DNA of 64,000 nt from Candidatus Eisenbergiella merdigallinarum. GTDB lineage: Bacteria > Bacillota > Clostridia > Lachnospirales > Lachnospiraceae. Below, piece by piece: positions 1 to 64,000 of this stretch. A program made the position numbers and the translations under genes. The notes below the pieces were generated by a model. The model ran no database searches and was not told the origin of the DNA. It saw only the letters and a list, made by a program, of their open reading frames with translations. Each line of letters opens with the position of its first letter. Within the stretch, counting starts at the first letter, position 1. Where the stretch lies: contig DWXE01000006.1 in NCBI GenBank assembly GCA_019119355.1, positions 100,260 through 164,259 on the forward strand, given 5' to 3'.

Positions 1-1
1 C

Positions 2-112
2 GCGGAGATGGTGGCGGAGCGCACCCACTCCACCGTGGTGCAGGTGATCGGCAAAAAGTTCGTATTATATAAGGAAAACAAAGATCACAAAAAGATAGAG
101 CTTCCCCGGTAG
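2..112 (+). CDS. yhbY: YhbY-like CRM-domain RNA-binding protein, C-terminal part (5' truncated by window edge)
   Basis: Frame 2 reads AEMVAERTHSTVVQVIGKKFVLYKENKDHKKIELPR*; lies upstream of nadD as is common in Firmicutes. Confidence 0.75.
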   Translation, partial: AEMVAERTHSTVVQVIGKKFVLYKENKDHKKIELPR

Positions 113-128
113 GAGAAAGCCCGGCGCA

Positions 129-749
129 ATGGAGGTCGCAATGAAGAAAATCGGTGTGCTGGGAGGGACGTTCAATCCCATCCACAACGGCCATCTGCTG
201 CTGGCGGAGACCGCCCGCCAGGAATGGGGGCTGGATGAAGTCCTCCTGATTCCCAGCGGCTGTTCCTATATGAAGGACCCCAGGGAAATCCTCCCCGGCC
301 CGGTGCGGCTGGAAATGGCACGGCTGGCGGCGGCGGACAACCCGTACTTTCGGGTATCCGATCTGGAAATCCGCCGGACCGGAAATTCCTATACCTGCGA
401 TACCATTCAGGAGCTGGGCCAGATGTTTCCGGACGCCCGGCTGTACCATATCGTGGGCGCGGATACCCTGTTTCATATGGAAACCTGGAAGGAGCCGGAA
501 CGGATTTTTTCGGGCTGCATCACCCTGGCTGCGGTCCGGGACGGAGGGCAGGACGAAAAGCTTCTCCGCCAGGCCAGACATCTGATGGAAACGTATCACA
601 CCCAGGTGCACCTGCTTCCCTCCCTCCATCTTGAAATTTCCGCCACCGACATCCGAAACCGGTGCCGCCAGGGGAAATCGATCCGCTATCTCGTGCCGGA
701 ATCCGTCCGGCTGTTTCTGGAAGAGAACGGATATTATCGTTCAAAATAA
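129..749 (+). CDS. nadD: Nicotinate-nucleotide adenylyltransferase (start may be 141)
   Basis: GGTFNPIHNGHLLLAE nucleotidyltransferase motif; neighbours yqeK and rsfS. Confidence 0.93.
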   Translation: MEVAMKKIGVLGGTFNPIHNGHLLLAETARQEWGLDEVLLIPSGCSYMKDPREILPGPVRLEMARLAAADNPYFRVSDLEIRRTGNSYTCDTIQELGQMFPDARLYHIVGADTLFHMETWKEPERIFSGCITLAAVRDGGQDEKLLRQARHLMETYHTQVHLLPSLHLEISATDIRNRCRQGKSIRYLVPESVRLFLEENGYYRSK

Positions 750-782
750 TCCCGCATCATCGTGGAAAGGAGTTTTTTTGCC

Positions 783-1364
783 ATGAAAGAACCGGATATC
801 AGAAAAATTCGAAAATCCATGGAAAAGGTTCTGGATCCGAAGCGATACGAGCATACCCTGGGGGTCGCCTACACGGCCGCAGCCCTGGCCATGCGATACG
901 GAGAGGATATCAACAACGCGGTTCTCGCCGGAATGCTCCACGACTGCGCGAAATGCCTGACCAATGAAAAGCGCCTGGCCATCTGCGAAAAGTACAATAT
1001 CGCCGTCAACGATGCGGAGCACAAAAACCCCTATCTGCTGCACGCGAAGGTGGGGAGCTTTCTGGCCATGAAAAAATACGGGGTGACCGACAAGGACGTG
1101 ATCAACGCCATCTTAAATCACACCACCGGACGTCCGGGGATGTCCCTGCTGGAAAAAATCATCTGGGTCGCGGACTACATCGAGCCCGGCCGCAAACAGG
1201 CCCCCAATCTGGCGCTGATCCGGAAAATGGCCTTTGAAGATCTGGATCAGGCGCTCCTGACCGCTCTGAAGGATACGCTGGAGTATCTTCATGCCGGGAA
1301 AATGGAAGTGGACACCATGACGCAGAGGACCTATGATTTTTATCGGAATGGAGGAGAAGTATGA
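783..1364 (+). CDS. yqeK: HD-domain protein, YqeK family (Ap4A hydrolase-like)
   Basis: HDCAK HD motif; conserved nadD-yqeK-rsfS order. Confidence 0.9.
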   Translation: MKEPDIRKIRKSMEKVLDPKRYEHTLGVAYTAAALAMRYGEDINNAVLAGMLHDCAKCLTNEKRLAICEKYNIAVNDAEHKNPYLLHAKVGSFLAMKKYGVTDKDVINAILNHTTGRPGMSLLEKIIWVADYIEPGRKQAPNLALIRKMAFEDLDQALLTALKDTLEYLHAGKMEVDTMTQRTYDFYRNGGEV

Positions 1365-1732
1365 CGAAGGCAGCACAAATGGCAAAAATGGCGGTGGACG
1401 CCCTGGAAGCGAAAAAGGGCGAAGATATCTGCATCATCGATATCAGCGGCGTTTCCGTGCTGGCGGACTATTTTCTGATCGCCAACGGCAACAACAAAAA
1501 CCAGGTACAGGCGCTCATCGATCACGTGGAAGAGACGCTGGGCAAAGCGGGATTTTCTCCCAGGAGCGTGGAAGGGTACCAGACCGCCAACTGGATCCTG
1601 ATGGACTACGGCGACGTGATCGTTCACGTATTCGACCGCCAGAACCGCCTCTTTTACGATCTGGAACGGATCTGGAGGGACGGGAAAAAAATCGGCGTGT
1701 CCGATCTGGAAGCGGCAGCGCAGGAAGCGTGA
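1361..1732 (+). CDS. rsfS: Ribosome silencing factor RsfS
   Basis: Family signature (VLADYFLIANGNNKNQVQAL...NWILMDYGDVIVHVF); overlaps yqeK stop. Confidence 0.93.
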   Translation: MTKAAQMAKMAVDALEAKKGEDICIIDISGVSVLADYFLIANGNNKNQVQALIDHVEETLGKAGFSPRSVEGYQTANWILMDYGDVIVHVFDRQNRLFYDLERIWRDGKKIGVSDLEAAAQEA

Positions 1733-1938
1733 GCGCCGCCCTTTGGGCACGGCGGGAAAATTAGGTAAATACCAAAAGGAAGAGACGTTCCTGTAGAAAT
1801 CGCAGGCCATGAAGCCCGAATTTTGCAGGAATGCCCCTTCCTTTTATTATGTTTTCTGTATGAGTTATATATATGTATGTTCCGTATGAGGACTTCTTCG
1901 TCCGCGTGCTCCGGGACGGCCGGATCACTGGCCGATCT

Positions 1939-2559
1939 TCAGCGGTAGACCCGCATCACGGCGAATACCTTGCCCAGAATCCGGCAGTCGTCCACGATAA
2001 TGGGCTCCATGGTGTCGTTCTCCGGCTGCAGGCGGATGTGCCCGTTTTCCCGGTAAAAGGTCTTGACCGTGGCGGAATCGTCGATGAGCGCCACCACCAT
2101 CTCCCCGTTGTTCGCCTCCTGACGGCTCTGGACGAATACCTGATCCCCGTCCAGAATCCCCGCGTTGATCATGGATTCGCCGCGGACCTTCAAAATGAAA
2201 CAGGGCTCCCCGGAAGGGATCATCTCCGCGGGCACCGGGAAATAGCTCTCGATGTTCTCCTCCGCCAGAATCGGCTGCCCTGCGGCGACGTTTCCCACCA
2301 CCGGAAGGCTGGTCATCTCCGTGCGGACCATCTGAAAGCTCTCGTCGCAGATCTCGATGGCGCGGGGCTTGGTGGGATCCCTGCGGATGAAGCCGTTCTT
2401 CTCCAGCGTCTCCAGGTGGGAGTGTACCGAAGAGGTGGACTTCAAATGCACCGCTTCGCAGATTTCGCGAACCGCCGGCGGATATCCCTTCTCCAGTATC
2501 TCGTTCTTAATATAATCAAGAATTTCCTGCTGTTTGACAGTGATCTTTCCCTGTGCCAT
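1939..2559 (-). CDS. lexA: LexA repressor
   Basis: N-terminal wHTH ([12 protein letters not shown]-like), cleavage site VAAGQP, catalytic GESM...; start at 2559 with upstream promoter. Confidence 0.95.
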
Positions 2560-2723
2560 AAAATCTCCATTCTGAAGCGAAAGCGGAGGGGCGATGGAAA
2601 ACTGCGAATCCCATCTCCCTGTTTCATCACGGCGTTTTGTGACGCTCCGGCACAAAACGCTCCCCCCTTTTGGACGCGGTCCCAAAACTTTTTTTGCATC
2701 CGTCGGATCTATAAATTATAAAC

Positions 2724-2752
2724 ATTATAACATGGCGGAGATGAATTGGCAA
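2724..2752 (-). promoter_or_regulatory. Predicted lexA promoter (TTGCCA-N17-TATAAT) with LexA-box-like AAACATATATTC at 2751-2762
   Basis: -10 at 2724-2729, -35 at 2747-2752, spacer 17 nt on minus strand. Confidence 0.6.
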
Positions 2753-2795
2753 ACATATATTCCGAAGAAATGTTCGATTCGGGAAGAAAATGAGC

Positions 2796-2847
2796 TTGAC
2801 ATTCGAAAGTATGTTCGCTATAATCGACGTATAAGAACAGATGTTCG
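2796..2847 (+). promoter_or_regulatory. Consensus sigma70 promoter (TTGACA-N17-TATAAT, 2796-2824) with two LexA boxes: CGAAAGTATGTTCG (2804-2817) and AGAACAGATGTTCG (2834-2847)
   Basis: Direct match to -35/-10 consensus and Gram-positive LexA box CGAACN4GTTCG. Confidence 0.8.
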
Positions 2848-3085
2848 CAACGTATGTTTGGTTTCTTTTTATATCAGTTCATCCATGCAGGCACATGTGG
2901 CAAAATGCCGCGTGGGAGCTTGCTCACTTAAGCTGTATTTTGCTACATGTGCCTATAGGACGGACGCCCGACATGAATCATTTGACGGCCAGTGGCCTTT
3001 TGCGTAGCCAATTCAGGGAATCCGTCAAATGATGAATGGCATGGCTGAACTGTTACTTCTTTTTGGATGGACAGGGGGTTTTTCC

Positions 3086-3445
3086 ATGAGCAAAGACAGC
3101 AGATCATATTCTTCCAGCTACTTCCGCCGGCGGCGGCAGCTTCGCTTCCGGATCGCGGCGGTTTTGACGGCGATTTGCATATCCGGCGCGTTCGGCGTCC
3201 TTCGTTTCGGCTTCTTCTCCGACGCCCGGGAGGACGCGGCTTCCGTCAGCTACAAGTATTTCACCAGCATTCTGGTCTACCCCGGAGATACCCTGACTTC
3301 CATCGCCCGCCAGTATGCGGACCACCATTACGATTCCCTGGAGGACTATATGGAAGAGGTGCGCATGACGAACCATCTGCAGGAGGATGAGATCCGCGCG
3401 GGAGAATATCTGATCGTTCCCTATTACAGCCCGGATTTCCGCTGA
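3086..3445 (+). CDS. LysM-domain, single-TM protein; YneA-like SOS cell-division suppressor
   Basis: TM segment followed by LysM-like YPGDTLTSIARQY; divergent from lexA. Confidence 0.75.
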   Translation: MSKDSRSYSSSYFRRRRQLRFRIAAVLTAICISGAFGVLRFGFFSDAREDAASVSYKYFTSILVYPGDTLTSIARQYADHHYDSLEDYMEEVRMTNHLQEDEIRAGEYLIVPYYSPDFR

Positions 3446-3669
3446 TTCCGCCCGGTTTTGCGCCGGAATGCCCTGCGAAGCTTTCCCCGTTCGGGAACCC
3501 GAAGCGTTCTGAAGAAATCTCCGATTTTCTTTAGAAATTCTTCGGGTTTTTTGGCTCTCGTTTTAAAGCTTTTGCGGGTACCTTATAGACAGCGGCACGG
3601 ATTTGCCTTTTTGCGGCCCGACGTGGTATAATGGCCGGAGAAATCAAATGCAGCAGGGAGGAAAGGGAC

Positions 3670-4380
3670 TTGGAAAAGAATCGAATTCTGATCGTGGAGG
3701 ATGACGCCGATATCCGGGAGGGCGTCGAGATCTATCTGAAGAACCAGGGATATCAGGTCATCCAGGCGAAGGACGGCATAGAGGGCCTGGAACAGATCGA
3801 ACGGAATGAAATCGATCTGGCTATCGTGGACATCATGATGCCCCGGATGGACGGCATCACGATGATGATGAAGGTGCGGGAGAGGGGATGCGACTTCCCC
3901 GTGATCATGCTCTCCGCAAAATCCGAAGAGGTGGATAAGATCATGGGGCTGAATATGGGGGCGGACGACTACATCACAAAGCCCTTCACCCCGCTGGAGC
4001 TTCTCGCCCGGGTCAATTCCCAGCTCCGCCGGTACAACCGGTACCGGGAAGCCCTGTCGAAGGCGGAGCCGCCGAAGGACACCTATCACGTCATCGGCGG
4101 GATCGAGCTGAACGAGGAGACGGTGGAGGTGTTCGTGGACGGAGCGCCGGTGAAGCTGACGCCCATCGAGTTCAAAATCCTCCTGCTCCTGATGAAAAAT
4201 CCGGGGCGCGTCTTTTCCGCGGACGAAATCTATGAGCGAATCTGGAACGAGAAGGCCATCAATACGGATACCATTATGGTACACATCCGCAAAATCCGTG
4301 AGAAAATAGAAATCGATCCGAAGAATCCGAAATATTTAAAGGTGGTGTGGGGCGTTGGATACAAAATGGAAAAACAATAA
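3670..4380 (+). CDS. OmpR/PhoB-family response regulator (TTG start at 3670, or ATG 3631)
   Basis: Receiver domain (VEDDADIREG, DIMMPRMDG, KPF) and C-terminal wHTH. Confidence 0.92.
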   Translation: MEKNRILIVEDDADIREGVEIYLKNQGYQVIQAKDGIEGLEQIERNEIDLAIVDIMMPRMDGITMMMKVRERGCDFPVIMLSAKSEEVDKIMGLNMGADDYITKPFTPLELLARVNSQLRRYNRYREALSKAEPPKDTYHVIGGIELNEETVEVFVDGAPVKLTPIEFKILLLLMKNPGRVFSADEIYERIWNEKAINTDTIMVHIRKIREKIEIDPKNPKYLKVVWGVGYKMEKQ

Positions 4381-6883
4381 GGCGAAGAGCGCGGGGATCG
4401 CTTTTGTGGCAGTTTTTCTCACGACGGCCGTTTTTCTGTCCTGCCTTCCCTTTTTTGAAAGCAGGGCGGACAGCGAATTCGAGAATCCCCTGACCGGAGC
4501 TTCCTTCATCCGGGCGCTGTATGAGAGCAACTATGTTCAATACCGTTATCTGCGGGAAAAGGCCGATCAGAAGACCTGGTCCTACGGCGATCTGTATGTG
4601 GATACGGAATTTCTCGGAATCTACGATGAGTACGATTACTCCTTCCGGGACGACGCCATGATCGATGTGCCGGCGGACGCCGTGCCCGGGAGCGACGCCC
4701 TGGACGAACAGGTCCGTGAGTTTTGCGAGAACTCCCTCTCGGAGCTTTCCGGTATCCGCAGCTACGCTTCCGCGCTGACTCAGTCCATGGACTATTACGC
4801 CGTGGATACGCTGTCCGGAACCTCCATGGGCAACAGCAGCCTGTCCGCGCTGAAGGATATCGTAAACGGAAACGCGCCGGAAGACAATCCTTACGTGTAC
4901 TATGTCTATCTCAGCTACGACGGCGCCGGCAATGTGGTCAACTGCGGCGTCAGCGCCAACGGGAAAGTGGGGGACTTCCTCAAACGGGTGGAGTCGCTGG
5001 GAAGAGAGCAGTACTTCACCGACTATTACGACGAAGACGGTATCTCCTACGCGGCTTTTTACAACACGGACAGCGGAGAGCGTTACCGCTATCGCTTCAC
5101 CGTGGGCGGCCCTGCGAACATGAAGATCGTCTATGCCCTCACTCAGGATCAGTATCAGACGTTTCTGAACGATGATCATTACGGGGAATTTTACTCCGGC
5201 CTTCTGCCCAGCTACCGCTCCATGTGGGAAAACAGCTATTACAACGCGGGCGTTCTGGGGTATGTGACGGGCTTTTTCTGCATTTCCATCGCCCTGGGAT
5301 GCTGCTGCGTGTGGATCTTTACCCGGTTTTTCCGGAAGGATTACTGCTACCAGGATTTCAGGATATGCCATTTCCCGCTGGAAGTCGATTTTCTGGCATT
5401 TCTTCTGGGGCTGGCCGTTGCGGAACAGATGCTGTCCCTGCTCTGTTCCTGGCAGAAGGGGTGGTTTCTGCAAAACTTTACCGAACAGATCCTCCGTCCC
5501 ATGCACCTTTCCTGGCTCTCCACACTGTTGGTGGGGATCGCGTTTTTCCTGTATTTCGGGCTCGGATTTACGCTGGGGAGCATCATCCCCCGGGCGCTCC
5601 ATCTGAAGACCTGTTTTAAGGAGAGCAGCCTTTTCTACCGCTACTGGGACCGGATCGTCAACTACCTGAAAAACTTCTATCAGGAACTGGTGAACTTCGA
5701 CATCGGAACGGATGCGAAGCGGATTATCACGAAGCTGGTGGTTCTGAATTTCATCATCCTCTGGGTGATTTCGCTGATGTGGGTCTGGGGATTTATCCCT
5801 CTGCTGATCTATTCCCTGATCCTCTATTTCCTGCTGAAAAAATATGTGAAGGACGTACAGAATAAGTATCACCGGCTGCTTCTCGCCACCAGCTCCATCG
5901 CCAAAGGAGATCTGGACATCGCCCTCTCCGAGGATTTCGGCGTTTTTGAGAGCTATAAAAACGAACTGCGCCAGATTCAGACCGATTTCAAAAAAGCGGT
6001 GGAAGAGGAGGTCAAAAACCAGAGGATGCGGTCGGAGCTGATTACCAACGTATCCCATGACCTCAAGACCCCGCTGACCGCCATCATCACCTATATCAAT
6101 CTGCTCAAGGAGCCGGACATCACGCCGACACAGCGGGAAGAGTATCTGAACACTCTGGATAAGAAGGCCGTCCGCCTGAAGGTGCTGATCGAGGATCTGT
6201 TCGAGGTCAGCAAGGCGACCACCAACAATATCACGCTGAACTACGATAAGGTGGATCTGTGCAATCTGCTGCGCCAGTGCTATCTGGAATATGAGGACCG
6301 GATCGCGGCGGCGGACCTGACGTTCAAATTCATGCTGCCCGAAGACAAGGCCGTCCTGACGCTGGATCCGCAGAAGACGTTCCGCATTTTTGAAAACCTG
6401 TACACCAACATCATCAAATATGCGATGCCGTCCACCCGCGTCTATGTGGTGCTGCAGGAGAAAAAGGAAGAGGTGGTCATCGAGATCAAGAATATTTCCC
6501 GGTCAGAGCTCCATGTGGCGCCGGAAGAACTGACGGAGCGGTTCGTCCGCGGGGATGATTCCCGCAATACGGAAGGGAGCGGGCTGGGGCTCGCCATCGC
6601 AAGAAGTTTCACGGAGTTGCAGCACGGGACGCTGCGGATTTCCGTGGACGGGGATCTGTTCAAGGTCACGCTGTCCTTCCGGAAATTCGATCTGCCGCCG
6701 GAACCCGAAAGGAAAGACGGCCAGACGGCGCAGTCCCAAAACGCGCAGAACGGGCCGGATTCCGGTCCGTCCGGTTCGGGAAGAAATCCCGCCGGGCCCG
6801 GCAACGCCTCCTCGCAGGAACGGCCGTTCTATCATCCCAGCCGCTGGCGCTCGGAAAAAAACCTCCGCAAAAAGAAGTGGTAA
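4355..6883 (+). CDS. Membrane sensor histidine kinase
   Basis: Multiple TM segments, HAMP-like region, H-box SHDLKTPLTAI, ATPase GSGLGLAIARS; overlaps regulator. Confidence 0.93.
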   Translation: MDTKWKNNKAKSAGIAFVAVFLTTAVFLSCLPFFESRADSEFENPLTGASFIRALYESNYVQYRYLREKADQKTWSYGDLYVDTEFLGIYDEYDYSFRDDAMIDVPADAVPGSDALDEQVREFCENSLSELSGIRSYASALTQSMDYYAVDTLSGTSMGNSSLSALKDIVNGNAPEDNPYVYYVYLSYDGAGNVVNCGVSANGKVGDFLKRVESLGREQYFTDYYDEDGISYAAFYNTDSGERYRYRFTVGGPANMKIVYALTQDQYQTFLNDDHYGEFYSGLLPSYRSMWENSYYNAGVLGYVTGFFCISIALGCCCVWIFTRFFRKDYCYQDFRICHFPLEVDFLAFLLGLAVAEQMLSLLCSWQKGWFLQNFTEQILRPMHLSWLSTLLVGIAFFLYFGLGFTLGSIIPRALHLKTCFKESSLFYRYWDRIVNYLKNFYQELVNFDIGTDAKRIITKLVVLNFIILWVISLMWVWGFIPLLIYSLILYFLLKKYVKDVQNKYHRLLLATSSIAKGDLDIALSEDFGVFESYKNELRQIQTDFKKAVEEEVKNQRMRSELITNVSHDLKTPLTAIITYINLLKEPDITPTQREEYLNTLDKKAVRLKVLIEDLFEVSKATTNNITLNYDKVDLCNLLRQCYLEYEDRIAAADLTFKFMLPEDKAVLTLDPQKTFRIFENLYTNIIKYAMPSTRVYVVLQEKKEEVVIEIKNISRSELHVAPEELTERFVRGDDSRNTEGSGLGLAIARSFTELQHGTLRISVDGDLFKVTLSFRKFDLPPEPERKDGQTAQSQNAQNGPDSGPSGSGRNPAGPGNASSQERPFYHPSRWRSEKNLRKKKW

Positions 6884-6894
6884 CGGGGAGCCTG

Positions 6895-7947
6895 TTAAGG
6901 CTCCCTCAAACGGACGCTTTTCGCCGCTTTTCGTTTGTTCTCATCCTTCATGGCGGCGTAGTGCTTTCGCGTGGTATTGACGTCCTTGTGCCCCAGCACG
7001 TCCGCCACCAGGTAGATGTCCCCGGTCTCCTGATACAATGTGGTCCCGTAGGTGCTTCGGAGTTTGTGCGGCGTGATCTTTTTGGTGGTGGTCACCAGGG
7101 ACGCGTATTTCTTCACCAGATTTTCCACGCTGCGCACCGCCATCCGCCGGTTCTGAAGGGAGAGGAAAAAAGCCTCCTCATGTCCCTGGGCGGGGACGGC
7201 GTGCCGGCGCTGTTCCAGATAGGAGAGCAGCGCTTCTTCCACCTCCCGGCCGAAATAGACCACATCCTCGTACCCGCCCTTCCGGCGAACCCGGATGGCC
7301 AGGTTGTCGAAATCCACATCGTTCAAATCCAGCCCCACGCATTCCGAGACCCGGATTCCCGTTCCCAGGAGGAGGGTCAGAAGGGCCAGATCCCTCACCT
7401 TCGTCTTTTCATGGAATTTTAGCTGGCTTTTTGTCATTTTCGTCCCGGCTTCCACCTGGTCCAGCAAAACGGCCACCTCGTTGGGATCCAGGCGGACGAT
7501 TTCCTTCTCGTGCAGCTTCGGCATGGGCACCAGAGCGGCCGGATCCGTCTGAATCAGCTCGCTGGTGAAGAAATACCGGTAAAACGTGCGCAGGGAAGCC
7601 AGCTTGCGCCGCTTTCCGCGCTCGTCGTTGGTGTACTCCACGCCGTCCTTCGTGTAGTAGGAGAGGTATTCCAGATATTCCTCGATGTCCTCCCGACCGA
7701 TCTGATCCAGCAAAGACAGCGGAAATTCCGTGATCTCCATCTTCTGGCAGACGCTGTTGTGGGTATGCAGGAATTCGAAAAATACCCCCAGATCATAGGC
7801 ATAGGCGATCCTGGTCCGGGAAGCGGTGGTGGGCTCGATCCCCCGGAAAAACTGCCTGCAAAAGGGCGGGAGCTGCTCCTGGAGATCCCTCAGCTTCTGC
7901 ACGTTGTCGATGTTGACCTGATCGTGATAATTTCTACTGTTTTTCAT
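6895..7947 (-). CDS. Chromosomal XerC/D-like tyrosine recombinase
   Basis: GTGIRVSE, HKLRSTYGT, GHKDVNTTRKHY motifs. Confidence 0.88.
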   Translation of the reverse strand: MKNSRNYHDQVNIDNVQKLRDLQEQLPPFCRQFFRGIEPTTASRTRIAYAYDLGVFFEFLHTHNSVCQKMEITEFPLSLLDQIGREDIEEYLEYLSYYTKDGVEYTNDERGKRRKLASLRTFYRYFFTSELIQTDPAALVPMPKLHEKEIVRLDPNEVAVLLDQVEAGTKMTKSQLKFHEKTKVRDLALLTLLLGTGIRVSECVGLDLNDVDFDNLAIRVRRKGGYEDVVYFGREVEEALLSYLEQRRHAVPAQGHEEAFFLSLQNRRMAVRSVENLVKKYASLVTTTKKITPHKLRSTYGTTLYQETGDIYLVADVLGHKDVNTTRKHYAAMKDENKRKAAKSVRLREP

Positions 7948-8711
7948 CCGTTCCCGTCGCCTTCTTTCCTTTCCCGTCCCTTTGCCCGCAGTTCCACTGC
8001 CGGCCAGCCCTTCAGATTTCCGGTCCGGATGGCGGTGAACATCCGTTCCTTGACCCCCGGATTCTCCAGATTCAGTTGGCGAAGCAGCTGTTTGGTATAT
8101 TCGCGTTTGGTATGCCCGTCGGCAGGGCAGGGGCTCTTGACCACCGGAATGTCGTTTTTGTGGATGAATCCGATGATATCGGCTTCCTTCAGATACAGCA
8201 TGGGCCTAATCACGGTCAGCTCCATCCGGTCCAGCCAGGTGACGGGCGCAAAGGTGTGAAAACGCCCTTCGAAGATCAGGGACATGAGCATGGTTTCCAC
8301 CACGTCGTCCTGATGGTGGGCGTACGCCACCTTGTTGCAGCCGGCGGCCTTGATGGCGTCGTTGAGCGCCCCTTTTCTCATTTTCGCGCACAGGGCGCAG
8401 GGGTTCGTTTCCTTTCTCTGGTGAAATATGATATCCGCAATCTGGGTGCGGACGATGGTGTAAGGGACATCCAGTTCCCGGCACATCTGCTGGATCCTGC
8501 TCAAATCCAGATTGTCGAAGCCCAGATCCACGGTCACCGCATGGAGGCTGAACTTTTTGGGATAGAAGCGCCGCAGCCCGCAGAGGGCGTGGAGCATGGC
8601 CAGCGAATCCTTCCCGCCGGAAATTCCCACCGCGATCCGGTCGCCTTCCTGAATCATATCGTAATCGTCCACCGCCCGGCGGACATAGCTCAAAAGCTGC
8701 TGTAATTTCAT
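7944..8711 (-). CDS. ttcA: tRNA 2-thiocytidine biosynthesis TtcA-like protein
   Basis: PP-loop GISGGKDSLAML, CALCAKMRKG; start MKLQQLLSYVRR. Confidence 0.85.
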   Translation of the reverse strand: MKLQQLLSYVRRAVDDYDMIQEGDRIAVGISGGKDSLAMLHALCGLRRFYPKKFSLHAVTVDLGFDNLDLSRIQQMCRELDVPYTIVRTQIADIIFHQRKETNPCALCAKMRKGALNDAIKAAGCNKVAYAHHQDDVVETMLMSLIFEGRFHTFAPVTWLDRMELTVIRPMLYLKEADIIGFIHKNDIPVVKSPCPADGHTKREYTKQLLRQLNLENPGVKERMFTAIRTGNLKGWPAVELRAKGRERKEGDGNG

Positions 8712-8820
8712 ATTATCCTGTAACTCCTTTGTCCGTTCGTCCTGATTTATGTTATCATAAGGAAGGGAACAACTCAAGTTTTGTGAAATAATTAACAAAC
8801 GAAAGGATGAACGTAACGAC

Positions 8821-9267
8821 ATGAAATTTGTAATTCAACGGGTCAGCCGCGCGCAGGTGGTCATCGACAACAGCCTTTATTCCGAAATCGAAAGGGGATT
8901 TCTGGTCCTGGTGGGCGTCTGTCAGGAGGATACCCGGGAAACGGCCGATAAAATGGTCAAAAAGCTGATCGGCCTGCGGATTTTTGCGGACGGGGCCGGG
9001 AAAACGAACCTGGCCTTAAAGGACGTGGGCGGACAGTTGCTCCTGGTTTCGCAGTTCACGCTGTACGCGGACTGCAGGAAGGGAAACCGGCCGTCGTTTC
9101 TGAAGGCCGGGGATCCGGAATACGCCAATGAAATGTACGAGTATATTGTGGAATCCTGCCAAAAACAGGTGGAAACGGTGCGCACCGGAGTTTTCGGAGC
9201 GGATATGAAGGTGACGCTGACCAATGACGGGCCGTTCACGGTGGTGCTGGATTCAGCGGAATTGTAA
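8821..9267 (+). CDS. dtd: D-aminoacyl-tRNA deacylase
   Basis: MKFVIQRVSRAQV, LLLVSQFTLYAD, GxFGADMKVTLTNDGPFT. Confidence 0.95.
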   Translation: MKFVIQRVSRAQVVIDNSLYSEIERGFLVLVGVCQEDTRETADKMVKKLIGLRIFADGAGKTNLALKDVGGQLLLVSQFTLYADCRKGNRPSFLKAGDPEYANEMYEYIVESCQKQVETVRTGVFGADMKVTLTNDGPFTVVLDSAEL

Positions 9268-9428
9268 GGGATACCTTGAAAGCGCATTAACTATTCGTTA
9301 AACTAAGCTTTCGCGCATAGTTAAATACCGGTCTCCTGCAGGGATTTCACAGCGTCCTGAGCCGGGCCGCCCCAGACTTCAGCGACCGAACGGGAATCAT
9401 CGGGAATCCCGGACGCGCTTCCCGCCAA

Positions 9429-9468
9429 TCAAAAACGGCCTGACCACAGGGAGTCAAGCCGTTTTTTT
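9429..9468. terminator. Bidirectional intrinsic terminator
   Basis: AAAAACGGCCTGAC..GTCAAGCCGTTTTTTT inverted repeat flanked by A/T runs. Confidence 0.7.
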
Positions 9469-9523
9469 GCTGTAAAAATCATCAGGAGATCCATTGATCG
9501 GGGAAGCGAAGCTCCCCCGGATG

Positions 9524-10150
9524 TCACTGCTTTCGTTTCTCGAAATCTTCCACGATCTGGGCGATGAGCTCCACGGTGCCGTCGATGCCCAGAACGGAAC
9601 TGTTCAGACAGTAATCGTAGCTGTCCGCGCGCCCCCACTTCTTCGAGGAATAATAGTTGTAATAGCTCTGCCTCTGCTTATCCTTCTTCGCCATCATGTC
9701 CCGCGCCTTCTCGTCGGTCACGTCGTATTTCTTCATCAGGCGCTTCGCCTTCGCATCCGCATCCGCAAAGATGAAGAAATGCACGCAGTTCTTAAAATCC
9801 TGCAGCGCGTAGTCCGCGCAGCGCCCTACGATGACGCAGGGCCCCTCCTGCGCAATCTTCTTGATGGTATCGAACTGAGCCAGAAAGATCTTGTGGCTGA
9901 TGGGCATATCCATAAAGGAGGAGGCGTTGTAGCCGAAAGAATAGGTGTCCATAACCAGATTGTACAGGAAGGAATTGGTCGGGCGTTCATCATGGCACTC
10001 GATCATCTCTTCGCAGAAGCCGCTTTCCTTTGCCACTCTCGTCAGCAATTCCTTATCGTAAAATTTGATATCGAACCGCTGGGCTACCTTCTCTCCGATC
10101 TCATGGCCGCCGGAGCCGAACTGACGTGCAATCGTAATGATAGTGTTCAT
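9524..10150 (-). CDS. Cytidylate kinase-like family protein
   Basis: ITIARQFGSGGHEIGEKVA P-loop and family pattern. Confidence 0.88.
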   Translation of the reverse strand: MNTIITIARQFGSGGHEIGEKVAQRFDIKFYDKELLTRVAKESGFCEEMIECHDERPTNSFLYNLVMDTYSFGYNASSFMDMPISHKIFLAQFDTIKKIAQEGPCVIVGRCADYALQDFKNCVHFFIFADADAKAKRLMKKYDVTDEKARDMMAKKDKQRQSYYNYYSSKKWGRADSYDYCLNSSVLGIDGTVELIAQIVEDFEKRKQ

Positions 10151-10209
10151 AACCTCAACTCCTTCCGTTTTTATACTGTTATTATATACAACTCAAAGGC
10201 AATTTTCAA

Positions 10210-11904
10210 CTACTTTTCTGTCACAATCAGCTGAAAGGGATGCAGGATCAGGTTGTCTCCGATCCGCGTCACCTGTGGAAGATTGACAAAAATCACCTCG
10301 GAATAGTCTTCCTTCAGGGAAAGGAAGCGCTCCGATCCGCTGAAATTGCAGATGACGGTAAGCGTCTTCTCTCCCAGCGTGCGGCGGAAGGAAAAGATCT
10401 TCTCCTGATCCTCATAGAGCGGCTCAAAATCGCCATAGGTGAGGATTTCGTGATATTCCTCCGACTTGTAGAAATTCAGCAGCCTCCTGTAAAAATTCAG
10501 GATGGATCCGTATTCCGCTTCCTGCCGGGCCACGTTGATCCGGGGATAGTTGGGGTTGACCTTCAGCCACGGCCTGCCTCCGCCGAAGCCCGCGTTTTCC
10601 TCCGCAGACCACTGCATGGGGGTTCGGGAATTGTCCCGGCTCATGCGGGCGCAGCCCTCCAGGGCCTCCTCCTTCGAATGGCCGGATTTCAGGGAAAAAC
10701 GATAGTTGTCCAGCGTGCTCAGGTCGTCGAATTCTTCCAGTTCAAACGGGCAGTTGGTCATGCCGATCTCCTGCCCCTGGTAGAGGAACGGCATCCCGCG
10801 CTGCAGCACCAGCAGGCCGGCCAGGGCCGTCACGGACGCGAAGCCGTACTCTTCCTCCGGAATGAACAGGGAGGCCGCTCTGGGCCTGTCGTGGTTTTCC
10901 ACCACGTTAGCCTCGAAGGCGAAATCCTTCAGCGCCGCCTGGTTGACAAAAACATCCCGTTTCCACGCGTCCGGATCCATGTGGCGGTCGTCTTCGCAGT
11001 AGCAGACGCCGCGGATATGGCTGTTGATGGCGTCGAAGGCGAACATGGTGGAAAAATAGCCGTCCTCCCCGATGAATTCCGACAGCCTCTCCGGGCTGAC
11101 GTGGGAAGCTTCTCCTACCGTGAAGGCGTCGTGCGGGACGAAACAGCGTTCCCTGAGCTCGGACAAAAAGACGCCGATCCCGTTTCTGGTGCCGCCGTCC
11201 CGCCGGATCATGCGCGCGATGCTCTCCGAAATATTTCCCATCCCGTCCGGACCGTCCGGCGGAAGGTCCTCCCAGGTCAGATCCTTCTTCAGATTCGTGA
11301 TGGCGTCCAGCCGAAATCCCGCGATCCCGCGGTCCAGCCACCAGTTGACCATCCGGTAAATCTCCTCCCGCAGCGCCGGGTTTTCCCAGTTCAGATCCGG
11401 CTGCTGTTTCGCGAATATGTGGAGATAGTACAGATTGTCCTGCCCGGGAAGCTTCTCCCAGGCGCTGCCCCCGAACAGGGAACGCCAGTTGTTGGGCGGC
11501 TGTCCGTCTTTTCCCTCCTTCAGATAGAAATAGCCGCCGTATTTCCCGGACGGATCCGCCACCGCGCTTTGAAACCACGGGTGCTGATCCGAGCAGTGAT
11601 TGACCACCAGATCCAGAATCAGATACATCCCCCGCTTCTTCGTCTCCGCGATGAGCCTGTCCAGATCCTCCAGCGTCCCGAAACGCGGATCCACCCCATA
11701 ATAATCGGAAATATCGTAGCCGTTGTCCACCATGGGGGACGGATACATGGGGGACAGCCAGAGCAGGTCCGCGCCCAGTCCCTTCAGATAATCCAGCTTC
11801 TTAAGGATCCCCGGCAGATCGCCGATCCCGTCCCCGTTGCTGTCATAGAAGCTCCTGGGATAAATCTGATATCCCACCAGCCCGTGCCACCACTCTCTTT
11901 TCAT
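10210..11904 (-). CDS. GH13 alpha-glucosidase (oligo-1,6-glucosidase-like)
   Basis: YQIYPRSFYDSNGDGIGDLPGI, GFRLDAI, VGEAS, VVENHDRPR motifs. Confidence 0.93.
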   Translation of the reverse strand: MKREWWHGLVGYQIYPRSFYDSNGDGIGDLPGILKKLDYLKGLGADLLWLSPMYPSPMVDNGYDISDYYGVDPRFGTLEDLDRLIAETKKRGMYLILDLVVNHCSDQHPWFQSAVADPSGKYGGYFYLKEGKDGQPPNNWRSLFGGSAWEKLPGQDNLYYLHIFAKQQPDLNWENPALREEIYRMVNWWLDRGIAGFRLDAITNLKKDLTWEDLPPDGPDGMGNISESIARMIRRDGGTRNGIGVFLSELRERCFVPHDAFTVGEASHVSPERLSEFIGEDGYFSTMFAFDAINSHIRGVCYCEDDRHMDPDAWKRDVFVNQAALKDFAFEANVVENHDRPRAASLFIPEEEYGFASVTALAGLLVLQRGMPFLYQGQEIGMTNCPFELEEFDDLSTLDNYRFSLKSGHSKEEALEGCARMSRDNSRTPMQWSAEENAGFGGGRPWLKVNPNYPRINVARQEAEYGSILNFYRRLLNFYKSEEYHEILTYGDFEPLYEDQEKIFSFRRTLGEKTLTVICNFSGSERFLSLKEDYSEVIFVNLPQVTRIGDNLILHPFQLIVTEK

Positions 11905-12518
11905 TCCCGGTTCCTCCCTTCCTCCTCAACGTCTTCCGCCGGAAAGAGAGCTGCCAAAGCCTCTTTCCCCATCCCCGCCGCAAAACAGCAGGCCGCCATC
12001 TGCGAACGGGAGCTGAACTCCTCCGCGCGCAGAAGCGCCCGGACTTCGTCCCTGTCGTAAAACCGGGCCCGGATCTGTTCGTTGGCCGAAGCGCAGTCCG
12101 AAACCTCGCCCTCCGCTTCCACGAACGCGATACAGGTTTTCGTATCCGAAAAGCCCACAGCCGAATAAGACGGCGGCAGCAGGCCGATGATCCGTTTCGT
12201 CCGCAGGCCGGTCTCCTCGAAAAGCTCCCTCCTGACGCAGTCTTCCACGGTCTCCCCCTCTTCCAGCATCCCGGCGCAGAGGTTAAAAACTTCCCGGTTT
12301 AAGCTCATCCGGAATTCCCTCAGCAACAGCATCCGCTCCCCGCAAAAAGCCACGATGGAAACCCCGCTGACGGCTTTCCCCAGATCCTGCGGGCCGCGCA
12401 GCTCCTTTCTGCTGACCAGCTCGAAGGTTTTGGGGCGGCCGGCCCTGTTTTCATAGAGCAGTTCGTAATTTTTCAGATAGGCCCCGTCCCGGACCTTTTT
12501 CATCCCCAGAAGCTTCAT
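11901..12518 (-). CDS. NUDIX hydrolase
   Basis: Nudix box GMLEEGETVEDCVRRELFEETGL. Confidence 0.9.
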   Translation of the reverse strand: MKLLGMKKVRDGAYLKNYELLYENRAGRPKTFELVSRKELRGPQDLGKAVSGVSIVAFCGERMLLLREFRMSLNREVFNLCAGMLEEGETVEDCVRRELFEETGLRTKRIIGLLPPSYSAVGFSDTKTCIAFVEAEGEVSDCASANEQIRARFYDRDEVRALLRAEEFSSRSQMAACCFAAGMGKEALAALFPAEDVEEEGRNRE

Positions 12519-12555
12519 ATCCCTCTCCCTTCCGGCTTCGAAGCGCGCCTGCGCC

Positions 12556-13788
12556 CTATTTTCCCTGAACCCGAAGGAGCTCCGCCAGAGGCGGTTCCTC
12601 CTTTTTGCGGGTGATCTCCACCAGCCCCAGCGGAGTCATGTCCACCACCCGCACGGGCACCGGATCCGTCCTGACCAGCTGCCGGAGCAGCTCCATCAGC
12701 TTTTTCCGGTCCGATTCCTCCTCCATGCTGATAAAGTCCACGATGATGATGCCGGACAGATTGCGAAGCCGCAGCTGGCGGGCCACCTCTGCTGCCGCTT
12801 CCCCGTTGGTCATCCGGAAGGTCTCCCGTCCGGATTTTTTCCGGTCGAATTTTCCGGTATTGACGTCGATGGCCGTAAACGCCTCCACCGGTTCGATGAC
12901 CAGATATCCGCCGGATTTCATCCAGACCTTTTTGTCCAGAGCGGCCTGAACCTGGCCGGAAAGCCCGTACAGCCTGGAAAGGGGCAGGGACGGATCCGCA
13001 TAAAAGGAAAGGGAATCCTCCGCTTCCGGCCTCTCCTGCCTCAGCCAGCTCTTTATCGCCGTATGAACGCCCGGATCGTCGGTGACGATCCGATCGGGAA
13101 GCGGCAGATCCGGATCCGCCAGCCGTTTCAGATAGCCCGGCTCCTGCCCGGAAAGGATGGAAAAGACCGTGCGTGTTTTGCCGACGCGAAGCAGCCCTTC
13201 CCCGCGTTCCACAAGCGCCCTCGCGTCTTTTGCCAGCAGCGCGGGATCCGAAACCGTTCCGGAAACCGTGCGCGCCACCAGAGCCATGGACCGCGGGATT
13301 TCCACCTCCGACAGGGCGCCGCGCACGAAGTCCTGCTGCTGCGGAGAAAGCTTATGGGAACAGCGCAGGCCGCCGGTTTGGGACGGGCTCAGGGCGAAGT
13401 ACTTCCCCTTCAGCGTCAGATCCGCGGTCAGGACGGGGTCCTTCGTCCTGACCGCATCCTTTTTCACCTGGACCAGCAGTTCGTCACCGGGTTTCAGCGC
13501 GCCGTCGTAGGGCCGGTTGGTCAAAACCGGATGGGAAATCTCGGAAAAGGGCAGGAAACACACCTGTCCGCCGGCGATTTCCACAAAAGCGCTCTCGATG
13601 TTTTTGACCACATTCCTGACCTTGCCGATATAAATATTGCCCAGCAGTGATTGACCGAATCGGTCGATCCTGATTTCCATCAGCTTTCCGTCCTCGATCC
13701 AGAAGCCGCACAGCTTTTGTCCCAGCAGGGCGGCGGATCCGTCCTTTTCGGAAAAACCGGGCCGGGTGATCGCATATACCGTACTCAT
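12556..13788 (-). CDS. Ribonuclease E/G family protein
   Basis: GNIYIGKVRNVVKNIESAFVEIA S1 domain; IDVNTGKF; IIIVDFISM. Confidence 0.92.
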   Translation of the reverse strand: MSTVYAITRPGFSEKDGSAALLGQKLCGFWIEDGKLMEIRIDRFGQSLLGNIYIGKVRNVVKNIESAFVEIAGGQVCFLPFSEISHPVLTNRPYDGALKPGDELLVQVKKDAVRTKDPVLTADLTLKGKYFALSPSQTGGLRCSHKLSPQQQDFVRGALSEVEIPRSMALVARTVSGTVSDPALLAKDARALVERGEGLLRVGKTRTVFSILSGQEPGYLKRLADPDLPLPDRIVTDDPGVHTAIKSWLRQERPEAEDSLSFYADPSLPLSRLYGLSGQVQAALDKKVWMKSGGYLVIEPVEAFTAIDVNTGKFDRKKSGRETFRMTNGEAAAEVARQLRLRNLSGIIIVDFISMEEESDRKKLMELLRQLVRTDPVPVRVVDMTPLGLVEITRKKEEPPLAELLRVQGK

Positions 13789-13794
13789 AATCCC

Positions 13795-14502
13795 TTAAAA
13801 ATCCTCCCCCGGCGCGTCCAGCGGCCGAAAATCAGGCTCCTGCGGCGTCCCCGCGTTCATCCACGTCTCCCGGCGGAGAATCGAGAAAAAGCCCGGGCGG
13901 TCCGGCAGCGGCTCCCCGCAGAAGGACAGAAGGCTTTCCGCCACCTCCTCGGGGCGGATGTTCTGGCTGCTGCCCGAATCCGCCGTCACGCACAGCTTGC
14001 CGTCCCGGATGCTGCACGCGCGGATGCCGGGGCGGATGTTCACCTGTCTGGTGCCCTTTTTCCCCTCTCTCGTGACGTGGATTTCTTCCCTGGACAAAAA
14101 TTCCGGCAGCTTCGCCTCCATGGCCTGAAAGCTCATCCGGCAATCCGAAAAGCCGATTTCCCAGGACGCGGCCGCCACGCTGGCCATGGCGTTGTCCGTC
14201 CCCTCCGGAAGGGCCTTCGCGTCCAGGATTTCAATGCCTTCCGGGCAGACGGACCGCAGCCGCGCCAGAAAGTCCTCCCGCCCCTGATGGGAGTTGATTT
14301 CCACGTCCATATATTCCCCGCAGCTGCTCATCCCCAGCCCCAGGGGCGAAGCGAAGGTCATGATCTGATGGGGGCTGTAGCCTCCGGAATAGGCCACGTC
14401 GATTTTCGCCCTGCGGATGGCCTTCTGAAAGAAACGCATCACATCCAGATGCCCGATAAACCGCAGAGCCCCGTATTTGGCAAATTTTACCCGCACTCTC
14501 AT
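13795..14502 (-). CDS. TIGR03936 / DUF2344 radical-SAM-associated protein
   Basis: Family N-terminus RVKFAKYGALRFIGHLDVMRFFQKAIRRA; adjacent to TIGR03960. Confidence 0.9.
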   Translation of the reverse strand: MRVRVKFAKYGALRFIGHLDVMRFFQKAIRRAKIDVAYSGGYSPHQIMTFASPLGLGMSSCGEYMDVEINSHQGREDFLARLRSVCPEGIEILDAKALPEGTDNAMASVAAASWEIGFSDCRMSFQAMEAKLPEFLSREEIHVTREGKKGTRQVNIRPGIRACSIRDGKLCVTADSGSSQNIRPEEVAESLLSFCGEPLPDRPGFFSILRRETWMNAGTPQEPDFRPLDAPGEDF

Positions 14503-16382
14503 CCGTTCTGCCCCTCCCTGGCTTCAAAACATACGCCGCCGCCAAAGCGCGCCGCTCCGCAGCCCTGACATCGGGCCCTGCAGTTCGGCGAGACTTCCTC
14601 CCTCTGCGCCCGTTCCCATTCCCTCCAGAGGAATTCCCGGGTCACTCCACAGTCCAGGAAATCCCAGGGGAAAATCTCGTCCCGTTTTCTCTCCCTGGTG
14701 GTATAGAATCCGATATCCAGGCCGCATTCTTCGAAGGCTTCCAGCCACGCGTCGTTCTGGAAGGATTCACCCCAGGCATCGTAGAGACAGCCCTTCCGAT
14801 AGGCCGTCAAAATCGCTTCCGCCACCCGGCGGTCCCCCCGGGCGAAGACCCCCTCCAGCACGCTCACGTCGGCTTCGTGCCAGTTGTAGCGGATCCGCTT
14901 CTGATTCAGCTGTTCCCGCACGCTGCGCCTGGTGAGTGCCGCCTTTTCCAGGAATTCCTCCTTCGTGCACATTTTTGCCCACTGAAACGGCGTAAACGGC
15001 TTCGGGATGAAGAAGGAGGTGCTGGATACGATCTGTACCGGGCCGTTTCGCTTTTCCTTCGGCACCTTTTCGTAGTACAGGGCCGCGATATCGTTGGAGA
15101 GTTCCGCGATCCCCCGGATATCCTCCTCCGTCTCCGTGGGAAGGCCCAGCATGAAATAGAGCTTGACCCGGCTCCAGCCGCCCTCGAACGCCAGCCCCGC
15201 GCCGTGGAGGATATCTTCCCGGGTCAGCCCCTTGTTGATCACGTTGCGAAGCCGCTGGCTGCCCGCCTCCGGCGCGAAGGTCAGGCTGCTCTTTTTCACA
15301 TCCTGCACCTTTCCCATCACGTCCAGCGAAAAGGCGTCGATCCTCAGGGAAGGCAGGGAAATGTTCACCCTCTGCTCCCGGCAGGTGTCCATCAGAAATT
15401 CCACCAGCTCCTCCAGATGGGAATAGTCGCTGGAGCTCAAAGAACTTAAGGAAATTTCTTCGTAGCCGGTGCTGTCCAGCATCTCCGCCGCATACCGCTT
15501 CAGGGTATCCAGGCTCTTTTCCCTGACCGGACGGTAGATCTGCCCGGCCTGGCAAAAGCGGCAGCCGCGGATGCAGCCGCGCTGGATTTCCAGCACCATC
15601 CTGTCCTGGGTGGCCTTCACGTAGGGGACCACGGGCTTCGTGGGATAGGGAACGCTGTCCAGATCCATCACGATTTCCTTTCGCACCGTCGCGGGCACGC
15701 CCTCCCGTGCGGGCGCGAAGGAAGCGATGGTCCCGTCCTCTTCATAGCTCACCTCATAGAGGGAGGGCACATAGATCCCGGGCACTTCCCGGGCGGCCCG
15801 CAGCAAAAACTCCTCCCTTCCCTCTCCCGCTTTCTTCGTCTTCAGATAGAGATCCATCAGCTGCCGGTAAGCGGTTTCCCCCTCACCGATGTAGAACAGA
15901 TCGAAGAACTCCGCCACGGGCTCCGGGTTATAGGTGCAGGGCCCTCCGCCGATGACGATGGGATCCTCCTGCCCGCGGTCCTTCGCCAGAAGCGGGATGC
16001 CGGAGAGATCCAGAACCTGCAGGATATTGGTATAGCACATCTCGTACTGCAGCGTGATCCCCAGAAAATCGAACGAACGCACCGGATCCTGGGATTCCAG
16101 CGCGAACAGCGGAATGTTTTTCTCCCGCATTATCCTGTCCAGGTCCAGCCACGGCGAATAGACCCGCTCGCACCAGACGTCCCCGTAGCGGTTGAACAGA
16201 TCGTATAAAATCTGGATGCCCAGATGGGACATGCCGATTTCGTACACGTCCGGAAAGCACATGGCAAAGCGGATGTCCACCTTTTCGGGATCCTTCATCA
16301 CCGAATTGACCTCGCCCCCGATGTAGCGGGCGGGTTTGTCTACTTTTAACAAAATTTCATCACTTAACGCTAGTTTTCTCAT
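14499..16382 (-). CDS. TIGR03960 family B12-binding radical SAM protein
   Basis: MRKLALSDEILLKVDKPARYIGGE N-terminus; RGCIRGCRFCQAG CxxxCxxC. Confidence 0.93.
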   Translation of the reverse strand: MRKLALSDEILLKVDKPARYIGGEVNSVMKDPEKVDIRFAMCFPDVYEIGMSHLGIQILYDLFNRYGDVWCERVYSPWLDLDRIMREKNIPLFALESQDPVRSFDFLGITLQYEMCYTNILQVLDLSGIPLLAKDRGQEDPIVIGGGPCTYNPEPVAEFFDLFYIGEGETAYRQLMDLYLKTKKAGEGREEFLLRAAREVPGIYVPSLYEVSYEEDGTIASFAPAREGVPATVRKEIVMDLDSVPYPTKPVVPYVKATQDRMVLEIQRGCIRGCRFCQAGQIYRPVREKSLDTLKRYAAEMLDSTGYEEISLSSLSSSDYSHLEELVEFLMDTCREQRVNISLPSLRIDAFSLDVMGKVQDVKKSSLTFAPEAGSQRLRNVINKGLTREDILHGAGLAFEGGWSRVKLYFMLGLPTETEEDIRGIAELSNDIAALYYEKVPKEKRNGPVQIVSSTSFFIPKPFTPFQWAKMCTKEEFLEKAALTRRSVREQLNQKRIRYNWHEADVSVLEGVFARGDRRVAEAILTAYRKGCLYDAWGESFQNDAWLEAFEECGLDIGFYTTRERKRDEIFPWDFLDCGVTREFLWREWERAQREEVSPNCRARCQGCGAARFGGGVCFEAREGQNG

Positions 16383-16564
16383 TCATTACACCTTGATTTA
16401 TTGTACAATTTATACAAACACAATCATTCGTAAAACAATATAGTTGCAAACGACAAAATAAAAACTAAAGAATCTTCCGCAAACATGAATTATCAATATT
16501 ACGAAGAATTTGAGGCCTATGGCGACAAGAGATCAAAAATCCTGAATTTTACTACAAAATGACA

Positions 16565-17866
16565 TTATCTGGATTTTTTATCACAAAAGAACACCTTATA
16601 GTCTTCTTCTGTAAAAGGGATACCTAACGTATCCTGCTCTGCCTTCATGCTTACGGGTTTCACAAACTCCCATATTTCAGTTAATATAGTGCAATCATAT
16701 ATGGGCTCAGCTTGGGTTACATATACTTCTTTTGTAAAATCCGGAGATGAGTGTCCCAGATATTCCGATACTGCTTTCATATTGATCTCATTATGCTCTA
16801 AGACGCTCGCGTACATATGCCTTAAATCATGCCAATGTATTTCTTTTAATCCGCACATCCTAGTTAACGCGTGGAAGGGGGAAATAAAACTTTTCCTGTT
16901 ATAAGGTGTGCCATCGCATTTGCAGCATATATAATCAAGATCCTTGAACGAGGGTACCCATTTCTTCTGGTGCTCATACCATGCGCGTTTTACAGCAATC
17001 TCATCAGCCACCCATTTAGCCAGAGGTATGCAGCGGATACTGTTGTCTGTTTTAACTTCGAGTTCACGGGTAGTGATCCCATGGTCACCCTCAACTCTGA
17101 TATCGCGTCCGAGCTGCCTGGATATATATAGTGCCAATGTCGTGAAATCAATGTCCGAATATTTTATGGCGATCGTCTCAGAAATGCGGATACCTGTCGT
17201 TACGGCAAGGAGTAAGGGCATGTACATCTCCGGAAAGCACTGTTTGCATGTGAAGAGCATGTTGCGGATCTCTGCTACAGTATACAGTTCAACCTCACGT
17301 TTCTTTGGCTTGGGAACATCTTTCGAAAGGTTCCTTAAAGCCAAAACACTGGGATTGATCGAAAGGAAACGGCTGCTCTGTGCGTAGGCAAAAAGCTGCC
17401 TGATCAATTTGATGCTCTGGTCTTTTACAGATGGGTAACGGATACCCTTTACCGTATCCTCAATAATACTGTGAGTCAGGGCCTCAAGCTTGGTATCTGC
17501 TCCAAAGCCTGGCAGCAGATAGTTGTACAGAATGTTTCTGGATGTCTGGAAGGAGTTATACCTGATACCTTTTTCTTCGATCATATGATAATACAGCCAA
17601 TAGTCAAAGAATTCCTTCACCGTGTATGAAAAAGGTATGTATTCTCCTTTTTCAAGTTCGGAGATCAGGACTTCCTTTGCCCTCCGCGCTTCTGCCTCAG
17701 TTTTATATCCACTCTTCTGCGTTGTATATTTATCTCCAGATTTAAAAAAAAGAGTAAAGCGGATCCGATACCTGCCTTTGTCTTTTGAAACGTCTCCCAT
17801 AAAACGATAACTGACGATCGGCCCGTAAAAGAACGTTGGATTGATATCCGGGGTTATCATTTTCAT
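16565..17866 (-). CDS. Tyrosine recombinase/integrase (element integrase 1)
   Basis: TGIRISE, HWHDLRHMYAS, GHSSPDFTKEVY motifs; ATGA overlap with upstream recombinase. Confidence 0.9.
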   Translation of the reverse strand: MKMITPDINPTFFYGPIVSYRFMGDVSKDKGRYRIRFTLFFKSGDKYTTQKSGYKTEAEARRAKEVLISELEKGEYIPFSYTVKEFFDYWLYYHMIEEKGIRYNSFQTSRNILYNYLLPGFGADTKLEALTHSIIEDTVKGIRYPSVKDQSIKLIRQLFAYAQSSRFLSINPSVLALRNLSKDVPKPKKREVELYTVAEIRNMLFTCKQCFPEMYMPLLLAVTTGIRISETIAIKYSDIDFTTLALYISRQLGRDIRVEGDHGITTRELEVKTDNSIRCIPLAKWVADEIAVKRAWYEHQKKWVPSFKDLDYICCKCDGTPYNRKSFISPFHALTRMCGLKEIHWHDLRHMYASVLEHNEINMKAVSEYLGHSSPDFTKEVYVTQAEPIYDCTILTEIWEFVKPVSMKAEQDTLGIPFTEEDYKVFFCDKKSR

Positions 17867-19056
17867 ACATGTAACCTCTCCGAATACGGAATCATAACGT
17901 CTATGACCTTTCTTGTATCCTCGTCTGCATCCATTATCCCACAATATACATTAAATGTTGTGAGCACGGATTTGTGTCCAAGGAGTTTGCTGATCTCTTC
18001 TAAAGGGACCCCTTTTTCAAGAAGCATCGTAGCAAATTGATGACGGAGGGTATGGAATGATATCTGTTGGACCCCGGCATACTTGCATACCCGGTGGATG
18101 GAAGCAAGAAGGGTATTTTTTGTTTTCCTTGTCCCATACACAGAAAGTGAGACATATTCCGTGTCAATCTTTTCTTGGCCCCTGGATACACAGTTCTTGA
18201 TTATGGATTCATTAAATGCTTTTTTCTTTTCCAATTCATCGAAAAGAAATGCAGGTATTTTTATAACCCGATAACTGTTTCCTTTGGGCTTTTTTTCCTC
18301 CATATAACAGGTATATTCAAAATGATCGTTACTGTCTGACAGGTTATAATTTGTCGTATACTGCCTTGATATACGGACAGTTTGCTTTTCTGCGTCGAAG
18401 TCTCCGTAACGGAGCCCCCTGATCTCGCCTGTTCTCAGCCCTGCAAATAAACCGAGCAGTATTTCAAAGTAATAACCAGGATGCTTAGAGGCTTCCTGCA
18501 CGATCTTTTTCAGATCATTTTTGTTTAACAGTTTGATCTTGGGAGACTTTCTTTTTACCGGTACGATCTCACTTCGGATATCTTTTGAAAAATACCCATA
18601 CTCATAGGCATCCCTTAGTATCCGTTTCATAAACTTCTGGGCTGTTTCACCAGCTGAATCACAAACGGGGATACAGTTTTCGATTATTTCGTTGACATAA
18701 TCTACGGATACATAGTTCAGGAGCACATCACGGCGTATATTAGGGAGGATCAGATGGTAGATCCCCCAAATGCCGATGGTCTTTGTGCTGGTGTCAGTGT
18801 TCGACAGAAAGATGTTTTTTGCCCAATATTCAATATATTCTTTGAAAGTGTATTGCATATTGGCAATGATTTTGATCCGCCTTAGATCAATTTCATATTG
18901 CGCATCATCTAATGCCTGGTATTTTTCCGCCTCTTTTTTTGTGGTAAAACCTCCTTCCTGCGTATATGATATAGTAAAGTTATTCATATTGACAGAACGC
19001 TTTACATACATCCAACTGTTGTTTACAAAGCGAACGCTTCCATTCTCCATTATCAA
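17863..19056 (-). CDS. Tyrosine recombinase/integrase (element integrase 2)
   Basis: GLRTGEIRGL, SFHTLRHQFATM, GHKSVLTTFNVY motifs. Confidence 0.9.
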   Translation of the reverse strand: MIMENGSVRFVNNSWMYVKRSVNMNNFTISYTQEGGFTTKKEAEKYQALDDAQYEIDLRRIKIIANMQYTFKEYIEYWAKNIFLSNTDTSTKTIGIWGIYHLILPNIRRDVLLNYVSVDYVNEIIENCIPVCDSAGETAQKFMKRILRDAYEYGYFSKDIRSEIVPVKRKSPKIKLLNKNDLKKIVQEASKHPGYYFEILLGLFAGLRTGEIRGLRYGDFDAEKQTVRISRQYTTNYNLSDSNDHFEYTCYMEEKKPKGNSYRVIKIPAFLFDELEKKKAFNESIIKNCVSRGQEKIDTEYVSLSVYGTRKTKNTLLASIHRVCKYAGVQQISFHTLRHQFATMLLEKGVPLEEISKLLGHKSVLTTFNVYCGIMDADEDTRKVIDVMIPYSERLHV

Positions 19057-19149
19057 CCTCCGTAAGCGTTAACAAGTAAGAATGATAGTCGTGTAAATTG
19101 TACTATAGGTTTTAATGGATGTCAAAACATAGTGATTCGTAACGTTTTG

Positions 19150-19329
19150 TTATGCTCCGTTCAGCCACTGGTCAAAGCTGGCTTTAGGGATCCTGTAGTT
19201 ATCACCGACTTTGATTACACGGAAAGGCCCTTCATCCTTGTAGGCGTTCTTTATAAATTCATATGCTTTAGAACGGCTGACACCAAGAATGTCCTTCACT
19301 TCTGCAACACTGTAAACTCTGGATTCCAT
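19150..19329 (-). CDS. Excisionase-like helix-turn-helix protein
   Basis: YSVAEVKDILGVSRSKAYEFI...YRIPKASFDQWL; adjacent to integrases. Confidence 0.85.
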   Translation of the reverse strand: MESRVYSVAEVKDILGVSRSKAYEFIKNAYKDEGPFRVIKVGDNYRIPKASFDQWLNGA

Positions 19330-19442
19330 ATATTCACCTCGCAATCCGGCAAATGGGTACAAATCAACGGTTCCTACAGAGAATATGACATTTTATTGAA
19401 TGCCGACCATTTTTTTTCGCTGATCATTACATGTGCTTAAGG

Positions 19443-19512
19443 AATAAAATGACAAAGCCCCATCCGAAAACTGCCATATGGCCGGTATTCAGACGGGGTG
19501 GATCATTTTGTC
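19443..19512 (-). terminator. Terminator-like long hairpin
   Basis: AAAATGA..GCCCCATCC / GGGTGGATCATTTT imperfect inverted repeat between minus-strand genes. Confidence 0.45.
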
Positions 19513-19529
19513 TTTTACAATTCCTATGT

Positions 19530-20693
19530 CTATTTTATTTTTTTCTGTTCTACTACTTCATGCTCGATTCCGTTGCCCTTCAGGTAATTGTTTAATTCCC
19601 GAAGGATGGCAAAATTTCCTCTGACGCGGAATGATACCTCAAAAATGGATTCCCTCTTTTCCAGTGCAGGCCTATCTGAAGATGTTTCGATATCGGAAGG
19701 GATTATCTTATCGTTGCAGGCGCTACAGGAATTCATATTAACATCAGGGGATTTATTGGATTTCTCCTGGTCCCACTCTTCATGGTCATACAGTTCCGGA
19801 GGAATATCAAAAACATCAGCATCATGGATGGCAGGCCCCTCAGTTGAAGCATGATTCTGCATTGCAAATGCTTCATGCTCTCTATTCATCTGTTCAAGCC
19901 TCTCCCTTTCTGCTTTTTCACGCTCCAGCCTTTCCTGTTCCTGACGTTCTCTCTCCAAACGTTCTTTTTCCAGCCGCTCCCTTTCCAGGCGTTCCTCTTC
20001 CAGTCTCTTTTCTTGCTGGAAGATGTTTTCCGCCCTTCTTTTGATCCGCCGGATAGTCTCCAGGATATCATCCGTCTTTTCGAAGTCCTCAAGGAATTCT
20101 GCAGCATCCAGTTTGATACTGATCCTGGCGTTCTCCGTCTCAACCGTTTCCCTGACCAGGGCAATATTCCGGTCATGTTCCGCCTGCTGTTTCTCCAGGG
20201 CTGCAGCCTGTGCCTCTACGTCCTCTTTGATGGACTTCAGGGTTTTCGTCAGGTTCATGAAATCCTTTTTTACAACCATCCTGGTAGCATATTCCGGACG
20301 CAGCCCATGAGCTTCTGCTGCCTCAGAGATCTTTTTCTCGGCAAATGCACGCTTTTTCTGCCGTTCCTTCTCTTCGTAGACATCAAGGGCATCGTTGAGC
20401 GGCTTTTCAACCTTCTGGACCATTTCAATCAGCTCATTGACCTCTTTGTCAAAAGAATCGATAGGCTCCATTGCTTCTTTCTTTTTCTCCTTACGGAATT
20501 TATCGAGTTTTACTCGAAAAGAAGCGAGTTCACTTTTGGCATTTTTGCAGCCTTTCTGTGTGTCCTCAGTTACAACCAGCTGCCTGTACTCGTTAAGCCT
20601 TCTGTCCAGTAAAGTCCTGATCTCTGCCGCGTTGAACCCCATTTCAGCCGGTTTTATTTCGCTTTTAAGTGTGAGGATGTTACTTTCTTCCAT
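19530..20693 (-). CDS. DUF1351-like coiled-coil protein with (ERLER) low-complexity tract
   Basis: EMGFNAAEIRTLLDRRLNEYRQLVVTEDTQKGCKNAKSELASFR pattern known from phage/ICE DUF1351 proteins. Confidence 0.75.
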   Translation of the reverse strand: MEESNILTLKSEIKPAEMGFNAAEIRTLLDRRLNEYRQLVVTEDTQKGCKNAKSELASFRVKLDKFRKEKKKEAMEPIDSFDKEVNELIEMVQKVEKPLNDALDVYEEKERQKKRAFAEKKISEAAEAHGLRPEYATRMVVKKDFMNLTKTLKSIKEDVEAQAAALEKQQAEHDRNIALVRETVETENARISIKLDAAEFLEDFEKTDDILETIRRIKRRAENIFQQEKRLEEERLERERLEKERLERERQEQERLEREKAERERLEQMNREHEAFAMQNHASTEGPAIHDADVFDIPPELYDHEEWDQEKSNKSPDVNMNSCSACNDKIIPSDIETSSDRPALEKRESIFEVSFRVRGNFAILRELNNYLKGNGIEHEVVEQKKIK

Positions 20694-20913
20694 CTTTCTC
20701 TTCCTTTCTGCAGTTAATTATTATCAAACCTACAGAACGAATATGTCAGATAGATAGTTCATACAAAATGATGATTTAGATGTGTATCCTTTATGTATGG
20801 AAGAAAGCCAAATTCCACAATGGAAAGGCATCCCTTAACTGAGGATGCCTTTGAATCGGGATTAAGCTTATTTTACAACCCAATTTGCTGAAAAACACTT
20901 ATTTCGGTTTTTA

Positions 20914-21834
20914 TCAAGATACTACATCTTCCGGCGTCACATCCATCCGATATCCTTTAAATACAGGCTGCCTAAGAGCACCTTGTATATTCGGCATATA
21001 TTCAACTACGCATACATGATCCGGATACACCCATACTGCCTGTTCGTTCCCTGCCGGAATCAGATGGAATGGATTTTTACCAGAGACCCTGAGTCCTCTT
21101 ACGGCATCGTTTGTTACACCAGAAGTTACGTGTCCTTTATATACCAGCGTTTCGTGCCTGAATTTCGCCAGAATCAGGCTGTAAATATGCTTGCCTTTTG
21201 GGATGTACCCCGCAACTACGAAATCTTCATCTGCCATCCGCTTACATTTGATCCAGTCACGACTCCGCTTTCCCATCATATAGATACTATCTTTACGTTT
21301 TGCCACTATACCTTCCAACTCACGTTGATCAGCAGCATGGTAAAGGGCCTTCCCGTGTTCTTCAATATACCGTGATATAGCGATCCTCTCAGTTTCTGTG
21401 ACAATTTCCTGCAGGATCTGCTTACGGGTAGTCAGTGGCTCCCAGATCAATTCCTTTCCACTCATATATAAACAGTCGAATGCTACATAAACGGCCGGAA
21501 ATCTGGTAGTTTCCAATTCAATACGGTACTTATCAGTGAGGAATGTCCGCTTCTGAAGTGCATAGAAATCCGGCACTCCATCTTTTAGCACTACTATCTC
21601 CCCGTCCAGGATACAATTTGTACGTACATTTTTGTATATCCGTCCCAATTCCGGGAATCTGCTGTTGATCTGGAAGTTTCTTTTATTTCGGAGATCGACC
21701 TCCCCATGACCAAAATAGGCCAGGCAGCGGATCCCATCCAGTTTCAGCTCATATATCCAACGCTTGTCGTCGAAGGCCTGCTCCTGAGAAGCGATCAGCA
21801 TCGGACTTGCCCCTCTTGCTGAAAAAATATCCAT
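20914..21834 (-). CDS. ATP-dependent DNA ligase (LigD ligase-domain type)
   Basis: Nucleotidyl-lysine motif YELKLDGIR, LDGEIV, C-terminal OB region; TAATG-coupled to Ku. Confidence 0.9.
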   Translation of the reverse strand: MDIFSARGASPMLIASQEQAFDDKRWIYELKLDGIRCLAYFGHGEVDLRNKRNFQINSRFPELGRIYKNVRTNCILDGEIVVLKDGVPDFYALQKRTFLTDKYRIELETTRFPAVYVAFDCLYMSGKELIWEPLTTRKQILQEIVTETERIAISRYIEEHGKALYHAADQRELEGIVAKRKDSIYMMGKRSRDWIKCKRMADEDFVVAGYIPKGKHIYSLILAKFRHETLVYKGHVTSGVTNDAVRGLRVSGKNPFHLIPAGNEQAVWVYPDHVCVVEYMPNIQGALRQPVFKGYRMDVTPEDVVS

Positions 21835-22622
21835 TATGCTGTTCCTTGTGTTTTATGCTTTTCATTTCCAGTAAGTTCAAGACTTTTTTGTAACGCTTCC
21901 ATGAGATCAATGACATTAGACGGACCATTGGTATCCACAGCGACAATTTCCTGTCCCTGGATCTTTTTGGTTATTGCTGCCCTGAGCCGTTCCTGGTATT
22001 CATCGTGGAAATCAGAGGCATCAAAAGGTTTTGTCATGTTTTCGATTAACATTTTCGCCATATTCAATTCATTTTCATCCAGTTTCATTTTGGGTACAGT
22101 TTTCGGCATGGCAGTAATCTCATCTTGATAAAAGAGAGTTTTTACGATGATTCCATCCTTGGTTGGATACAGTACCAGCAGTTTTTCACTTGTCCCCATG
22201 ACTGTTTTCGCTATCGCTACCTTTTTTTGGGATAGCAGCGACTGACGAAGTAGTTCAAAGGCTTTTTCCGCCCCAGCTTCCGGCATGGCATAATAATCCC
22301 TTTCATAATAGATCATATTGACCTCTGACATTTTGGCAAACTGAAGGATATGGATGGTTTTGTCTTTTTTCGTTTTTATCTTTTCAAGCTCCTCATTGGT
22401 CATAACGACATATTTACCTTTTTCATATTCGTAGCCTTTAATGATATCTTCGCTTTTAATTTCCTTATCACAATGACGGCAATACTTTTTATACTGGATG
22501 CGCTCTTTGCTTTCCCTGCAAAGCTGGTTAAAGTGTATATCATTATCTACTGTCGTTTTATATAAGCCTACAGGAATTAACACAAGCCCCATGGATATGC
22601 TGCCTCTATGTGCAACTGCCAT
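21834..22622 (-). CDS. ku: Ku-domain NHEJ protein
   Basis: RGSISMGLVLIPVGLYKTT...NQLCRE..RIQYKKYC, KGYEYEKGKYVVMTNEEL. Confidence 0.93.
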   Translation of the reverse strand: MAVAHRGSISMGLVLIPVGLYKTTVDNDIHFNQLCRESKERIQYKKYCRHCDKEIKSEDIIKGYEYEKGKYVVMTNEELEKIKTKKDKTIHILQFAKMSEVNMIYYERDYYAMPEAGAEKAFELLRQSLLSQKKVAIAKTVMGTSEKLLVLYPTKDGIIVKTLFYQDEITAMPKTVPKMKLDENELNMAKMLIENMTKPFDASDFHDEYQERLRAAITKKIQGQEIVAVDTNGPSNVIDLMEALQKSLELTGNEKHKTQGTA

Positions 22623-22837
22623 ACAATCACCTCTGATCTTTTTAAATAGTATCTGTCAAATGAACAAAAATATGTATATAGACAGATTCCTCTTAATGAC
22701 ATCAAAGGCCTATAGAATATCCTTCGTTTCTTCTATAGACATTCCGGAATTGTTACCTTTTCCTCTGGTGCTTTAGCTTAACGGATGGTATAATAGCTAT
22801 ATTGCATATATGTGGAATACAAGGAAAGGGATATGAC

Positions 22838-23422
22838 ATGGACCTAAGTTTATATAATGAGAATCAGATTGCACTGTTGGAAGATCTCACCAAAAGGACT
22901 GCTGCCGGCACTATAAATTGGGAAGATGTCTCATATAATCCAATAGGTGTACTTGTAGATGAGAAGGATGACGGGACCTGTGAATATATCCTAACCCATA
23001 TCATATCATGTACAACAGATCTTTCTGGCATCATTCTTGATATCGAGCTTTCAGAGAACCTTGATATACTTACCGGAAAAGGTGACGTATTCGTGACAGT
23101 AACAAAATCAGGCGTTGCTGGGTTCGACGAGATCAATATTTCATTATCCGAAGATCCAGATTATGAGGGCAAAACAGTTGAACAGCTATATGAAACCTAT
23201 AAAGATCACCCTGTAGTTTTATTTTCGAATGCACTGATTAACAGATTGCATAACCTGGATAAAGTTCAGGATTCGTTCGATTGGGCTTCGTATACGAATC
23301 AGGACATCCCCGTGAGAATTAAAAAAATATCGCTGTTCAAATTGGGGATGTCGCTATTTGAAGCGAAAGACGTTTTAGGATTCCATAAATGTGTTATTGG
23401 TCCGATTTTGAAATCATTTTGA
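22838..23422 (+). CDS. Hypothetical protein
   Basis: ORF with SD aaggaaaggg and following terminator. Confidence 0.6.
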   Translation: MDLSLYNENQIALLEDLTKRTAAGTINWEDVSYNPIGVLVDEKDDGTCEYILTHIISCTTDLSGIILDIELSENLDILTGKGDVFVTVTKSGVAGFDEINISLSEDPDYEGKTVEQLYETYKDHPVVLFSNALINRLHNLDKVQDSFDWASYTNQDIPVRIKKISLFKLGMSLFEAKDVLGFHKCVIGPILKSF

Positions 23423-23425
23423 AAT

Positions 23426-23459
23426 AAAATCCCCGTACGTCTCCGTATGGGGATTTTTT
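23426..23459. terminator. Intrinsic terminator
   Basis: AATCCCCGTACG..CGTATGGGGATTTTTT. Confidence 0.75.
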
Positions 23460-23477
23460 ATGAGGCATCCAGTCGGC

Positions 23478-24554
23478 TTACCAGGCGACTGCTATATCGA
23501 TTTGCGTAGGATTTGCGTAGATAAAATCTCCGGTATCAGCCACAATACAGGTACCAAGACTGCTTTCGACAAGACTGCCTCTCGGTCTGAGGTTCAGATC
23601 AGCTGCACACATGATATATGATCCCAGCATTTTACATCCGTCTTCTCTTATCCAGTATGGATATTCCTCTTCCGAAAAACCGGCTTTTCTCATGATCCTG
23701 ACCACACCGGACATATTGAGGTTATAATAGGTCTCCTTTCCACTAGGGCCGAGCACAGTCCCATTATGCCTGTTCAACACACCAGGCCGGACGGTTTCCT
23801 TCTGATTGGTTCTGTTGCTTTCCTTTTTCAGGCTCGTCCTCAATACTGTAGCCTTTTCCCTGAGTTGATCTGCTTCTTTTATGAGCAGATCATCACTGCT
23901 CGCAATCAAGATCCCATCGTCCCCTTCCGGTTCTCCCATATATGGCTCCGCATCCGTGACGATACGGGCATAGCTGACCTCGGATTCCTTGACCCAGCCG
24001 TGTTCTTTATTTCCGGAACTGTCAGTAACATAGGTGATCTCGATCCAGCCATCTTTTGATCCCCATACATCCAAGTCATCCGTAGAAACTGTCGGTTCGG
24101 TTGCACCGGCTTTCCTTTCCGCTAAAACAGTCGCTCCAGCATCTGGCTCTGCGTATATGGATATGTCCTTGTCCGCCGCTATTCCGTCCTGTGACGTAAC
24201 ATCTTCCAGTATCTCATCGGAATTATCGAGCCAGGATGCTTTCATGTATCCGGTATACCCTCCGGAGAATACTTTTACATAACTACCGTCTTCACCGATG
24301 ACACGGCAGACACCTCCTTCCGGAACAAAGGCTATTTTTATTGAGTTCTGGTCTGCTTCCTCGTAAATATAGCAGTCGTCATAAGCACAGGCGTAAAAGT
24401 ATGAGGCCCCGGCAGCATATGAATCAACCGCTGGCATCATACCTACCAGGAGCGATACGCACATGGATGGTATAAGGGCTTTTAAGTGTCTGCCTTTCAC
24501 TTTCCGCCCCTCCCTGTACAGATCCCATCCGGCCTCAGGCTGTTTACAGCCCAT
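23478..24554 (-). CDS. Secreted SH3-domain protein with C-terminal 3D/double-psi-barrel-like domain
   Basis: Signal-peptide-like N-terminus, two SH3b-like stretches, C-terminal LGTCIVADTGDF..QIDIAVAW. Confidence 0.65.
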   Translation of the reverse strand: MGCKQPEAGWDLYREGRKVKGRHLKALIPSMCVSLLVGMMPAVDSYAAGASYFYACAYDDCYIYEEADQNSIKIAFVPEGGVCRVIGEDGSYVKVFSGGYTGYMKASWLDNSDEILEDVTSQDGIAADKDISIYAEPDAGATVLAERKAGATEPTVSTDDLDVWGSKDGWIEITYVTDSSGNKEHGWVKESEVSYARIVTDAEPYMGEPEGDDGILIASSDDLLIKEADQLREKATVLRTSLKKESNRTNQKETVRPGVLNRHNGTVLGPSGKETYYNLNMSGVVRIMRKAGFSEEEYPYWIREDGCKMLGSYIMCAADLNLRPRGSLVESSLGTCIVADTGDFIYANPTQIDIAVAW

Positions 24555-25096
24555 GTGACATCATTTTCAAGCAGCACTGCTCCCTTTACAAGAGTTTGCC
24601 TGCTGAAATCAGAAAGGAATGCGTTGCGTCCTTTCCCAAGGTAACCGCAGATCATATCAACGGTCATCTCGGCATTTTCCACCTGGCTGCTGATAGGGGT
24701 ATCGTTGTCGACATCGTACCATCCAGAAATGGATTCATGGATGCTTTCTAACGTGCACTCCCCTTCCGCATCCCTGCTCAGGCAATGCACCAGAGCGGTG
24801 TACAGTGCGCGCTCAGCGTCATTGGCAGACCTGCACATACGGATCTTGTGCACGTCTATGGAATCGATGGGGAGAATGCGGTTTTCCCATCCGCGCTTGA
24901 CCATGACCTCATCACAGGCAAGCTCGATCAGGTTCAGATTCTCCTGCGCAAGGCGGGATGCTTTCGCACGCAGCTTCTTTACCTCTCTTTTTCTCAGTGC
25001 CTCATTGGCAGCGCAAACAGCGGCTCCTCCCGCAAGGATCGTAAATGCCAGTTTAGGCATGTTTTTTTTCAGGTTGATTCTGTCCAGCAGATCCAT
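24497..25096 (-). CDS. Hypothetical protein with N-terminal hydrophobic segment
   Basis: ORF with SD (ggaggcag) before MDLLDRINLKKNMPKLAF. Confidence 0.55.
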   Translation of the reverse strand: MDLLDRINLKKNMPKLAFTILAGGAAVCAANEALRKREVKKLRAKASRLAQENLNLIELACDEVMVKRGWENRILPIDSIDVHKIRMCRSANDAERALYTALVHCLSRDAEGECTLESIHESISGWYDVDNDTPISSQVENAEMTVDMICGYLGKGRNAFLSDFSRQTLVKGAVLLENDVTWAVNSLRPDGICTGRGGK

Positions 25097-25951
25097 TCCT
25101 CTGCCTCCTTCCTTTATGGTTTGAGAGTAATATGCAAGAAACCATTTCGGGAAAAGCTGATTTTTTCGCATTGTTTGACATCAGCACTCCAGGTATCTTT
25201 TTGCGGATACGGAAAAGATGTGTTAAGACATAGACAGGACATGAGATACAGTCCTTCGCCGGTTCAGGTGAATATATGATTTCCTTTTCTTTCTTGTCAG
25301 CAGGGCGGCGATCTTGGGATTTGCTGCCTTGCATTATTTGTAAATGTTCGGGGGGATCGGATGTTTGGGCTTCACCAGCAGGACAAACATTTTTCTGTCC
25401 CGCTCTTTTTATGACAAAGAATTTTAGATGTGCTATATTATTGTTAGGGCAAAGAAAGACAGCCCTTCCGCCGGTGTGAGGCGGATGCGATTTTCCTTTT
25501 TCCTTTTCTTATTTCTGCGAAGGGTGGGACACAGGAGAGAAAGATCCCTCACAGCCTGCCCTTTTGTGGATTGCGTCAGCATACTTTCCGGAACAATGAT
25601 GGTATCTGGGGAATATTTCTTTGTGACCGCAGTGTTTTTCTTTTCTTATCGCTTACACTATTTTCGCAAACCATCTCTCATCTTCTCTCGCTCCTTGCCG
25701 ATTGTTGCCGTCGGCCCCAACTTTTGAGTCTGGTGGTTCCCTTTTACTCCAGGACTCTCTTTTTCCTTCCCCTACGGGGTTCTGAAAAGAAATTCCCAGG
25801 ATATGCTGCTCCAGCGTCTGGACGTATCGCAGGGTAACAGCGTCAGGTTTGTGCGCCGGACATATTAATATCTCTGGGAACTCTGAATCTTAGGGAATCT
25901 TAAGCTATCTTAAGCTATCCAATTCTTTCCCTTATTTTCATCTCTGTCCCC

Positions 25952-26076
25952 ATGACATTTTAAGATATTTGTTCACCTGATATCATATCATCTCAGATCT
26001 CCTGACATAATATGTTATCCGTTCTCCTGCTATGTTATGGTGGCGGGATGCCCGACATCATATGATATCTGCTTTC
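25952..26076. repeat. Iteron sub-array 1: five units, 25-nt period
   Basis: Units start at 25952, 25977, 26002, 26027, 26052; core like GACATCATATGATATC (near-palindromic). Confidence 0.75.
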
Positions 26077-26119
26077 TTCTTTTTTTTCTTTAAATTCCAA
26101 GCAATATTGGCAGGCAGGC

Positions 26120-26300
26120 CTGAGATCTTAATATCTCAGGTGAACTGATATGTTTAACAATTCCGGCTACCTGACATGATTAACACCTCCGATCACTCGA
26201 TATAATTAACATCTCTGTTTACCTGATATATTTAACAGTTCCATTCATCCGACACTTTTAACATCTCCGATCACCTGATATGTTTAACATCTGCGGTTTT
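26120..26300. repeat. Iteron sub-array 2: seven units, 25/26-nt period (consensus ctgAYAtgtTTAACAtctccgatcac)
   Basis: Units start at 26120, 26145, 26171, 26197, 26223, 26249, 26275. Confidence 0.85.
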
Positions 26301-26538
26301 CAGGAGGTTCAGGTGGAAATCTCTAAGGAAGAAATATCAGGATATGCGATGGAATGATGTCTTGAGGTTCACCGGCTGTCCTTGACGGATATGATGTTCT
26401 CCTATCTTCTTTGCTCAGGGAATTACTGATAAGGGAGCTGAGCCTACCCGGCTAAATTCATTCGATTTCCAGTATTCTTGAGCTTTCTCCATTTATCTCC
26501 CCTTTTCTCCCATTTACTCCATGTCGATTTTTGAAATG

Positions 26539-27089
26539 CAATGAAATACCGACGGTTATCCATTGTCCGTCTTTTCCGCTCCTTTGAGCTCTGCTGGTCT
26601 CCCATTTATTCCCATACTTTCTCTTGTTGTCCCATGTTTCCCAATATTTCCCTGTTTTTCCATGTGTTCTCCCTCTTTTCGGCTTCCTTAACTGTTTTTT
26701 ACCCTCTCGCTGCTTTGCGATCGTTTTTCCTGAAATCATGTAAGTTATGATGTCTGATCAGAGTTAGCTGTACCTGAACTGCTATTGACATTTTTGACCC
26801 TTTTCCCGTTATTTCATCAGCATTTCCCTTTCTTGAATCCCTTTTGATCTCTTTCATCCTCTTCCTCTCCCCTCTAAACGCACCACTGATCCTGCATGAG
26901 CCGACCAGATGTGGCGCTGCCCTCAACTTTTCAAATGAGATGCAATGAAATTCCTCCGGTTACTCATTGTCTGTCATTATCATCCTTTTTTATTCCTATA
27001 ACCCGCCGCATCCATCCTCTGACCTGATGGATACTACCCGTGATACAGGCCTGATTGAAATGAAATGATATGTCTCTGATGATTCATTT
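26539..27089. repeat. Three dispersed ~37-nt repeats, each a 27-nt dyad (26539-26565, 26943-26969, 27063-27089)
   Basis: CAATGA-N15-(T/C)CATTG and AAATGA-N15-TCATTT followed by TGTC/TGTC/TGTC-like tail. Confidence 0.65.
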
Positions 27090-27143
27090 TCTGTCAATTT
27101 ATATCTTGTATGTTGAACGTTTCTGCTCGGAAATAAAATTCAA

Positions 27144-27171
27144 TAACTCACTACGGAATTTGGAATTCCGT
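27144..27171 (-). promoter_or_regulatory. oriT: Predicted MobV-type oriT / relaxase nick region
   Basis: Minus strand ACGGAATTccaAATTCCGT followed by AGTGAGTTA; resembles pMV158 inverted repeat + TAGTGTG/TTA nic; 55 nt upstream of the relaxase. Confidence 0.65.
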
Positions 27172-27226
27172 ACGTTTTTTAAAAACTGTTATCTGTCATA
27201 TTCCTTTGGACAAAGGAGGTATTAAA

Positions 27227-28261
27227 ATGGATTACTGTATTTTTCGCTTTAACAAAATAAAATCCCGAAGCATGATGAAGCAGGTATACGACCACCACTT
27301 CCGGTTTGCGGAGCCAGTCAACGTTGATAAGGAATATGAGGCGCTAAACGACCACCGGGTCACGCCAGACGGCGACTATATCAGCAGGTTTCATGAAAGG
27401 CTGAATGAACTGGAATACTATAAAGACCATAATTTCAGAAAAAACGGAGTGATGGCATACGACGTCCTTTTTGCCTATTCCCCTTCCGCCGCCGGAAAAA
27501 TAGACCTTGAGAAGTGGAAACAGGATAATGTGGACTGGCTCAATGAGACTTTCGGGAAAGAGAATGTCCTGGGGGTCGTATACCATTATGACGAAGCCGG
27601 ATATACGGAAGCCAGCACGATACACGGCCATGCTGCTGTCATACCGGTAGACGATAATGGTAAGGTTAACGCTTCCTACTACACTGGTGACAAAGCCAAG
27701 GTTTCAGAGCTACAGGACAGATACGCGGAAGTCATGAAGGCACACGGGCTGGAAAGGGGGATCGAGCAGTCCCTGTCCAGACACGATACACCCAAGCGAT
27801 TTTATGCAAAGCTTGAGGACGCCGTATATGGGATGCCGATGCCTGACCGTACCCCCGGTGAAAGCGCGGAAAAGTATGTGGAGAGGGTAAAAGACGCATG
27901 GCGCACAGAAAGGGCCGCCCATGTCCGTGAAATTCGGGATAAGAACCGTGAGATAGTGGAGATCCGGTCAGATCACAGAAGTGAAACAGAGAAAGACCGC
28001 GTGATCAGGTCACTCAGGGGGAAAATGGAAAAATACAGGGAAGCTGACAGGGAATTGATCCGCGAGTTTGGCAGCCGTCAGGAAGCTGTACAGCTTGCAA
28101 AGACAATGAAGCTGTTGAATGAGGGGATCGAGAACCATCCGGACACAGAAAAGGCCAACAGGATAGCGAATGATGTCATCCAGCTCATAAGCTGGTCTGA
28201 AAAGGAACGAAGGAAGAAAGAGAGAGAAAAGGATCAGGAGATCGCAGATGTGCGTAAATAG
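27227..28261 (+). CDS. MobV/Pre family relaxase (plasmid recombination/mobilization protein)
   Basis: VVYHYDEAG..IHGHAAVIPVDDNGK..NASYY..LQDRYAEVMKAHGLERG; SD aaaggaggt. Confidence 0.8.
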   Translation: MDYCIFRFNKIKSRSMMKQVYDHHFRFAEPVNVDKEYEALNDHRVTPDGDYISRFHERLNELEYYKDHNFRKNGVMAYDVLFAYSPSAAGKIDLEKWKQDNVDWLNETFGKENVLGVVYHYDEAGYTEASTIHGHAAVIPVDDNGKVNASYYTGDKAKVSELQDRYAEVMKAHGLERGIEQSLSRHDTPKRFYAKLEDAVYGMPMPDRTPGESAEKYVERVKDAWRTERAAHVREIRDKNREIVEIRSDHRSETEKDRVIRSLRGKMEKYREADRELIREFGSRQEAVQLAKTMKLLNEGIENHPDTEKANRIANDVIQLISWSEKERRKKEREKDQEIADVRK

Positions 28262-28343
28262 CGTTTTCTACCCCATGTACCTGTCTTTCATATTCTCTTT
28301 GTAATGCTGAAAGATTTCAAAGAGAAAGGAGAATCCTGAAAAG

Positions 28344-31148
28344 ATGGAAAAAGTGACTTATCATGAACTGAGGCTGATAAACGCCTGCAAACGCAGAAGG
28401 GAATATCCTCTGCATTTAAGGTCTGCGGACAGCCATCCGAAGCAGCTATCTGCCATCCAGAAGGCGATCCTGTCAGACGTACTTTCTGAAAGGATGGAGT
28501 CAGGGGAGATACCAGACAGGCTCCATGAACTTTTGAAGGAAATGCCTTTTCGATCAAAAAAAGGGAAAGAATTATTGGAGAGCGATATCAGCAAACGCCT
28601 TTATCGCTGTGCAGACACGATCAACGGACGAAAAAATGCCCCAAACTATTGGTCTGTCCTGACGGATCTTCCTGATACGACCGTGATCCTTCCCGGTAGC
28701 ACGGAAACCCTGAGTGTTGCCGGTGTGAGGCCTGATCTTGTCGTCAGATCTCATGTAGCCGGGATCCCGAAGATCACGGCATACCATATCCGGATAGGTG
28801 CTCCAAAAAAACCGGGCGGCACGAAATACCGGGCGAAGGATGCTGCTCAGGACCTCCAGGTGCTCGCTCTTCTGGAATACGCCCGCTTATTTGCGGAACA
28901 GCTCCTGCTAACAGGTGGAGAAGCGTATATTGAGGCTGGGTTTTTGTTCTTGAGGAAGAGCACTGACAAAGCACCTAACCCAAGGGATAAGGAATGGTAT
29001 TTTGATCCGGACCTTTTCTATGACGACAATGGCGAAGAAACAGACAACGTGGCAACGGTCCAGAAAGCAATAAGGATCGGACAAAGCAAAGATGTGTTGA
29101 AAGTTAAGGAAATAACAGCAGTGATCGACAGATACCTGGAAGGTATCCCTGCGGAAGAATGCCCGGAAGAAAACTGCAAAGACTGTGAATACTATGATGT
29201 TTGCTACTACACGCATTCCCCCCTGAAACTGGAGGAAAATAAGGCCCCTACAGCCCTCAGCCTGATCCGGTTAAGCGGCATACAGGAGCAGATCCAAAAT
29301 TTTCAGACAGGATACGCTGTCGTCAATGCGGTGCCAGGCGCGGGGAAAACGCTCGTCCTTGTCCTGCGTATCATAAACCTCCTGAATTTGGGGGTAAAGC
29401 CGGAGGAGATCGCAATCATAACATTTACGAATGCCGGAGCAGAAGTCTTTAAGGAAAGGATCTGCCTTTATAACGATGAACTCGGTTACGGGGAACCTGT
29501 GGACAAGATGATCGCCACGACATTTAATGGGTTTGGGCAGAGCATCCTGGAGAAGGAATACAGGGCAATGGGATTTGAAAAGGTTCCTAAAGTCATCGAT
29601 CCCATCGAGCGGTCAGGCATCATTGCGAAGCTTCTGAACGAGAAGCCAGTCGAGGGGCTGGACTACAGGAATTTCACTACGGATATGAAAACCTGCAAAG
29701 GCGCCCTTGCAGTAGCAAGTGAATGTTTCCGGCTGATGAAACAGTATGGCTGGACACAGTTTGACGTGGACAAGATCTCAGCGCGGATGGGACGTTTCTG
29801 CAGCCGTGAGGCGGCGCAAGGGCTGGCCTGCCTGTTCGATGAATACTGCTCTTATCTAAAAAAAGAAGGGCTTGTTGAGTATGCAGACCAGGAAGTGCTT
29901 CTTCTTGAGATGCTTGGTAAGGATCCCTATTACTTTGACAGCCTGGGGGTGAAGCATATCCTTGTAGACGAGTGCCAGGATACATCTGAAAACCAGTTCC
30001 GCATCCTGAAATATCTCACCCAGACGACATCCTTTGAGTCCCTGATGATCGTTGGGGATGACAGTCAATCGATCTACGGATTCCGTGATACGACGCCCCG
30101 CTACTTTCTGTCCTTTGAAGAAACAATGGGACTGCTTCCCGGTACAGCAGCTGTGTTTACCATGGATGAAAACTACCGGAGCACACCAGAGATCATCTCG
30201 TTCGCGAACGATCTTATAACCCTGAACAAATGCAGGGTTGACAAGACCATCGTAGCGGTAAAAGGCTCTGGAAAGCCTGTATCCATCAAAGGATTTGCGT
30301 CAGCGGATGAAGAATACAGGTGGATCGCAGACAGCATCGCACAGCAGATCAGTTCTGGCAGGAAGCCGGAGGAAATCGCAGTGATCGCTTCCACTAAGAC
30401 GGAGCTGTTAAAAGTGGCAGACATCCTTACGTCGGAAGATATCCCTTCGGTATTGCTCACGCCGGAAAAGTACCTGGAAAACTCCAGGGTCAGGGCCGCA
30501 TTGGCCCTTGCAGGCGTTTTCAGAGATGAGAACACACAGGATGCGATGATCTATTTCAATGCATCCCTCAGTGGTGATCTCTTTCTCTTTGGAAAGGAGC
30601 AGATGGAAATCGGGATCGACCGGGTGATCGAGGATGTGAAAAGCTATAAAGCCCTTCCAGAAAAAGAGTGTATGGAAAACTTTTTCCGTATGCTGGATTT
30701 CCTGGATGAGGACGATGAAATCTACCAATCATTTGAAGATTTCCTGAGGCGCCATGCCAGCATGAATGCGATCCTCTCCTATTGCGAAGATTTTTCAGCG
30801 TATGGTGAAAAAGCTGAGAAACGCAGGGAACATAACTATCCTGGCGTTGTACTCACAACAGCGCACAGCTCCAAAGGAATGGAATTCCCGGTCGTCTACA
30901 ATACGGTCACAAAATATGACCTGAAAGAATTACGTCCCGGTGATGACATCGAGGAGAAAAGGCGTCTGTTATTCGTTTCTGTCACGAGGGCGAAGGAAGA
31001 ACTGTATATCACTGGCAAGTACATCGCTTACGGCGGGAAAAAAGACCCGCATTTCAACCGGTTCCTGATGGAATCCTTTGAAATCGTGGGCGAAGCCAGG
31101 GAGCCATATGAAATTCTCTGTGAGATTGAGGAAAAAAACGTGAAATAA
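28344..31148 (+). CDS. UvrD/PcrA-like superfamily 1 helicase with N-terminal Cas4/RecB-like (PD-(D/E)XK, Fe-S) domain
   Basis: CPEENCKDCEYYDVC cysteine cluster; VPGAGKT, VDECQDTSENQ, GDDSQSIYGFR, SVTRAKEELYIT. Confidence 0.88.
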   Translation: MEKVTYHELRLINACKRRREYPLHLRSADSHPKQLSAIQKAILSDVLSERMESGEIPDRLHELLKEMPFRSKKGKELLESDISKRLYRCADTINGRKNAPNYWSVLTDLPDTTVILPGSTETLSVAGVRPDLVVRSHVAGIPKITAYHIRIGAPKKPGGTKYRAKDAAQDLQVLALLEYARLFAEQLLLTGGEAYIEAGFLFLRKSTDKAPNPRDKEWYFDPDLFYDDNGEETDNVATVQKAIRIGQSKDVLKVKEITAVIDRYLEGIPAEECPEENCKDCEYYDVCYYTHSPLKLEENKAPTALSLIRLSGIQEQIQNFQTGYAVVNAVPGAGKTLVLVLRIINLLNLGVKPEEIAIITFTNAGAEVFKERICLYNDELGYGEPVDKMIATTFNGFGQSILEKEYRAMGFEKVPKVIDPIERSGIIAKLLNEKPVEGLDYRNFTTDMKTCKGALAVASECFRLMKQYGWTQFDVDKISARMGRFCSREAAQGLACLFDEYCSYLKKEGLVEYADQEVLLLEMLGKDPYYFDSLGVKHILVDECQDTSENQFRILKYLTQTTSFESLMIVGDDSQSIYGFRDTTPRYFLSFEETMGLLPGTAAVFTMDENYRSTPEIISFANDLITLNKCRVDKTIVAVKGSGKPVSIKGFASADEEYRWIADSIAQQISSGRKPEEIAVIASTKTELLKVADILTSEDIPSVLLTPEKYLENSRVRAALALAGVFRDENTQDAMIYFNASLSGDLFLFGKEQMEIGIDRVIEDVKSYKALPEKECMENFFRMLDFLDEDDEIYQSFEDFLRRHASMNAILSYCEDFSAYGEKAEKRREHNYPGVVLTTAHSSKGMEFPVVYNTVTKYDLKELRPGDDIEEKRRLLFVSVTRAKEELYITGKYIAYGGKKDPHFNRFLMESFEIVGEAREPYEILCEIEEKNVK

Positions 31149-31162
31149 ATCATCTCTGTGAA

Positions 31163-31192
31163 AGAAGCGGCTGCTGAAACGCAGCCGCTTTT
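31163..31192 (+). terminator. Intrinsic terminator
   Basis: AGCGGCTGctgaaaCGCAGCCGCTTTTTT. Confidence 0.85.
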
Positions 31193-31348
31193 TTCTGAAA
31201 AAAATCGTTTCATAAACATATTTTCCAGCATTATATATATGAATACCTTTCTCCAGGAAGGAGGGCCTGTGGGATGCACAATATTCGGAAGTGCATGTAA
31301 AATATCCCGAACAGGGAAAAGCAGATAAAAATCGAATTTGGAAGGAGC

Positions 31349-31993
31349 GTGTATCTGTTGAAAAAAGAAAAAGCATATAAACTCGGCGTAGGACAGACCC
31401 GGTTCCGGAAGAGGTTCCGGCGGCGGCAGCGCATGCGCAAGATCCGATCCTGTATATTATGGATGGCAGGGACCGTGGCGGCATGCACCTGTATAGCGCT
31501 CACAGGGTTCCATGTCTCTTACGCTTCTGACACAGGCATGATCGGATACATCGAGCAGGGCGAGACTGTTATCACCAACAAAATGTCTTTGCTCCTTCGG
31601 GAACCAACCCGCGGTGAGGTCATAACCTGCCGGCTTAATGTAGGAGGCAGCAGCCATACATTCCAACGAAGAGTCATCGCCTTTGGAGGGGAAACAGTTG
31701 AGATCTCCGACGGCTGCCTGTACATTAATGGACAGCTCTGCCAAGAGGATTATACAGAGATGCAGACCTACTCTTCCATCGGGTCATTCTCAGTCCCGCC
31801 TGGATGTTATTTTATCCTGAGCGATAACAGGGATGCAGGGCCAGACAGCCGTGATGGCCTTTACATCAGTAAAGAGGATATGATTGGAAGCGCCCTCGAA
31901 CCTTTTGACATTAGGCAGGTGCAGGAAAGGCTGGCATCACTGGAAGATATGGCGTTGGACACCATCAATACCGTGGGATCACTTATACGATAG
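31349..31993 (+). CDS. Signal peptidase I (S26)-like protein, catalytic residues apparently substituted
   Basis: TM segment, GETVITNKM.., RRVIAFGGETVEI, FILSDNRDAGPDSRDG; no SMxPT and no catalytic Lys. Confidence 0.7.
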   Translation: MYLLKKEKAYKLGVGQTRFRKRFRRRQRMRKIRSCILWMAGTVAACTCIALTGFHVSYASDTGMIGYIEQGETVITNKMSLLLREPTRGEVITCRLNVGGSSHTFQRRVIAFGGETVEISDGCLYINGQLCQEDYTEMQTYSSIGSFSVPPGCYFILSDNRDAGPDSRDGLYISKEDMIGSALEPFDIRQVQERLASLEDMALDTINTVGSLIR

Positions 31994-32002
31994 GAGGCAG
32001 TC

Positions 32003-32629
32003 ATGCAGACAAATACAAACAAATACACTGAAATTCTTAAGGATACTGCCCAAATGCTTTATCTTGCAAGGGCAAACAGCGCAAATGCTGACCAGCTCCT
32101 TGTCGCTGAACTTTACGGCATTTACTATAACGCTTTTGCAGGGTGCATGAGATCTGGGATCATCTACAGCAAGGAAATGGACAGGGATGGATATCCCAAA
32201 TATGTGATCTCTGTCGGCAATAATACATATCCATGTAAGGATATTGCCTTAAGGGATATCCTTGCAGAGGACTATGAAAGGATCACGAAATATCCTTATA
32301 AAGACACATCCTTTTCATTTGTTCAGCATTACCTACCGGAGAAGAAGGACGGGAAGGACGAATATAAAGATGATACGAAACAGCCAGAGGATATCATATC
32401 AGAATCAAATCTGATGGGGAAAGAAGAATCCATCTTAAGGGCCAAGAACAGGGAGCTTTTAAAAGATGCCCGTGGGTTCCAGTACGACCCGGATTATGAC
32501 CACTATTATTCGGACAGGCTCCCGGAAATCCTGAAAGAGCTCGATTCAAGCAGACGCGTGATCGCGGCAAGGGCCGTATGCATGTCGCTTTCGGTCATCT
32601 GTATCCTTACCGCCATGCTTTTTTTGTAA
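32003..32629 (+). CDS. Hypothetical protein with C-terminal TM segment
   Basis: ORF with ggaggcag SD; hydrophobic C-terminus. Confidence 0.6.
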   Translation: MQTNTNKYTEILKDTAQMLYLARANSANADQLLVAELYGIYYNAFAGCMRSGIIYSKEMDRDGYPKYVISVGNNTYPCKDIALRDILAEDYERITKYPYKDTSFSFVQHYLPEKKDGKDEYKDDTKQPEDIISESNLMGKEESILRAKNRELLKDARGFQYDPDYDHYYSDRLPEILKELDSSRRVIAARAVCMSLSVICILTAMLFL

Positions 32630-32661
32630 AATCTGAATCCCCAAAAAATAAGCCCGGCCTG

Positions 32662-32699
32662 AAGCAGGACTGTAGTTAACCACTACTGCCCTGCTTTTT
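32662..32699 (+). terminator. Intrinsic terminator
   Basis: AGCAGG...CCTGCTTTTTT hairpin. Confidence 0.65.
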
Positions 32700-33213
32700 T
32701 CTCTTAATTTTCCCATGTTACTGAATAGCTGCGCTTTTTAAAACGGCTAAATTTATATATGTTACTATAACAAATGTGGGTAAGAAGGATCTGATTAAAA
32801 GCAATTAATTTTTGAAAAAATTTTTATACAATGATGATATTTTATATCATTTTTCTTAAAAACATTTTTATTAACACTTTTGTGGCGGATCATAACAAAT
32901 TGATCGCCGTCAGGGTAGGTATAAGGCGATAAAGGTGTCGCCGTTCGGAAGGGGTGAAGGACATGCGTATGTTCGAAAGGACGATCCTTTGTGTATAGGG
33001 ACCGTCAATAGTTCCAGAACAGAAGGCCATTGAACAACAGGCAGAATGGCAGGAAACCCAGGAGAGGGTGATCCGTCCATTTACTGATCGTGCGGAATGG
33101 GCGGGAATATGCTGATAATGGCTGTTAAAAGGAAACGCAAGGTGTTCATTCACGGACGGATAGACTGTTTCCGTGGGTGGGGAGAGGTTTTCGGAAAAAT
33201 TGGAGTGATTACT

Positions 33214-34476
33214 ATGGACTGGGAAAAACTTTTTGAGAATGGCAATGAAATAGGGAATATGGGGTTAGCTGAGGATGTTAAGGCTGATATCAGCTTAAAT
33301 CAGCCAGAAGATTACGAAAACGATCTTGACAGGTATATTGACGACGCGATGCGGAAGGCTTCAGAGACCCTCCATCCGTCCTCATCAACCCCCATGAAGA
33401 ATAGCGGGTGTAATGCTGACGCGTCTCCTTCTGGCAATGATTCCCCTGGTAATTCTGCCCTAAAAAAGGACAGGGAAGCTTATCTGGAAGGAGGAGCATA
33501 TGCGGTCCACAATAAGTTATCCTTAAACCCCAGCCCTACGCGTGATGACTTGGTAAGGATCATGGAGCTATATCACCATGGCACACGGGAAGAACAAGAT
33601 CAAGCGCAGACAGAAATGCTTGGCGTGCTTGATCCCTATATCCTGAATATAATCTATACGCGATATTCTACATATGCGAGGAAGCATTTGAACGATCTTA
33701 TGCAACAGGGATACCTTGGGGTCATCGTGGGCATGAAGACGTATGACCCGCACCTGGGCACTCCAACGACCTGGTTTAGCCGATATATCAATCATGAGAT
33801 CCAGGATTATATCTGTACACAGATCAACCATACCACGCAGCATTACAGCAACGCATCCAAAAAGGTGATGGACTGCATCAAAAGGAAACAGATAAACAAT
33901 ATCCCTTTCACCGAAAAGGACATCTACATTGAAACATCAGTCCCCTTAAAGACCATCCGGATGTGCCTCCAGATAAGCAATCTCTCTACTGTTCCAATCG
34001 ACTCAGAGGAAAACCCCATCGAGCTTCCTTCGAATTTCGATGATCCTGGAGAATACGTCGTGGAAAAAATGGAAAATGAGCATATAGCAGATCTGCTTTT
34101 TGGCAGTCAGGACGGAAAATATATCAGTGTACTGAGCGAAGACGAAAGAGACTGCATTGCTCTGCATTATGGTTTTGATGGCCGCGGAGTGCGTAGTTAT
34201 TCAGAAATAGAGAAGACCACTGGGATTCCAAGGCATAAGATTGGAAAGATCATCCAGGTGGGATTAAAAAAGATCAAATTTGAGCTGACAAAAGAAAAAT
34301 ATGGGATAAGGAGGGAACGCGTGCAACCGGCCCCGGAACGTGAAATGGACAGAGCAAGGCATAAGAATAAGAATAAGAGGAAAGAGATGATCCTGGACAA
34401 TATCCTTTCCGACGCCGAAATGGAATTTACCCAAATGACACTCTGGGAATATTTTAAGGATGGGCTGCTCGATTAA
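33214..34476 (+). CDS. Sigma-70-like RNA polymerase sigma factor
   Basis: Region 2-like DLMQQGYLGVIVGMKTYDPHLGTPTTWFSRYINHEIQDYI and region 4-like LSEDERDCIALHYGFDG..SYSEIEKTTGIPRHKI. Confidence 0.8.
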   Translation: MDWEKLFENGNEIGNMGLAEDVKADISLNQPEDYENDLDRYIDDAMRKASETLHPSSSTPMKNSGCNADASPSGNDSPGNSALKKDREAYLEGGAYAVHNKLSLNPSPTRDDLVRIMELYHHGTREEQDQAQTEMLGVLDPYILNIIYTRYSTYARKHLNDLMQQGYLGVIVGMKTYDPHLGTPTTWFSRYINHEIQDYICTQINHTTQHYSNASKKVMDCIKRKQINNIPFTEKDIYIETSVPLKTIRMCLQISNLSTVPIDSEENPIELPSNFDDPGEYVVEKMENEHIADLLFGSQDGKYISVLSEDERDCIALHYGFDGRGVRSYSEIEKTTGIPRHKIGKIIQVGLKKIKFELTKEKYGIRRERVQPAPEREMDRARHKNKNKRKEMILDNILSDAEMEFTQMTLWEYFKDGLLD

Positions 34477-34497
34477 GATTGAGCGCACTCTTCCATC

Positions 34498-34525
34498 AGG
34501 GCAGCATTTTGCTGCCCTTTTTTTG
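34498..34525 (+). terminator. Intrinsic terminator
   Basis: AGGGCAGCattttGCTGCCCTTTTTTT. Confidence 0.9.
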
Positions 34526-34609
34526 TCACATCTCCTGTTCCCCCAGACTCTCATACCGTTTTCCTATCATGCAGCCTATTCCGACATATTGAACATGAAA
34601 GGTTGATGG

Positions 34610-35377
34610 ATGTCAAAGGAGGACATAGAGATGGGTAAGATAAAAGAGCTCCATGCATGCAAGAAGAAGCTTATGGAGGAGGTAAACTGCATTGATGCAG
34701 CTGAGGAATTAGGGCTGAAGATGAAGATCAAGGGGAACCGTATCCAGGTCGAATGCCCGTTCCACAGAAGCATGCTTGGGAGGGATGACCGCAGCCTCGG
34801 CAACTGCGTGATTTCCAGGACCGGGAAACGGTGCAATTGCTTTGCCTGCAATGGACATGGCGATGCGATAGAGATGGTTATGGCTTACAACGGGATGTGC
34901 TTCAGCGAAGCGGTAGACTGGCTTGCGGAAAGGAGAGCCCCTCACCTTATGGAGGGGATGGAGGGGAGATCCAGGGAAAAGCCTGAAAAATGCCCGTTCA
35001 CCGATGAAGAGTTCAATGTGATAGGTATCCATACATCAAGGTTCCTTATCCCTGTGGGTGCTGCTCCATCAAAATATGCTGCCAGGAATAAGCCCGGTGG
35101 TAAAGGGAAACACAGGGAAATCGTATATCCTGCTGAAAACAATGACGATTATGTGATCCTGTGTGAGTCTGCGCGGATGGATATCCGTGATATCTTTTAT
35201 GATAACAAACAGATATTCTGGCAGATCGTAGAACCGAAAGCCATGGAAGCGGCTGAAAGGTACAGGGATCAAATCGAATCCCTGGAACGGAACCGGAAAG
35301 GGGAAGAGCCGCTTCGTGACCTGATGGTCGAAGAACTGACATCAAGATTAAAAATCGCAAAAAAATTCATCCATTGA
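34610..35377 (+). CDS. CHC2 zinc-finger (DnaG-type) protein, possibly C-terminally truncated
   Basis: VECPFH...CNCFACNGHGDAIEMVM CHC2 motif. Confidence 0.8.
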   Translation: MSKEDIEMGKIKELHACKKKLMEEVNCIDAAEELGLKMKIKGNRIQVECPFHRSMLGRDDRSLGNCVISRTGKRCNCFACNGHGDAIEMVMAYNGMCFSEAVDWLAERRAPHLMEGMEGRSREKPEKCPFTDEEFNVIGIHTSRFLIPVGAAPSKYAARNKPGGKGKHREIVYPAENNDDYVILCESARMDIRDIFYDNKQIFWQIVEPKAMEAAERYRDQIESLERNRKGEEPLRDLMVEELTSRLKIAKKFIH

Positions 35378-35406
35378 CAGAAATGCCCCGCTTAAAGTGG
35401 GTGCGA

Positions 35407-36990
35407 CTAAGGGATTTTATCCCTTTGAAAAATTCGGCATAGTTGGATTGAATTCCGGCTATGCCGTTTTTTCTGTTTTGCTTGGGGTATCCAGGCACCG
35501 ATGTAGTTGTAAACGATCTGGATACGCTGCTGCCTATGACCGTCCACCTTTTCGGCTTGAAACACAATAATGCGTTCCACGAACTCTCGAATAATCTCGG
35601 CATCCAATTCCTTAATATCCGTGTATTTCCTTACCAATGACAGGAAGTATTCGGTGTTAAGGGATTTTTCTTTTGCCTCATCAAGGAAATCCTGCAATTC
35701 AGCCACACGGCTTTCAAGCTGTTTCTGCTCGGCATCGTAGGTGGCGGTCATTTTGGCAAAACGCTCATCACTGATTTTGCCTTCGATGTTGTCCTCGTAC
35801 AAACGCTGCACAATGGTATCCAGTTTGGATATTCTTGCCCTTGCCTGTTCGTATTCCTTGCGGCATTCACGCAGACTGCGGTCAATTTCTCGTGTTTTGC
35901 TCTTGGTTACCATTTCCACAAATTCTGATTCATGCTCCCTTGCAAAGGCTGTGACCTGCTGAAGGTCTGCCAAGAGCAGTTGCTCTATGACCACATTTCG
36001 AATTTGGTGGGATGGGCATTCGTGCTTGCCTTTTTTACGATAGGTGGCACATACAAAATGTTCCTTATCGTGTTCCCAGTCCCTCGACCTTACTTGATAC
36101 AGTTTCTGACCACAGTCGGCGCAGTAGACCATGCCAGAGAGAATCGGCATTTCACCCATCGGTGTGACCCTGCGTCTGCCATCTCGGATACGCTGAACGA
36201 TGTCGAAGGTTTCCTTATCAATAATGGCTTCGTGGGTATCTTCAAAAATCTGCCATTCCGACGGGTCATTTTTCATCTGCTTTTTCAGCTTGTAGGACTT
36301 GCGATAAGTCTTAAAATTGACTGTGCGACCGAGGTATTCCTGTCTTTCCAGAATATGTACCACAGTGGAGGTTGTCCATCGGTACGGGTCATCGTTCTCA
36401 CGATATGCCGCAGCAGGAACATTCACACCCATTCGTTTGCCGTATTCCGCAGGAGTTTCAATCTTTCGCTTACGCAGTTCCTTGGCAATCTGTGTCGGGC
36501 CATAGCCGTTCATACAGAGTCTGAAAATCTCCCTAACCACATCAGCTGCATCTTCATCCACAATCCAGTGCGTCTTGTCCTCCGGATCTTTCTTATAGCC
36601 ATAAGGTGGATTGGTACACAGCGGTTTTCCTGCCTGTCCCTTTGCTTTGAACACAGCACGGATTTTCTTGCTTGTGTCCTTGGCATAAAATTCGTTGATG
36701 ATATTGAGAAATGGAGTAAAATCGCTTTCCTGCTGATTGATACTGTCCACACCATTGTTGATGGCGATAAATCGCACATCTGCTTGTGGGAATGCAATCT
36801 CTGTGTAATAACCGACCTTTAGGTAATCACGACCCAAACGGCTCATGTCTTTCACAATTATCGTTCCGATTCGACCTGCATCCATTTCCGCCATCATGCG
36901 CTGGAAACCTTCACGTTCGAAGGTAGTGCCGGACACCCCATCGTCTATGTAAACGCTGTCTTTGATACAAGGAAAATCCCCAATAAACAA
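35407..36990 (-). pseudogene. Serine recombinase lacking N-terminal catalytic segment
   Basis: Homology begins at DSVYIDDGVSGTTFEREGFQRMM; retains Recombinase and zinc-ribbon (CADCGQKLY) domains but no catalytic Ser region. Confidence 0.8.
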
Positions 36991-37165
36991 GGGCTTTCAG
37001 CGGTATCGCTCCGCCGGAAGCCCTCTTTTTTTATGCTTGTTTTCTGTTTTTCAGCGACTTTGCCCACGAGAGTTTGAACCCCTGTGAACCCACAATTTGA
37101 ACCCCTCCGAGGGAAAATCAAAAGGTATAGGCAAAATCAAAATGTGTGAGGAATAATCAAAAGGT
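36990..37165. mobile_element. Possible IS21-family terminal remnant
   Basis: Repeated TTTGAACCCCT (x2) and AATCAAAA(G/T)GT (x3) at the breakpoint of the truncated recombinase; no istA/istB present. Confidence 0.35.
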
Positions 37166-37169
37166 ATTC

Positions 37170-37829
37170 TTACACCTCACTAAATACTTTTGAGAAGATC
37201 ATCTTTGTAAAAACATCGTCTATCTGCTTTGCAATCTGCTTTGATTCTATCAGGGTACCGAGTTCTATATTGCCCTGTTGCCCATGATAGGACAGATTCG
37301 CAGATGTTATTAAGGTCTGCTGCTGGTCAACCGAAATAACCTTTGCATGAAGTGCAGCCATCTTATCATCGTCCTGATGATAGTTATAGATTTTTAGAAA
37401 CCGTCCTTTATAGCGCAGTATCTTATCGAATCCCTGCTGCTTATCAATATCATTCACAAAGAACTTCACGAATACACCTCGCTGGCTTTTAAGAACGATT
37501 GTGTCGACCAGTTCTGAAAAGTATGAGGATAAGGAGTATCCCGTAATCAAGATATTCCTTTCCGCTCCGTTTATCATAGACTGAACCACATTCATCGTAG
37601 TTCTCGCATTGATAGAAAAAGATGGAGGTGCGGTGACAACAAGCGAAACCTTATCTGCTTCGGACATATTCATGGCGCCGATAATCGTAGCTATGATGTC
37701 CTCGCAATGTGCATCGGACAATTCCGGGCAGCTCCGCTTCAGCATAGCTTCAGCATTAGTTGTCCCATTAGCCACATCGCTTTTGACCGTATTTAAGAAT
37801 ATCTCTTTGTTTAGATTTCCACCTGGCAT
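37170..37829 (-). CDS. drmC: DrmC-like phospholipase D-domain protein
   Basis: Single HKD motif HAKVISVDQQQTLITSANLS; adjacent DrmB. Confidence 0.85.
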   Translation of the reverse strand: MPGGNLNKEIFLNTVKSDVANGTTNAEAMLKRSCPELSDAHCEDIIATIIGAMNMSEADKVSLVVTAPPSFSINARTTMNVVQSMINGAERNILITGYSLSSYFSELVDTIVLKSQRGVFVKFFVNDIDKQQGFDKILRYKGRFLKIYNYHQDDDKMAALHAKVISVDQQQTLITSANLSYHGQQGNIELGTLIESKQIAKQIDDVFTKMIFSKVFSEV

Positions 37830-39559
37830 AAGTCACCTACTAATTCCTTGAAATATGAGCATTCCTCGCGTCCTGGAATAGGAACTACAAGACCTCTGTC
37901 AAGCATTCTGTTTCCATTCTCGCACGCCGTTTCAGATATCATGCAGCACGAGTGGCAAGCGGCACCGTTTGAGTTTTTGCCGGCAGGCAAATTGCTCATA
38001 CATTCCGGGTCATTCGTACAAACAAGAGCTTCTTGGAAGGCGTCCCTCATGAGATTCGTCATCTGATCGATATTACCAAGTTCAACCAGACCGCCGAGTG
38101 AGCCTTCCTTATCGGAGCTTCCTGTGTATAAAAGAATGCCGGCCATTTTATCTCCAAAATAGATTCTTTCTCTAATAGCCGAAGAAGAATATCCCGATGA
38201 CATAGACATTTGCTTAATCATCAAGTGAGCGAATGTGTGCATCAGAACATAAACGGCATTTCTTACGACCGTAATCGTCCAGCCTTTTGACTCGCAGAAC
38301 TCTCTGTACGAGTCAGAATACTTTTCTGATAGGCCTTTCACCGTTGGAGAATTGAGCCACGCCGCAAGAGTATCTTTGTTAAACTCTATAAAGATGCCTT
38401 CTCCGTTTACTTCCGCCGCAGGTAGCCAGCGTTCCTGCTTACCCTTGCTTAATGCTACAACATTCGGCTGTTCATCTGCATCCGGATCGGGAGCGTCTAC
38501 TCTTGTGAATCCAAGAAGAACACGAACCTCTCTGAGTCTGGTCACTCGGATAATGCGGCTGAAATACTTCTGCAAGTACCCCGGCAGAGCATCCTCTTCA
38601 GCCTTGAAATGTTTCTTGTTTGATTCATATGCAGGGTCATTGTGGTGTGTGATGGCATTGTATTCCATCTGTTTGATTTCAGTGAACTCTTTGATATTGC
38701 TCATGCGCCGCTCAAGCGCATCATCAAACTCATCCCTCGAATAAGCAGAGAAATACATTTCATATATTTTGGTTATTCCATCATCTCCCATAAGCTGTTT
38801 TGCAAGCTCGATATCACGAAGATGCTCATCGATTAAGTTATACAGCGGATTGATCCACGGCGGAATAGAGATTGCACTCCGACTCACAGCGAAGTAAACA
38901 TTAGACGCACCACGCTGTGAAGGAATGATGGGTTTGTTGCACTTATGGTTTTTCACATTCGGTCTGAACGGATGATGGCCGGGGCAGGCAACGCCGTCAA
39001 AATTATCTCGCTGTGTTGCACCGCTCATGCTGCGTTTCGCACCGCAGGAGCATTCTACCCACATATCCGCAAGAGTGGAGGTATTGCCCGTTGAATACAT
39101 TTTTAAGGTACCGTTGCAATCGGACTCGCCTCTGTGTACCCACCACTTCCAAGGGAAGTCAGACAAATGACCGTCCTCGCAGATTGTGATGAAACGGGAT
39201 GGATAGGCAGGGCGATGGCACTCAGGGCAAGTGACACCATACTTGAGATACTTATCCAAGTCAAAATACTTTCTGGCATCAAACAGCTTTCCGCATTTTA
39301 AATTAGAGCATACGTGCCAGTATGGGAAGGTCACAACAGGAACATCACCCGAAAAACTTGTCCGCGGCATATAGAAGCAATCAACGCCCAAGTATGATGC
39401 AAGCCTGCCATCAATTATTTTTTGTCCCTTCTGTTTCCAGTAGGAGATGTCAAGAATCGTAACCGAGTCCTTTACCGCATCGACTACCGATCCGGGACCA
39501 AAGGTGGTTATGATTTGGTTTGGACGTAACTCTCCAAGTTTATTATTATCAAAAGCCAT
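37811..39559 (-). CDS. drmB: DrmB-like DUF1998 protein
   Basis: LGELRPNQIITTFGPGSVVD N-terminus, CSNLKCGKLF..CPECHR zinc motif, C-terminal CX..CCMISE. Confidence 0.88.
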   Translation of the reverse strand: MAFDNNKLGELRPNQIITTFGPGSVVDAVKDSVTILDISYWKQKGQKIIDGRLASYLGVDCFYMPRTSFSGDVPVVTFPYWHVCSNLKCGKLFDARKYFDLDKYLKYGVTCPECHRPAYPSRFITICEDGHLSDFPWKWWVHRGESDCNGTLKMYSTGNTSTLADMWVECSCGAKRSMSGATQRDNFDGVACPGHHPFRPNVKNHKCNKPIIPSQRGASNVYFAVSRSAISIPPWINPLYNLIDEHLRDIELAKQLMGDDGITKIYEMYFSAYSRDEFDDALERRMSNIKEFTEIKQMEYNAITHHNDPAYESNKKHFKAEEDALPGYLQKYFSRIIRVTRLREVRVLLGFTRVDAPDPDADEQPNVVALSKGKQERWLPAAEVNGEGIFIEFNKDTLAAWLNSPTVKGLSEKYSDSYREFCESKGWTITVVRNAVYVLMHTFAHLMIKQMSMSSGYSSSAIRERIYFGDKMAGILLYTGSSDKEGSLGGLVELGNIDQMTNLMRDAFQEALVCTNDPECMSNLPAGKNSNGAACHSCCMISETACENGNRMLDRGLVVPIPGREECSYFKELVGDLCQVEI

Positions 39560-39560
39560 G

Positions 39561-42500
39561 TCAATCCTCCGTGTAATAGAACATATTCGCAGAACTCTCG
39601 ACCTCACGCATGGAACGAAGTGTAGCTTTTTCGTTCTCATCGTGCGGCTGATCATACGGATTCATCAACCTGTTATAGCGTTCAGTTCCAACAACGTAAT
39701 ACCGCAGCGGTTTCGTCTGCGCTGCCTGAAGTTTCCACCAGTCAATGAAGCGGTCAATTTCTTCCTCCGCATCTGCTCGTGCTGACGGCTTGATGATATT
39801 AAGCCGGTCAATTATCAGCTTCTTTACAGAATCAAGCTGCTCCGTGGTTAGTGAGCCAATAGCCGCCGCATCCGGGTTATTTGCCATGTTCGGGAAGTTC
39901 AAGCGTATTGCTGATATTATCAGCGCGTGCATGACACGATCTCTTGCTCTGGCGGAGAACGGTGTTGCCGTTGTTCCTTCAACAAAACGATAAAGCTGCG
40001 AATGATAGCCTGTAAAATTCTCGTAGTGCGATAAGTCACGGGGACGGTACGCATTGTAGAGCGTAACTACAAGTCCTGGGAATGCACGACCGATACGGCT
40101 TGTTGCCTGGATATATTCCGAGTTCTGTTTCGGCTGACCTGTCACAACCATCAGTCCAAGACGGTCAACATCCATACCAACAGCAATCATATTTGTCGCG
40201 ATAGCCGTATCCAGACAGTCTTTTGAATCACAAGTCGTTTCAAGCTGATTCAGCTTTTCCGGAATCTTGTACGATGACATACGGGAAGTGATCTCCACGT
40301 TGTGGTTCAGATACCTCTGCTTGTCCAAGCCGTACTTATTCTTGATACGATATATTCTCTTTGGAATGTCATCTTGTAAAAGTCTGACCGCACCGCCGAG
40401 TTCTCGGATACTGTTGAAATAGCCAACAAGAGAATAGTACGGATCAATCACATCCTTATACTCATCTTGAAGGGAGTATGTATAAGCAGCCTGCAGGATA
40501 ATGGCGTAAACACGCAGCAAGGCGGTCTTAACAGACTGACCGGGTGCGCAGACGCCCACATATTTTCGGAACGGATCATCCTCTACGGAAATCTCTCTGA
40601 TGAAGAAACTATCTCCGATTTCAAATCCGTTCGGCGGGAACTGCGTTGTATTCTTTCTTGCGTAAAGGCATCTGGTCTGCGCCTCTGCATTCTTGATTGT
40701 GGCTGTTGAAACGACATACTTCGGCTTAATACCATCGTGGATACACATATCCTCGATAATCGTTTCATAGGCACCGTAAACCGTACCAAGCGGTCCCGTT
40801 ATAAGATGCAACTCGTCCTGAATAATCAATTCCGGCGGCAGGAACGGTCTAATATTGACGATCGTTGACGCAGGCAAAGAAGCCGTTTTATTGTGGCGGC
40901 CGTGTTCTGCTCCAATCGCAACATAACCGTCTCGGCTGCATTTTCTGTCCACTCTGCCAAAGAGCGCATTCGTATTCACATCCCAAGGCAGGCGCGCAAA
41001 TTTATCAACGGTCGACAGAATAATAGTTGGACACTTGGCGTATATCTCTTCATCGACAAGATAAACCGGAATCGGTATTCTGTCGTTTTTATATCTGTAA
41101 AACTGACAATCTCGATCAGAACAGAAAATCTCAATAGACTTCTTGTCGGTGTCAATGTTAAAGTTCTCTTCTTTGAGAGGCTTTCCGCAGAACGGGCAAG
41201 TTAGAAGCTGCTTATAGACATGGTTCCTTGCGCTTCTTGCAGCCTGTGGATTATCAGCCTTTTCAATAAACTCATCAAATTTGTTAGGCGTTACTCCGCC
41301 TCCTACCCAGAATCCAATGCTGATAGGCTCTTTGCCAAACTGTGGGTATGCCTGCCGCCTGATCATTTCGGCAGCAAGCACCATCTTGGTAATACGGTCT
41401 CTCTGCTGTGTGGTGAGCAAACGGAGGGTATATCGGAGCATAACGGTTACACCGCCATCTCGATTGTAATTCTCTCCATTAGACGCTCTGAGCCTTCTGT
41501 TGGCGATTACGAACGCCATAAGGCCAAGGTAGGCCTCTGTTTTACCGCCGCCTGTAGGAAAGTAAAGCAGGTCAACGACCTCACGGTCTTTATGTTTCGG
41601 ATCAACGATTCCGGCAAGATTCATCAGAATAAAGGCAATCTGGAACGGACGCCATCCGAAGTTATTATCAGGATTCTTCGGATTAATGAAATCCTGGAAA
41701 TTGCACTCTGTTCCTGTGCCGTGCTTCTTTGCGTAGCCCTTGATGCTGTTCTGCAAGAAGATTACACGGTTCATAAAGCAGAAAGCCTCGAATGAGATGT
41801 CATCATTTTCAATAATGCTGATACCCTCACGTATACGCTTCAGAGCATCCAGGCAGCGTTCAATGACCTTGTTGCCTATCTTGTCCTTAAAATCAGGATT
41901 GCTCATCCTTGCGTTTCCGAGAAGTGTAGAGTTGATCCACTTTTCATAGGATTCAGCCAGGGTATTAAGTTTACCGATGGTTTCTTCCTTTTTCGATTTT
42001 ACAGACATGGTAAATGTCGAGAAGAAGTATCGGTCAAATCCATCCAAAGCGGCGCTGACACCCGGAAATTCATATTCTGGTATAAACGCTGATTTCACAT
42101 ATGTTGTTCTGCCATCAACCGGGGTATCCCACACCGCTGCGCAGCCACGTCCGCGTCCCATGATCGGGCGCTGCTCAAAATAAAACTCATCGGAGGCAAG
42201 TATCTCTCTGCAAATATGTTCTGCAATAAACGAGGCAGAACCGTCCTCCGCATAAGCCTTGATTTCCACCTGGAACATAATGGCCTCTGCACTGTTGGCA
42301 GGATTCTTTCTCTTGTTAATAACATATGCCGTTACAAGAGAATATCCTCCCTTCAAAGGAATACGGGACACATGAACATGAACATTGGAGTCGCAGGTAA
42401 GCTGGTAATCCTTTGTTCGTGTAAAATCCTTAAACTGGACACGAACCGTTTCTTCCATAGGCTGGCGCGTATATATAGCACGGCTGTGTTCTTTTTCATC

Positions 42501-42884
42501 CTTACCGGTATATTTTTCAGAGGATTTTACATAGTCTCCCCATGTCACATCCAAGTTGATACTCTCTGTATCGCTTTGGATGTAGAAACTGATACCGATA
42601 GAGGACGGCAGCTGAAAATGTGTAGTAGATATAGGCTCATTGTCATCATCCTCGCCTGCCGTAAAATCCTCACCATCCTCAAATGCCATATCAGCATCAA
42701 CTTCCTGCTCTCCGGCGCCAGAGTAATCCTCGTCATCGCTCTGAATATCGAGCATACCCACGAGATAGGCATAGCGTGGATTCTCTTCAAGAACCTCTTC
42801 CTTTTCTCTGGGACCGATAAGGTCAGTTCTTATGGCATCAATGATTTTCTGCCTGACCTCCGAATACTTAAATCTGTCAGCCAT
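39561..42884 (-). CDS. drmA: DrmA-like helicase
   Basis: LLYFPTGGGKTEAYLGL, IIQDELHLITGPLG, TSRIGRAFPGLVVTLYN. Confidence 0.87.
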   Translation of the reverse strand: MADRFKYSEVRQKIIDAIRTDLIGPREKEEVLEENPRYAYLVGMLDIQSDDEDYSGAGEQEVDADMAFEDGEDFTAGEDDDNEPISTTHFQLPSSIGISFYIQSDTESINLDVTWGDYVKSSEKYTGKDEKEHSRAIYTRQPMEETVRVQFKDFTRTKDYQLTCDSNVHVHVSRIPLKGGYSLVTAYVINKRKNPANSAEAIMFQVEIKAYAEDGSASFIAEHICREILASDEFYFEQRPIMGRGRGCAAVWDTPVDGRTTYVKSAFIPEYEFPGVSAALDGFDRYFFSTFTMSVKSKKEETIGKLNTLAESYEKWINSTLLGNARMSNPDFKDKIGNKVIERCLDALKRIREGISIIENDDISFEAFCFMNRVIFLQNSIKGYAKKHGTGTECNFQDFINPKNPDNNFGWRPFQIAFILMNLAGIVDPKHKDREVVDLLYFPTGGGKTEAYLGLMAFVIANRRLRASNGENYNRDGGVTVMLRYTLRLLTTQQRDRITKMVLAAEMIRRQAYPQFGKEPISIGFWVGGGVTPNKFDEFIEKADNPQAARSARNHVYKQLLTCPFCGKPLKEENFNIDTDKKSIEIFCSDRDCQFYRYKNDRIPIPVYLVDEEIYAKCPTIILSTVDKFARLPWDVNTNALFGRVDRKCSRDGYVAIGAEHGRHNKTASLPASTIVNIRPFLPPELIIQDELHLITGPLGTVYGAYETIIEDMCIHDGIKPKYVVSTATIKNAEAQTRCLYARKNTTQFPPNGFEIGDSFFIREISVEDDPFRKYVGVCAPGQSVKTALLRVYAIILQAAYTYSLQDEYKDVIDPYYSLVGYFNSIRELGGAVRLLQDDIPKRIYRIKNKYGLDKQRYLNHNVEITSRMSSYKIPEKLNQLETTCDSKDCLDTAIATNMIAVGMDVDRLGLMVVTGQPKQNSEYIQATSRIGRAFPGLVVTLYNAYRPRDLSHYENFTGYHSQLYRFVEGTTATPFSARARDRVMHALIISAIRLNFPNMANNPDAAAIGSLTTEQLDSVKKLIIDRLNIIKPSARADAEEEIDRFIDWWKLQAAQTKPLRYYVVGTERYNRLMNPYDQPHDENEKATLRSMREVESSANMFYYTED

Positions 42885-45535
42885 TATGCCTCCTCCTTCA
42901 CGGCATGAGCCGTACCGAGTGTATATTTACAGGTATTGCCAAGATGAATGTTGTCATCTGAAATCAGCTTGTACTCCCAAGGCTTATGATCCGGGTCTGC
43001 CGTTGAAGCAAAGCGACACCACTTTATGCCTTCTCTTGCTTTCGATACGACCTCATCTGATGTCACTTCATTCAGAGCCTTAACCTCGACCATGAATTTT
43101 CCCGTAGTTGTTTCCACGAGGAAATCAGGATTATACTGCTGACCTGCTTTCCAGAACAAGCCAAGCTGATTAAGCGGCGGCTTGATCCAACGGATAACAT
43201 CCGGATCTTCCTCCAGAATAATGGAGAACAGACGCTCCGTGTCGCTGTCAAAAGCATTCGCCGGATAATATGACTTCTTGTAGCCTGTAAAGAGATACTT
43301 CTTGATATTGCTCTTGTCAGAGAACGGTTTATCATACTTAACCTTTCCGTCTTCTTTGACGTTCTTCACGAACTTACGGAACAGAATAAGGTCTTTCTGA
43401 ATGATGTGAACATCCTGCGTTTTTCTGTCCATATGCTCATAAATCTGCTTGCGGATATCGGCCACGATCAAAGAAGCATAGCGGCGAACGATTCTCCGTT
43501 TGTTTTCTTCATCCCCGGGTATCTGGCTTAAATACTGCTCAACCACGTCAATAACAAAATCCGCATCGTCATAAGACAACTCGCTGATGGAATCGAGGAG
43601 CATACAAGCAAGAGTGTTCATGGCGTCATTGACTTCAAGAATCTGCGCATCCACGACAGAAAGAAGCTGCTGATTGATAGCGTCAAAACGCTCAATCTTA
43701 GCCATAGCCACTTCAAAGTCAGCGATTGTGCGTTTCACCTCAAAGCGATTAAACTTCACCTCCGAAGTGGTCTGCACGAGGATTTTCGGGACAGAGATAG
43801 CCTTCGCCGAATACTCCGAGACCGCCTTTACAAACTCATCCTTGGTAAGGGGTTGTTTACCGGGTTTACCACTGGTCGCTGCCTGCGGTTGTTCCTGTGC
43901 AGGAGCCGTTGCCTCAGCAGAGTCGCCGGAAAGCATCTCAGGATGAAGGTCAAAGAGGGTCATCTGCCCAGGGTCTTCATTCTTATCCTTCTTCTGCGCA
44001 GCCATAAAGTTCTTCACATATTCCTGATAAATCTCAAGCTGCGTTTTCGGATTGCTGACTTCGGCAAAGGACTTCGCGCCGGTTGCAGTAATCGCAAAAT
44101 CCAGCAGAGAAAGCTGTCCATCGTCCACAGTAGCAGATACGCCTACGGACTCCGATGGTTCAACAGTTGTCTTATCAAGATCACGATAACGGAAAATATC
44201 ACTGCTCTTAATCTCGTCCACAAGTTCTCTGTAGTGATCATGGGCAACGATATCAAGAGAGTCCAAGTCTTCGTTGCCGGTTTGTTCTCCGAACGGAAGT
44301 CTTAAGCCACGACCAATAGTCTGCATAGCGAGGATATCGCTCTTTGCCGCATTGAGCGGGATAATCGTAAAGAGGTTATTGACATCCCAGCCTTCCTTCA
44401 GCTTATAAACATGCAAAACAATCTCGACCGGATTAGTGGCACTCTCTATAGAGAGCAAAAGACGGATGTTTTCTTCCGACTCCTCGCCGGTCTGCTTTGA
44501 ATGTATTTCGATAACCTTGCCCTTATACTTTCCGCCTTGGAAATCATCGCTGTCTATCAACGCACGGATTTTCTTGGCATGATCCGTATCTTTGCAGGCA
44601 ACAAGAACAATTGGTTTTACATAGTCAAGGTCGTTTTCGCTGCAATATTCACGCAGTACAGCCTTACGATGCTCATGAAGCGTAAGACCGTCTCGGATTT
44701 TCATTTCTTCAATATCGTCTTGGTTATAGCCCGCCATGTTAGAGCGTCCCATAACGACAGGAATCTTCAGATATCCCTCGACAGCGCCACGAGCCAGATC
44801 ATAAGCATAGATGACGTTCGATGTGGTCTTCGGCGTAGCGGTAAACTCAAGACCGAGAACCGGTTTAAGATAATTGATTGCCTTCATTGACGCCGGAGCA
44901 TAATAACGGTGCGCCTCATCCATGCAGATAACGAGATCGTCAAACTGTGCCAATACATCGGCAAAGGAAGCACCCAGCGTTTCCTTGAATTTATGGAAAT
45001 TGAACTGCGTGTCCGTCTTGCTGTTAAAGATTTTTCCAATGTTGAAAATGAAAAGCTGAATATCAGAAGTCTTTTCAACAATCAGAGTCATCTGATCATA
45101 CTTTATGGGATAGGTATCATAATTCTCACCATCGTAAACCTTCGGTCTACCCATTTCTGACTCAAGTCCTTTGAAAATATACTTCGGATGGTTTGGATTG
45201 GACTCCTTGCGCAGCTTTTCATAGATGGTGTTTCCGGGAGCAAGAATGAAAAAGTGCTTATAGCCCTTCGTTTTGTACAGATAATAGATGCTTGCTCCCA
45301 TCAGACGGGTCTTTCCGATACCCGTGGCCATAGCATAACAGAAGGACGGGAACTCAAACCCGGCTTTGACCTTGCGCTGCTTCTCGCAGTACTCCGATGC
45401 GGCTGCCTCAATAACATCCTTGCTGTCCTTCTTATAATCACAATGCGAACTGATGGCATCGAGGTAAGAGAGAGCCTCCTCCTGTGGAGTCCTTAGGCTC
45501 ATTGCGTATTTGATTCTGTTTACTATCTCTGACAT
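42884..45535 (-). CDS. Type III restriction Res-like DEAH helicase with C-terminal PD-(D/E)XK
   Basis: AMATGIGKTRLM, MDEAHRYYA, FTATPK, GRGLRLPFG; C-terminal YNPDFLVETTTGKFMVEVKA. Confidence 0.88.
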   Translation of the reverse strand: MSEIVNRIKYAMSLRTPQEEALSYLDAISSHCDYKKDSKDVIEAAASEYCEKQRKVKAGFEFPSFCYAMATGIGKTRLMGASIYYLYKTKGYKHFFILAPGNTIYEKLRKESNPNHPKYIFKGLESEMGRPKVYDGENYDTYPIKYDQMTLIVEKTSDIQLFIFNIGKIFNSKTDTQFNFHKFKETLGASFADVLAQFDDLVICMDEAHRYYAPASMKAINYLKPVLGLEFTATPKTTSNVIYAYDLARGAVEGYLKIPVVMGRSNMAGYNQDDIEEMKIRDGLTLHEHRKAVLREYCSENDLDYVKPIVLVACKDTDHAKKIRALIDSDDFQGGKYKGKVIEIHSKQTGEESEENIRLLLSIESATNPVEIVLHVYKLKEGWDVNNLFTIIPLNAAKSDILAMQTIGRGLRLPFGEQTGNEDLDSLDIVAHDHYRELVDEIKSSDIFRYRDLDKTTVEPSESVGVSATVDDGQLSLLDFAITATGAKSFAEVSNPKTQLEIYQEYVKNFMAAQKKDKNEDPGQMTLFDLHPEMLSGDSAEATAPAQEQPQAATSGKPGKQPLTKDEFVKAVSEYSAKAISVPKILVQTTSEVKFNRFEVKRTIADFEVAMAKIERFDAINQQLLSVVDAQILEVNDAMNTLACMLLDSISELSYDDADFVIDVVEQYLSQIPGDEENKRRIVRRYASLIVADIRKQIYEHMDRKTQDVHIIQKDLILFRKFVKNVKEDGKVKYDKPFSDKSNIKKYLFTGYKKSYYPANAFDSDTERLFSIILEEDPDVIRWIKPPLNQLGLFWKAGQQYNPDFLVETTTGKFMVEVKALNEVTSDEVVSKAREGIKWCRFASTADPDHKPWEYKLISDDNIHLGNTCKYTLGTAHAVKEEA

Positions 45536-47188
45536 TTACTGCACCTCGCTTTCAAAATCGCATTTTTCCAGAAGGTCTTTCGGAATCTTTTTGACCTCGA
45601 TGTTGTCGGGCAATACCATATCCGACTGAATCTTTGTCCCGTAGATCAGTAGCGACTGACCTTCGGCAAGACGCGCGGACAGCGATTTTATATATCCGGC
45701 GTTAATGAATTCCGTAGTAATGTGAATATAACGTTTCTCCGAAGAATGACCGTGGAACACATCCTGGGGCTTATAGCGGAATCCTTCAATCTTACAGATT
45801 GCCTCGCAGAGCATCTCGAAGGTGTAGGAAGGATTGATCTGATAAATCGGAAGCTTGTCATTCTTCACGAGAAGACTCGGTGCCAACTCATAGAAGTGGT
45901 ATCCGCCTCCACCTTGCCAGTTATACTGTTTTGTAACACCGTTGCTGTCCTTACCATCGATTACTCTATCTAAACGTTTTTTACACAAGCTGTAGCAATG
46001 ATCTCCCAACTCAATGCCTATGTATTTTCTGCTCATCTTGTGTGCAACAGCAGCCGTTGTTCCTGATCCAAGGAAACTATCTAAAACCAAATCACCTTCA
46101 TTTGTTGCCATCAGAAGGATTCTCTCTATTAGCTTTTCAGGCTTCTTCGATCTTGGAAAGGCTACACCGCCTTCGTTTCCCAAGTCCGCCTTCGGAATAT
46201 CATCATTTTTCCACACATTTGATAACTTCGTGGTCTTAACTACATCTCTCCCCTCAAGGAAAGCTGTATCTTTTAGCCAAGCACACAGCTCACCATTATG
46301 ATAAAAGAGTGTGGTTTCCTTTCCGCCGTTTCTACCTCTGCTTGGCGTATACTCAACTGAATAAAGACTATTCTTTTCCATCCTTGACATAAGTGAGTTT
46401 TGAAATTCGTTTTCTTGCTGAACCACGTATGTGCGATATATGGTATCGAAGAACTCGTAATATTGTGCCCGTATTTCACTTTCACGACTTTCAAATTGCT
46501 TCAATGAAATATCACCGATTACATAATCCGTATGTTTATAAATTCGCACTGGCAAACCGTTTGATGCTGATTCAAATTCTTCTACAAGTTCCTTAGTCCC
46601 CTCCGACTGGATATACTTTCTATAACGCTGCATTGTTTTCTTGGAGAGTTTTTCGGAGGCAAGAACCTCATTAAGTTCGAGAATATTCTTTTTATATACG
46701 AGGATTTTTTCTCCCGTATTGAAGATGGCTCCCCCTTGACCTAAACCTGTTACATTTGATTTTTCATATGTGATATCTGATACGAAATTACTTCTACCAA
46801 ATATCTCGTCACACATAACCTTCAAGTAATGCCCTTCAGTACTATCTATGCTAATCCATAATGTACCGTTTTCAGCAAGCAAAGAATGCAAAATCCTGAT
46901 TCTTTTATAAAGCATATTAAGCCAAATAGAATGCTCAAGGTCATCATCATAGTGTTCAAAAGCATTTCCGGTATTGTAAGGTGGATCGATGTAGATGCAC
47001 CTGATTTTCCCAGTATAATCTCTTTCCAAAGCTTTTAACGCCAGCAGATTATCCCCGTGGATAAGCATATTGTCACTTGAGGCATCGCCATACGATTTTT
47101 CCTTGTCTTCTATTAAAATTCGTGGCTCAAATCTATCTTCCTCATATTTTCCGACCCAAGTCAGTTCAAGTCTTCCTACTTTTTGCAT
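45536..47188 (-). CDS. Type III Mod-like site-specific N6-adenine DNA methyltransferase
   Basis: LTWVGKYEE..PRILIEDKEKSYGD, DPPYNTGNAFEHYDD, LDSFLGSGTTAAVA. Confidence 0.92.
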   Translation of the reverse strand: MQKVGRLELTWVGKYEEDRFEPRILIEDKEKSYGDASSDNMLIHGDNLLALKALERDYTGKIRCIYIDPPYNTGNAFEHYDDDLEHSIWLNMLYKRIRILHSLLAENGTLWISIDSTEGHYLKVMCDEIFGRSNFVSDITYEKSNVTGLGQGGAIFNTGEKILVYKKNILELNEVLASEKLSKKTMQRYRKYIQSEGTKELVEEFESASNGLPVRIYKHTDYVIGDISLKQFESRESEIRAQYYEFFDTIYRTYVVQQENEFQNSLMSRMEKNSLYSVEYTPSRGRNGGKETTLFYHNGELCAWLKDTAFLEGRDVVKTTKLSNVWKNDDIPKADLGNEGGVAFPRSKKPEKLIERILLMATNEGDLVLDSFLGSGTTAAVAHKMSRKYIGIELGDHCYSLCKKRLDRVIDGKDSNGVTKQYNWQGGGGYHFYELAPSLLVKNDKLPIYQINPSYTFEMLCEAICKIEGFRYKPQDVFHGHSSEKRYIHITTEFINAGYIKSLSARLAEGQSLLIYGTKIQSDMVLPDNIEVKKIPKDLLEKCDFESEVQ

Positions 47189-47199
47189 AATGTTCTCTC

Positions 47200-49818
47200 C
47201 TAAAACTTCAGCACGATGTTAACCAACAGAATCGGGTTAATATCAAACTGTTTTTCAAATTCTGCGATTTCCCGTTCACCCTCGGTTTTGAAGCCGGTAC
47301 CTTTTTCGTGAAAGGACTCCTGCAGCTTTTCAAGTGCCTTGGACTTCTCGGTTATCTTTTTTCGTATATCTATCTTCTCATAGAAATTATCCGAGGCTCG
47401 TTCCTCTTCCTTTAGAACATCGATTTCGGCATTCATGTCTTGATATATCGCTATCAGCTGTTCCATCTGAATACGCTCCCAGTTTTCGATCTTCCTTCGG
47501 TTATAGGCTTTGATTGATTCTGATTGCTCCTGATAGCGTTTAACCATCTCTGCGGTCAGATTGTCGTAAACACGCTGATAGAGTTTCATCTCGGATTCTG
47601 TCGGCGTGAAATAGCGCACATCCATATCGTCAATCTGTTCCAGTTCGGGAACAAGGTCTGCTTCGTCAAAGTCTATATAGGCTCCCTTTTCGTCACAAAG
47701 CAACAATACCGGGAAGAGAAGTTTCGAGGAATCGCAGAAGGCTCCTACAAACAGGATTCCGTGCGATCCGAGGACTTTTTCTCCCCAATTATCGACCTTC
47801 CAGTAATGAAGACCGCCGTCAACCTCTGGCTCGTCAAAAGCACTCCAGTATTCCACATCGTGCAGATACCGTGCGATATCAGACTTTGTGGCGTCAAGCG
47901 CCTGTTCTTTTGCACCGCTGCTTTCGGTAAGCAGAAGGGAACGGAGTTCTCTTGCTTTCTTATCTCGCTTTGCGTTCAGCTTGCGATCCAGCTTGTCAAA
48001 GGCTTTCTTAAACTCCGCCGTGGTGTCGCAGGTCTGATAAATCTGCAATACCATTTTTTCAAAACTTGTGCCTGACTCCAATGCGCCAAGAGCGATATCC
48101 GATGCACCGAAGACACCTTCGAATAGTTCAAACTTCTTTGAGAGAATATCGTAAACACGCTGGTCGGCGGCATTCTGCGTATTCAACAGATTGATTGCCA
48201 CAACGTCATGTTCCTGTCCGTAACGGTGACAACGGCCAATACGCTGCTCAATCTTCATCGGGTTCCACGGCAGGTCGTAGTTGATTACCGTGTTGCAGAA
48301 CTGAAGGTTCAGACCTTCGGAACCTGCATCCGTACAGATCAGTATCTTTGCGTTATTGCGGAAGTAATCCACAATGGCGTGTTTATATTCCACGCTACGC
48401 CCGTAGTTCGCTTTACCGAAGTTCTTGACCTGCCATGCCTTGTATATTTCCTTCGTCATGGTGTCGTCAAAATCACCATTGAAAAGGAGAATATCCTCGT
48501 CCTCGAATCCTGTCTTACGAAGCTCTGCGGCTATGTACTTCTGTGTACGTTTTGATTCCGTGAAGATTACTACCTTCTGCGGGATTCCTTGTTCCTGCTG
48601 GTAGTCGAATGCAATCTGTATGGCAGTCTTCAGCGCATTGACCTTTGCGTTTGTCTTGATGCGCTTTGCCACATCAATGATGATATTCACCTCATTGAGT
48701 TCGGCCTGGATGAACTGTTTCTGAACAATGGTATCTTCATCCTCAGTCTCCTCAAATCCCGACTCATCAATCTCATCCTCCACATAGCTCCAGAAAAGGT
48801 CGAAGCCTTCCTGTGCATTTGCAGACTTGCTGCCCTCGTATAGCTTTTCGAGTCTGTTCTTCAGAATTTCAAAAGTTTCTATCAAAGCGAAACTCGAAGA
48901 AGCAAGCAGCTTTCTGATAACAAGGATGATCAGCCCTCGGTTTGAGGTCGGTATGGAATACAACAGCTCACGCTTCAAAAAGTCGTTTACCCGCTGGTAT
49001 AATTCAATCTCATCCTGCGACAGGGTGAAATCCACCGTTTTGCAGGTTCTCTTTTTGAAATTCATGTACTTTGCCACATCTTTGCGGAGTGTCCGATAAA
49101 GAACCGGCGAAAGCTCACGCTTAAGGTCAGAGTAATCCTGTCCCTCGATGTAGCGTTTGTTAAAGACCTTCTCACTGCCGAAAATCCGCTGGTCGATAAA
49201 GGAAACCAGTCCATGAAGGTCTGTCAGAGAATTCTGAAGAGGCGTAGCGGTCAGCAGAATTTTCGGTATGCCCTTTGACAGTTCATACAGATTCTTTGCC
49301 CTTTTGGTACCATGAAACACGTTTCTCAGATTATGCGCCTCATCGATAATGATGAAATCCCACTTCACCTCCGGGAACCGTTTCATCAGCTTGGATGAAT
49401 AATCATAGGAGGTAAGAACAATTCGGACAGATTTATTATCAGTGAGCCTCTTGCGCCAGTCAGAACTATCTTTTTCCACAGTCAGCCTGTCAAGTATCAC
49501 CGACTCCAAGCCGAACTTATCCTCAAGTTCCAGTTCCCACTGTTTTCTCAAGGATGCCGGAAGCGCAATCAAGACACGCTTTGCGCCGGACTCAAGAACA
49601 TATTTCAGCACAAGTCCGGCTTCGATGGTCTTTCCAAGACCAACCTCATCTGCCAAAACAATGCCGCCTGTTTTCAACGCCTGGATAGCAGCGCAGAACG
49701 CATTGATCTGATGGGGATTCAATTCAATATTTGCATCCAAAAGGAAGTGGAACGGAGAAGCCTCAAGTTCCAGCTTTTTATATCTGCTGAATTGTTCAAG
49801 CAGCAGGTTACCTTCCAT
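47200..49818 (-). CDS. drmD: SNF2/RapA-like helicase (DrmD-like)
   Basis: ADEVGLGKTIEAGL, IDEAHNLRN, TATPLQN, GSEGLNLQFC..NYDLPWNPMKIEQRIGRCHRYGQ. Confidence 0.85.
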   Translation of the reverse strand: MEGNLLLEQFSRYKKLELEASPFHFLLDANIELNPHQINAFCAAIQALKTGGIVLADEVGLGKTIEAGLVLKYVLESGAKRVLIALPASLRKQWELELEDKFGLESVILDRLTVEKDSSDWRKRLTDNKSVRIVLTSYDYSSKLMKRFPEVKWDFIIIDEAHNLRNVFHGTKRAKNLYELSKGIPKILLTATPLQNSLTDLHGLVSFIDQRIFGSEKVFNKRYIEGQDYSDLKRELSPVLYRTLRKDVAKYMNFKKRTCKTVDFTLSQDEIELYQRVNDFLKRELLYSIPTSNRGLIILVIRKLLASSSFALIETFEILKNRLEKLYEGSKSANAQEGFDLFWSYVEDEIDESGFEETEDEDTIVQKQFIQAELNEVNIIIDVAKRIKTNAKVNALKTAIQIAFDYQQEQGIPQKVVIFTESKRTQKYIAAELRKTGFEDEDILLFNGDFDDTMTKEIYKAWQVKNFGKANYGRSVEYKHAIVDYFRNNAKILICTDAGSEGLNLQFCNTVINYDLPWNPMKIEQRIGRCHRYGQEHDVVAINLLNTQNAADQRVYDILSKKFELFEGVFGASDIALGALESGTSFEKMVLQIYQTCDTTAEFKKAFDKLDRKLNAKRDKKARELRSLLLTESSGAKEQALDATKSDIARYLHDVEYWSAFDEPEVDGGLHYWKVDNWGEKVLGSHGILFVGAFCDSSKLLFPVLLLCDEKGAYIDFDEADLVPELEQIDDMDVRYFTPTESEMKLYQRVYDNLTAEMVKRYQEQSESIKAYNRRKIENWERIQMEQLIAIYQDMNAEIDVLKEEERASDNFYEKIDIRKKITEKSKALEKLQESFHEKGTGFKTEGEREIAEFEKQFDINPILLVNIVLKF

Positions 49819-51094
49819 CTGAATCTCCTTTATACAGTTGCTCAAAAATACCTATCGCTATCCCTTTGGCCATCATCGGAGGCACAGCATTTCCAATCTG
49901 GACGAATTGAGATGTGCGTGGTCCCTCAAAGAAATAGCTGTCCGGGAAGGACTGTATTCTTGCCGCCTCGCGGACGGTAATTGATCTGTTCTGGTCAATG
50001 TCAGGATGAATGAAATAATGACCGTCCTTTGAAAGGTGCGCCAAAATAGTATGGCAGCACGATTCATCGCCCTCGACAACTTTGAACCTGTCCGTAAATG
50101 AATGCCTGTTCTTATGAGTTTTCAATTCATCCGGGAGGTCATTGTAATTCAGGCGTTTATGACCGTCATTCCACAACTCAACAGCTCGCCTGTAAATCTT
50201 GATATCCCGATCTATATTCGGGCGGCAGTTGTGGTGGGTCAGCACATCATCCTTCGTCCGTATCCCTGATTCCGTGACATAGCTTGTGGCTTTTGTTTTT
50301 GCGTATTTATCGGAACTCTCGCCTGGATGCAGCTTTGGCAAATCAGCGAAGAGGTCATTTACTATAGCGTCCGTTTTGATCTCAAGAAAATCGGGATATT
50401 TCAGACCGCTTTTCTTTAACCATCCTACGATAATCATTCGGCGTCTGTTTTGGAGTACGCCAAAGGTGTGGGCATTCTGCTCACGGCATTCAATTTCGTA
50501 GCCCACTCGTTTTAAGTATTTCTGAATGTTCTTCCAGGTAGCTCCGCCATTGGCCGATTCAATACCCGTGACATTCTCGAAAACGAACATACGAGGCTGA
50601 TAGCGTTTTAAGAAACGCGCATACAGTTTGTACAAGTAGTTACGAGGGTCTTCCTCCATCGGCACTTCCATGTGACTACTTTGCGCTCTGCCCACCAAAG
50701 AATATGCCTGACAGGGCGGACCGCCTACAATGACATCAATTTTTGTGATGCCTCGTATTTTCATTATTCCATCAATGGTTTTGAAGATTGCCGGGAGCGT
50801 CTCGTCCGACATCGTTTCATTGATGATAGTTTTTGTTATGGAAGCAGGAATCTGCTTCATAAAATCGTCGCGGGAGATTTTCCCGGACACATACTTTTTA
50901 TATAAACCGAGATTGTCAGTACCTTTCAGGTAATAATAGGCACTTCTCGTTTCAAGCGTTTTAGCCGCAAATTCATTCATTTCGACATGCGCGACAGGCT
51001 TGAATCCAGCCTGAAGAAACCCTTCCGAAAGCCCTCCGGCACCCGCAAAGAGGTCGATGAAATTGTAGCTATATTGCGCATCTATCTTTGGCAT
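49808..51094 (-). CDS. C5-cytosine DNA methyltransferase (DrmMII/Dcm-like)
   Basis: LFAGAGGLSEGF, GGPPCQAYS, FENV, QNRRRMIIVGW, QIGNAVPP. Confidence 0.95.
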   Translation of the reverse strand: MPKIDAQYSYNFIDLFAGAGGLSEGFLQAGFKPVAHVEMNEFAAKTLETRSAYYYLKGTDNLGLYKKYVSGKISRDDFMKQIPASITKTIINETMSDETLPAIFKTIDGIMKIRGITKIDVIVGGPPCQAYSLVGRAQSSHMEVPMEEDPRNYLYKLYARFLKRYQPRMFVFENVTGIESANGGATWKNIQKYLKRVGYEIECREQNAHTFGVLQNRRRMIIVGWLKKSGLKYPDFLEIKTDAIVNDLFADLPKLHPGESSDKYAKTKATSYVTESGIRTKDDVLTHHNCRPNIDRDIKIYRRAVELWNDGHKRLNYNDLPDELKTHKNRHSFTDRFKVVEGDESCCHTILAHLSKDGHYFIHPDIDQNRSITVREAARIQSFPDSYFFEGPRTSQFVQIGNAVPPMMAKGIAIGIFEQLYKGDSDGR

Positions 51095-51119
51095 ATAGTT
51101 TCCTCGTCATTCTTTGATT

Positions 51120-51377
51120 TCATTCGGAAGGCTCTTTTTCTCCTTCGCTTATCCCGTCCGGTGTTTCCGGACTCGGGTCTGGAACGAATTCCATAATGTC
51201 AGCAACATCGCATTTCAGTTCCTGACAGATTTTTGAAAGAACCTCTGTGGTTACATTCTCGTCTTTGGTGAGCTTGGCGAGTGAAGAAGAGCTGATTCCT
51301 GCTTTTTTCCGCAGATCAGACTTTTTCATCTGCTTATCAATCAGTAACTTCCACAGCTTGTTATAACTCATCTTCAT
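51120..51377 (-). CDS. XRE-family small HTH regulator
   Basis: LRKKAGISSSSLAKLTKDENVTTEVLSKICQELKCDVADIMEF. Confidence 0.9.
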   Translation of the reverse strand: MKMSYNKLWKLLIDKQMKKSDLRKKAGISSSSLAKLTKDENVTTEVLSKICQELKCDVADIMEFVPDPSPETPDGISEGEKEPSE

Positions 51378-51383
51378 TTTGTT

Positions 51384-53021
51384 TTATTCCTCCGTGTCCC
51401 ATGACCTTCCATATAGTTCACAGTTATTAGTTGACAGTCTCAATACACAATTATCTTCAAGAATCTTCTGGGTTTCAGGTCTGCAATCGCTCTGTTTGTC
51501 GTAAGCAATAAATATCTGCTTCTTTGTACTGTTGTATATACGGAAGATTCCGTCTTCAACATCTTTTCCGAGATTCTTAAACAGCAAAGAATCGTGGGCA
51601 AGTGCAGGTAGCGCAGTTGTGAACAGAACAGCAAGGTCGTAAACAATCATACCTTTGAAATTTGAACCAGTTCCGGTATTATCGGGAGTTTCAAATTTGT
51701 AGCTGTTATAGGCATTGAAGTGTACATGAGGCGGTTTCTTCTTGGTAGTAAACAGGGAATCGTTAAACTCCTTCATCTTTGCGTTCAGTGTATCCTCGAT
51801 TTCCTGGAGAATGTCCTCAATGCTGCGCTTCAGTATTGCATCGGCATTCGCCTTTGCCGCCTGCAACTCGTTCTGTGTAAGGAATGCCTGGTTCTGGTTT
51901 TTAAGGGCATCAATCTCGGCTTTAAGAGCCGAGTGCCTGTCAAGAAATTCTCTTGAAATATTGCCAACAAAGCCAAGTTCCTTTATTTGAGCATTGATCC
52001 CATCGAGCTGCTGTCTAAGACCAGTTATTTCTCCCTCGATTGCTGTTTTCTCATCTGTAAACTGCGCATCCAGTATCTTGGCAAGTTTCTGGTGATAGCG
52101 TTCGACTTCGTACAGTTTCCGCAAGTTAACACCAGGGAAGAACTCCTGCAAAGCTGTCATGTCCGCCTCAGTAGGGTACAGTCCATATTCCAGACTCATG
52201 CTCACCAGACGTAGCTTCATTTCCTTGGAATGTATGACATTCTCTATGGTCAGCTTTTCATTCGTTAAAGCCGCTTTTTTCTTGTTTAGTTCAATTTCCT
52301 CTTCAGAATGGCCTTTTTCAGCTTCTTCCATAAGCGTAGCAAGCTGCAGTTCCAGGTCTCGAATAATCGCAAGGTTCTCCTCATACTTTTTCTGTCCGCC
52401 TACGAGGTCTGAAATGAACTGATATCTCCGTGCCTCTTTGTAGGCATCCAGTTTCCGTTTGTGTTCTGTCACATTAGCCTTGAACTCCTCGATGTCTTTG
52501 AAGCGATCAAACAAAGCCACTATGGATGATATCGACTTGTCCATATTCTGACCGGGGATGCCTTGAAGCGGATTAAGCTCATCCGTGTTTTTCTTTCCGT
52601 ATATTCTGAAGAAGCTGCTCAGTGCAATGCGGAAAGAAAGACCAACAAAATCAAGATGGTATTTTCCTTTGAGCCATGTCGTATATTCGTCCTTGGTATA
52701 CTGTCCGCCGGTCAATTCGTAATTCTTATCACAAATAAAAATAGTGTTACTGTCGCCCGTATTTCTGGCAAAATAGAACTTCTCTCCGTCAAACTCAAAA
52801 GCAAAGAAGATTGTATGATGCCCCTCTTTTTTCACGCCATCGCTTTTGATGTAGGTGTCTCCTCCAAAGACAAAATCAATAGCAAGCAAGGATGATGACT
52901 TGCCGATAGACATGGCACCGTCTTCCTTGCCGAGAACAACATTCAAGCCCTCCTTAAAATGAATCGGAGGCCGTTCCTCGCCTTGCTTTTTAAAGGCAGG
53001 CGATTTCATTTCTATAAGCAT
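51384..53021 (-). CDS. ABC-3C system ATPase, DUF2326-like SMC/RecN-type protein
   Basis: Degenerate Walker A GKEDGAMSIGKSSSLLAIDFVFGG, long coiled coil, C-terminal ATPase lobe. Confidence 0.78.
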   Translation of the reverse strand: MLIEMKSPAFKKQGEERPPIHFKEGLNVVLGKEDGAMSIGKSSSLLAIDFVFGGDTYIKSDGVKKEGHHTIFFAFEFDGEKFYFARNTGDSNTIFICDKNYELTGGQYTKDEYTTWLKGKYHLDFVGLSFRIALSSFFRIYGKKNTDELNPLQGIPGQNMDKSISSIVALFDRFKDIEEFKANVTEHKRKLDAYKEARRYQFISDLVGGQKKYEENLAIIRDLELQLATLMEEAEKGHSEEEIELNKKKAALTNEKLTIENVIHSKEMKLRLVSMSLEYGLYPTEADMTALQEFFPGVNLRKLYEVERYHQKLAKILDAQFTDEKTAIEGEITGLRQQLDGINAQIKELGFVGNISREFLDRHSALKAEIDALKNQNQAFLTQNELQAAKANADAILKRSIEDILQEIEDTLNAKMKEFNDSLFTTKKKPPHVHFNAYNSYKFETPDNTGTGSNFKGMIVYDLAVLFTTALPALAHDSLLFKNLGKDVEDGIFRIYNSTKKQIFIAYDKQSDCRPETQKILEDNCVLRLSTNNCELYGRSWDTEE

Positions 53022-53239
53022 ATGAACACCTCGCCTTCATCGTTTAGATCAGCTGCTCTCAGCGCATACAGGCAATCCATAACAGAGATAAAATCCGTAG
53101 CATCTTTCAATGACGGCTTTACCCGCTCATACAAAACTTTAACCGCCACTGGGCCATTTTTTATCTCATCCAGCACTATCGGTATAAGCGATAAGGTGCT
53201 GTTTTTATAGGAATATAGCTTATTTGGTAATTGCATCGT
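53012..53239 (-). CDS. ABC-3C system middle component (MC6-like)
   Basis: MQLPNKLYSYKNSTLSLIPIVLDEIKNGPVAVKVLYERV...ISVMDCLYALRAADL pattern. Confidence 0.75.
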   Translation of the reverse strand, partial: TMQLPNKLYSYKNSTLSLIPIVLDEIKNGPVAVKVLYERVKPSLKDATDFISVMDCLYALRAADLNDEGEVFICL

Positions 53240-54356
53240 ACACCTCACATTTCGCTATAAAAAACGCCACTACGATCTGACAGTAAATGTCCTCTTGCAG
53301 GCTGACCTTATGTACCTTTTCTGATATCTCGTTGAAAATCTCGACATTCGTTTTCTTTGCCTTCTTCAGGCGTTTGTAGATGGCCTTCATCTGATCCTGT
53401 ACTTCGTCATAGTCTATTTCTCCGCGTTTGTCGGCATTGGTTATGATTTCCTTCAGCGTGACATAGTAGGTATCAACATATCCTTTTACGGTATTGAACA
53501 ATGCGAGGTTGTCATCCGGGACAAGTTTCTCCCGTATATCCTTCGGATCAAGAGAAGGATCAAGCAAATCTTTTTCTTTCAGATTCTTGATTTTCGAGAT
53601 GACACCTATTATTTCCTTTTCAAGCGGCATTCCGTCCAAGAGGCGCATACTCTGTTTATGTGCAATCAATATCTTTTTGACACCCTGTAGTTCCTTGCAC
53701 AGCTTCTTGCTATCATCAATAGAATAGGTCGCATGACACATCGGACAAAGAGCCAGTAGGTTATCTACTTTCGGCTCTTTATTTTTATCTATGAGCACCA
53801 CCTCATAGGTATATGCTACTCGTCCGCTATCTGCGGTGGATAGCAGTCTGCCGCAGCCAGGAAAAGCACAAATGTTGTCAGCCTCATCCCGCAAATAATC
53901 GCCGTACTTGCTCTTCAGTTCAAATGCCTGCTGCATCAGCTTCTGCCGTTCGAGTTCCGTTTTTTGAACAAGCCCAGCTGCCCTGCGAATAATCTCCACG
54001 AAGCAATCTGCCAGCTTTTCAGCGATATTGCCTACCGTAGCGGTCGGGTCATAGCTTTTATAATCATCCGCAAGCAAGGCTAAGACCGCCTTGGGTCTTG
54101 ATTCAAGAGATTCAATGAACATCTCCGGCGATAATTTGTAGACAATACTCTGTGCAAACTTCTTTGAAATATCACGCTTTGCATACGTGCGGAGCGTGTT
54201 TTCTTTTGTCAGCTTTGATGATGGGTCTTTTGGCGTATCCCATCCATCCTCGGTAACTTCAGTGATCATCGCAACCAAATCCCGAAAGAAGCGTGGCACA
54301 TCCAAGCCATCAGATATTCGATTTTTCATCATTGAAAAGAAATCCTTAAACTCCAC
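53220..54356 (-). CDS. ABC-3C effector-like protein with degenerate HNH/zinc module
   Basis: CAFPGCGRLL...NLLALCPMCHATYS; position upstream of middle component and ATPase. Confidence 0.65.
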   Translation of the reverse strand: MEFKDFFSMMKNRISDGLDVPRFFRDLVAMITEVTEDGWDTPKDPSSKLTKENTLRTYAKRDISKKFAQSIVYKLSPEMFIESLESRPKAVLALLADDYKSYDPTATVGNIAEKLADCFVEIIRRAAGLVQKTELERQKLMQQAFELKSKYGDYLRDEADNICAFPGCGRLLSTADSGRVAYTYEVVLIDKNKEPKVDNLLALCPMCHATYSIDDSKKLCKELQGVKKILIAHKQSMRLLDGMPLEKEIIGVISKIKNLKEKDLLDPSLDPKDIREKLVPDDNLALFNTVKGYVDTYYVTLKEIITNADKRGEIDYDEVQDQMKAIYKRLKKAKKTNVEIFNEISEKVHKVSLQEDIYCQIVVAFFIAKCEVYDAITK

Positions 54357-54384
54357 GAATACTCCTCATCCTTTCTCGGATTTT

Positions 54385-54410
54385 GTACCACGGTGAACCA
54401 CGGTGTACCA
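54385..54410. repeat. Direct repeat in operon leader: gtACCACGGTGaACCACGGTGtacca
   Basis: ACCACGGTG x2, 10-nt period, just upstream of first defence ORF. Confidence 0.6.
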
Positions 54411-54498
54411 AACCATCCCCAAATCCGAATACCCCATTTTTTATAATGACATCAGCGTTGGGGACGATGCGACGCCGGGCGCAAAACACGCTATATGA

Positions 54499-54527
54499 AT
54501 TATAGCATAAAAGTGTCCGTTTGTCAA
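54499..54527 (-). promoter_or_regulatory. Consensus promoter for the defence operon (TTGACA-N17-TATAAT)
   Basis: -35 at 54522-54527, -10 at 54499-54504, exactly 17-nt spacer on minus strand. Confidence 0.8.
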
Positions 54528-54702
54528 ATCAGACGTTCGCGTTGTGGACATTTTTCGGTCATAAAGGATTTATTTGCGGCGATAAGACCACGGCAAGAAC
54601 ATTCCCCCAAGGCTAACCTGGCATCGGTACATCCATTGGCCCGGATGATCCAGTGCGGATGACAGGATAATTTAATAAAAACAGCTGCCTACTGGATAAG
54701 GA

Positions 54703-54817
54703 AGCTGCAATCCCGGAATGGAGGAAACTCCTACAGGACTGCGGTTAGATTTCTATTACCTTTTTGCAGCTGACCAGCGAGAAGCCTCCATTCCCAACAC
54801 GAATGGAGGTTTTCTAA
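54703..54817 (+). promoter_or_regulatory. Putative RNA switch/SD-sequestering leader
   Basis: GGAATGGAGG (54715-54724) and GAATGGAGG (54801-54809, the SD) both complement CCTCCATTCC (54785-54794); AGCTGCAA (54703-54710) complements TTGCAGCT (54764-54771). Confidence 0.5.
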
Positions 54818-55209
54818 TGATTATCAAGTACAAATTCGCTACCGGCGAGGTGACGGAGGTCGAGGTCTCGGACGAGATCGGTACCGTCATCCTGGATTCC
54901 AGGCGTGAGGAACACGCCAACAACGAGCGCCACCGCTACCACACGGCATTCTCGCTCGATGACATGACCTACGAGGACAAGGACTACTTCTCCGTTGATG
55001 ACAACCCGGAAGAGGCACTTATGCGGAAAGAAGCCGCCAAGGAGCGCAAGGCCATGCTCTCGCGGCTCACGCCCGTGCAGAGGCGCAGGTTTGAAAAGTT
55101 CGAGGACGGCATGAGCATCGCAGAGATTGCCCGTTCAGAAAAGGCTGCGTTCAACAGCGTCAAGGAGTCCATCGAATCGGCTCAGAAGAAGCTGAAAAAA
55201 CTTCTCTGA
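54817..55209 (+). CDS. Sigma-70 region-4-like HTH protein (phage early)
   Basis: RLTPVQRRRFEKFEDGMSIAEIARSEKAAFNSVKESIESAQKKLKKLL; SD ggagg before ATG. Confidence 0.75.
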   Translation: MIIKYKFATGEVTEVEVSDEIGTVILDSRREEHANNERHRYHTAFSLDDMTYEDKDYFSVDDNPEEALMRKEAAKERKAMLSRLTPVQRRRFEKFEDGMSIAEIARSEKAAFNSVKESIESAQKKLKKLL

Positions 55210-55304
55210 TTTTTCTCAAGGGACACCCTCAATTTCGGTGTCCCTTTTCTGTTTAACAGCGGAAGGACAAAACAACATCCCTTCCGGAAAGTGAGGTAAG
55301 TGCC

Positions 55305-55508
55305 ATGAAGCACACATTACAGATCAGCGTCAGCAAGAAGCCGAAGAATGACGGTATCGCTGCCGTTCGCAAGGTTTCGGTAAGGGAGAAGTTCCTTCGA
55401 TTCCTCTTCGGCGACAAGACCAGGCTCACGGTCATCGTTCCCGGCGATACCGTGCAGGAACTGGAGATCAGGGAAATCGGAAAGGAGGCAGCCCGTGAAA
55501 CTGTATGA
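55305..55508 (+). CDS. Small phage protein
   Basis: Short ORF with SD, overlaps Gp157 gene start. Confidence 0.5.
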   Translation: MKHTLQISVSKKPKNDGIAAVRKVSVREKFLRFLFGDKTRLTVIVPGDTVQELEIREIGKEAARETV

Positions 55509-56010
55509 GATCAACGCAGAAATCCTGCGCCTGACGGATGCCATCGAGTTTGACGAGGAGACCGGGGAAATCCTCGGCGATACGGATGAAATGTTCGCGC
55601 AGATTCAGTTGCTTCAGATGGAAAAGAATTCTATCCTCGAATATCTTGCAAAACTCGTCCTGAATATCCGCTCCGAGGCAGCCGCCGTCAAGACCGAGGA
55701 ACAGCGCCTTAAGGCGCGCCGCGACAGGCTCGCCAAAAAGGAAGAACGCCTGATGAGGGTACTCGACCGTGAGTGCGCCGGCGAAAAGACCGATCTTGGC
55801 GTGGCGACCTTCTCTTATCGCAAGACCTCCCATGTGGATGTGTCGGATGCGGCAAAAGCTGTCCGCTGGCTCAAGCGCAACAAGCACCTCGACTGTTTCC
55901 GTATCCCGGCGCCGGAAGTCGCAAAGACCGAGGTCAAGAAACTCATCAACGCAGGAACGAAGGTACCCGGCTGTGCCGTGGTCGAGGACTACTCCTGCTC
56001 ACTCAGATAA
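55495..56010 (+). CDS. Siphovirus Gp157 family protein
   Basis: MKLYEINAEILRL..DEETGEI...KAEEQRLKARRDRLAKKEERL-type pattern. Confidence 0.88.
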   Translation: MKLYEINAEILRLTDAIEFDEETGEILGDTDEMFAQIQLLQMEKNSILEYLAKLVLNIRSEAAAVKTEEQRLKARRDRLAKKEERLMRVLDRECAGEKTDLGVATFSYRKTSHVDVSDAAKAVRWLKRNKHLDCFRIPAPEVAKTEVKKLINAGTKVPGCAVVEDYSCSLR

Positions 56011-56025
56011 GGAGGCTTTTTAACG

Positions 56026-56967
56026 ATGTTAAACATCACCAAAGGGAAAATCGACCGCGCCTTAAAGGTGGTCGCCTACGGGAGCGAGGGCATCGGCAAG
56101 ACGACCTTTGCCGCCGCTTTCCCGGAACCGCTCTTCATTGATACCGAGGGTGGCACGGCTCACATGGACGTGCGCCGTATCGACAAACCGCAGTCTTGGG
56201 AGGAGCTGCTCTCCATCGTGAACGAGGTCGCCGCCGATCCGAATGTCTGCAAGACGCTCGTGCTGGACACGGCGGATTGGGCGGAGGCTCTCTGCGTCAC
56301 TCATGTCTGCCAGAAGTACAAGCAGAACTCCATCGAGAGTTTCGGTTACGGCAAGGGCTACACCTACCTCGCCGAGGAGTTCGGCAGGCTGTTCTCCGCA
56401 CTTGATGCCGTGATTGCATCCGGCAAGCACGTAGTCATTACCGCTCACGCCAAGATGCGTAAGTTCGAGCAGCCCGACGAACAGGGAGCCTATGACAGAT
56501 GGGAAATGAAGCTCTCGAAGCAGGTCGCTCCGCTCCTCAAAGAATGGTGCGATATGCTCCTCTTCCTTAACTACAAGACCTATGTGGTCACGACCGAGAC
56601 CAACGCCAAAAAAGCCCAGGGCGGCAAGCGCGTCATCTATACCTCCCATCATCCGTGTTGGGATGCCAAGAACCGTCACAGCCTCCCGGAGGAGATGGAC
56701 TTGGATTTCAAGAACATCGCGCACCTTTTCAAAACGGGCTCCGAGCCTGCTGCCGATGCGGTTAAGCCCATCGACCGTCTGCGCTCCCTTATGACGGAGG
56801 CAAATGTGACGGATGCGGAGCTTCAGAAGGTCGTAGCGGACAAAGGCCACTATGCCGCAGACGCTCCCATCGACACCTATTCCGAGAAGTTTATCTCCGG
56901 CTGGCTCATCAAATACTGGCCGCAGATTCTGAACCTTATCAATGCGGGCCGCACGGTCCTGGACTAA
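56026..56967 (+). CDS. Phage AAA ATPase / RecA-like nucleotide-binding protein
   Basis: YGSEGIGKTTFAAAFPEPLFIDTEGGT. Confidence 0.88.
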   Translation: MLNITKGKIDRALKVVAYGSEGIGKTTFAAAFPEPLFIDTEGGTAHMDVRRIDKPQSWEELLSIVNEVAADPNVCKTLVLDTADWAEALCVTHVCQKYKQNSIESFGYGKGYTYLAEEFGRLFSALDAVIASGKHVVITAHAKMRKFEQPDEQGAYDRWEMKLSKQVAPLLKEWCDMLLFLNYKTYVVTTETNAKKAQGGKRVIYTSHHPCWDAKNRHSLPEEMDLDFKNIAHLFKTGSEPAADAVKPIDRLRSLMTEANVTDAELQKVVADKGHYAADAPIDTYSEKFISGWLIKYWPQILNLINAGRTVLD

Positions 56968-56985
56968 CGAAGGAGGATTTTTATC

Positions 56986-57483
56986 ATGGCTGATTATCTT
57001 AACAACAATGCCGGCATGGATTGGGATGACGCTATCGAGAACGATGGCCAGGAGTTCATCATCCTGCCGGAAGGTGACTACAACTTCACCGTTACCGATT
57101 TCGAGCGCGGACGCTTTCCCGGCTCCGCCAAGATGTCGCCCTGCAATAAGGCGACTCTCACCCTGCAGGTCAAGACCGAGGACGGCATTGCCAGCATCCG
57201 CACCGACCTCATTTTGAACCGTGTCGTGGAGTTCCGTATCTCCGCTTTCTTCCGCTGCATCGGTCAGAAGAAGCACGGCGAGAGGCTCGTCATGGACTGG
57301 AACAAGGTCGTAGGTAGCCGCGGACGCGCACACTTCAAGCCTCGCACCTATACCGATCGCGACGGCAACGAGCGTCAGGCAAACGATGTCGACCGCTTCT
57401 ATGACTATGACGAGAAGAATTTCCCTGCAGAGGACGACTGGATGGAGATCACCGGAGATGCCGATGACCTGCCGTTCAATTAA
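56986..57483 (+). CDS. DUF669 family protein (phage ssDNA-binding-like)
   Basis: LPEGDYNFTVTDFERGRFPGSAKMSPCNKA.. Confidence 0.8.
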   Translation: MADYLNNNAGMDWDDAIENDGQEFIILPEGDYNFTVTDFERGRFPGSAKMSPCNKATLTLQVKTEDGIASIRTDLILNRVVEFRISAFFRCIGQKKHGERLVMDWNKVVGSRGRAHFKPRTYTDRDGNERQANDVDRFYDYDEKNFPAEDDWMEITGDADDLPFN

Positions 57484-57494
57484 GGAGGTGCCGT

Positions 57495-59075
57495 ATGTTT
57501 GAGCTTCGACCTTATCAGGCTGAAGCGAAACAGGCGATCCTTGCCGCTTGGGACGAGGGGTACCGCAAGACACTCCTCGTCCTCCCGACAGGGTGCGGCA
57601 AGACCGTCGTGTTTTCTTCAGTCACAGAAAACCAGGTAAACAAAGGACACCGTGTGCTTATCATGGCGCATCGCGGGGAGCTGCTCGACCAGGCAGCGGA
57701 CAAGCTGAAGGAGGCATCCGGGCTTGACTCCGTTTTGGAAAAAGCGGAATCCACGAGCCTCGGCAGCTTTCTTCCGGTGACGGTCGGCTCTGTGCAGTCG
57801 CTTGCGCAGGAAAAGAGACTCGCCCGGTTCCCGAACAATTACTTCCAAGACATCATCGTGGACGAGGCGCATCACTGCCTCTCCGACAGTTACAAGCGTG
57901 TCCTCGACCATTTCCCCAACGCCAATATCCTCGGCGTCACGGCGACGCCCGACAGAGGCGACATGAAGAACCTCGGAGAGTTCTTCGATTCCAAGGCTTA
58001 CGAATACAGCATGACCGAGGCTATCCGTGAAGGGTATCTCTGCCCGATCAAGGCGCAGATGATTCCGCTCGAACTGGATATCGCGGATGTCGGTATTTCA
58101 AGCGGCGACTTCTCCGCAGGCGAGATCGGACACGCATTGGAGCCCTACCTTCATCAGATCGCATCTGAAATGGCGAACTACTGCCGGGGCAGAAAGACCG
58201 TTGTATTCCTTCCGCTCATCGCAACATCACAGAAGTTCTGCGCCATGTTGAACGATGCAGGGCTCCGTGCCGCCGAGGTCAACGGCAACAGCGATGACCG
58301 CTCGGAGGTGCTTGCCGATTTTGAAGCCGGTAAATATGACGTGCTTTGCAACTCCATGCTCCTCACCGAAGGCTGGGACTGCCCGTCCGTGAACTGCATC
58401 GTTGTCCTGCGTCCTACCAAGATCAGGTCGCTTTATCAGCAGATGGTCGGCCGCGGCATGAGGCTTTCTCCCGGCAAGACGGAACTGCTGCTCCTCGATT
58501 TCCTTTGGATGACGGAGCGTCACGACCTTTGCAGGCCGTCCGCGCTTATCAGCAAGGATGAGGCTATCGCTAAAAAGATCGATGAGCGCATGGTGGAGGA
58601 CGCTGACGGCTTTGACCTCATAGAGGCCGAGGAACAGGCGGAACGGGATATTCTCGCCGAACGTGAGTCGGCTCTCGCAAAACAGCTGGCTGAAATGCGC
58701 GGGAAGAAACGTAAACTCGTTGATCCCCTGCAGTACGCCCTTTCGATTGCTGCGGAAGACCTCACTAACTATGTACCGACCTTTGCATGGGAAATGGCAC
58801 CTCCGTCCGAGAAGCAGATCGCTTTCCTGGAGCGGAGGGGCATCTTTGCTGACAGCGTGAGGAACGCAGGGCTTGCGTCCCTTCTCATTGACCGCCTGCA
58901 GCGCCGTCAGCAGATGGGGCTTGCTACTCCCAAGCAGATACGGTGTCTGGAACGCTACGGCTTCAGGCAGGTCGGCACCTGGGCATTCGAGGATGCCAGT
59001 TCCCTTATTTCAAGACTTGCCGACAACAGCTGGAGGGTGCCTTATGGCATGACTCCCGCGCTCTACAGACCTTAA
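57495..59075 (+). CDS. DEAD/DEAH helicase (phage replication)
   Basis: LPTGCGKTVVFS, VDEAHHCLSD, VTATPDRGD, QMVGRGMRLSPGK. Confidence 0.92.
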   Translation: MFELRPYQAEAKQAILAAWDEGYRKTLLVLPTGCGKTVVFSSVTENQVNKGHRVLIMAHRGELLDQAADKLKEASGLDSVLEKAESTSLGSFLPVTVGSVQSLAQEKRLARFPNNYFQDIIVDEAHHCLSDSYKRVLDHFPNANILGVTATPDRGDMKNLGEFFDSKAYEYSMTEAIREGYLCPIKAQMIPLELDIADVGISSGDFSAGEIGHALEPYLHQIASEMANYCRGRKTVVFLPLIATSQKFCAMLNDAGLRAAEVNGNSDDRSEVLADFEAGKYDVLCNSMLLTEGWDCPSVNCIVVLRPTKIRSLYQQMVGRGMRLSPGKTELLLLDFLWMTERHDLCRPSALISKDEAIAKKIDERMVEDADGFDLIEAEEQAERDILAERESALAKQLAEMRGKKRKLVDPLQYALSIAAEDLTNYVPTFAWEMAPPSEKQIAFLERRGIFADSVRNAGLASLLIDRLQRRQQMGLATPKQIRCLERYGFRQVGTWAFEDASSLISRLADNSWRVPYGMTPALYRP

Positions 59076-59089
59076 GGAGGTAACCATTC

Positions 59090-61096
59090 ATGGATAATCA
59101 TATTCTTTCGGCTCTCAAAGCCATAGACGTATCAACCTTGAGCCGTGCTGACTGGATCGCAGTCGGCATGGCGCTTAAGGAGGAGGGCTATCCCTGCTCC
59201 ATATGGGATGACTGGTCCCGAAATGACAGCCGCTATCATCCCGGCGAGTGCGAACGCAAGTGGAACAGCTTTCACGGCTCCGGCACTCCCGTCAAGGGCG
59301 GCACCATCGTACAGATGGCAAAAGACCGCGGCTGGACTCCCTTCGGTGGAGAGGACGGCTGCATGAATTGGGATGACGCCATCGAGTATGACGGCGAGGA
59401 CGGTTTTAACGGCTTTGCTCCCCCCGATGCTTGGAGCCCTGCGGCAGACCTCATCACTTATCTTGAACTGCTCTTTGATGCAGATGACCGTGTCGGCTAT
59501 GTCACAAATGATGTGTGGCAGGATGCCGAGGGCAAGTGGCTGCCGAGCAAGGGCGTGTATGACCGCACCGCCGGGGAACTCATCGCATCGCTTAAAAAGT
59601 ATCCCGATGACCTCGGCGCTACGGTCGGTGACTGGAAACCCGAAGTCGGCGCATGGATTCGCTTCAATCCCCTCGATGGGGACGGCGTAAAGAACGAGAA
59701 CATCACGAAGTTCCGCTTTGCCCTGGTGGAGTCGGACACGCTACCCGTTGCGGAACAGGATATCGTCTTCCGCAAGCTGGAACTGCCTATCGCGGCGCTC
59801 GTTCACAGCGGAGGCAAAAGCCTCCATGCCATCGTCCGCGTGGATGCGGAGAATTACGACGAGTACAGAAAGCGCGTGGAGTTCCTCTACGACTTCCTGG
59901 AGAAAAACGGAGTGTCCATCGACAAACAGAACCGCAATCCGTCCCGCCTCTCCCGTATGCCCGGCGTCACGAGAAACGGCAACCGCCAGTACCTTATCGC
60001 TACAAACATCGGAAGGAAGTCCTGGGTAGACTGGCTCGACTTCGTAGAGGGCGTTTCCGATGAACTACCCGACATGGTTTCCCTTGACATTTTCAAGGAC
60101 AATCCGCCGGAACTGCCGGAGGAACTCATCACGGGGATACTGCGCCGCGGACACAAGATGCTGATATCCGGCTCATCCAAAGCCGGGAAGTCCTTTCTTC
60201 TCATGGAACTGTGCATCGCTATCGCGGAGGGCAAGCCTTGGCTCGGCTTTCAATGCAAAAAAGGCAGAGTCCTCTATGTGAACCTTGAGATTGATCCGGC
60301 AAGCGCGATCAACCGATTTCTCAAAATCTACGAGGCACTCGGTCTGCCCATCAAAAATGCGGACAGCATCGTGGTGTGGAACCTCAGAGGTCACGCCGTA
60401 CCGCTCGACCAGCTTGTTCCGAAACTCATCCGCCGTGTACGGAATCAGCACTTTGACGCTATCGTCATCGATCCCATTTACAAAGTTATCACGGGCGATG
60501 AGAACAACGCCTCCGAAATGGGCGCGTTCTGTAACCAGTTCGACAAGATTTGCACGGAGACCGGGTGCAGCACCATCTACTGCCATCATCACAGCAAGGG
60601 TGCGCAGGGCATGAAAAAAGCGATGGACAGAGCGTCGGGCTCCGGCGTGTTCGCCCGTGATCCTGATGCCCAGCTTGACATGATTCAGCTTGAGCTTTCC
60701 GAGGATATCGCAAACAACGTCCGTGACGGCAATGAAACCGCATGGCGGCTCGAATCCTCGCTGCGTGAGTTCCCGAACATCACGCCCGTCAACTTCTGGT
60801 TCGAGTACCCGATCCATAAGGTCGATGACAAAGGGACGCTCGGCGCGATGCCTGCACAGGGCACTCCGCAGGCAGGACGGCTCAACAATCCGAAGAGCAA
60901 GACGCCAGATGACGCCGCCGATGAGTTCCGCACCGCTTTCTCCGCTCTCGACATGGACGGCAAGGTCACTGTGAAGGACATGGCGGAGTACATGGGCGTC
61001 ATTGATAAGACCGTGTACGCAAGGCTCAAGAAAATGGGCGACGAGTTCACTCTCGACAAAGGCGTCATCACGAAAACGAACCCTGAAAACGGCTGA
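59090..61096 (+). CDS. PriCT-2 / RepA-like AAA primase-helicase
   Basis: PriCT-2-like N-terminus (LSRADWIAVGMALKEEG..), RecA-like ISGSSKAGKSFLLMEL, C-terminal HTH. Confidence 0.85.
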   Translation: MDNHILSALKAIDVSTLSRADWIAVGMALKEEGYPCSIWDDWSRNDSRYHPGECERKWNSFHGSGTPVKGGTIVQMAKDRGWTPFGGEDGCMNWDDAIEYDGEDGFNGFAPPDAWSPAADLITYLELLFDADDRVGYVTNDVWQDAEGKWLPSKGVYDRTAGELIASLKKYPDDLGATVGDWKPEVGAWIRFNPLDGDGVKNENITKFRFALVESDTLPVAEQDIVFRKLELPIAALVHSGGKSLHAIVRVDAENYDEYRKRVEFLYDFLEKNGVSIDKQNRNPSRLSRMPGVTRNGNRQYLIATNIGRKSWVDWLDFVEGVSDELPDMVSLDIFKDNPPELPEELITGILRRGHKMLISGSSKAGKSFLLMELCIAIAEGKPWLGFQCKKGRVLYVNLEIDPASAINRFLKIYEALGLPIKNADSIVVWNLRGHAVPLDQLVPKLIRRVRNQHFDAIVIDPIYKVITGDENNASEMGAFCNQFDKICTETGCSTIYCHHHSKGAQGMKKAMDRASGSGVFARDPDAQLDMIQLELSEDIANNVRDGNETAWRLESSLREFPNITPVNFWFEYPIHKVDDKGTLGAMPAQGTPQAGRLNNPKSKTPDDAADEFRTAFSALDMDGKVTVKDMAEYMGVIDKTVYARLKKMGDEFTLDKGVITKTNPENG

Positions 61097-61258
61097 TCGG
61101 ATTTTCTTCTTCTACGCTGTCTATAAAAAGATATAGACGGAAGAACGGTCGTTACACTCCCAAAGTGTGAAGGGCTGCATAGCCTGCCCTTCCACTTCTG
61201 CGGAGCGCAACGTAACAGCACGGAAAAGAAGAACCCAGGATACACGGAGGTGTAGAAA

Positions 61259-61672
61259 ATGGACTTTTTTATAGCAATGAAGCCGCCGACCGCAACCGCG
61301 CAGGAAAAACAGGTGCGCATCGTGAACGGCAAACCGATATTTTACGATCCCGCTCCCGTGAAGGACGCGAAGAAACTGCTCATCGGTCATCTCATCCTTC
61401 ATAAGCCGGACAAACCGATAGAAGGAGCCGTCTCGCTCACGACGCTGTGGCTCTTTCCGAAGGGCAAGTCCCATAAGAACGGCGACTGGCGGGTGACCAA
61501 GCCCGATACCGACAATTTGCAGAAGCTCCTCAAGGACTGCATGACAAAATGCGGATTCTGGAAGGACGATGCCCAGGTAGTCAGGGAGACCGTTGAGAAA
61601 CGCTGGTCGGATGAGCCGACCGGCATATACATCGAAATTACCGAACTGGAGGTGAAGCAGGATGCCAAATAA
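61259..61672 (+). CDS. RusA family Holliday junction resolvase
   Basis: KPDTDNLQKLLKDCMTKCGFWKDDAQVV. Confidence 0.92.
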   Translation: MDFFIAMKPPTATAQEKQVRIVNGKPIFYDPAPVKDAKKLLIGHLILHKPDKPIEGAVSLTTLWLFPKGKSHKNGDWRVTKPDTDNLQKLLKDCMTKCGFWKDDAQVVRETVEKRWSDEPTGIYIEITELEVKQDAK

Positions 61673-62171
61673 CATATACCGCAATTCCGAGGGCTATTAC
61701 GATCCGACCGCAGGAGCCGCCCTCGCAAAATGCGACAGGAAGGAAAAAAGCGACCGCAGGAAGGCGATTCGTAAGTCAAATGCAAAAGCCCGGAAACAGG
61801 CCGCCTCCGAATATCGGTCTATTGTCTATATCTGCAGCAGATATGCCGGGGATATCGCAAACAATGTGATAGCGGCACAGAGATATTGCCGATTCGCCGT
61901 TGATAGCGGATACATCCCCTTTGCGGCGCACCTTTTATTTCCTTTATTCCTTAATGACGCGATTCCCGCCGAGCGGATGCTGGGGCTGTCCTTCGGAAAC
62001 ATCTTCATGGACAAATGCGACGAGGTATGGATTTTCGGCTCGGAATATTCGGCTGGTATGCAGGCGGAATACGACCGCGCCGTAAAGAAGGGCTACCGAA
62101 TCCGCTATTTCACAACCGACTGCCGTGAGGTCACAGGTCACGGGAACGGAGGTGGCGATGGACCCATATGA
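61662..62171 (+). CDS. DUF4406/DUF7768-like phage protein
   Basis: YICSRYAGDIANNVIAAQRYCRFAVDSGYIPFAAHLLFPLFL..MDKCDEVWIFG. Confidence 0.8.
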   Translation: MPNNIYRNSEGYYDPTAGAALAKCDRKEKSDRRKAIRKSNAKARKQAASEYRSIVYICSRYAGDIANNVIAAQRYCRFAVDSGYIPFAAHLLFPLFLNDAIPAERMLGLSFGNIFMDKCDEVWIFGSEYSAGMQAEYDRAVKKGYRIRYFTTDCREVTGHGNGGGDGPI

Positions 62172-62370
62172 AAAACTGGCGAACGCCATCATCATCCAGG
62201 CGGCAAAGGACTACCGCACCGCCTTAAGGAAACTGCGGAGAAATCCGCGAAACCATCTCGCTCAAGCGGAGGCTGAATCCATAGATCGGTTCTTCCGCTC
62301 CGGCTGGTACAAGTGCCTCACCGATGTGGATGGCGAAATGGTGATACGAAAACTCAGAGAGGAGGATTAA
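62158..62370 (+). CDS. Small phage hypothetical protein
   Basis: SD ggaggt then MDPYEKLANAIIIQAAKDYRTALRKL. Confidence 0.65.
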   Translation: MDPYEKLANAIIIQAAKDYRTALRKLRRNPRNHLAQAEAESIDRFFRSGWYKCLTDVDGEMVIRKLREED

Positions 62371-62375
62371 CGGCT

Positions 62376-62801
62376 ATGACTGCAAAAGAATATCTGCGTC
62401 AGGCGTACCGGCTTGACCACAGGATAAATTCCGACCTTGCGGAACTCGAACGGCTCCGCGACATGGAAGGCAGCATCAGTTCTCCCAGCTTCGAGGAACA
62501 CTATAACCCGAACCGCAACACGGAGGCTCCCTTCATCCGCTGCCTTGAGAAGGTGTGGGATTTGGAGATGAAGATAAAGACCGAGATCGACAAACTCATA
62601 TCCTTAAAAGACCAGATGCGCGAGGTGATTGACGCCGTCCAGAACACGGACGAGCAGATGGTTCTCCGCTACCGCTATATCCATAACATGACATGGGAGC
62701 AGATCGGTGACGAACTCAAAGCTGACGAAAGCACGGTCAGACGGTGGCACCGCAGGGCGCTTGCAAGCGTTATCGTCCCGGCTGATCCCATCGTGATATA
62801 A
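62376..62801 (+). CDS. DUF1492/ArpU-like sigma-region-4-type phage transcriptional regulator
   Basis: LRYRYIHNMTWEQIGDELKADESTVRRWHRRAL. Confidence 0.85.
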   Translation: MTAKEYLRQAYRLDHRINSDLAELERLRDMEGSISSPSFEEHYNPNRNTEAPFIRCLEKVWDLEMKIKTEIDKLISLKDQMREVIDAVQNTDEQMVLRYRYIHNMTWEQIGDELKADESTVRRWHRRALASVIVPADPIVI

Positions 62802-62942
62802 ATGTGCCGAAAATACCCGGTTTTGCCCAGCAATGCCCACCTTGCATTTATGGTACATTATAATCAGCGGAGCAGAATCAAGAAGCCTCAAGGGTGCAGA
62901 CCTTTGGGGCTTTCTTCATGCCCAGGAAAGCGAGGTGAAAGG

Positions 62943-63290
62943 ATGCCAAGGAAACCGAAACGACCATGCCGCTATCCCGGATGCGGTCGGCTCTCTGACG
63001 GTCCCTACTGTGAGGAACACAGGAAAGCCGTGCGGGACGATTACAACCGTTACGAACGCGCTCCCGACAGCAACAAGAAATACGGCAGGTGTTGGAAACG
63101 AATCCGAGACCGCTACGCTGCGGCACACCCGCTGTGCGAACGCTGCCTCAAGGAAGGTCGGTACACTCCCGTCGAGGAAGTGCATCACATCGTTCCCATC
63201 TCGAAAGGCGGCGACCACAGGGAAAGCAATCTGATGAGTCTTTGTCAGTCGTGCCACACCAAAATCCATGTGGAGATGGGCGACCGGTAG
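62943..63290 (+). CDS. HNH endonuclease (terminase-adjacent)
   Basis: CERCLKEGRYTPVEEVHHIVPISKGGDHRESNLMSLCQSCHTKIH. Confidence 0.93.
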   Translation: MPRKPKRPCRYPGCGRLSDGPYCEEHRKAVRDDYNRYERAPDSNKKYGRCWKRIRDRYAAAHPLCERCLKEGRYTPVEEVHHIVPISKGGDHRESNLMSLCQSCHTKIHVEMGDR

Positions 63291-63423
63291 GGCGATCAAA
63301 ATCTCTGCGGGACCTATAGCGGACAGCGGCCCGGGGCTTCGTGCGCGAAAAAGGCGAAATCAAAAGGGTAATTGACGGCGGCCTGTCAGGGCTGCTTATT
63401 TTTTGCGGAAAAGAGGTGAGAAA

Positions 63424-63972
63424 ATGCCGACAAAATCCAATAACACAGGCGGGCGCGGCGGTGCGAGACCCGGTGCGGGAAGGAAAAAGTCTGCGGTCAA
63501 GGAGAAAGCCGAGAACGGCAATCCGGGCGGACGGAAGCTGGAAGTGCTGGACATTCCCGAAGTCGAGGGTGTCGATATGCCAAAGCCCCATGAGTTCCTC
63601 TCTGCCGAGCAGCGTGACGGAAGTACGCTCCAGGCGGAGGAAATCTATAAAGAAACCTGGGAGTGGCTGAAGAAGATCGGCTGTGCGGCAAAGGTATCTC
63701 CCCAGCTATTGGAGCGGTATGCCATGTGCAGCGCCCGCTGGATTCAGTGTGAGGAGATGACCAACCGCATGGGCTTCCTCTCCAAGCACCCCACTACCCA
63801 GAAGCCAATCCCATCGCCGTTTATCAACATCGGCATCAACTACATGAACCAGGCAGTGCGGCTCTGGAACGAGATATTCCAGATCGTAAAGGAAAACTGC
63901 AGCACCGATTACGGGGAGGTTTCTCCCCAGGACGATTTGATGGAGCGTCTGCTCCGGGCAAGGAAGGGGTGA
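63424..63972 (+). CDS. P27-family phage terminase small subunit
   Basis: GGRGGARPGAGRKKSA N-terminus; downstream of HNH gene. Confidence 0.85.
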   Translation: MPTKSNNTGGRGGARPGAGRKKSAVKEKAENGNPGGRKLEVLDIPEVEGVDMPKPHEFLSAEQRDGSTLQAEEIYKETWEWLKKIGCAAKVSPQLLERYAMCSARWIQCEEMTNRMGFLSKHPTTQKPIPSPFINIGINYMNQAVRLWNEIFQIVKENCSTDYGEVSPQDDLMERLLRARKG

Positions 63973-63976
63973 AGCC

Positions 63977-64000
63977 ATGTTTGAGAAAGTAAATCCGTGC
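63977..64000 (+). CDS. Start of a further phage ORF (MFEKVNPC...), cut by window edge; may be SAM synthetase-like
   Basis: ATG with SD, 8 codons only; N-terminus resembles phage MetK starts but too short to confirm. Confidence 0.3.

Follow-up and report, generated by a model that had tools for sequence, protein, structure and literature searches.

What role does a regularly spaced repeat array play when it lies in a long non-coding block ahead of a relaxase gene? We addressed this question in a 64,000-nt stretch of DNA from Candidatus Eisenbergiella merdigallinarum, hereafter the window, which forms the end of a 164-kb contig and whose nearest named relatives are Lachnospiraceae plasmids. A mobile element begins at 16.5 kb. 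It carries genes for two tyrosine recombinases, an excisionase-like HTH protein, a DUF1351 protein, a LigD-like ligase and Ku, together with a MobV relaxase, a UvrD helicase, a signal peptidase, a sigma-like protein and a CHC2 protein. The array lies 0.9-1.4 kb upstream of the MobV gene in a block (25172-27226) in which no gene of a known family was found; at about 2.05 kb, the block is longer than the 1.9 kb of the original prediction.

Units and symmetry of the array

The array consists of thirteen dyad units of one half-site between 25856 and 26299, all given on the plus strand. An outlying even unit at 25856-25880 (halves CCGGACATATT and AATATCTCTGG) is symmetric at 9 of 11 half-site positions, holds leave-one-out rank 9 among 128,000 window positions and has its axis 95 nt ahead of that of the next unit. 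Sub-array 1 (25951-26075) comprises five even dyads with a period of 25 nt, starting at 25951, 25976, 26001, 26026 (weak) and 26051. The even dyad at 26119-26143 has perfect 8-nt arms (CCTGAGAT-CTTAAT-ATCTCAGG, the palindrome occupying 26119-26140), and sub-array 2 (26144-26299) comprises six odd dyads with one central T and a period of 26 nt, starting at 26144, 26170, 26196, 26222, 26248 and 26274. The earlier claims of 25- and 26-nt spacings at these coordinates, of at least 12 units and of a perfect palindromic unit at 26119-26140 were borne out, with the frame moved one base to the left and a thirteenth unit added at 25856.

Both periods exceeded those of 1000 dinucleotide shuffles. Results showed 72 matches at lag 25 in 25930-26090, compared with 39.9 in shuffles (z 6.2; lag 50, z 7.1), and 101 matches at lag 26 in 26115-26305, compared with 44.0 (z 10.5; lag 52, z 9.5). 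TRF reported 5.6 copies of period 26 at 26145-26289, and a repeat finder agreed. When each unit was left out of the profile in turn, all units except 26026 ranked right after the remaining array units, at rank 6-10 among the 128,000 window positions, and the weak unit ranked 246. Profile and pattern searches restricted the motif to the block within the window. As an array, the two-unit motif was absent from the other 145 related genomes, which included 12 congeners, and is therefore private among the 146 genomes; the best match of the two-unit sequence model outside the array (21.6 bits, in G045) was a lone A+T-rich stretch, and the exact two-unit pattern had no match in viral contigs. A chance origin was rejected on the shuffle z scores, the profile ranks and the dyad permutation described below, and CRISPR-like or coding repeats were rejected because the units are degenerate and no gene lies at the array.

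The half-site common to all units is nCnGAnATnWT, arranged as imperfect dyads in which the left half reads CYTGAYATNWT and the right half, as reverse complement, about CNGGAGATGTT. The halves of the 25-nt units abut at an even axis (e.g. GACATCAT and ATGATATC), and a single T separates those of the 26-nt units (GATATGTT-T-AACATCTC). At the chosen axis, 90 of 143 half-site positions were complementary, compared with 28-44 at other axes, 29-33 after a one-base shift and 37.7 ± 5.1 with permuted right halves; the units are thus dyads and not direct-repeat monomers of the iteron form. When the palindrome was excluded, 80 complementary positions were still found, against 34.8 ± 4.9 by permutation.

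The original prediction had described two sub-arrays with different cores. The two periods are real, but the separate motifs are not: a profile built from the left half of each 26-nt unit gave all 25-nt units scores in the 99.95th percentile of the window or higher, and two unrelated motifs were rejected since one profile recognises both sub-arrays. The palindrome at 26119-26140 is the last even unit, the following unit starting exactly 25 nt on. The linker between neighbouring units is constant and the centre holds 0 or 1 nt, so that spacing depends on the type of the preceding unit and one inserted axis base accounts for the change from 25 to 26 nt. Both phases are therefore one array of one motif, with one extra central base in sub-array 2.

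Conservation within the half-site followed the symmetry. Pairwise identity at the symmetric positions (2, 4, 5, 7, 8, 10 and 11) was 0.84 in left and 0.75 in right halves, compared with 0.45 and 0.30 at the remaining positions, a difference that points to protein binding and would be expected if selection acted for a two-fold symmetric binder. At positions 3 and 6 the left half differs consistently from the right one, which gives the array a direction. At axis spacings of 25 and 26 nt, or 2.38 and 2.48 helical turns, adjacent units would face nearly opposite sides of the DNA, and single-face helical phasing was rejected on these values. Taken together, the units are almost certainly sites for a dimeric DNA-binding protein. 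As for the phased protein-DNA filament proposed originally, the multi-protein array is well supported by the dyads, the conserved symmetric positions, the constant linker and the location upstream of MobV; the one-face phasing is not.

The MobV region and its relatives

The block separates a divergent minus-strand gene of no known family (24497-25171) from a plus-strand MobV family relaxase gene (27227-28261; PF01076; NF041497, 119 bits at a cut-off of 100, profile positions 1-187). A plus-strand UvrD-type helicase gene (28344-31148), whose product is 41% identical to the homologues of the Butyrivibrio megaplasmid pCY360 and of genome G461, follows mobV after 82 nt. No solved structure matched the window MobV by sequence, and no DNA-binding ORF or accessory-protein gene was recognised in the block or among its direct neighbours. 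As in MOBV mobilization regions, an inverted repeat stands immediately upstream of the relaxase gene: the plus-strand palindrome CTACGGAATTTGGAATTCCGTA at 27151-27172 (z -3.1), 76-55 nt before the gene, is a probable oriT or relaxase site. It is directly followed by T6 and could alternatively be a terminator. Between the array and mobV, another repeat, about 43 nt long (TGAAATGCAATGAAATnCC...) and imperfectly inverted, occurs on the plus strand in three dispersed copies (26532-26574, 26936-26978 and 27056-27098; 3 matches, 0.07 expected). A polypyrimidine stretch at 26477-26680 shows a period of 10 nt (z 6.5 at lag 10 across 26310-27200).

Homologues of six element proteins were found on pCY360 (MobV 24%, UvrD 41%, DUF1351 30%, signal peptidase 33%, sigma 27% and CHC2 29% identical) and of three in G461 (UvrD, sigma and MobV). 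These common gene families place the element, in integrated form, among the relatives of Lachnospiraceae megaplasmids such as pCY360. Comparison with a congener gave no clean empty site, the homology ending at about 16.34-16.38 kb, and the right end of the element was not found within the contig, which ends with the window. In the congener G010, the region of window 1-8712 is inverted and lies directly upstream of the 14499-16382 gene; this order and orientation over window 1-16382 indicate that the region beside the element is rearranged.

Several other features of the element were recorded. Ku and an ATP-dependent DNA ligase are encoded side by side at 20914-22622. The sigma-70-like protein encoded at 33097-34476 contains regions 2 and 4, has homologues on pCY360 and in G461, and may be a sigma factor specific to the element. 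A serine recombinase gene at 35407-36990 matches the resolvase profile from position 34 on and is therefore possibly truncated at the N-terminal end. With its PLD domain, MrfA zinc-binding domain and large helicase, a large minus-strand cluster at 37170-53000 is similar to a DISARM-like defence island; an ABC-3C CTD11 protein gene and a DUF2800 RNA motif (54617-54776) come after it.

The closest MobV relatives were about 27-41% identical. A relaxase search of genome contigs and viral contigs returned no relatives, and a UvrD alignment scan of genome contigs matched generic UvrD helicases. No close relative of the element was found, and the comparison of MobV upstream blocks covers few elements. 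In the window and two relatives, G461 and pCY360, the same order was observed, namely an array, the motif YTASGGAATTT and the MobV gene, with arrays that differ in sequence and period. The motif occurs once in nearly all of pCY360 and twice in the examined G461 loci, and all of these copies lie at most 250 nt upstream of the MobV gene. The probability of one occurrence in a 250-nt block is 0.0015-0.003, for a word picked after the three blocks had been viewed. Its location suggests that YTASGGAATTT is probably the oriT of this MobV subgroup, which would provide a concrete motif for poorly known gut megaplasmids and their integrated relatives.

In G461 (contig C30, locus L047), the order is a Rep3 initiator gene, its own iterons, four dyads, ACTAGGGAATTTC repeats and MobV. 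The iterons are 21/42-nt direct repeats at 9272-9421 of the locus, 130 nt after the Rep3 gene. The dyad array has four copies of RYATCTNTYNTRYATGAT, 35, 37 and 35 nt apart, at 9951-10078, and CTAGGGAATTT occurs twice between the dyads and MobV, which is interrupted by an apparent insertion sequence at the contig end. On pCY360, a 1.93-kb non-coding block precedes the MobV-like gene. TGTAGC is about ten times denser there than plasmid-wide (4.7/kb vs 0.45/kb); most copies are paired in opposite orientation at a distance of exactly 61 nt, and the pairs follow one another at intervals of about 92 nt. At 112919-113460 (L182:12919-13460), repeats of about 92 nt each hold an inverted pair of CTTGTAGCAT-type sites 61 nt apart, which may represent hairpins, RNA or protein sites. 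TTAGGGAATTT and an inverted partner lie between the repeat block and the MobV-like gene. The MobV-like protein of pCY360 is without the N-terminal third of the family profile, and its block may therefore serve another role.

Further MobV loci were mixed. In G170 the dyad GTGTCAGTAACGTGACAC occurs seven times at 2.5-3.3 kb ahead of MobV, and the GGAATTT motif is absent near MobV despite this array; the short gap upstream of MobV in G087 showed no array, and the upstream sequence in G041 amounts to only 401 nt. The expectation that related elements conserve the period thus held in part, in that arrays recur in the same place and neither the 25/26-nt period nor the sequence is shared. A broader proposal, which we consider rather doubtful, is that the long non-coding blocks ahead of MobV, in Lachnospiraceae megaplasmids as well as in integrated elements, form an undescribed class of cis locus. 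Each block would have a private regular inverted-repeat array (period 25/26, about 36 or about 92 nt) recognised by a co-evolving MobV-like protein or other partner, also in cases of a decayed relaxase domain such as that of pCY360.

Possible functions of the array

We tentatively favour the array as a cis-acting control site of the mobilization region of the element, predicted from its sequence to be bound by a dimeric protein. Each dyad would take one dimer, either of an element-encoded accessory protein or of the relaxase in a double-stranded DNA binding mode, with MobV itself and the excisionase-like HTH protein as candidates. Dimers would sit side by side, neighbours touching across the constant linker, and the resulting nucleoprotein platform of roughly 430 bp would activate or repress oriT processing by building or silencing a MobV initiation complex. 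The MobV relaxase and the co-oriented UvrD helicase would then start transfer at the palindrome near 27.16 kb, from which transfer-linked replication may also proceed. The specificity of the array would vary between elements, as it does for oriT accessory sites of other families. If the array belongs to a transfer origin, its recognition platform is much larger than those compared below, and a one-base change of the dyad axis is tolerable as long as neighbour contact is kept.

Of the three roles named in the original prediction, that of relaxosome or mobilization accessory sites is the best match, given that the order of array, oriT-like motif and MobV gene recurs in two relatives; sequence and period are not conserved. 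This recurrence, separate from the Rep3 iterons, favours a mobilization function over Rep iterons. Several results weigh against a mobilization role: the array and the oriT-like palindrome are about 0.85 kb apart, a greater distance than for the known accessory sites compared; no accessory-protein gene was recognised beside it; the arrays of different elements have neither sequence nor period in common; and YTASGGAATTT was chosen post hoc, with G170 having an array but not the motif and G087 no visible array. MOBV systems such as pMV158, described as working via MobM without such arrays, count against it as well.

Replication-origin iterons of the Rep type, also named originally, are disfavoured: the units are dyads, PF01051 (Rep3) had no match in the whole genome (about 90% complete), no DnaA box (TTATNCACA) occurs in 25-27 kb, and the relatives keep Rep3 elsewhere, G461 with separate iterons and pCY360 with its Rep3 gene at record position 1, about 114 kb from the MobV block. 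The main rival, since its anatomy is the same as that of the array, is a phage-lambda-type origin of the excised element, in which an initiator dimer on each dyad melts neighbouring T-rich DNA. The thirteen inverted-repeat units would suit it, as would the strongly pyrimidine-skewed DNA that they adjoin at 26.4-26.9 kb and the CHC2-type primase piece and UvrD helicase of the element. The GC content is 35-41% in the array and 40-47% in the T-rich-skewed DNA to its right. We nevertheless regard such an origin as unlikely, given that no O-like initiator gene was recognised among the element genes scanned, that Rep3 and DnaA boxes are absent as above, and that the dyads of G461 stand apart from its Rep3 iterons and the MobV block of pCY360 from its Rep3 gene.

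An operator array is improbable to a similar degree. A repressor, perhaps the 70-aa HTH_17/excisionase-like protein (19150-19362), the sole small DNA-binding protein that we recognised among the products of the element, would silence the divergent operons (24497-25171 minus, 27227-31148 plus) that the block separates and keep the element quiescent. The dyad form suits a dimeric repressor, but the array stands 0.7-1.4 kb away from either start codon, its 13 sites are far above operator needs, and predicted promoters are at most slightly above shuffles. Centromere-like sites commonly are arrays of regularly spaced repeats, and the period here is kept despite sequence drift, as would suit a partition site loading a segregation protein on a circular form. 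We hold this role, the third named originally, to be very unlikely: no Par family occurs among the neighbouring genes, nor parA, parM or parR among the element genes examined, and ParM/StbA and ParA of pCY360 are encoded far from its MobV block. A transcribed structured RNA with the dyads as hairpins is the least credible. The minus strand does fold better than shuffles (z -4.8; plus strand, z -2.0), but good folding is inherent in any dyad array, no Rfam match of any weight was found, and single units are weak hairpins whose axis varies by one base.

Comparison with known systems

The Rep3 iterons of G461 resemble the array in being tandem, with a period of about 20-40 nt, near the MobV gene of a related element; they differ as direct repeats beside a Rep3 gene, whereas the window has dyads in a genome without Rep3. 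Unlike plasmid iterons, those of the lambda origin are inverted repeats to which O dimers bind next to an A+T-rich stretch; there are four, of 19 bp, by a 40-bp A+T-rich region (PMC5043065). Like the units of the array, each suits an initiator dimer; an O-like gene was not found in the element.

In pMV158 (MOBV1), as in the window, an inverted repeat precedes the MobV relaxase gene, and the relaxase MobM binds double-stranded inverted repeats beside its own promoter (PMC5863519). No distant multi-unit array is described there (PMC5863519), in contrast to the window with its 22-nt palindrome and thirteen units 0.85 kb away. TcpK dimers bind tandem boxes in the pCW3 oriT, likewise tandem repeats in a clostridial mobilization region with a dimeric protein; those boxes are 9-nt direct repeats, not dyads, and tcpK is known (PMC6137059), whereas a homologue was not identified in the window. 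The SmpO system of the pWBG749-family oriT has two sites, ossA and ossB, 65-67 bp apart rather than thirteen, with smpO beside oriT and SmpP as relaxase (PMC8136818). Both are short dyadic sites that accompany an oriT, a probable one in the same non-coding block in the window, and a relaxase gene, and their specificity diverges between relatives; the SmpO sites switch specificity between oriT subtypes (PMC8136818).
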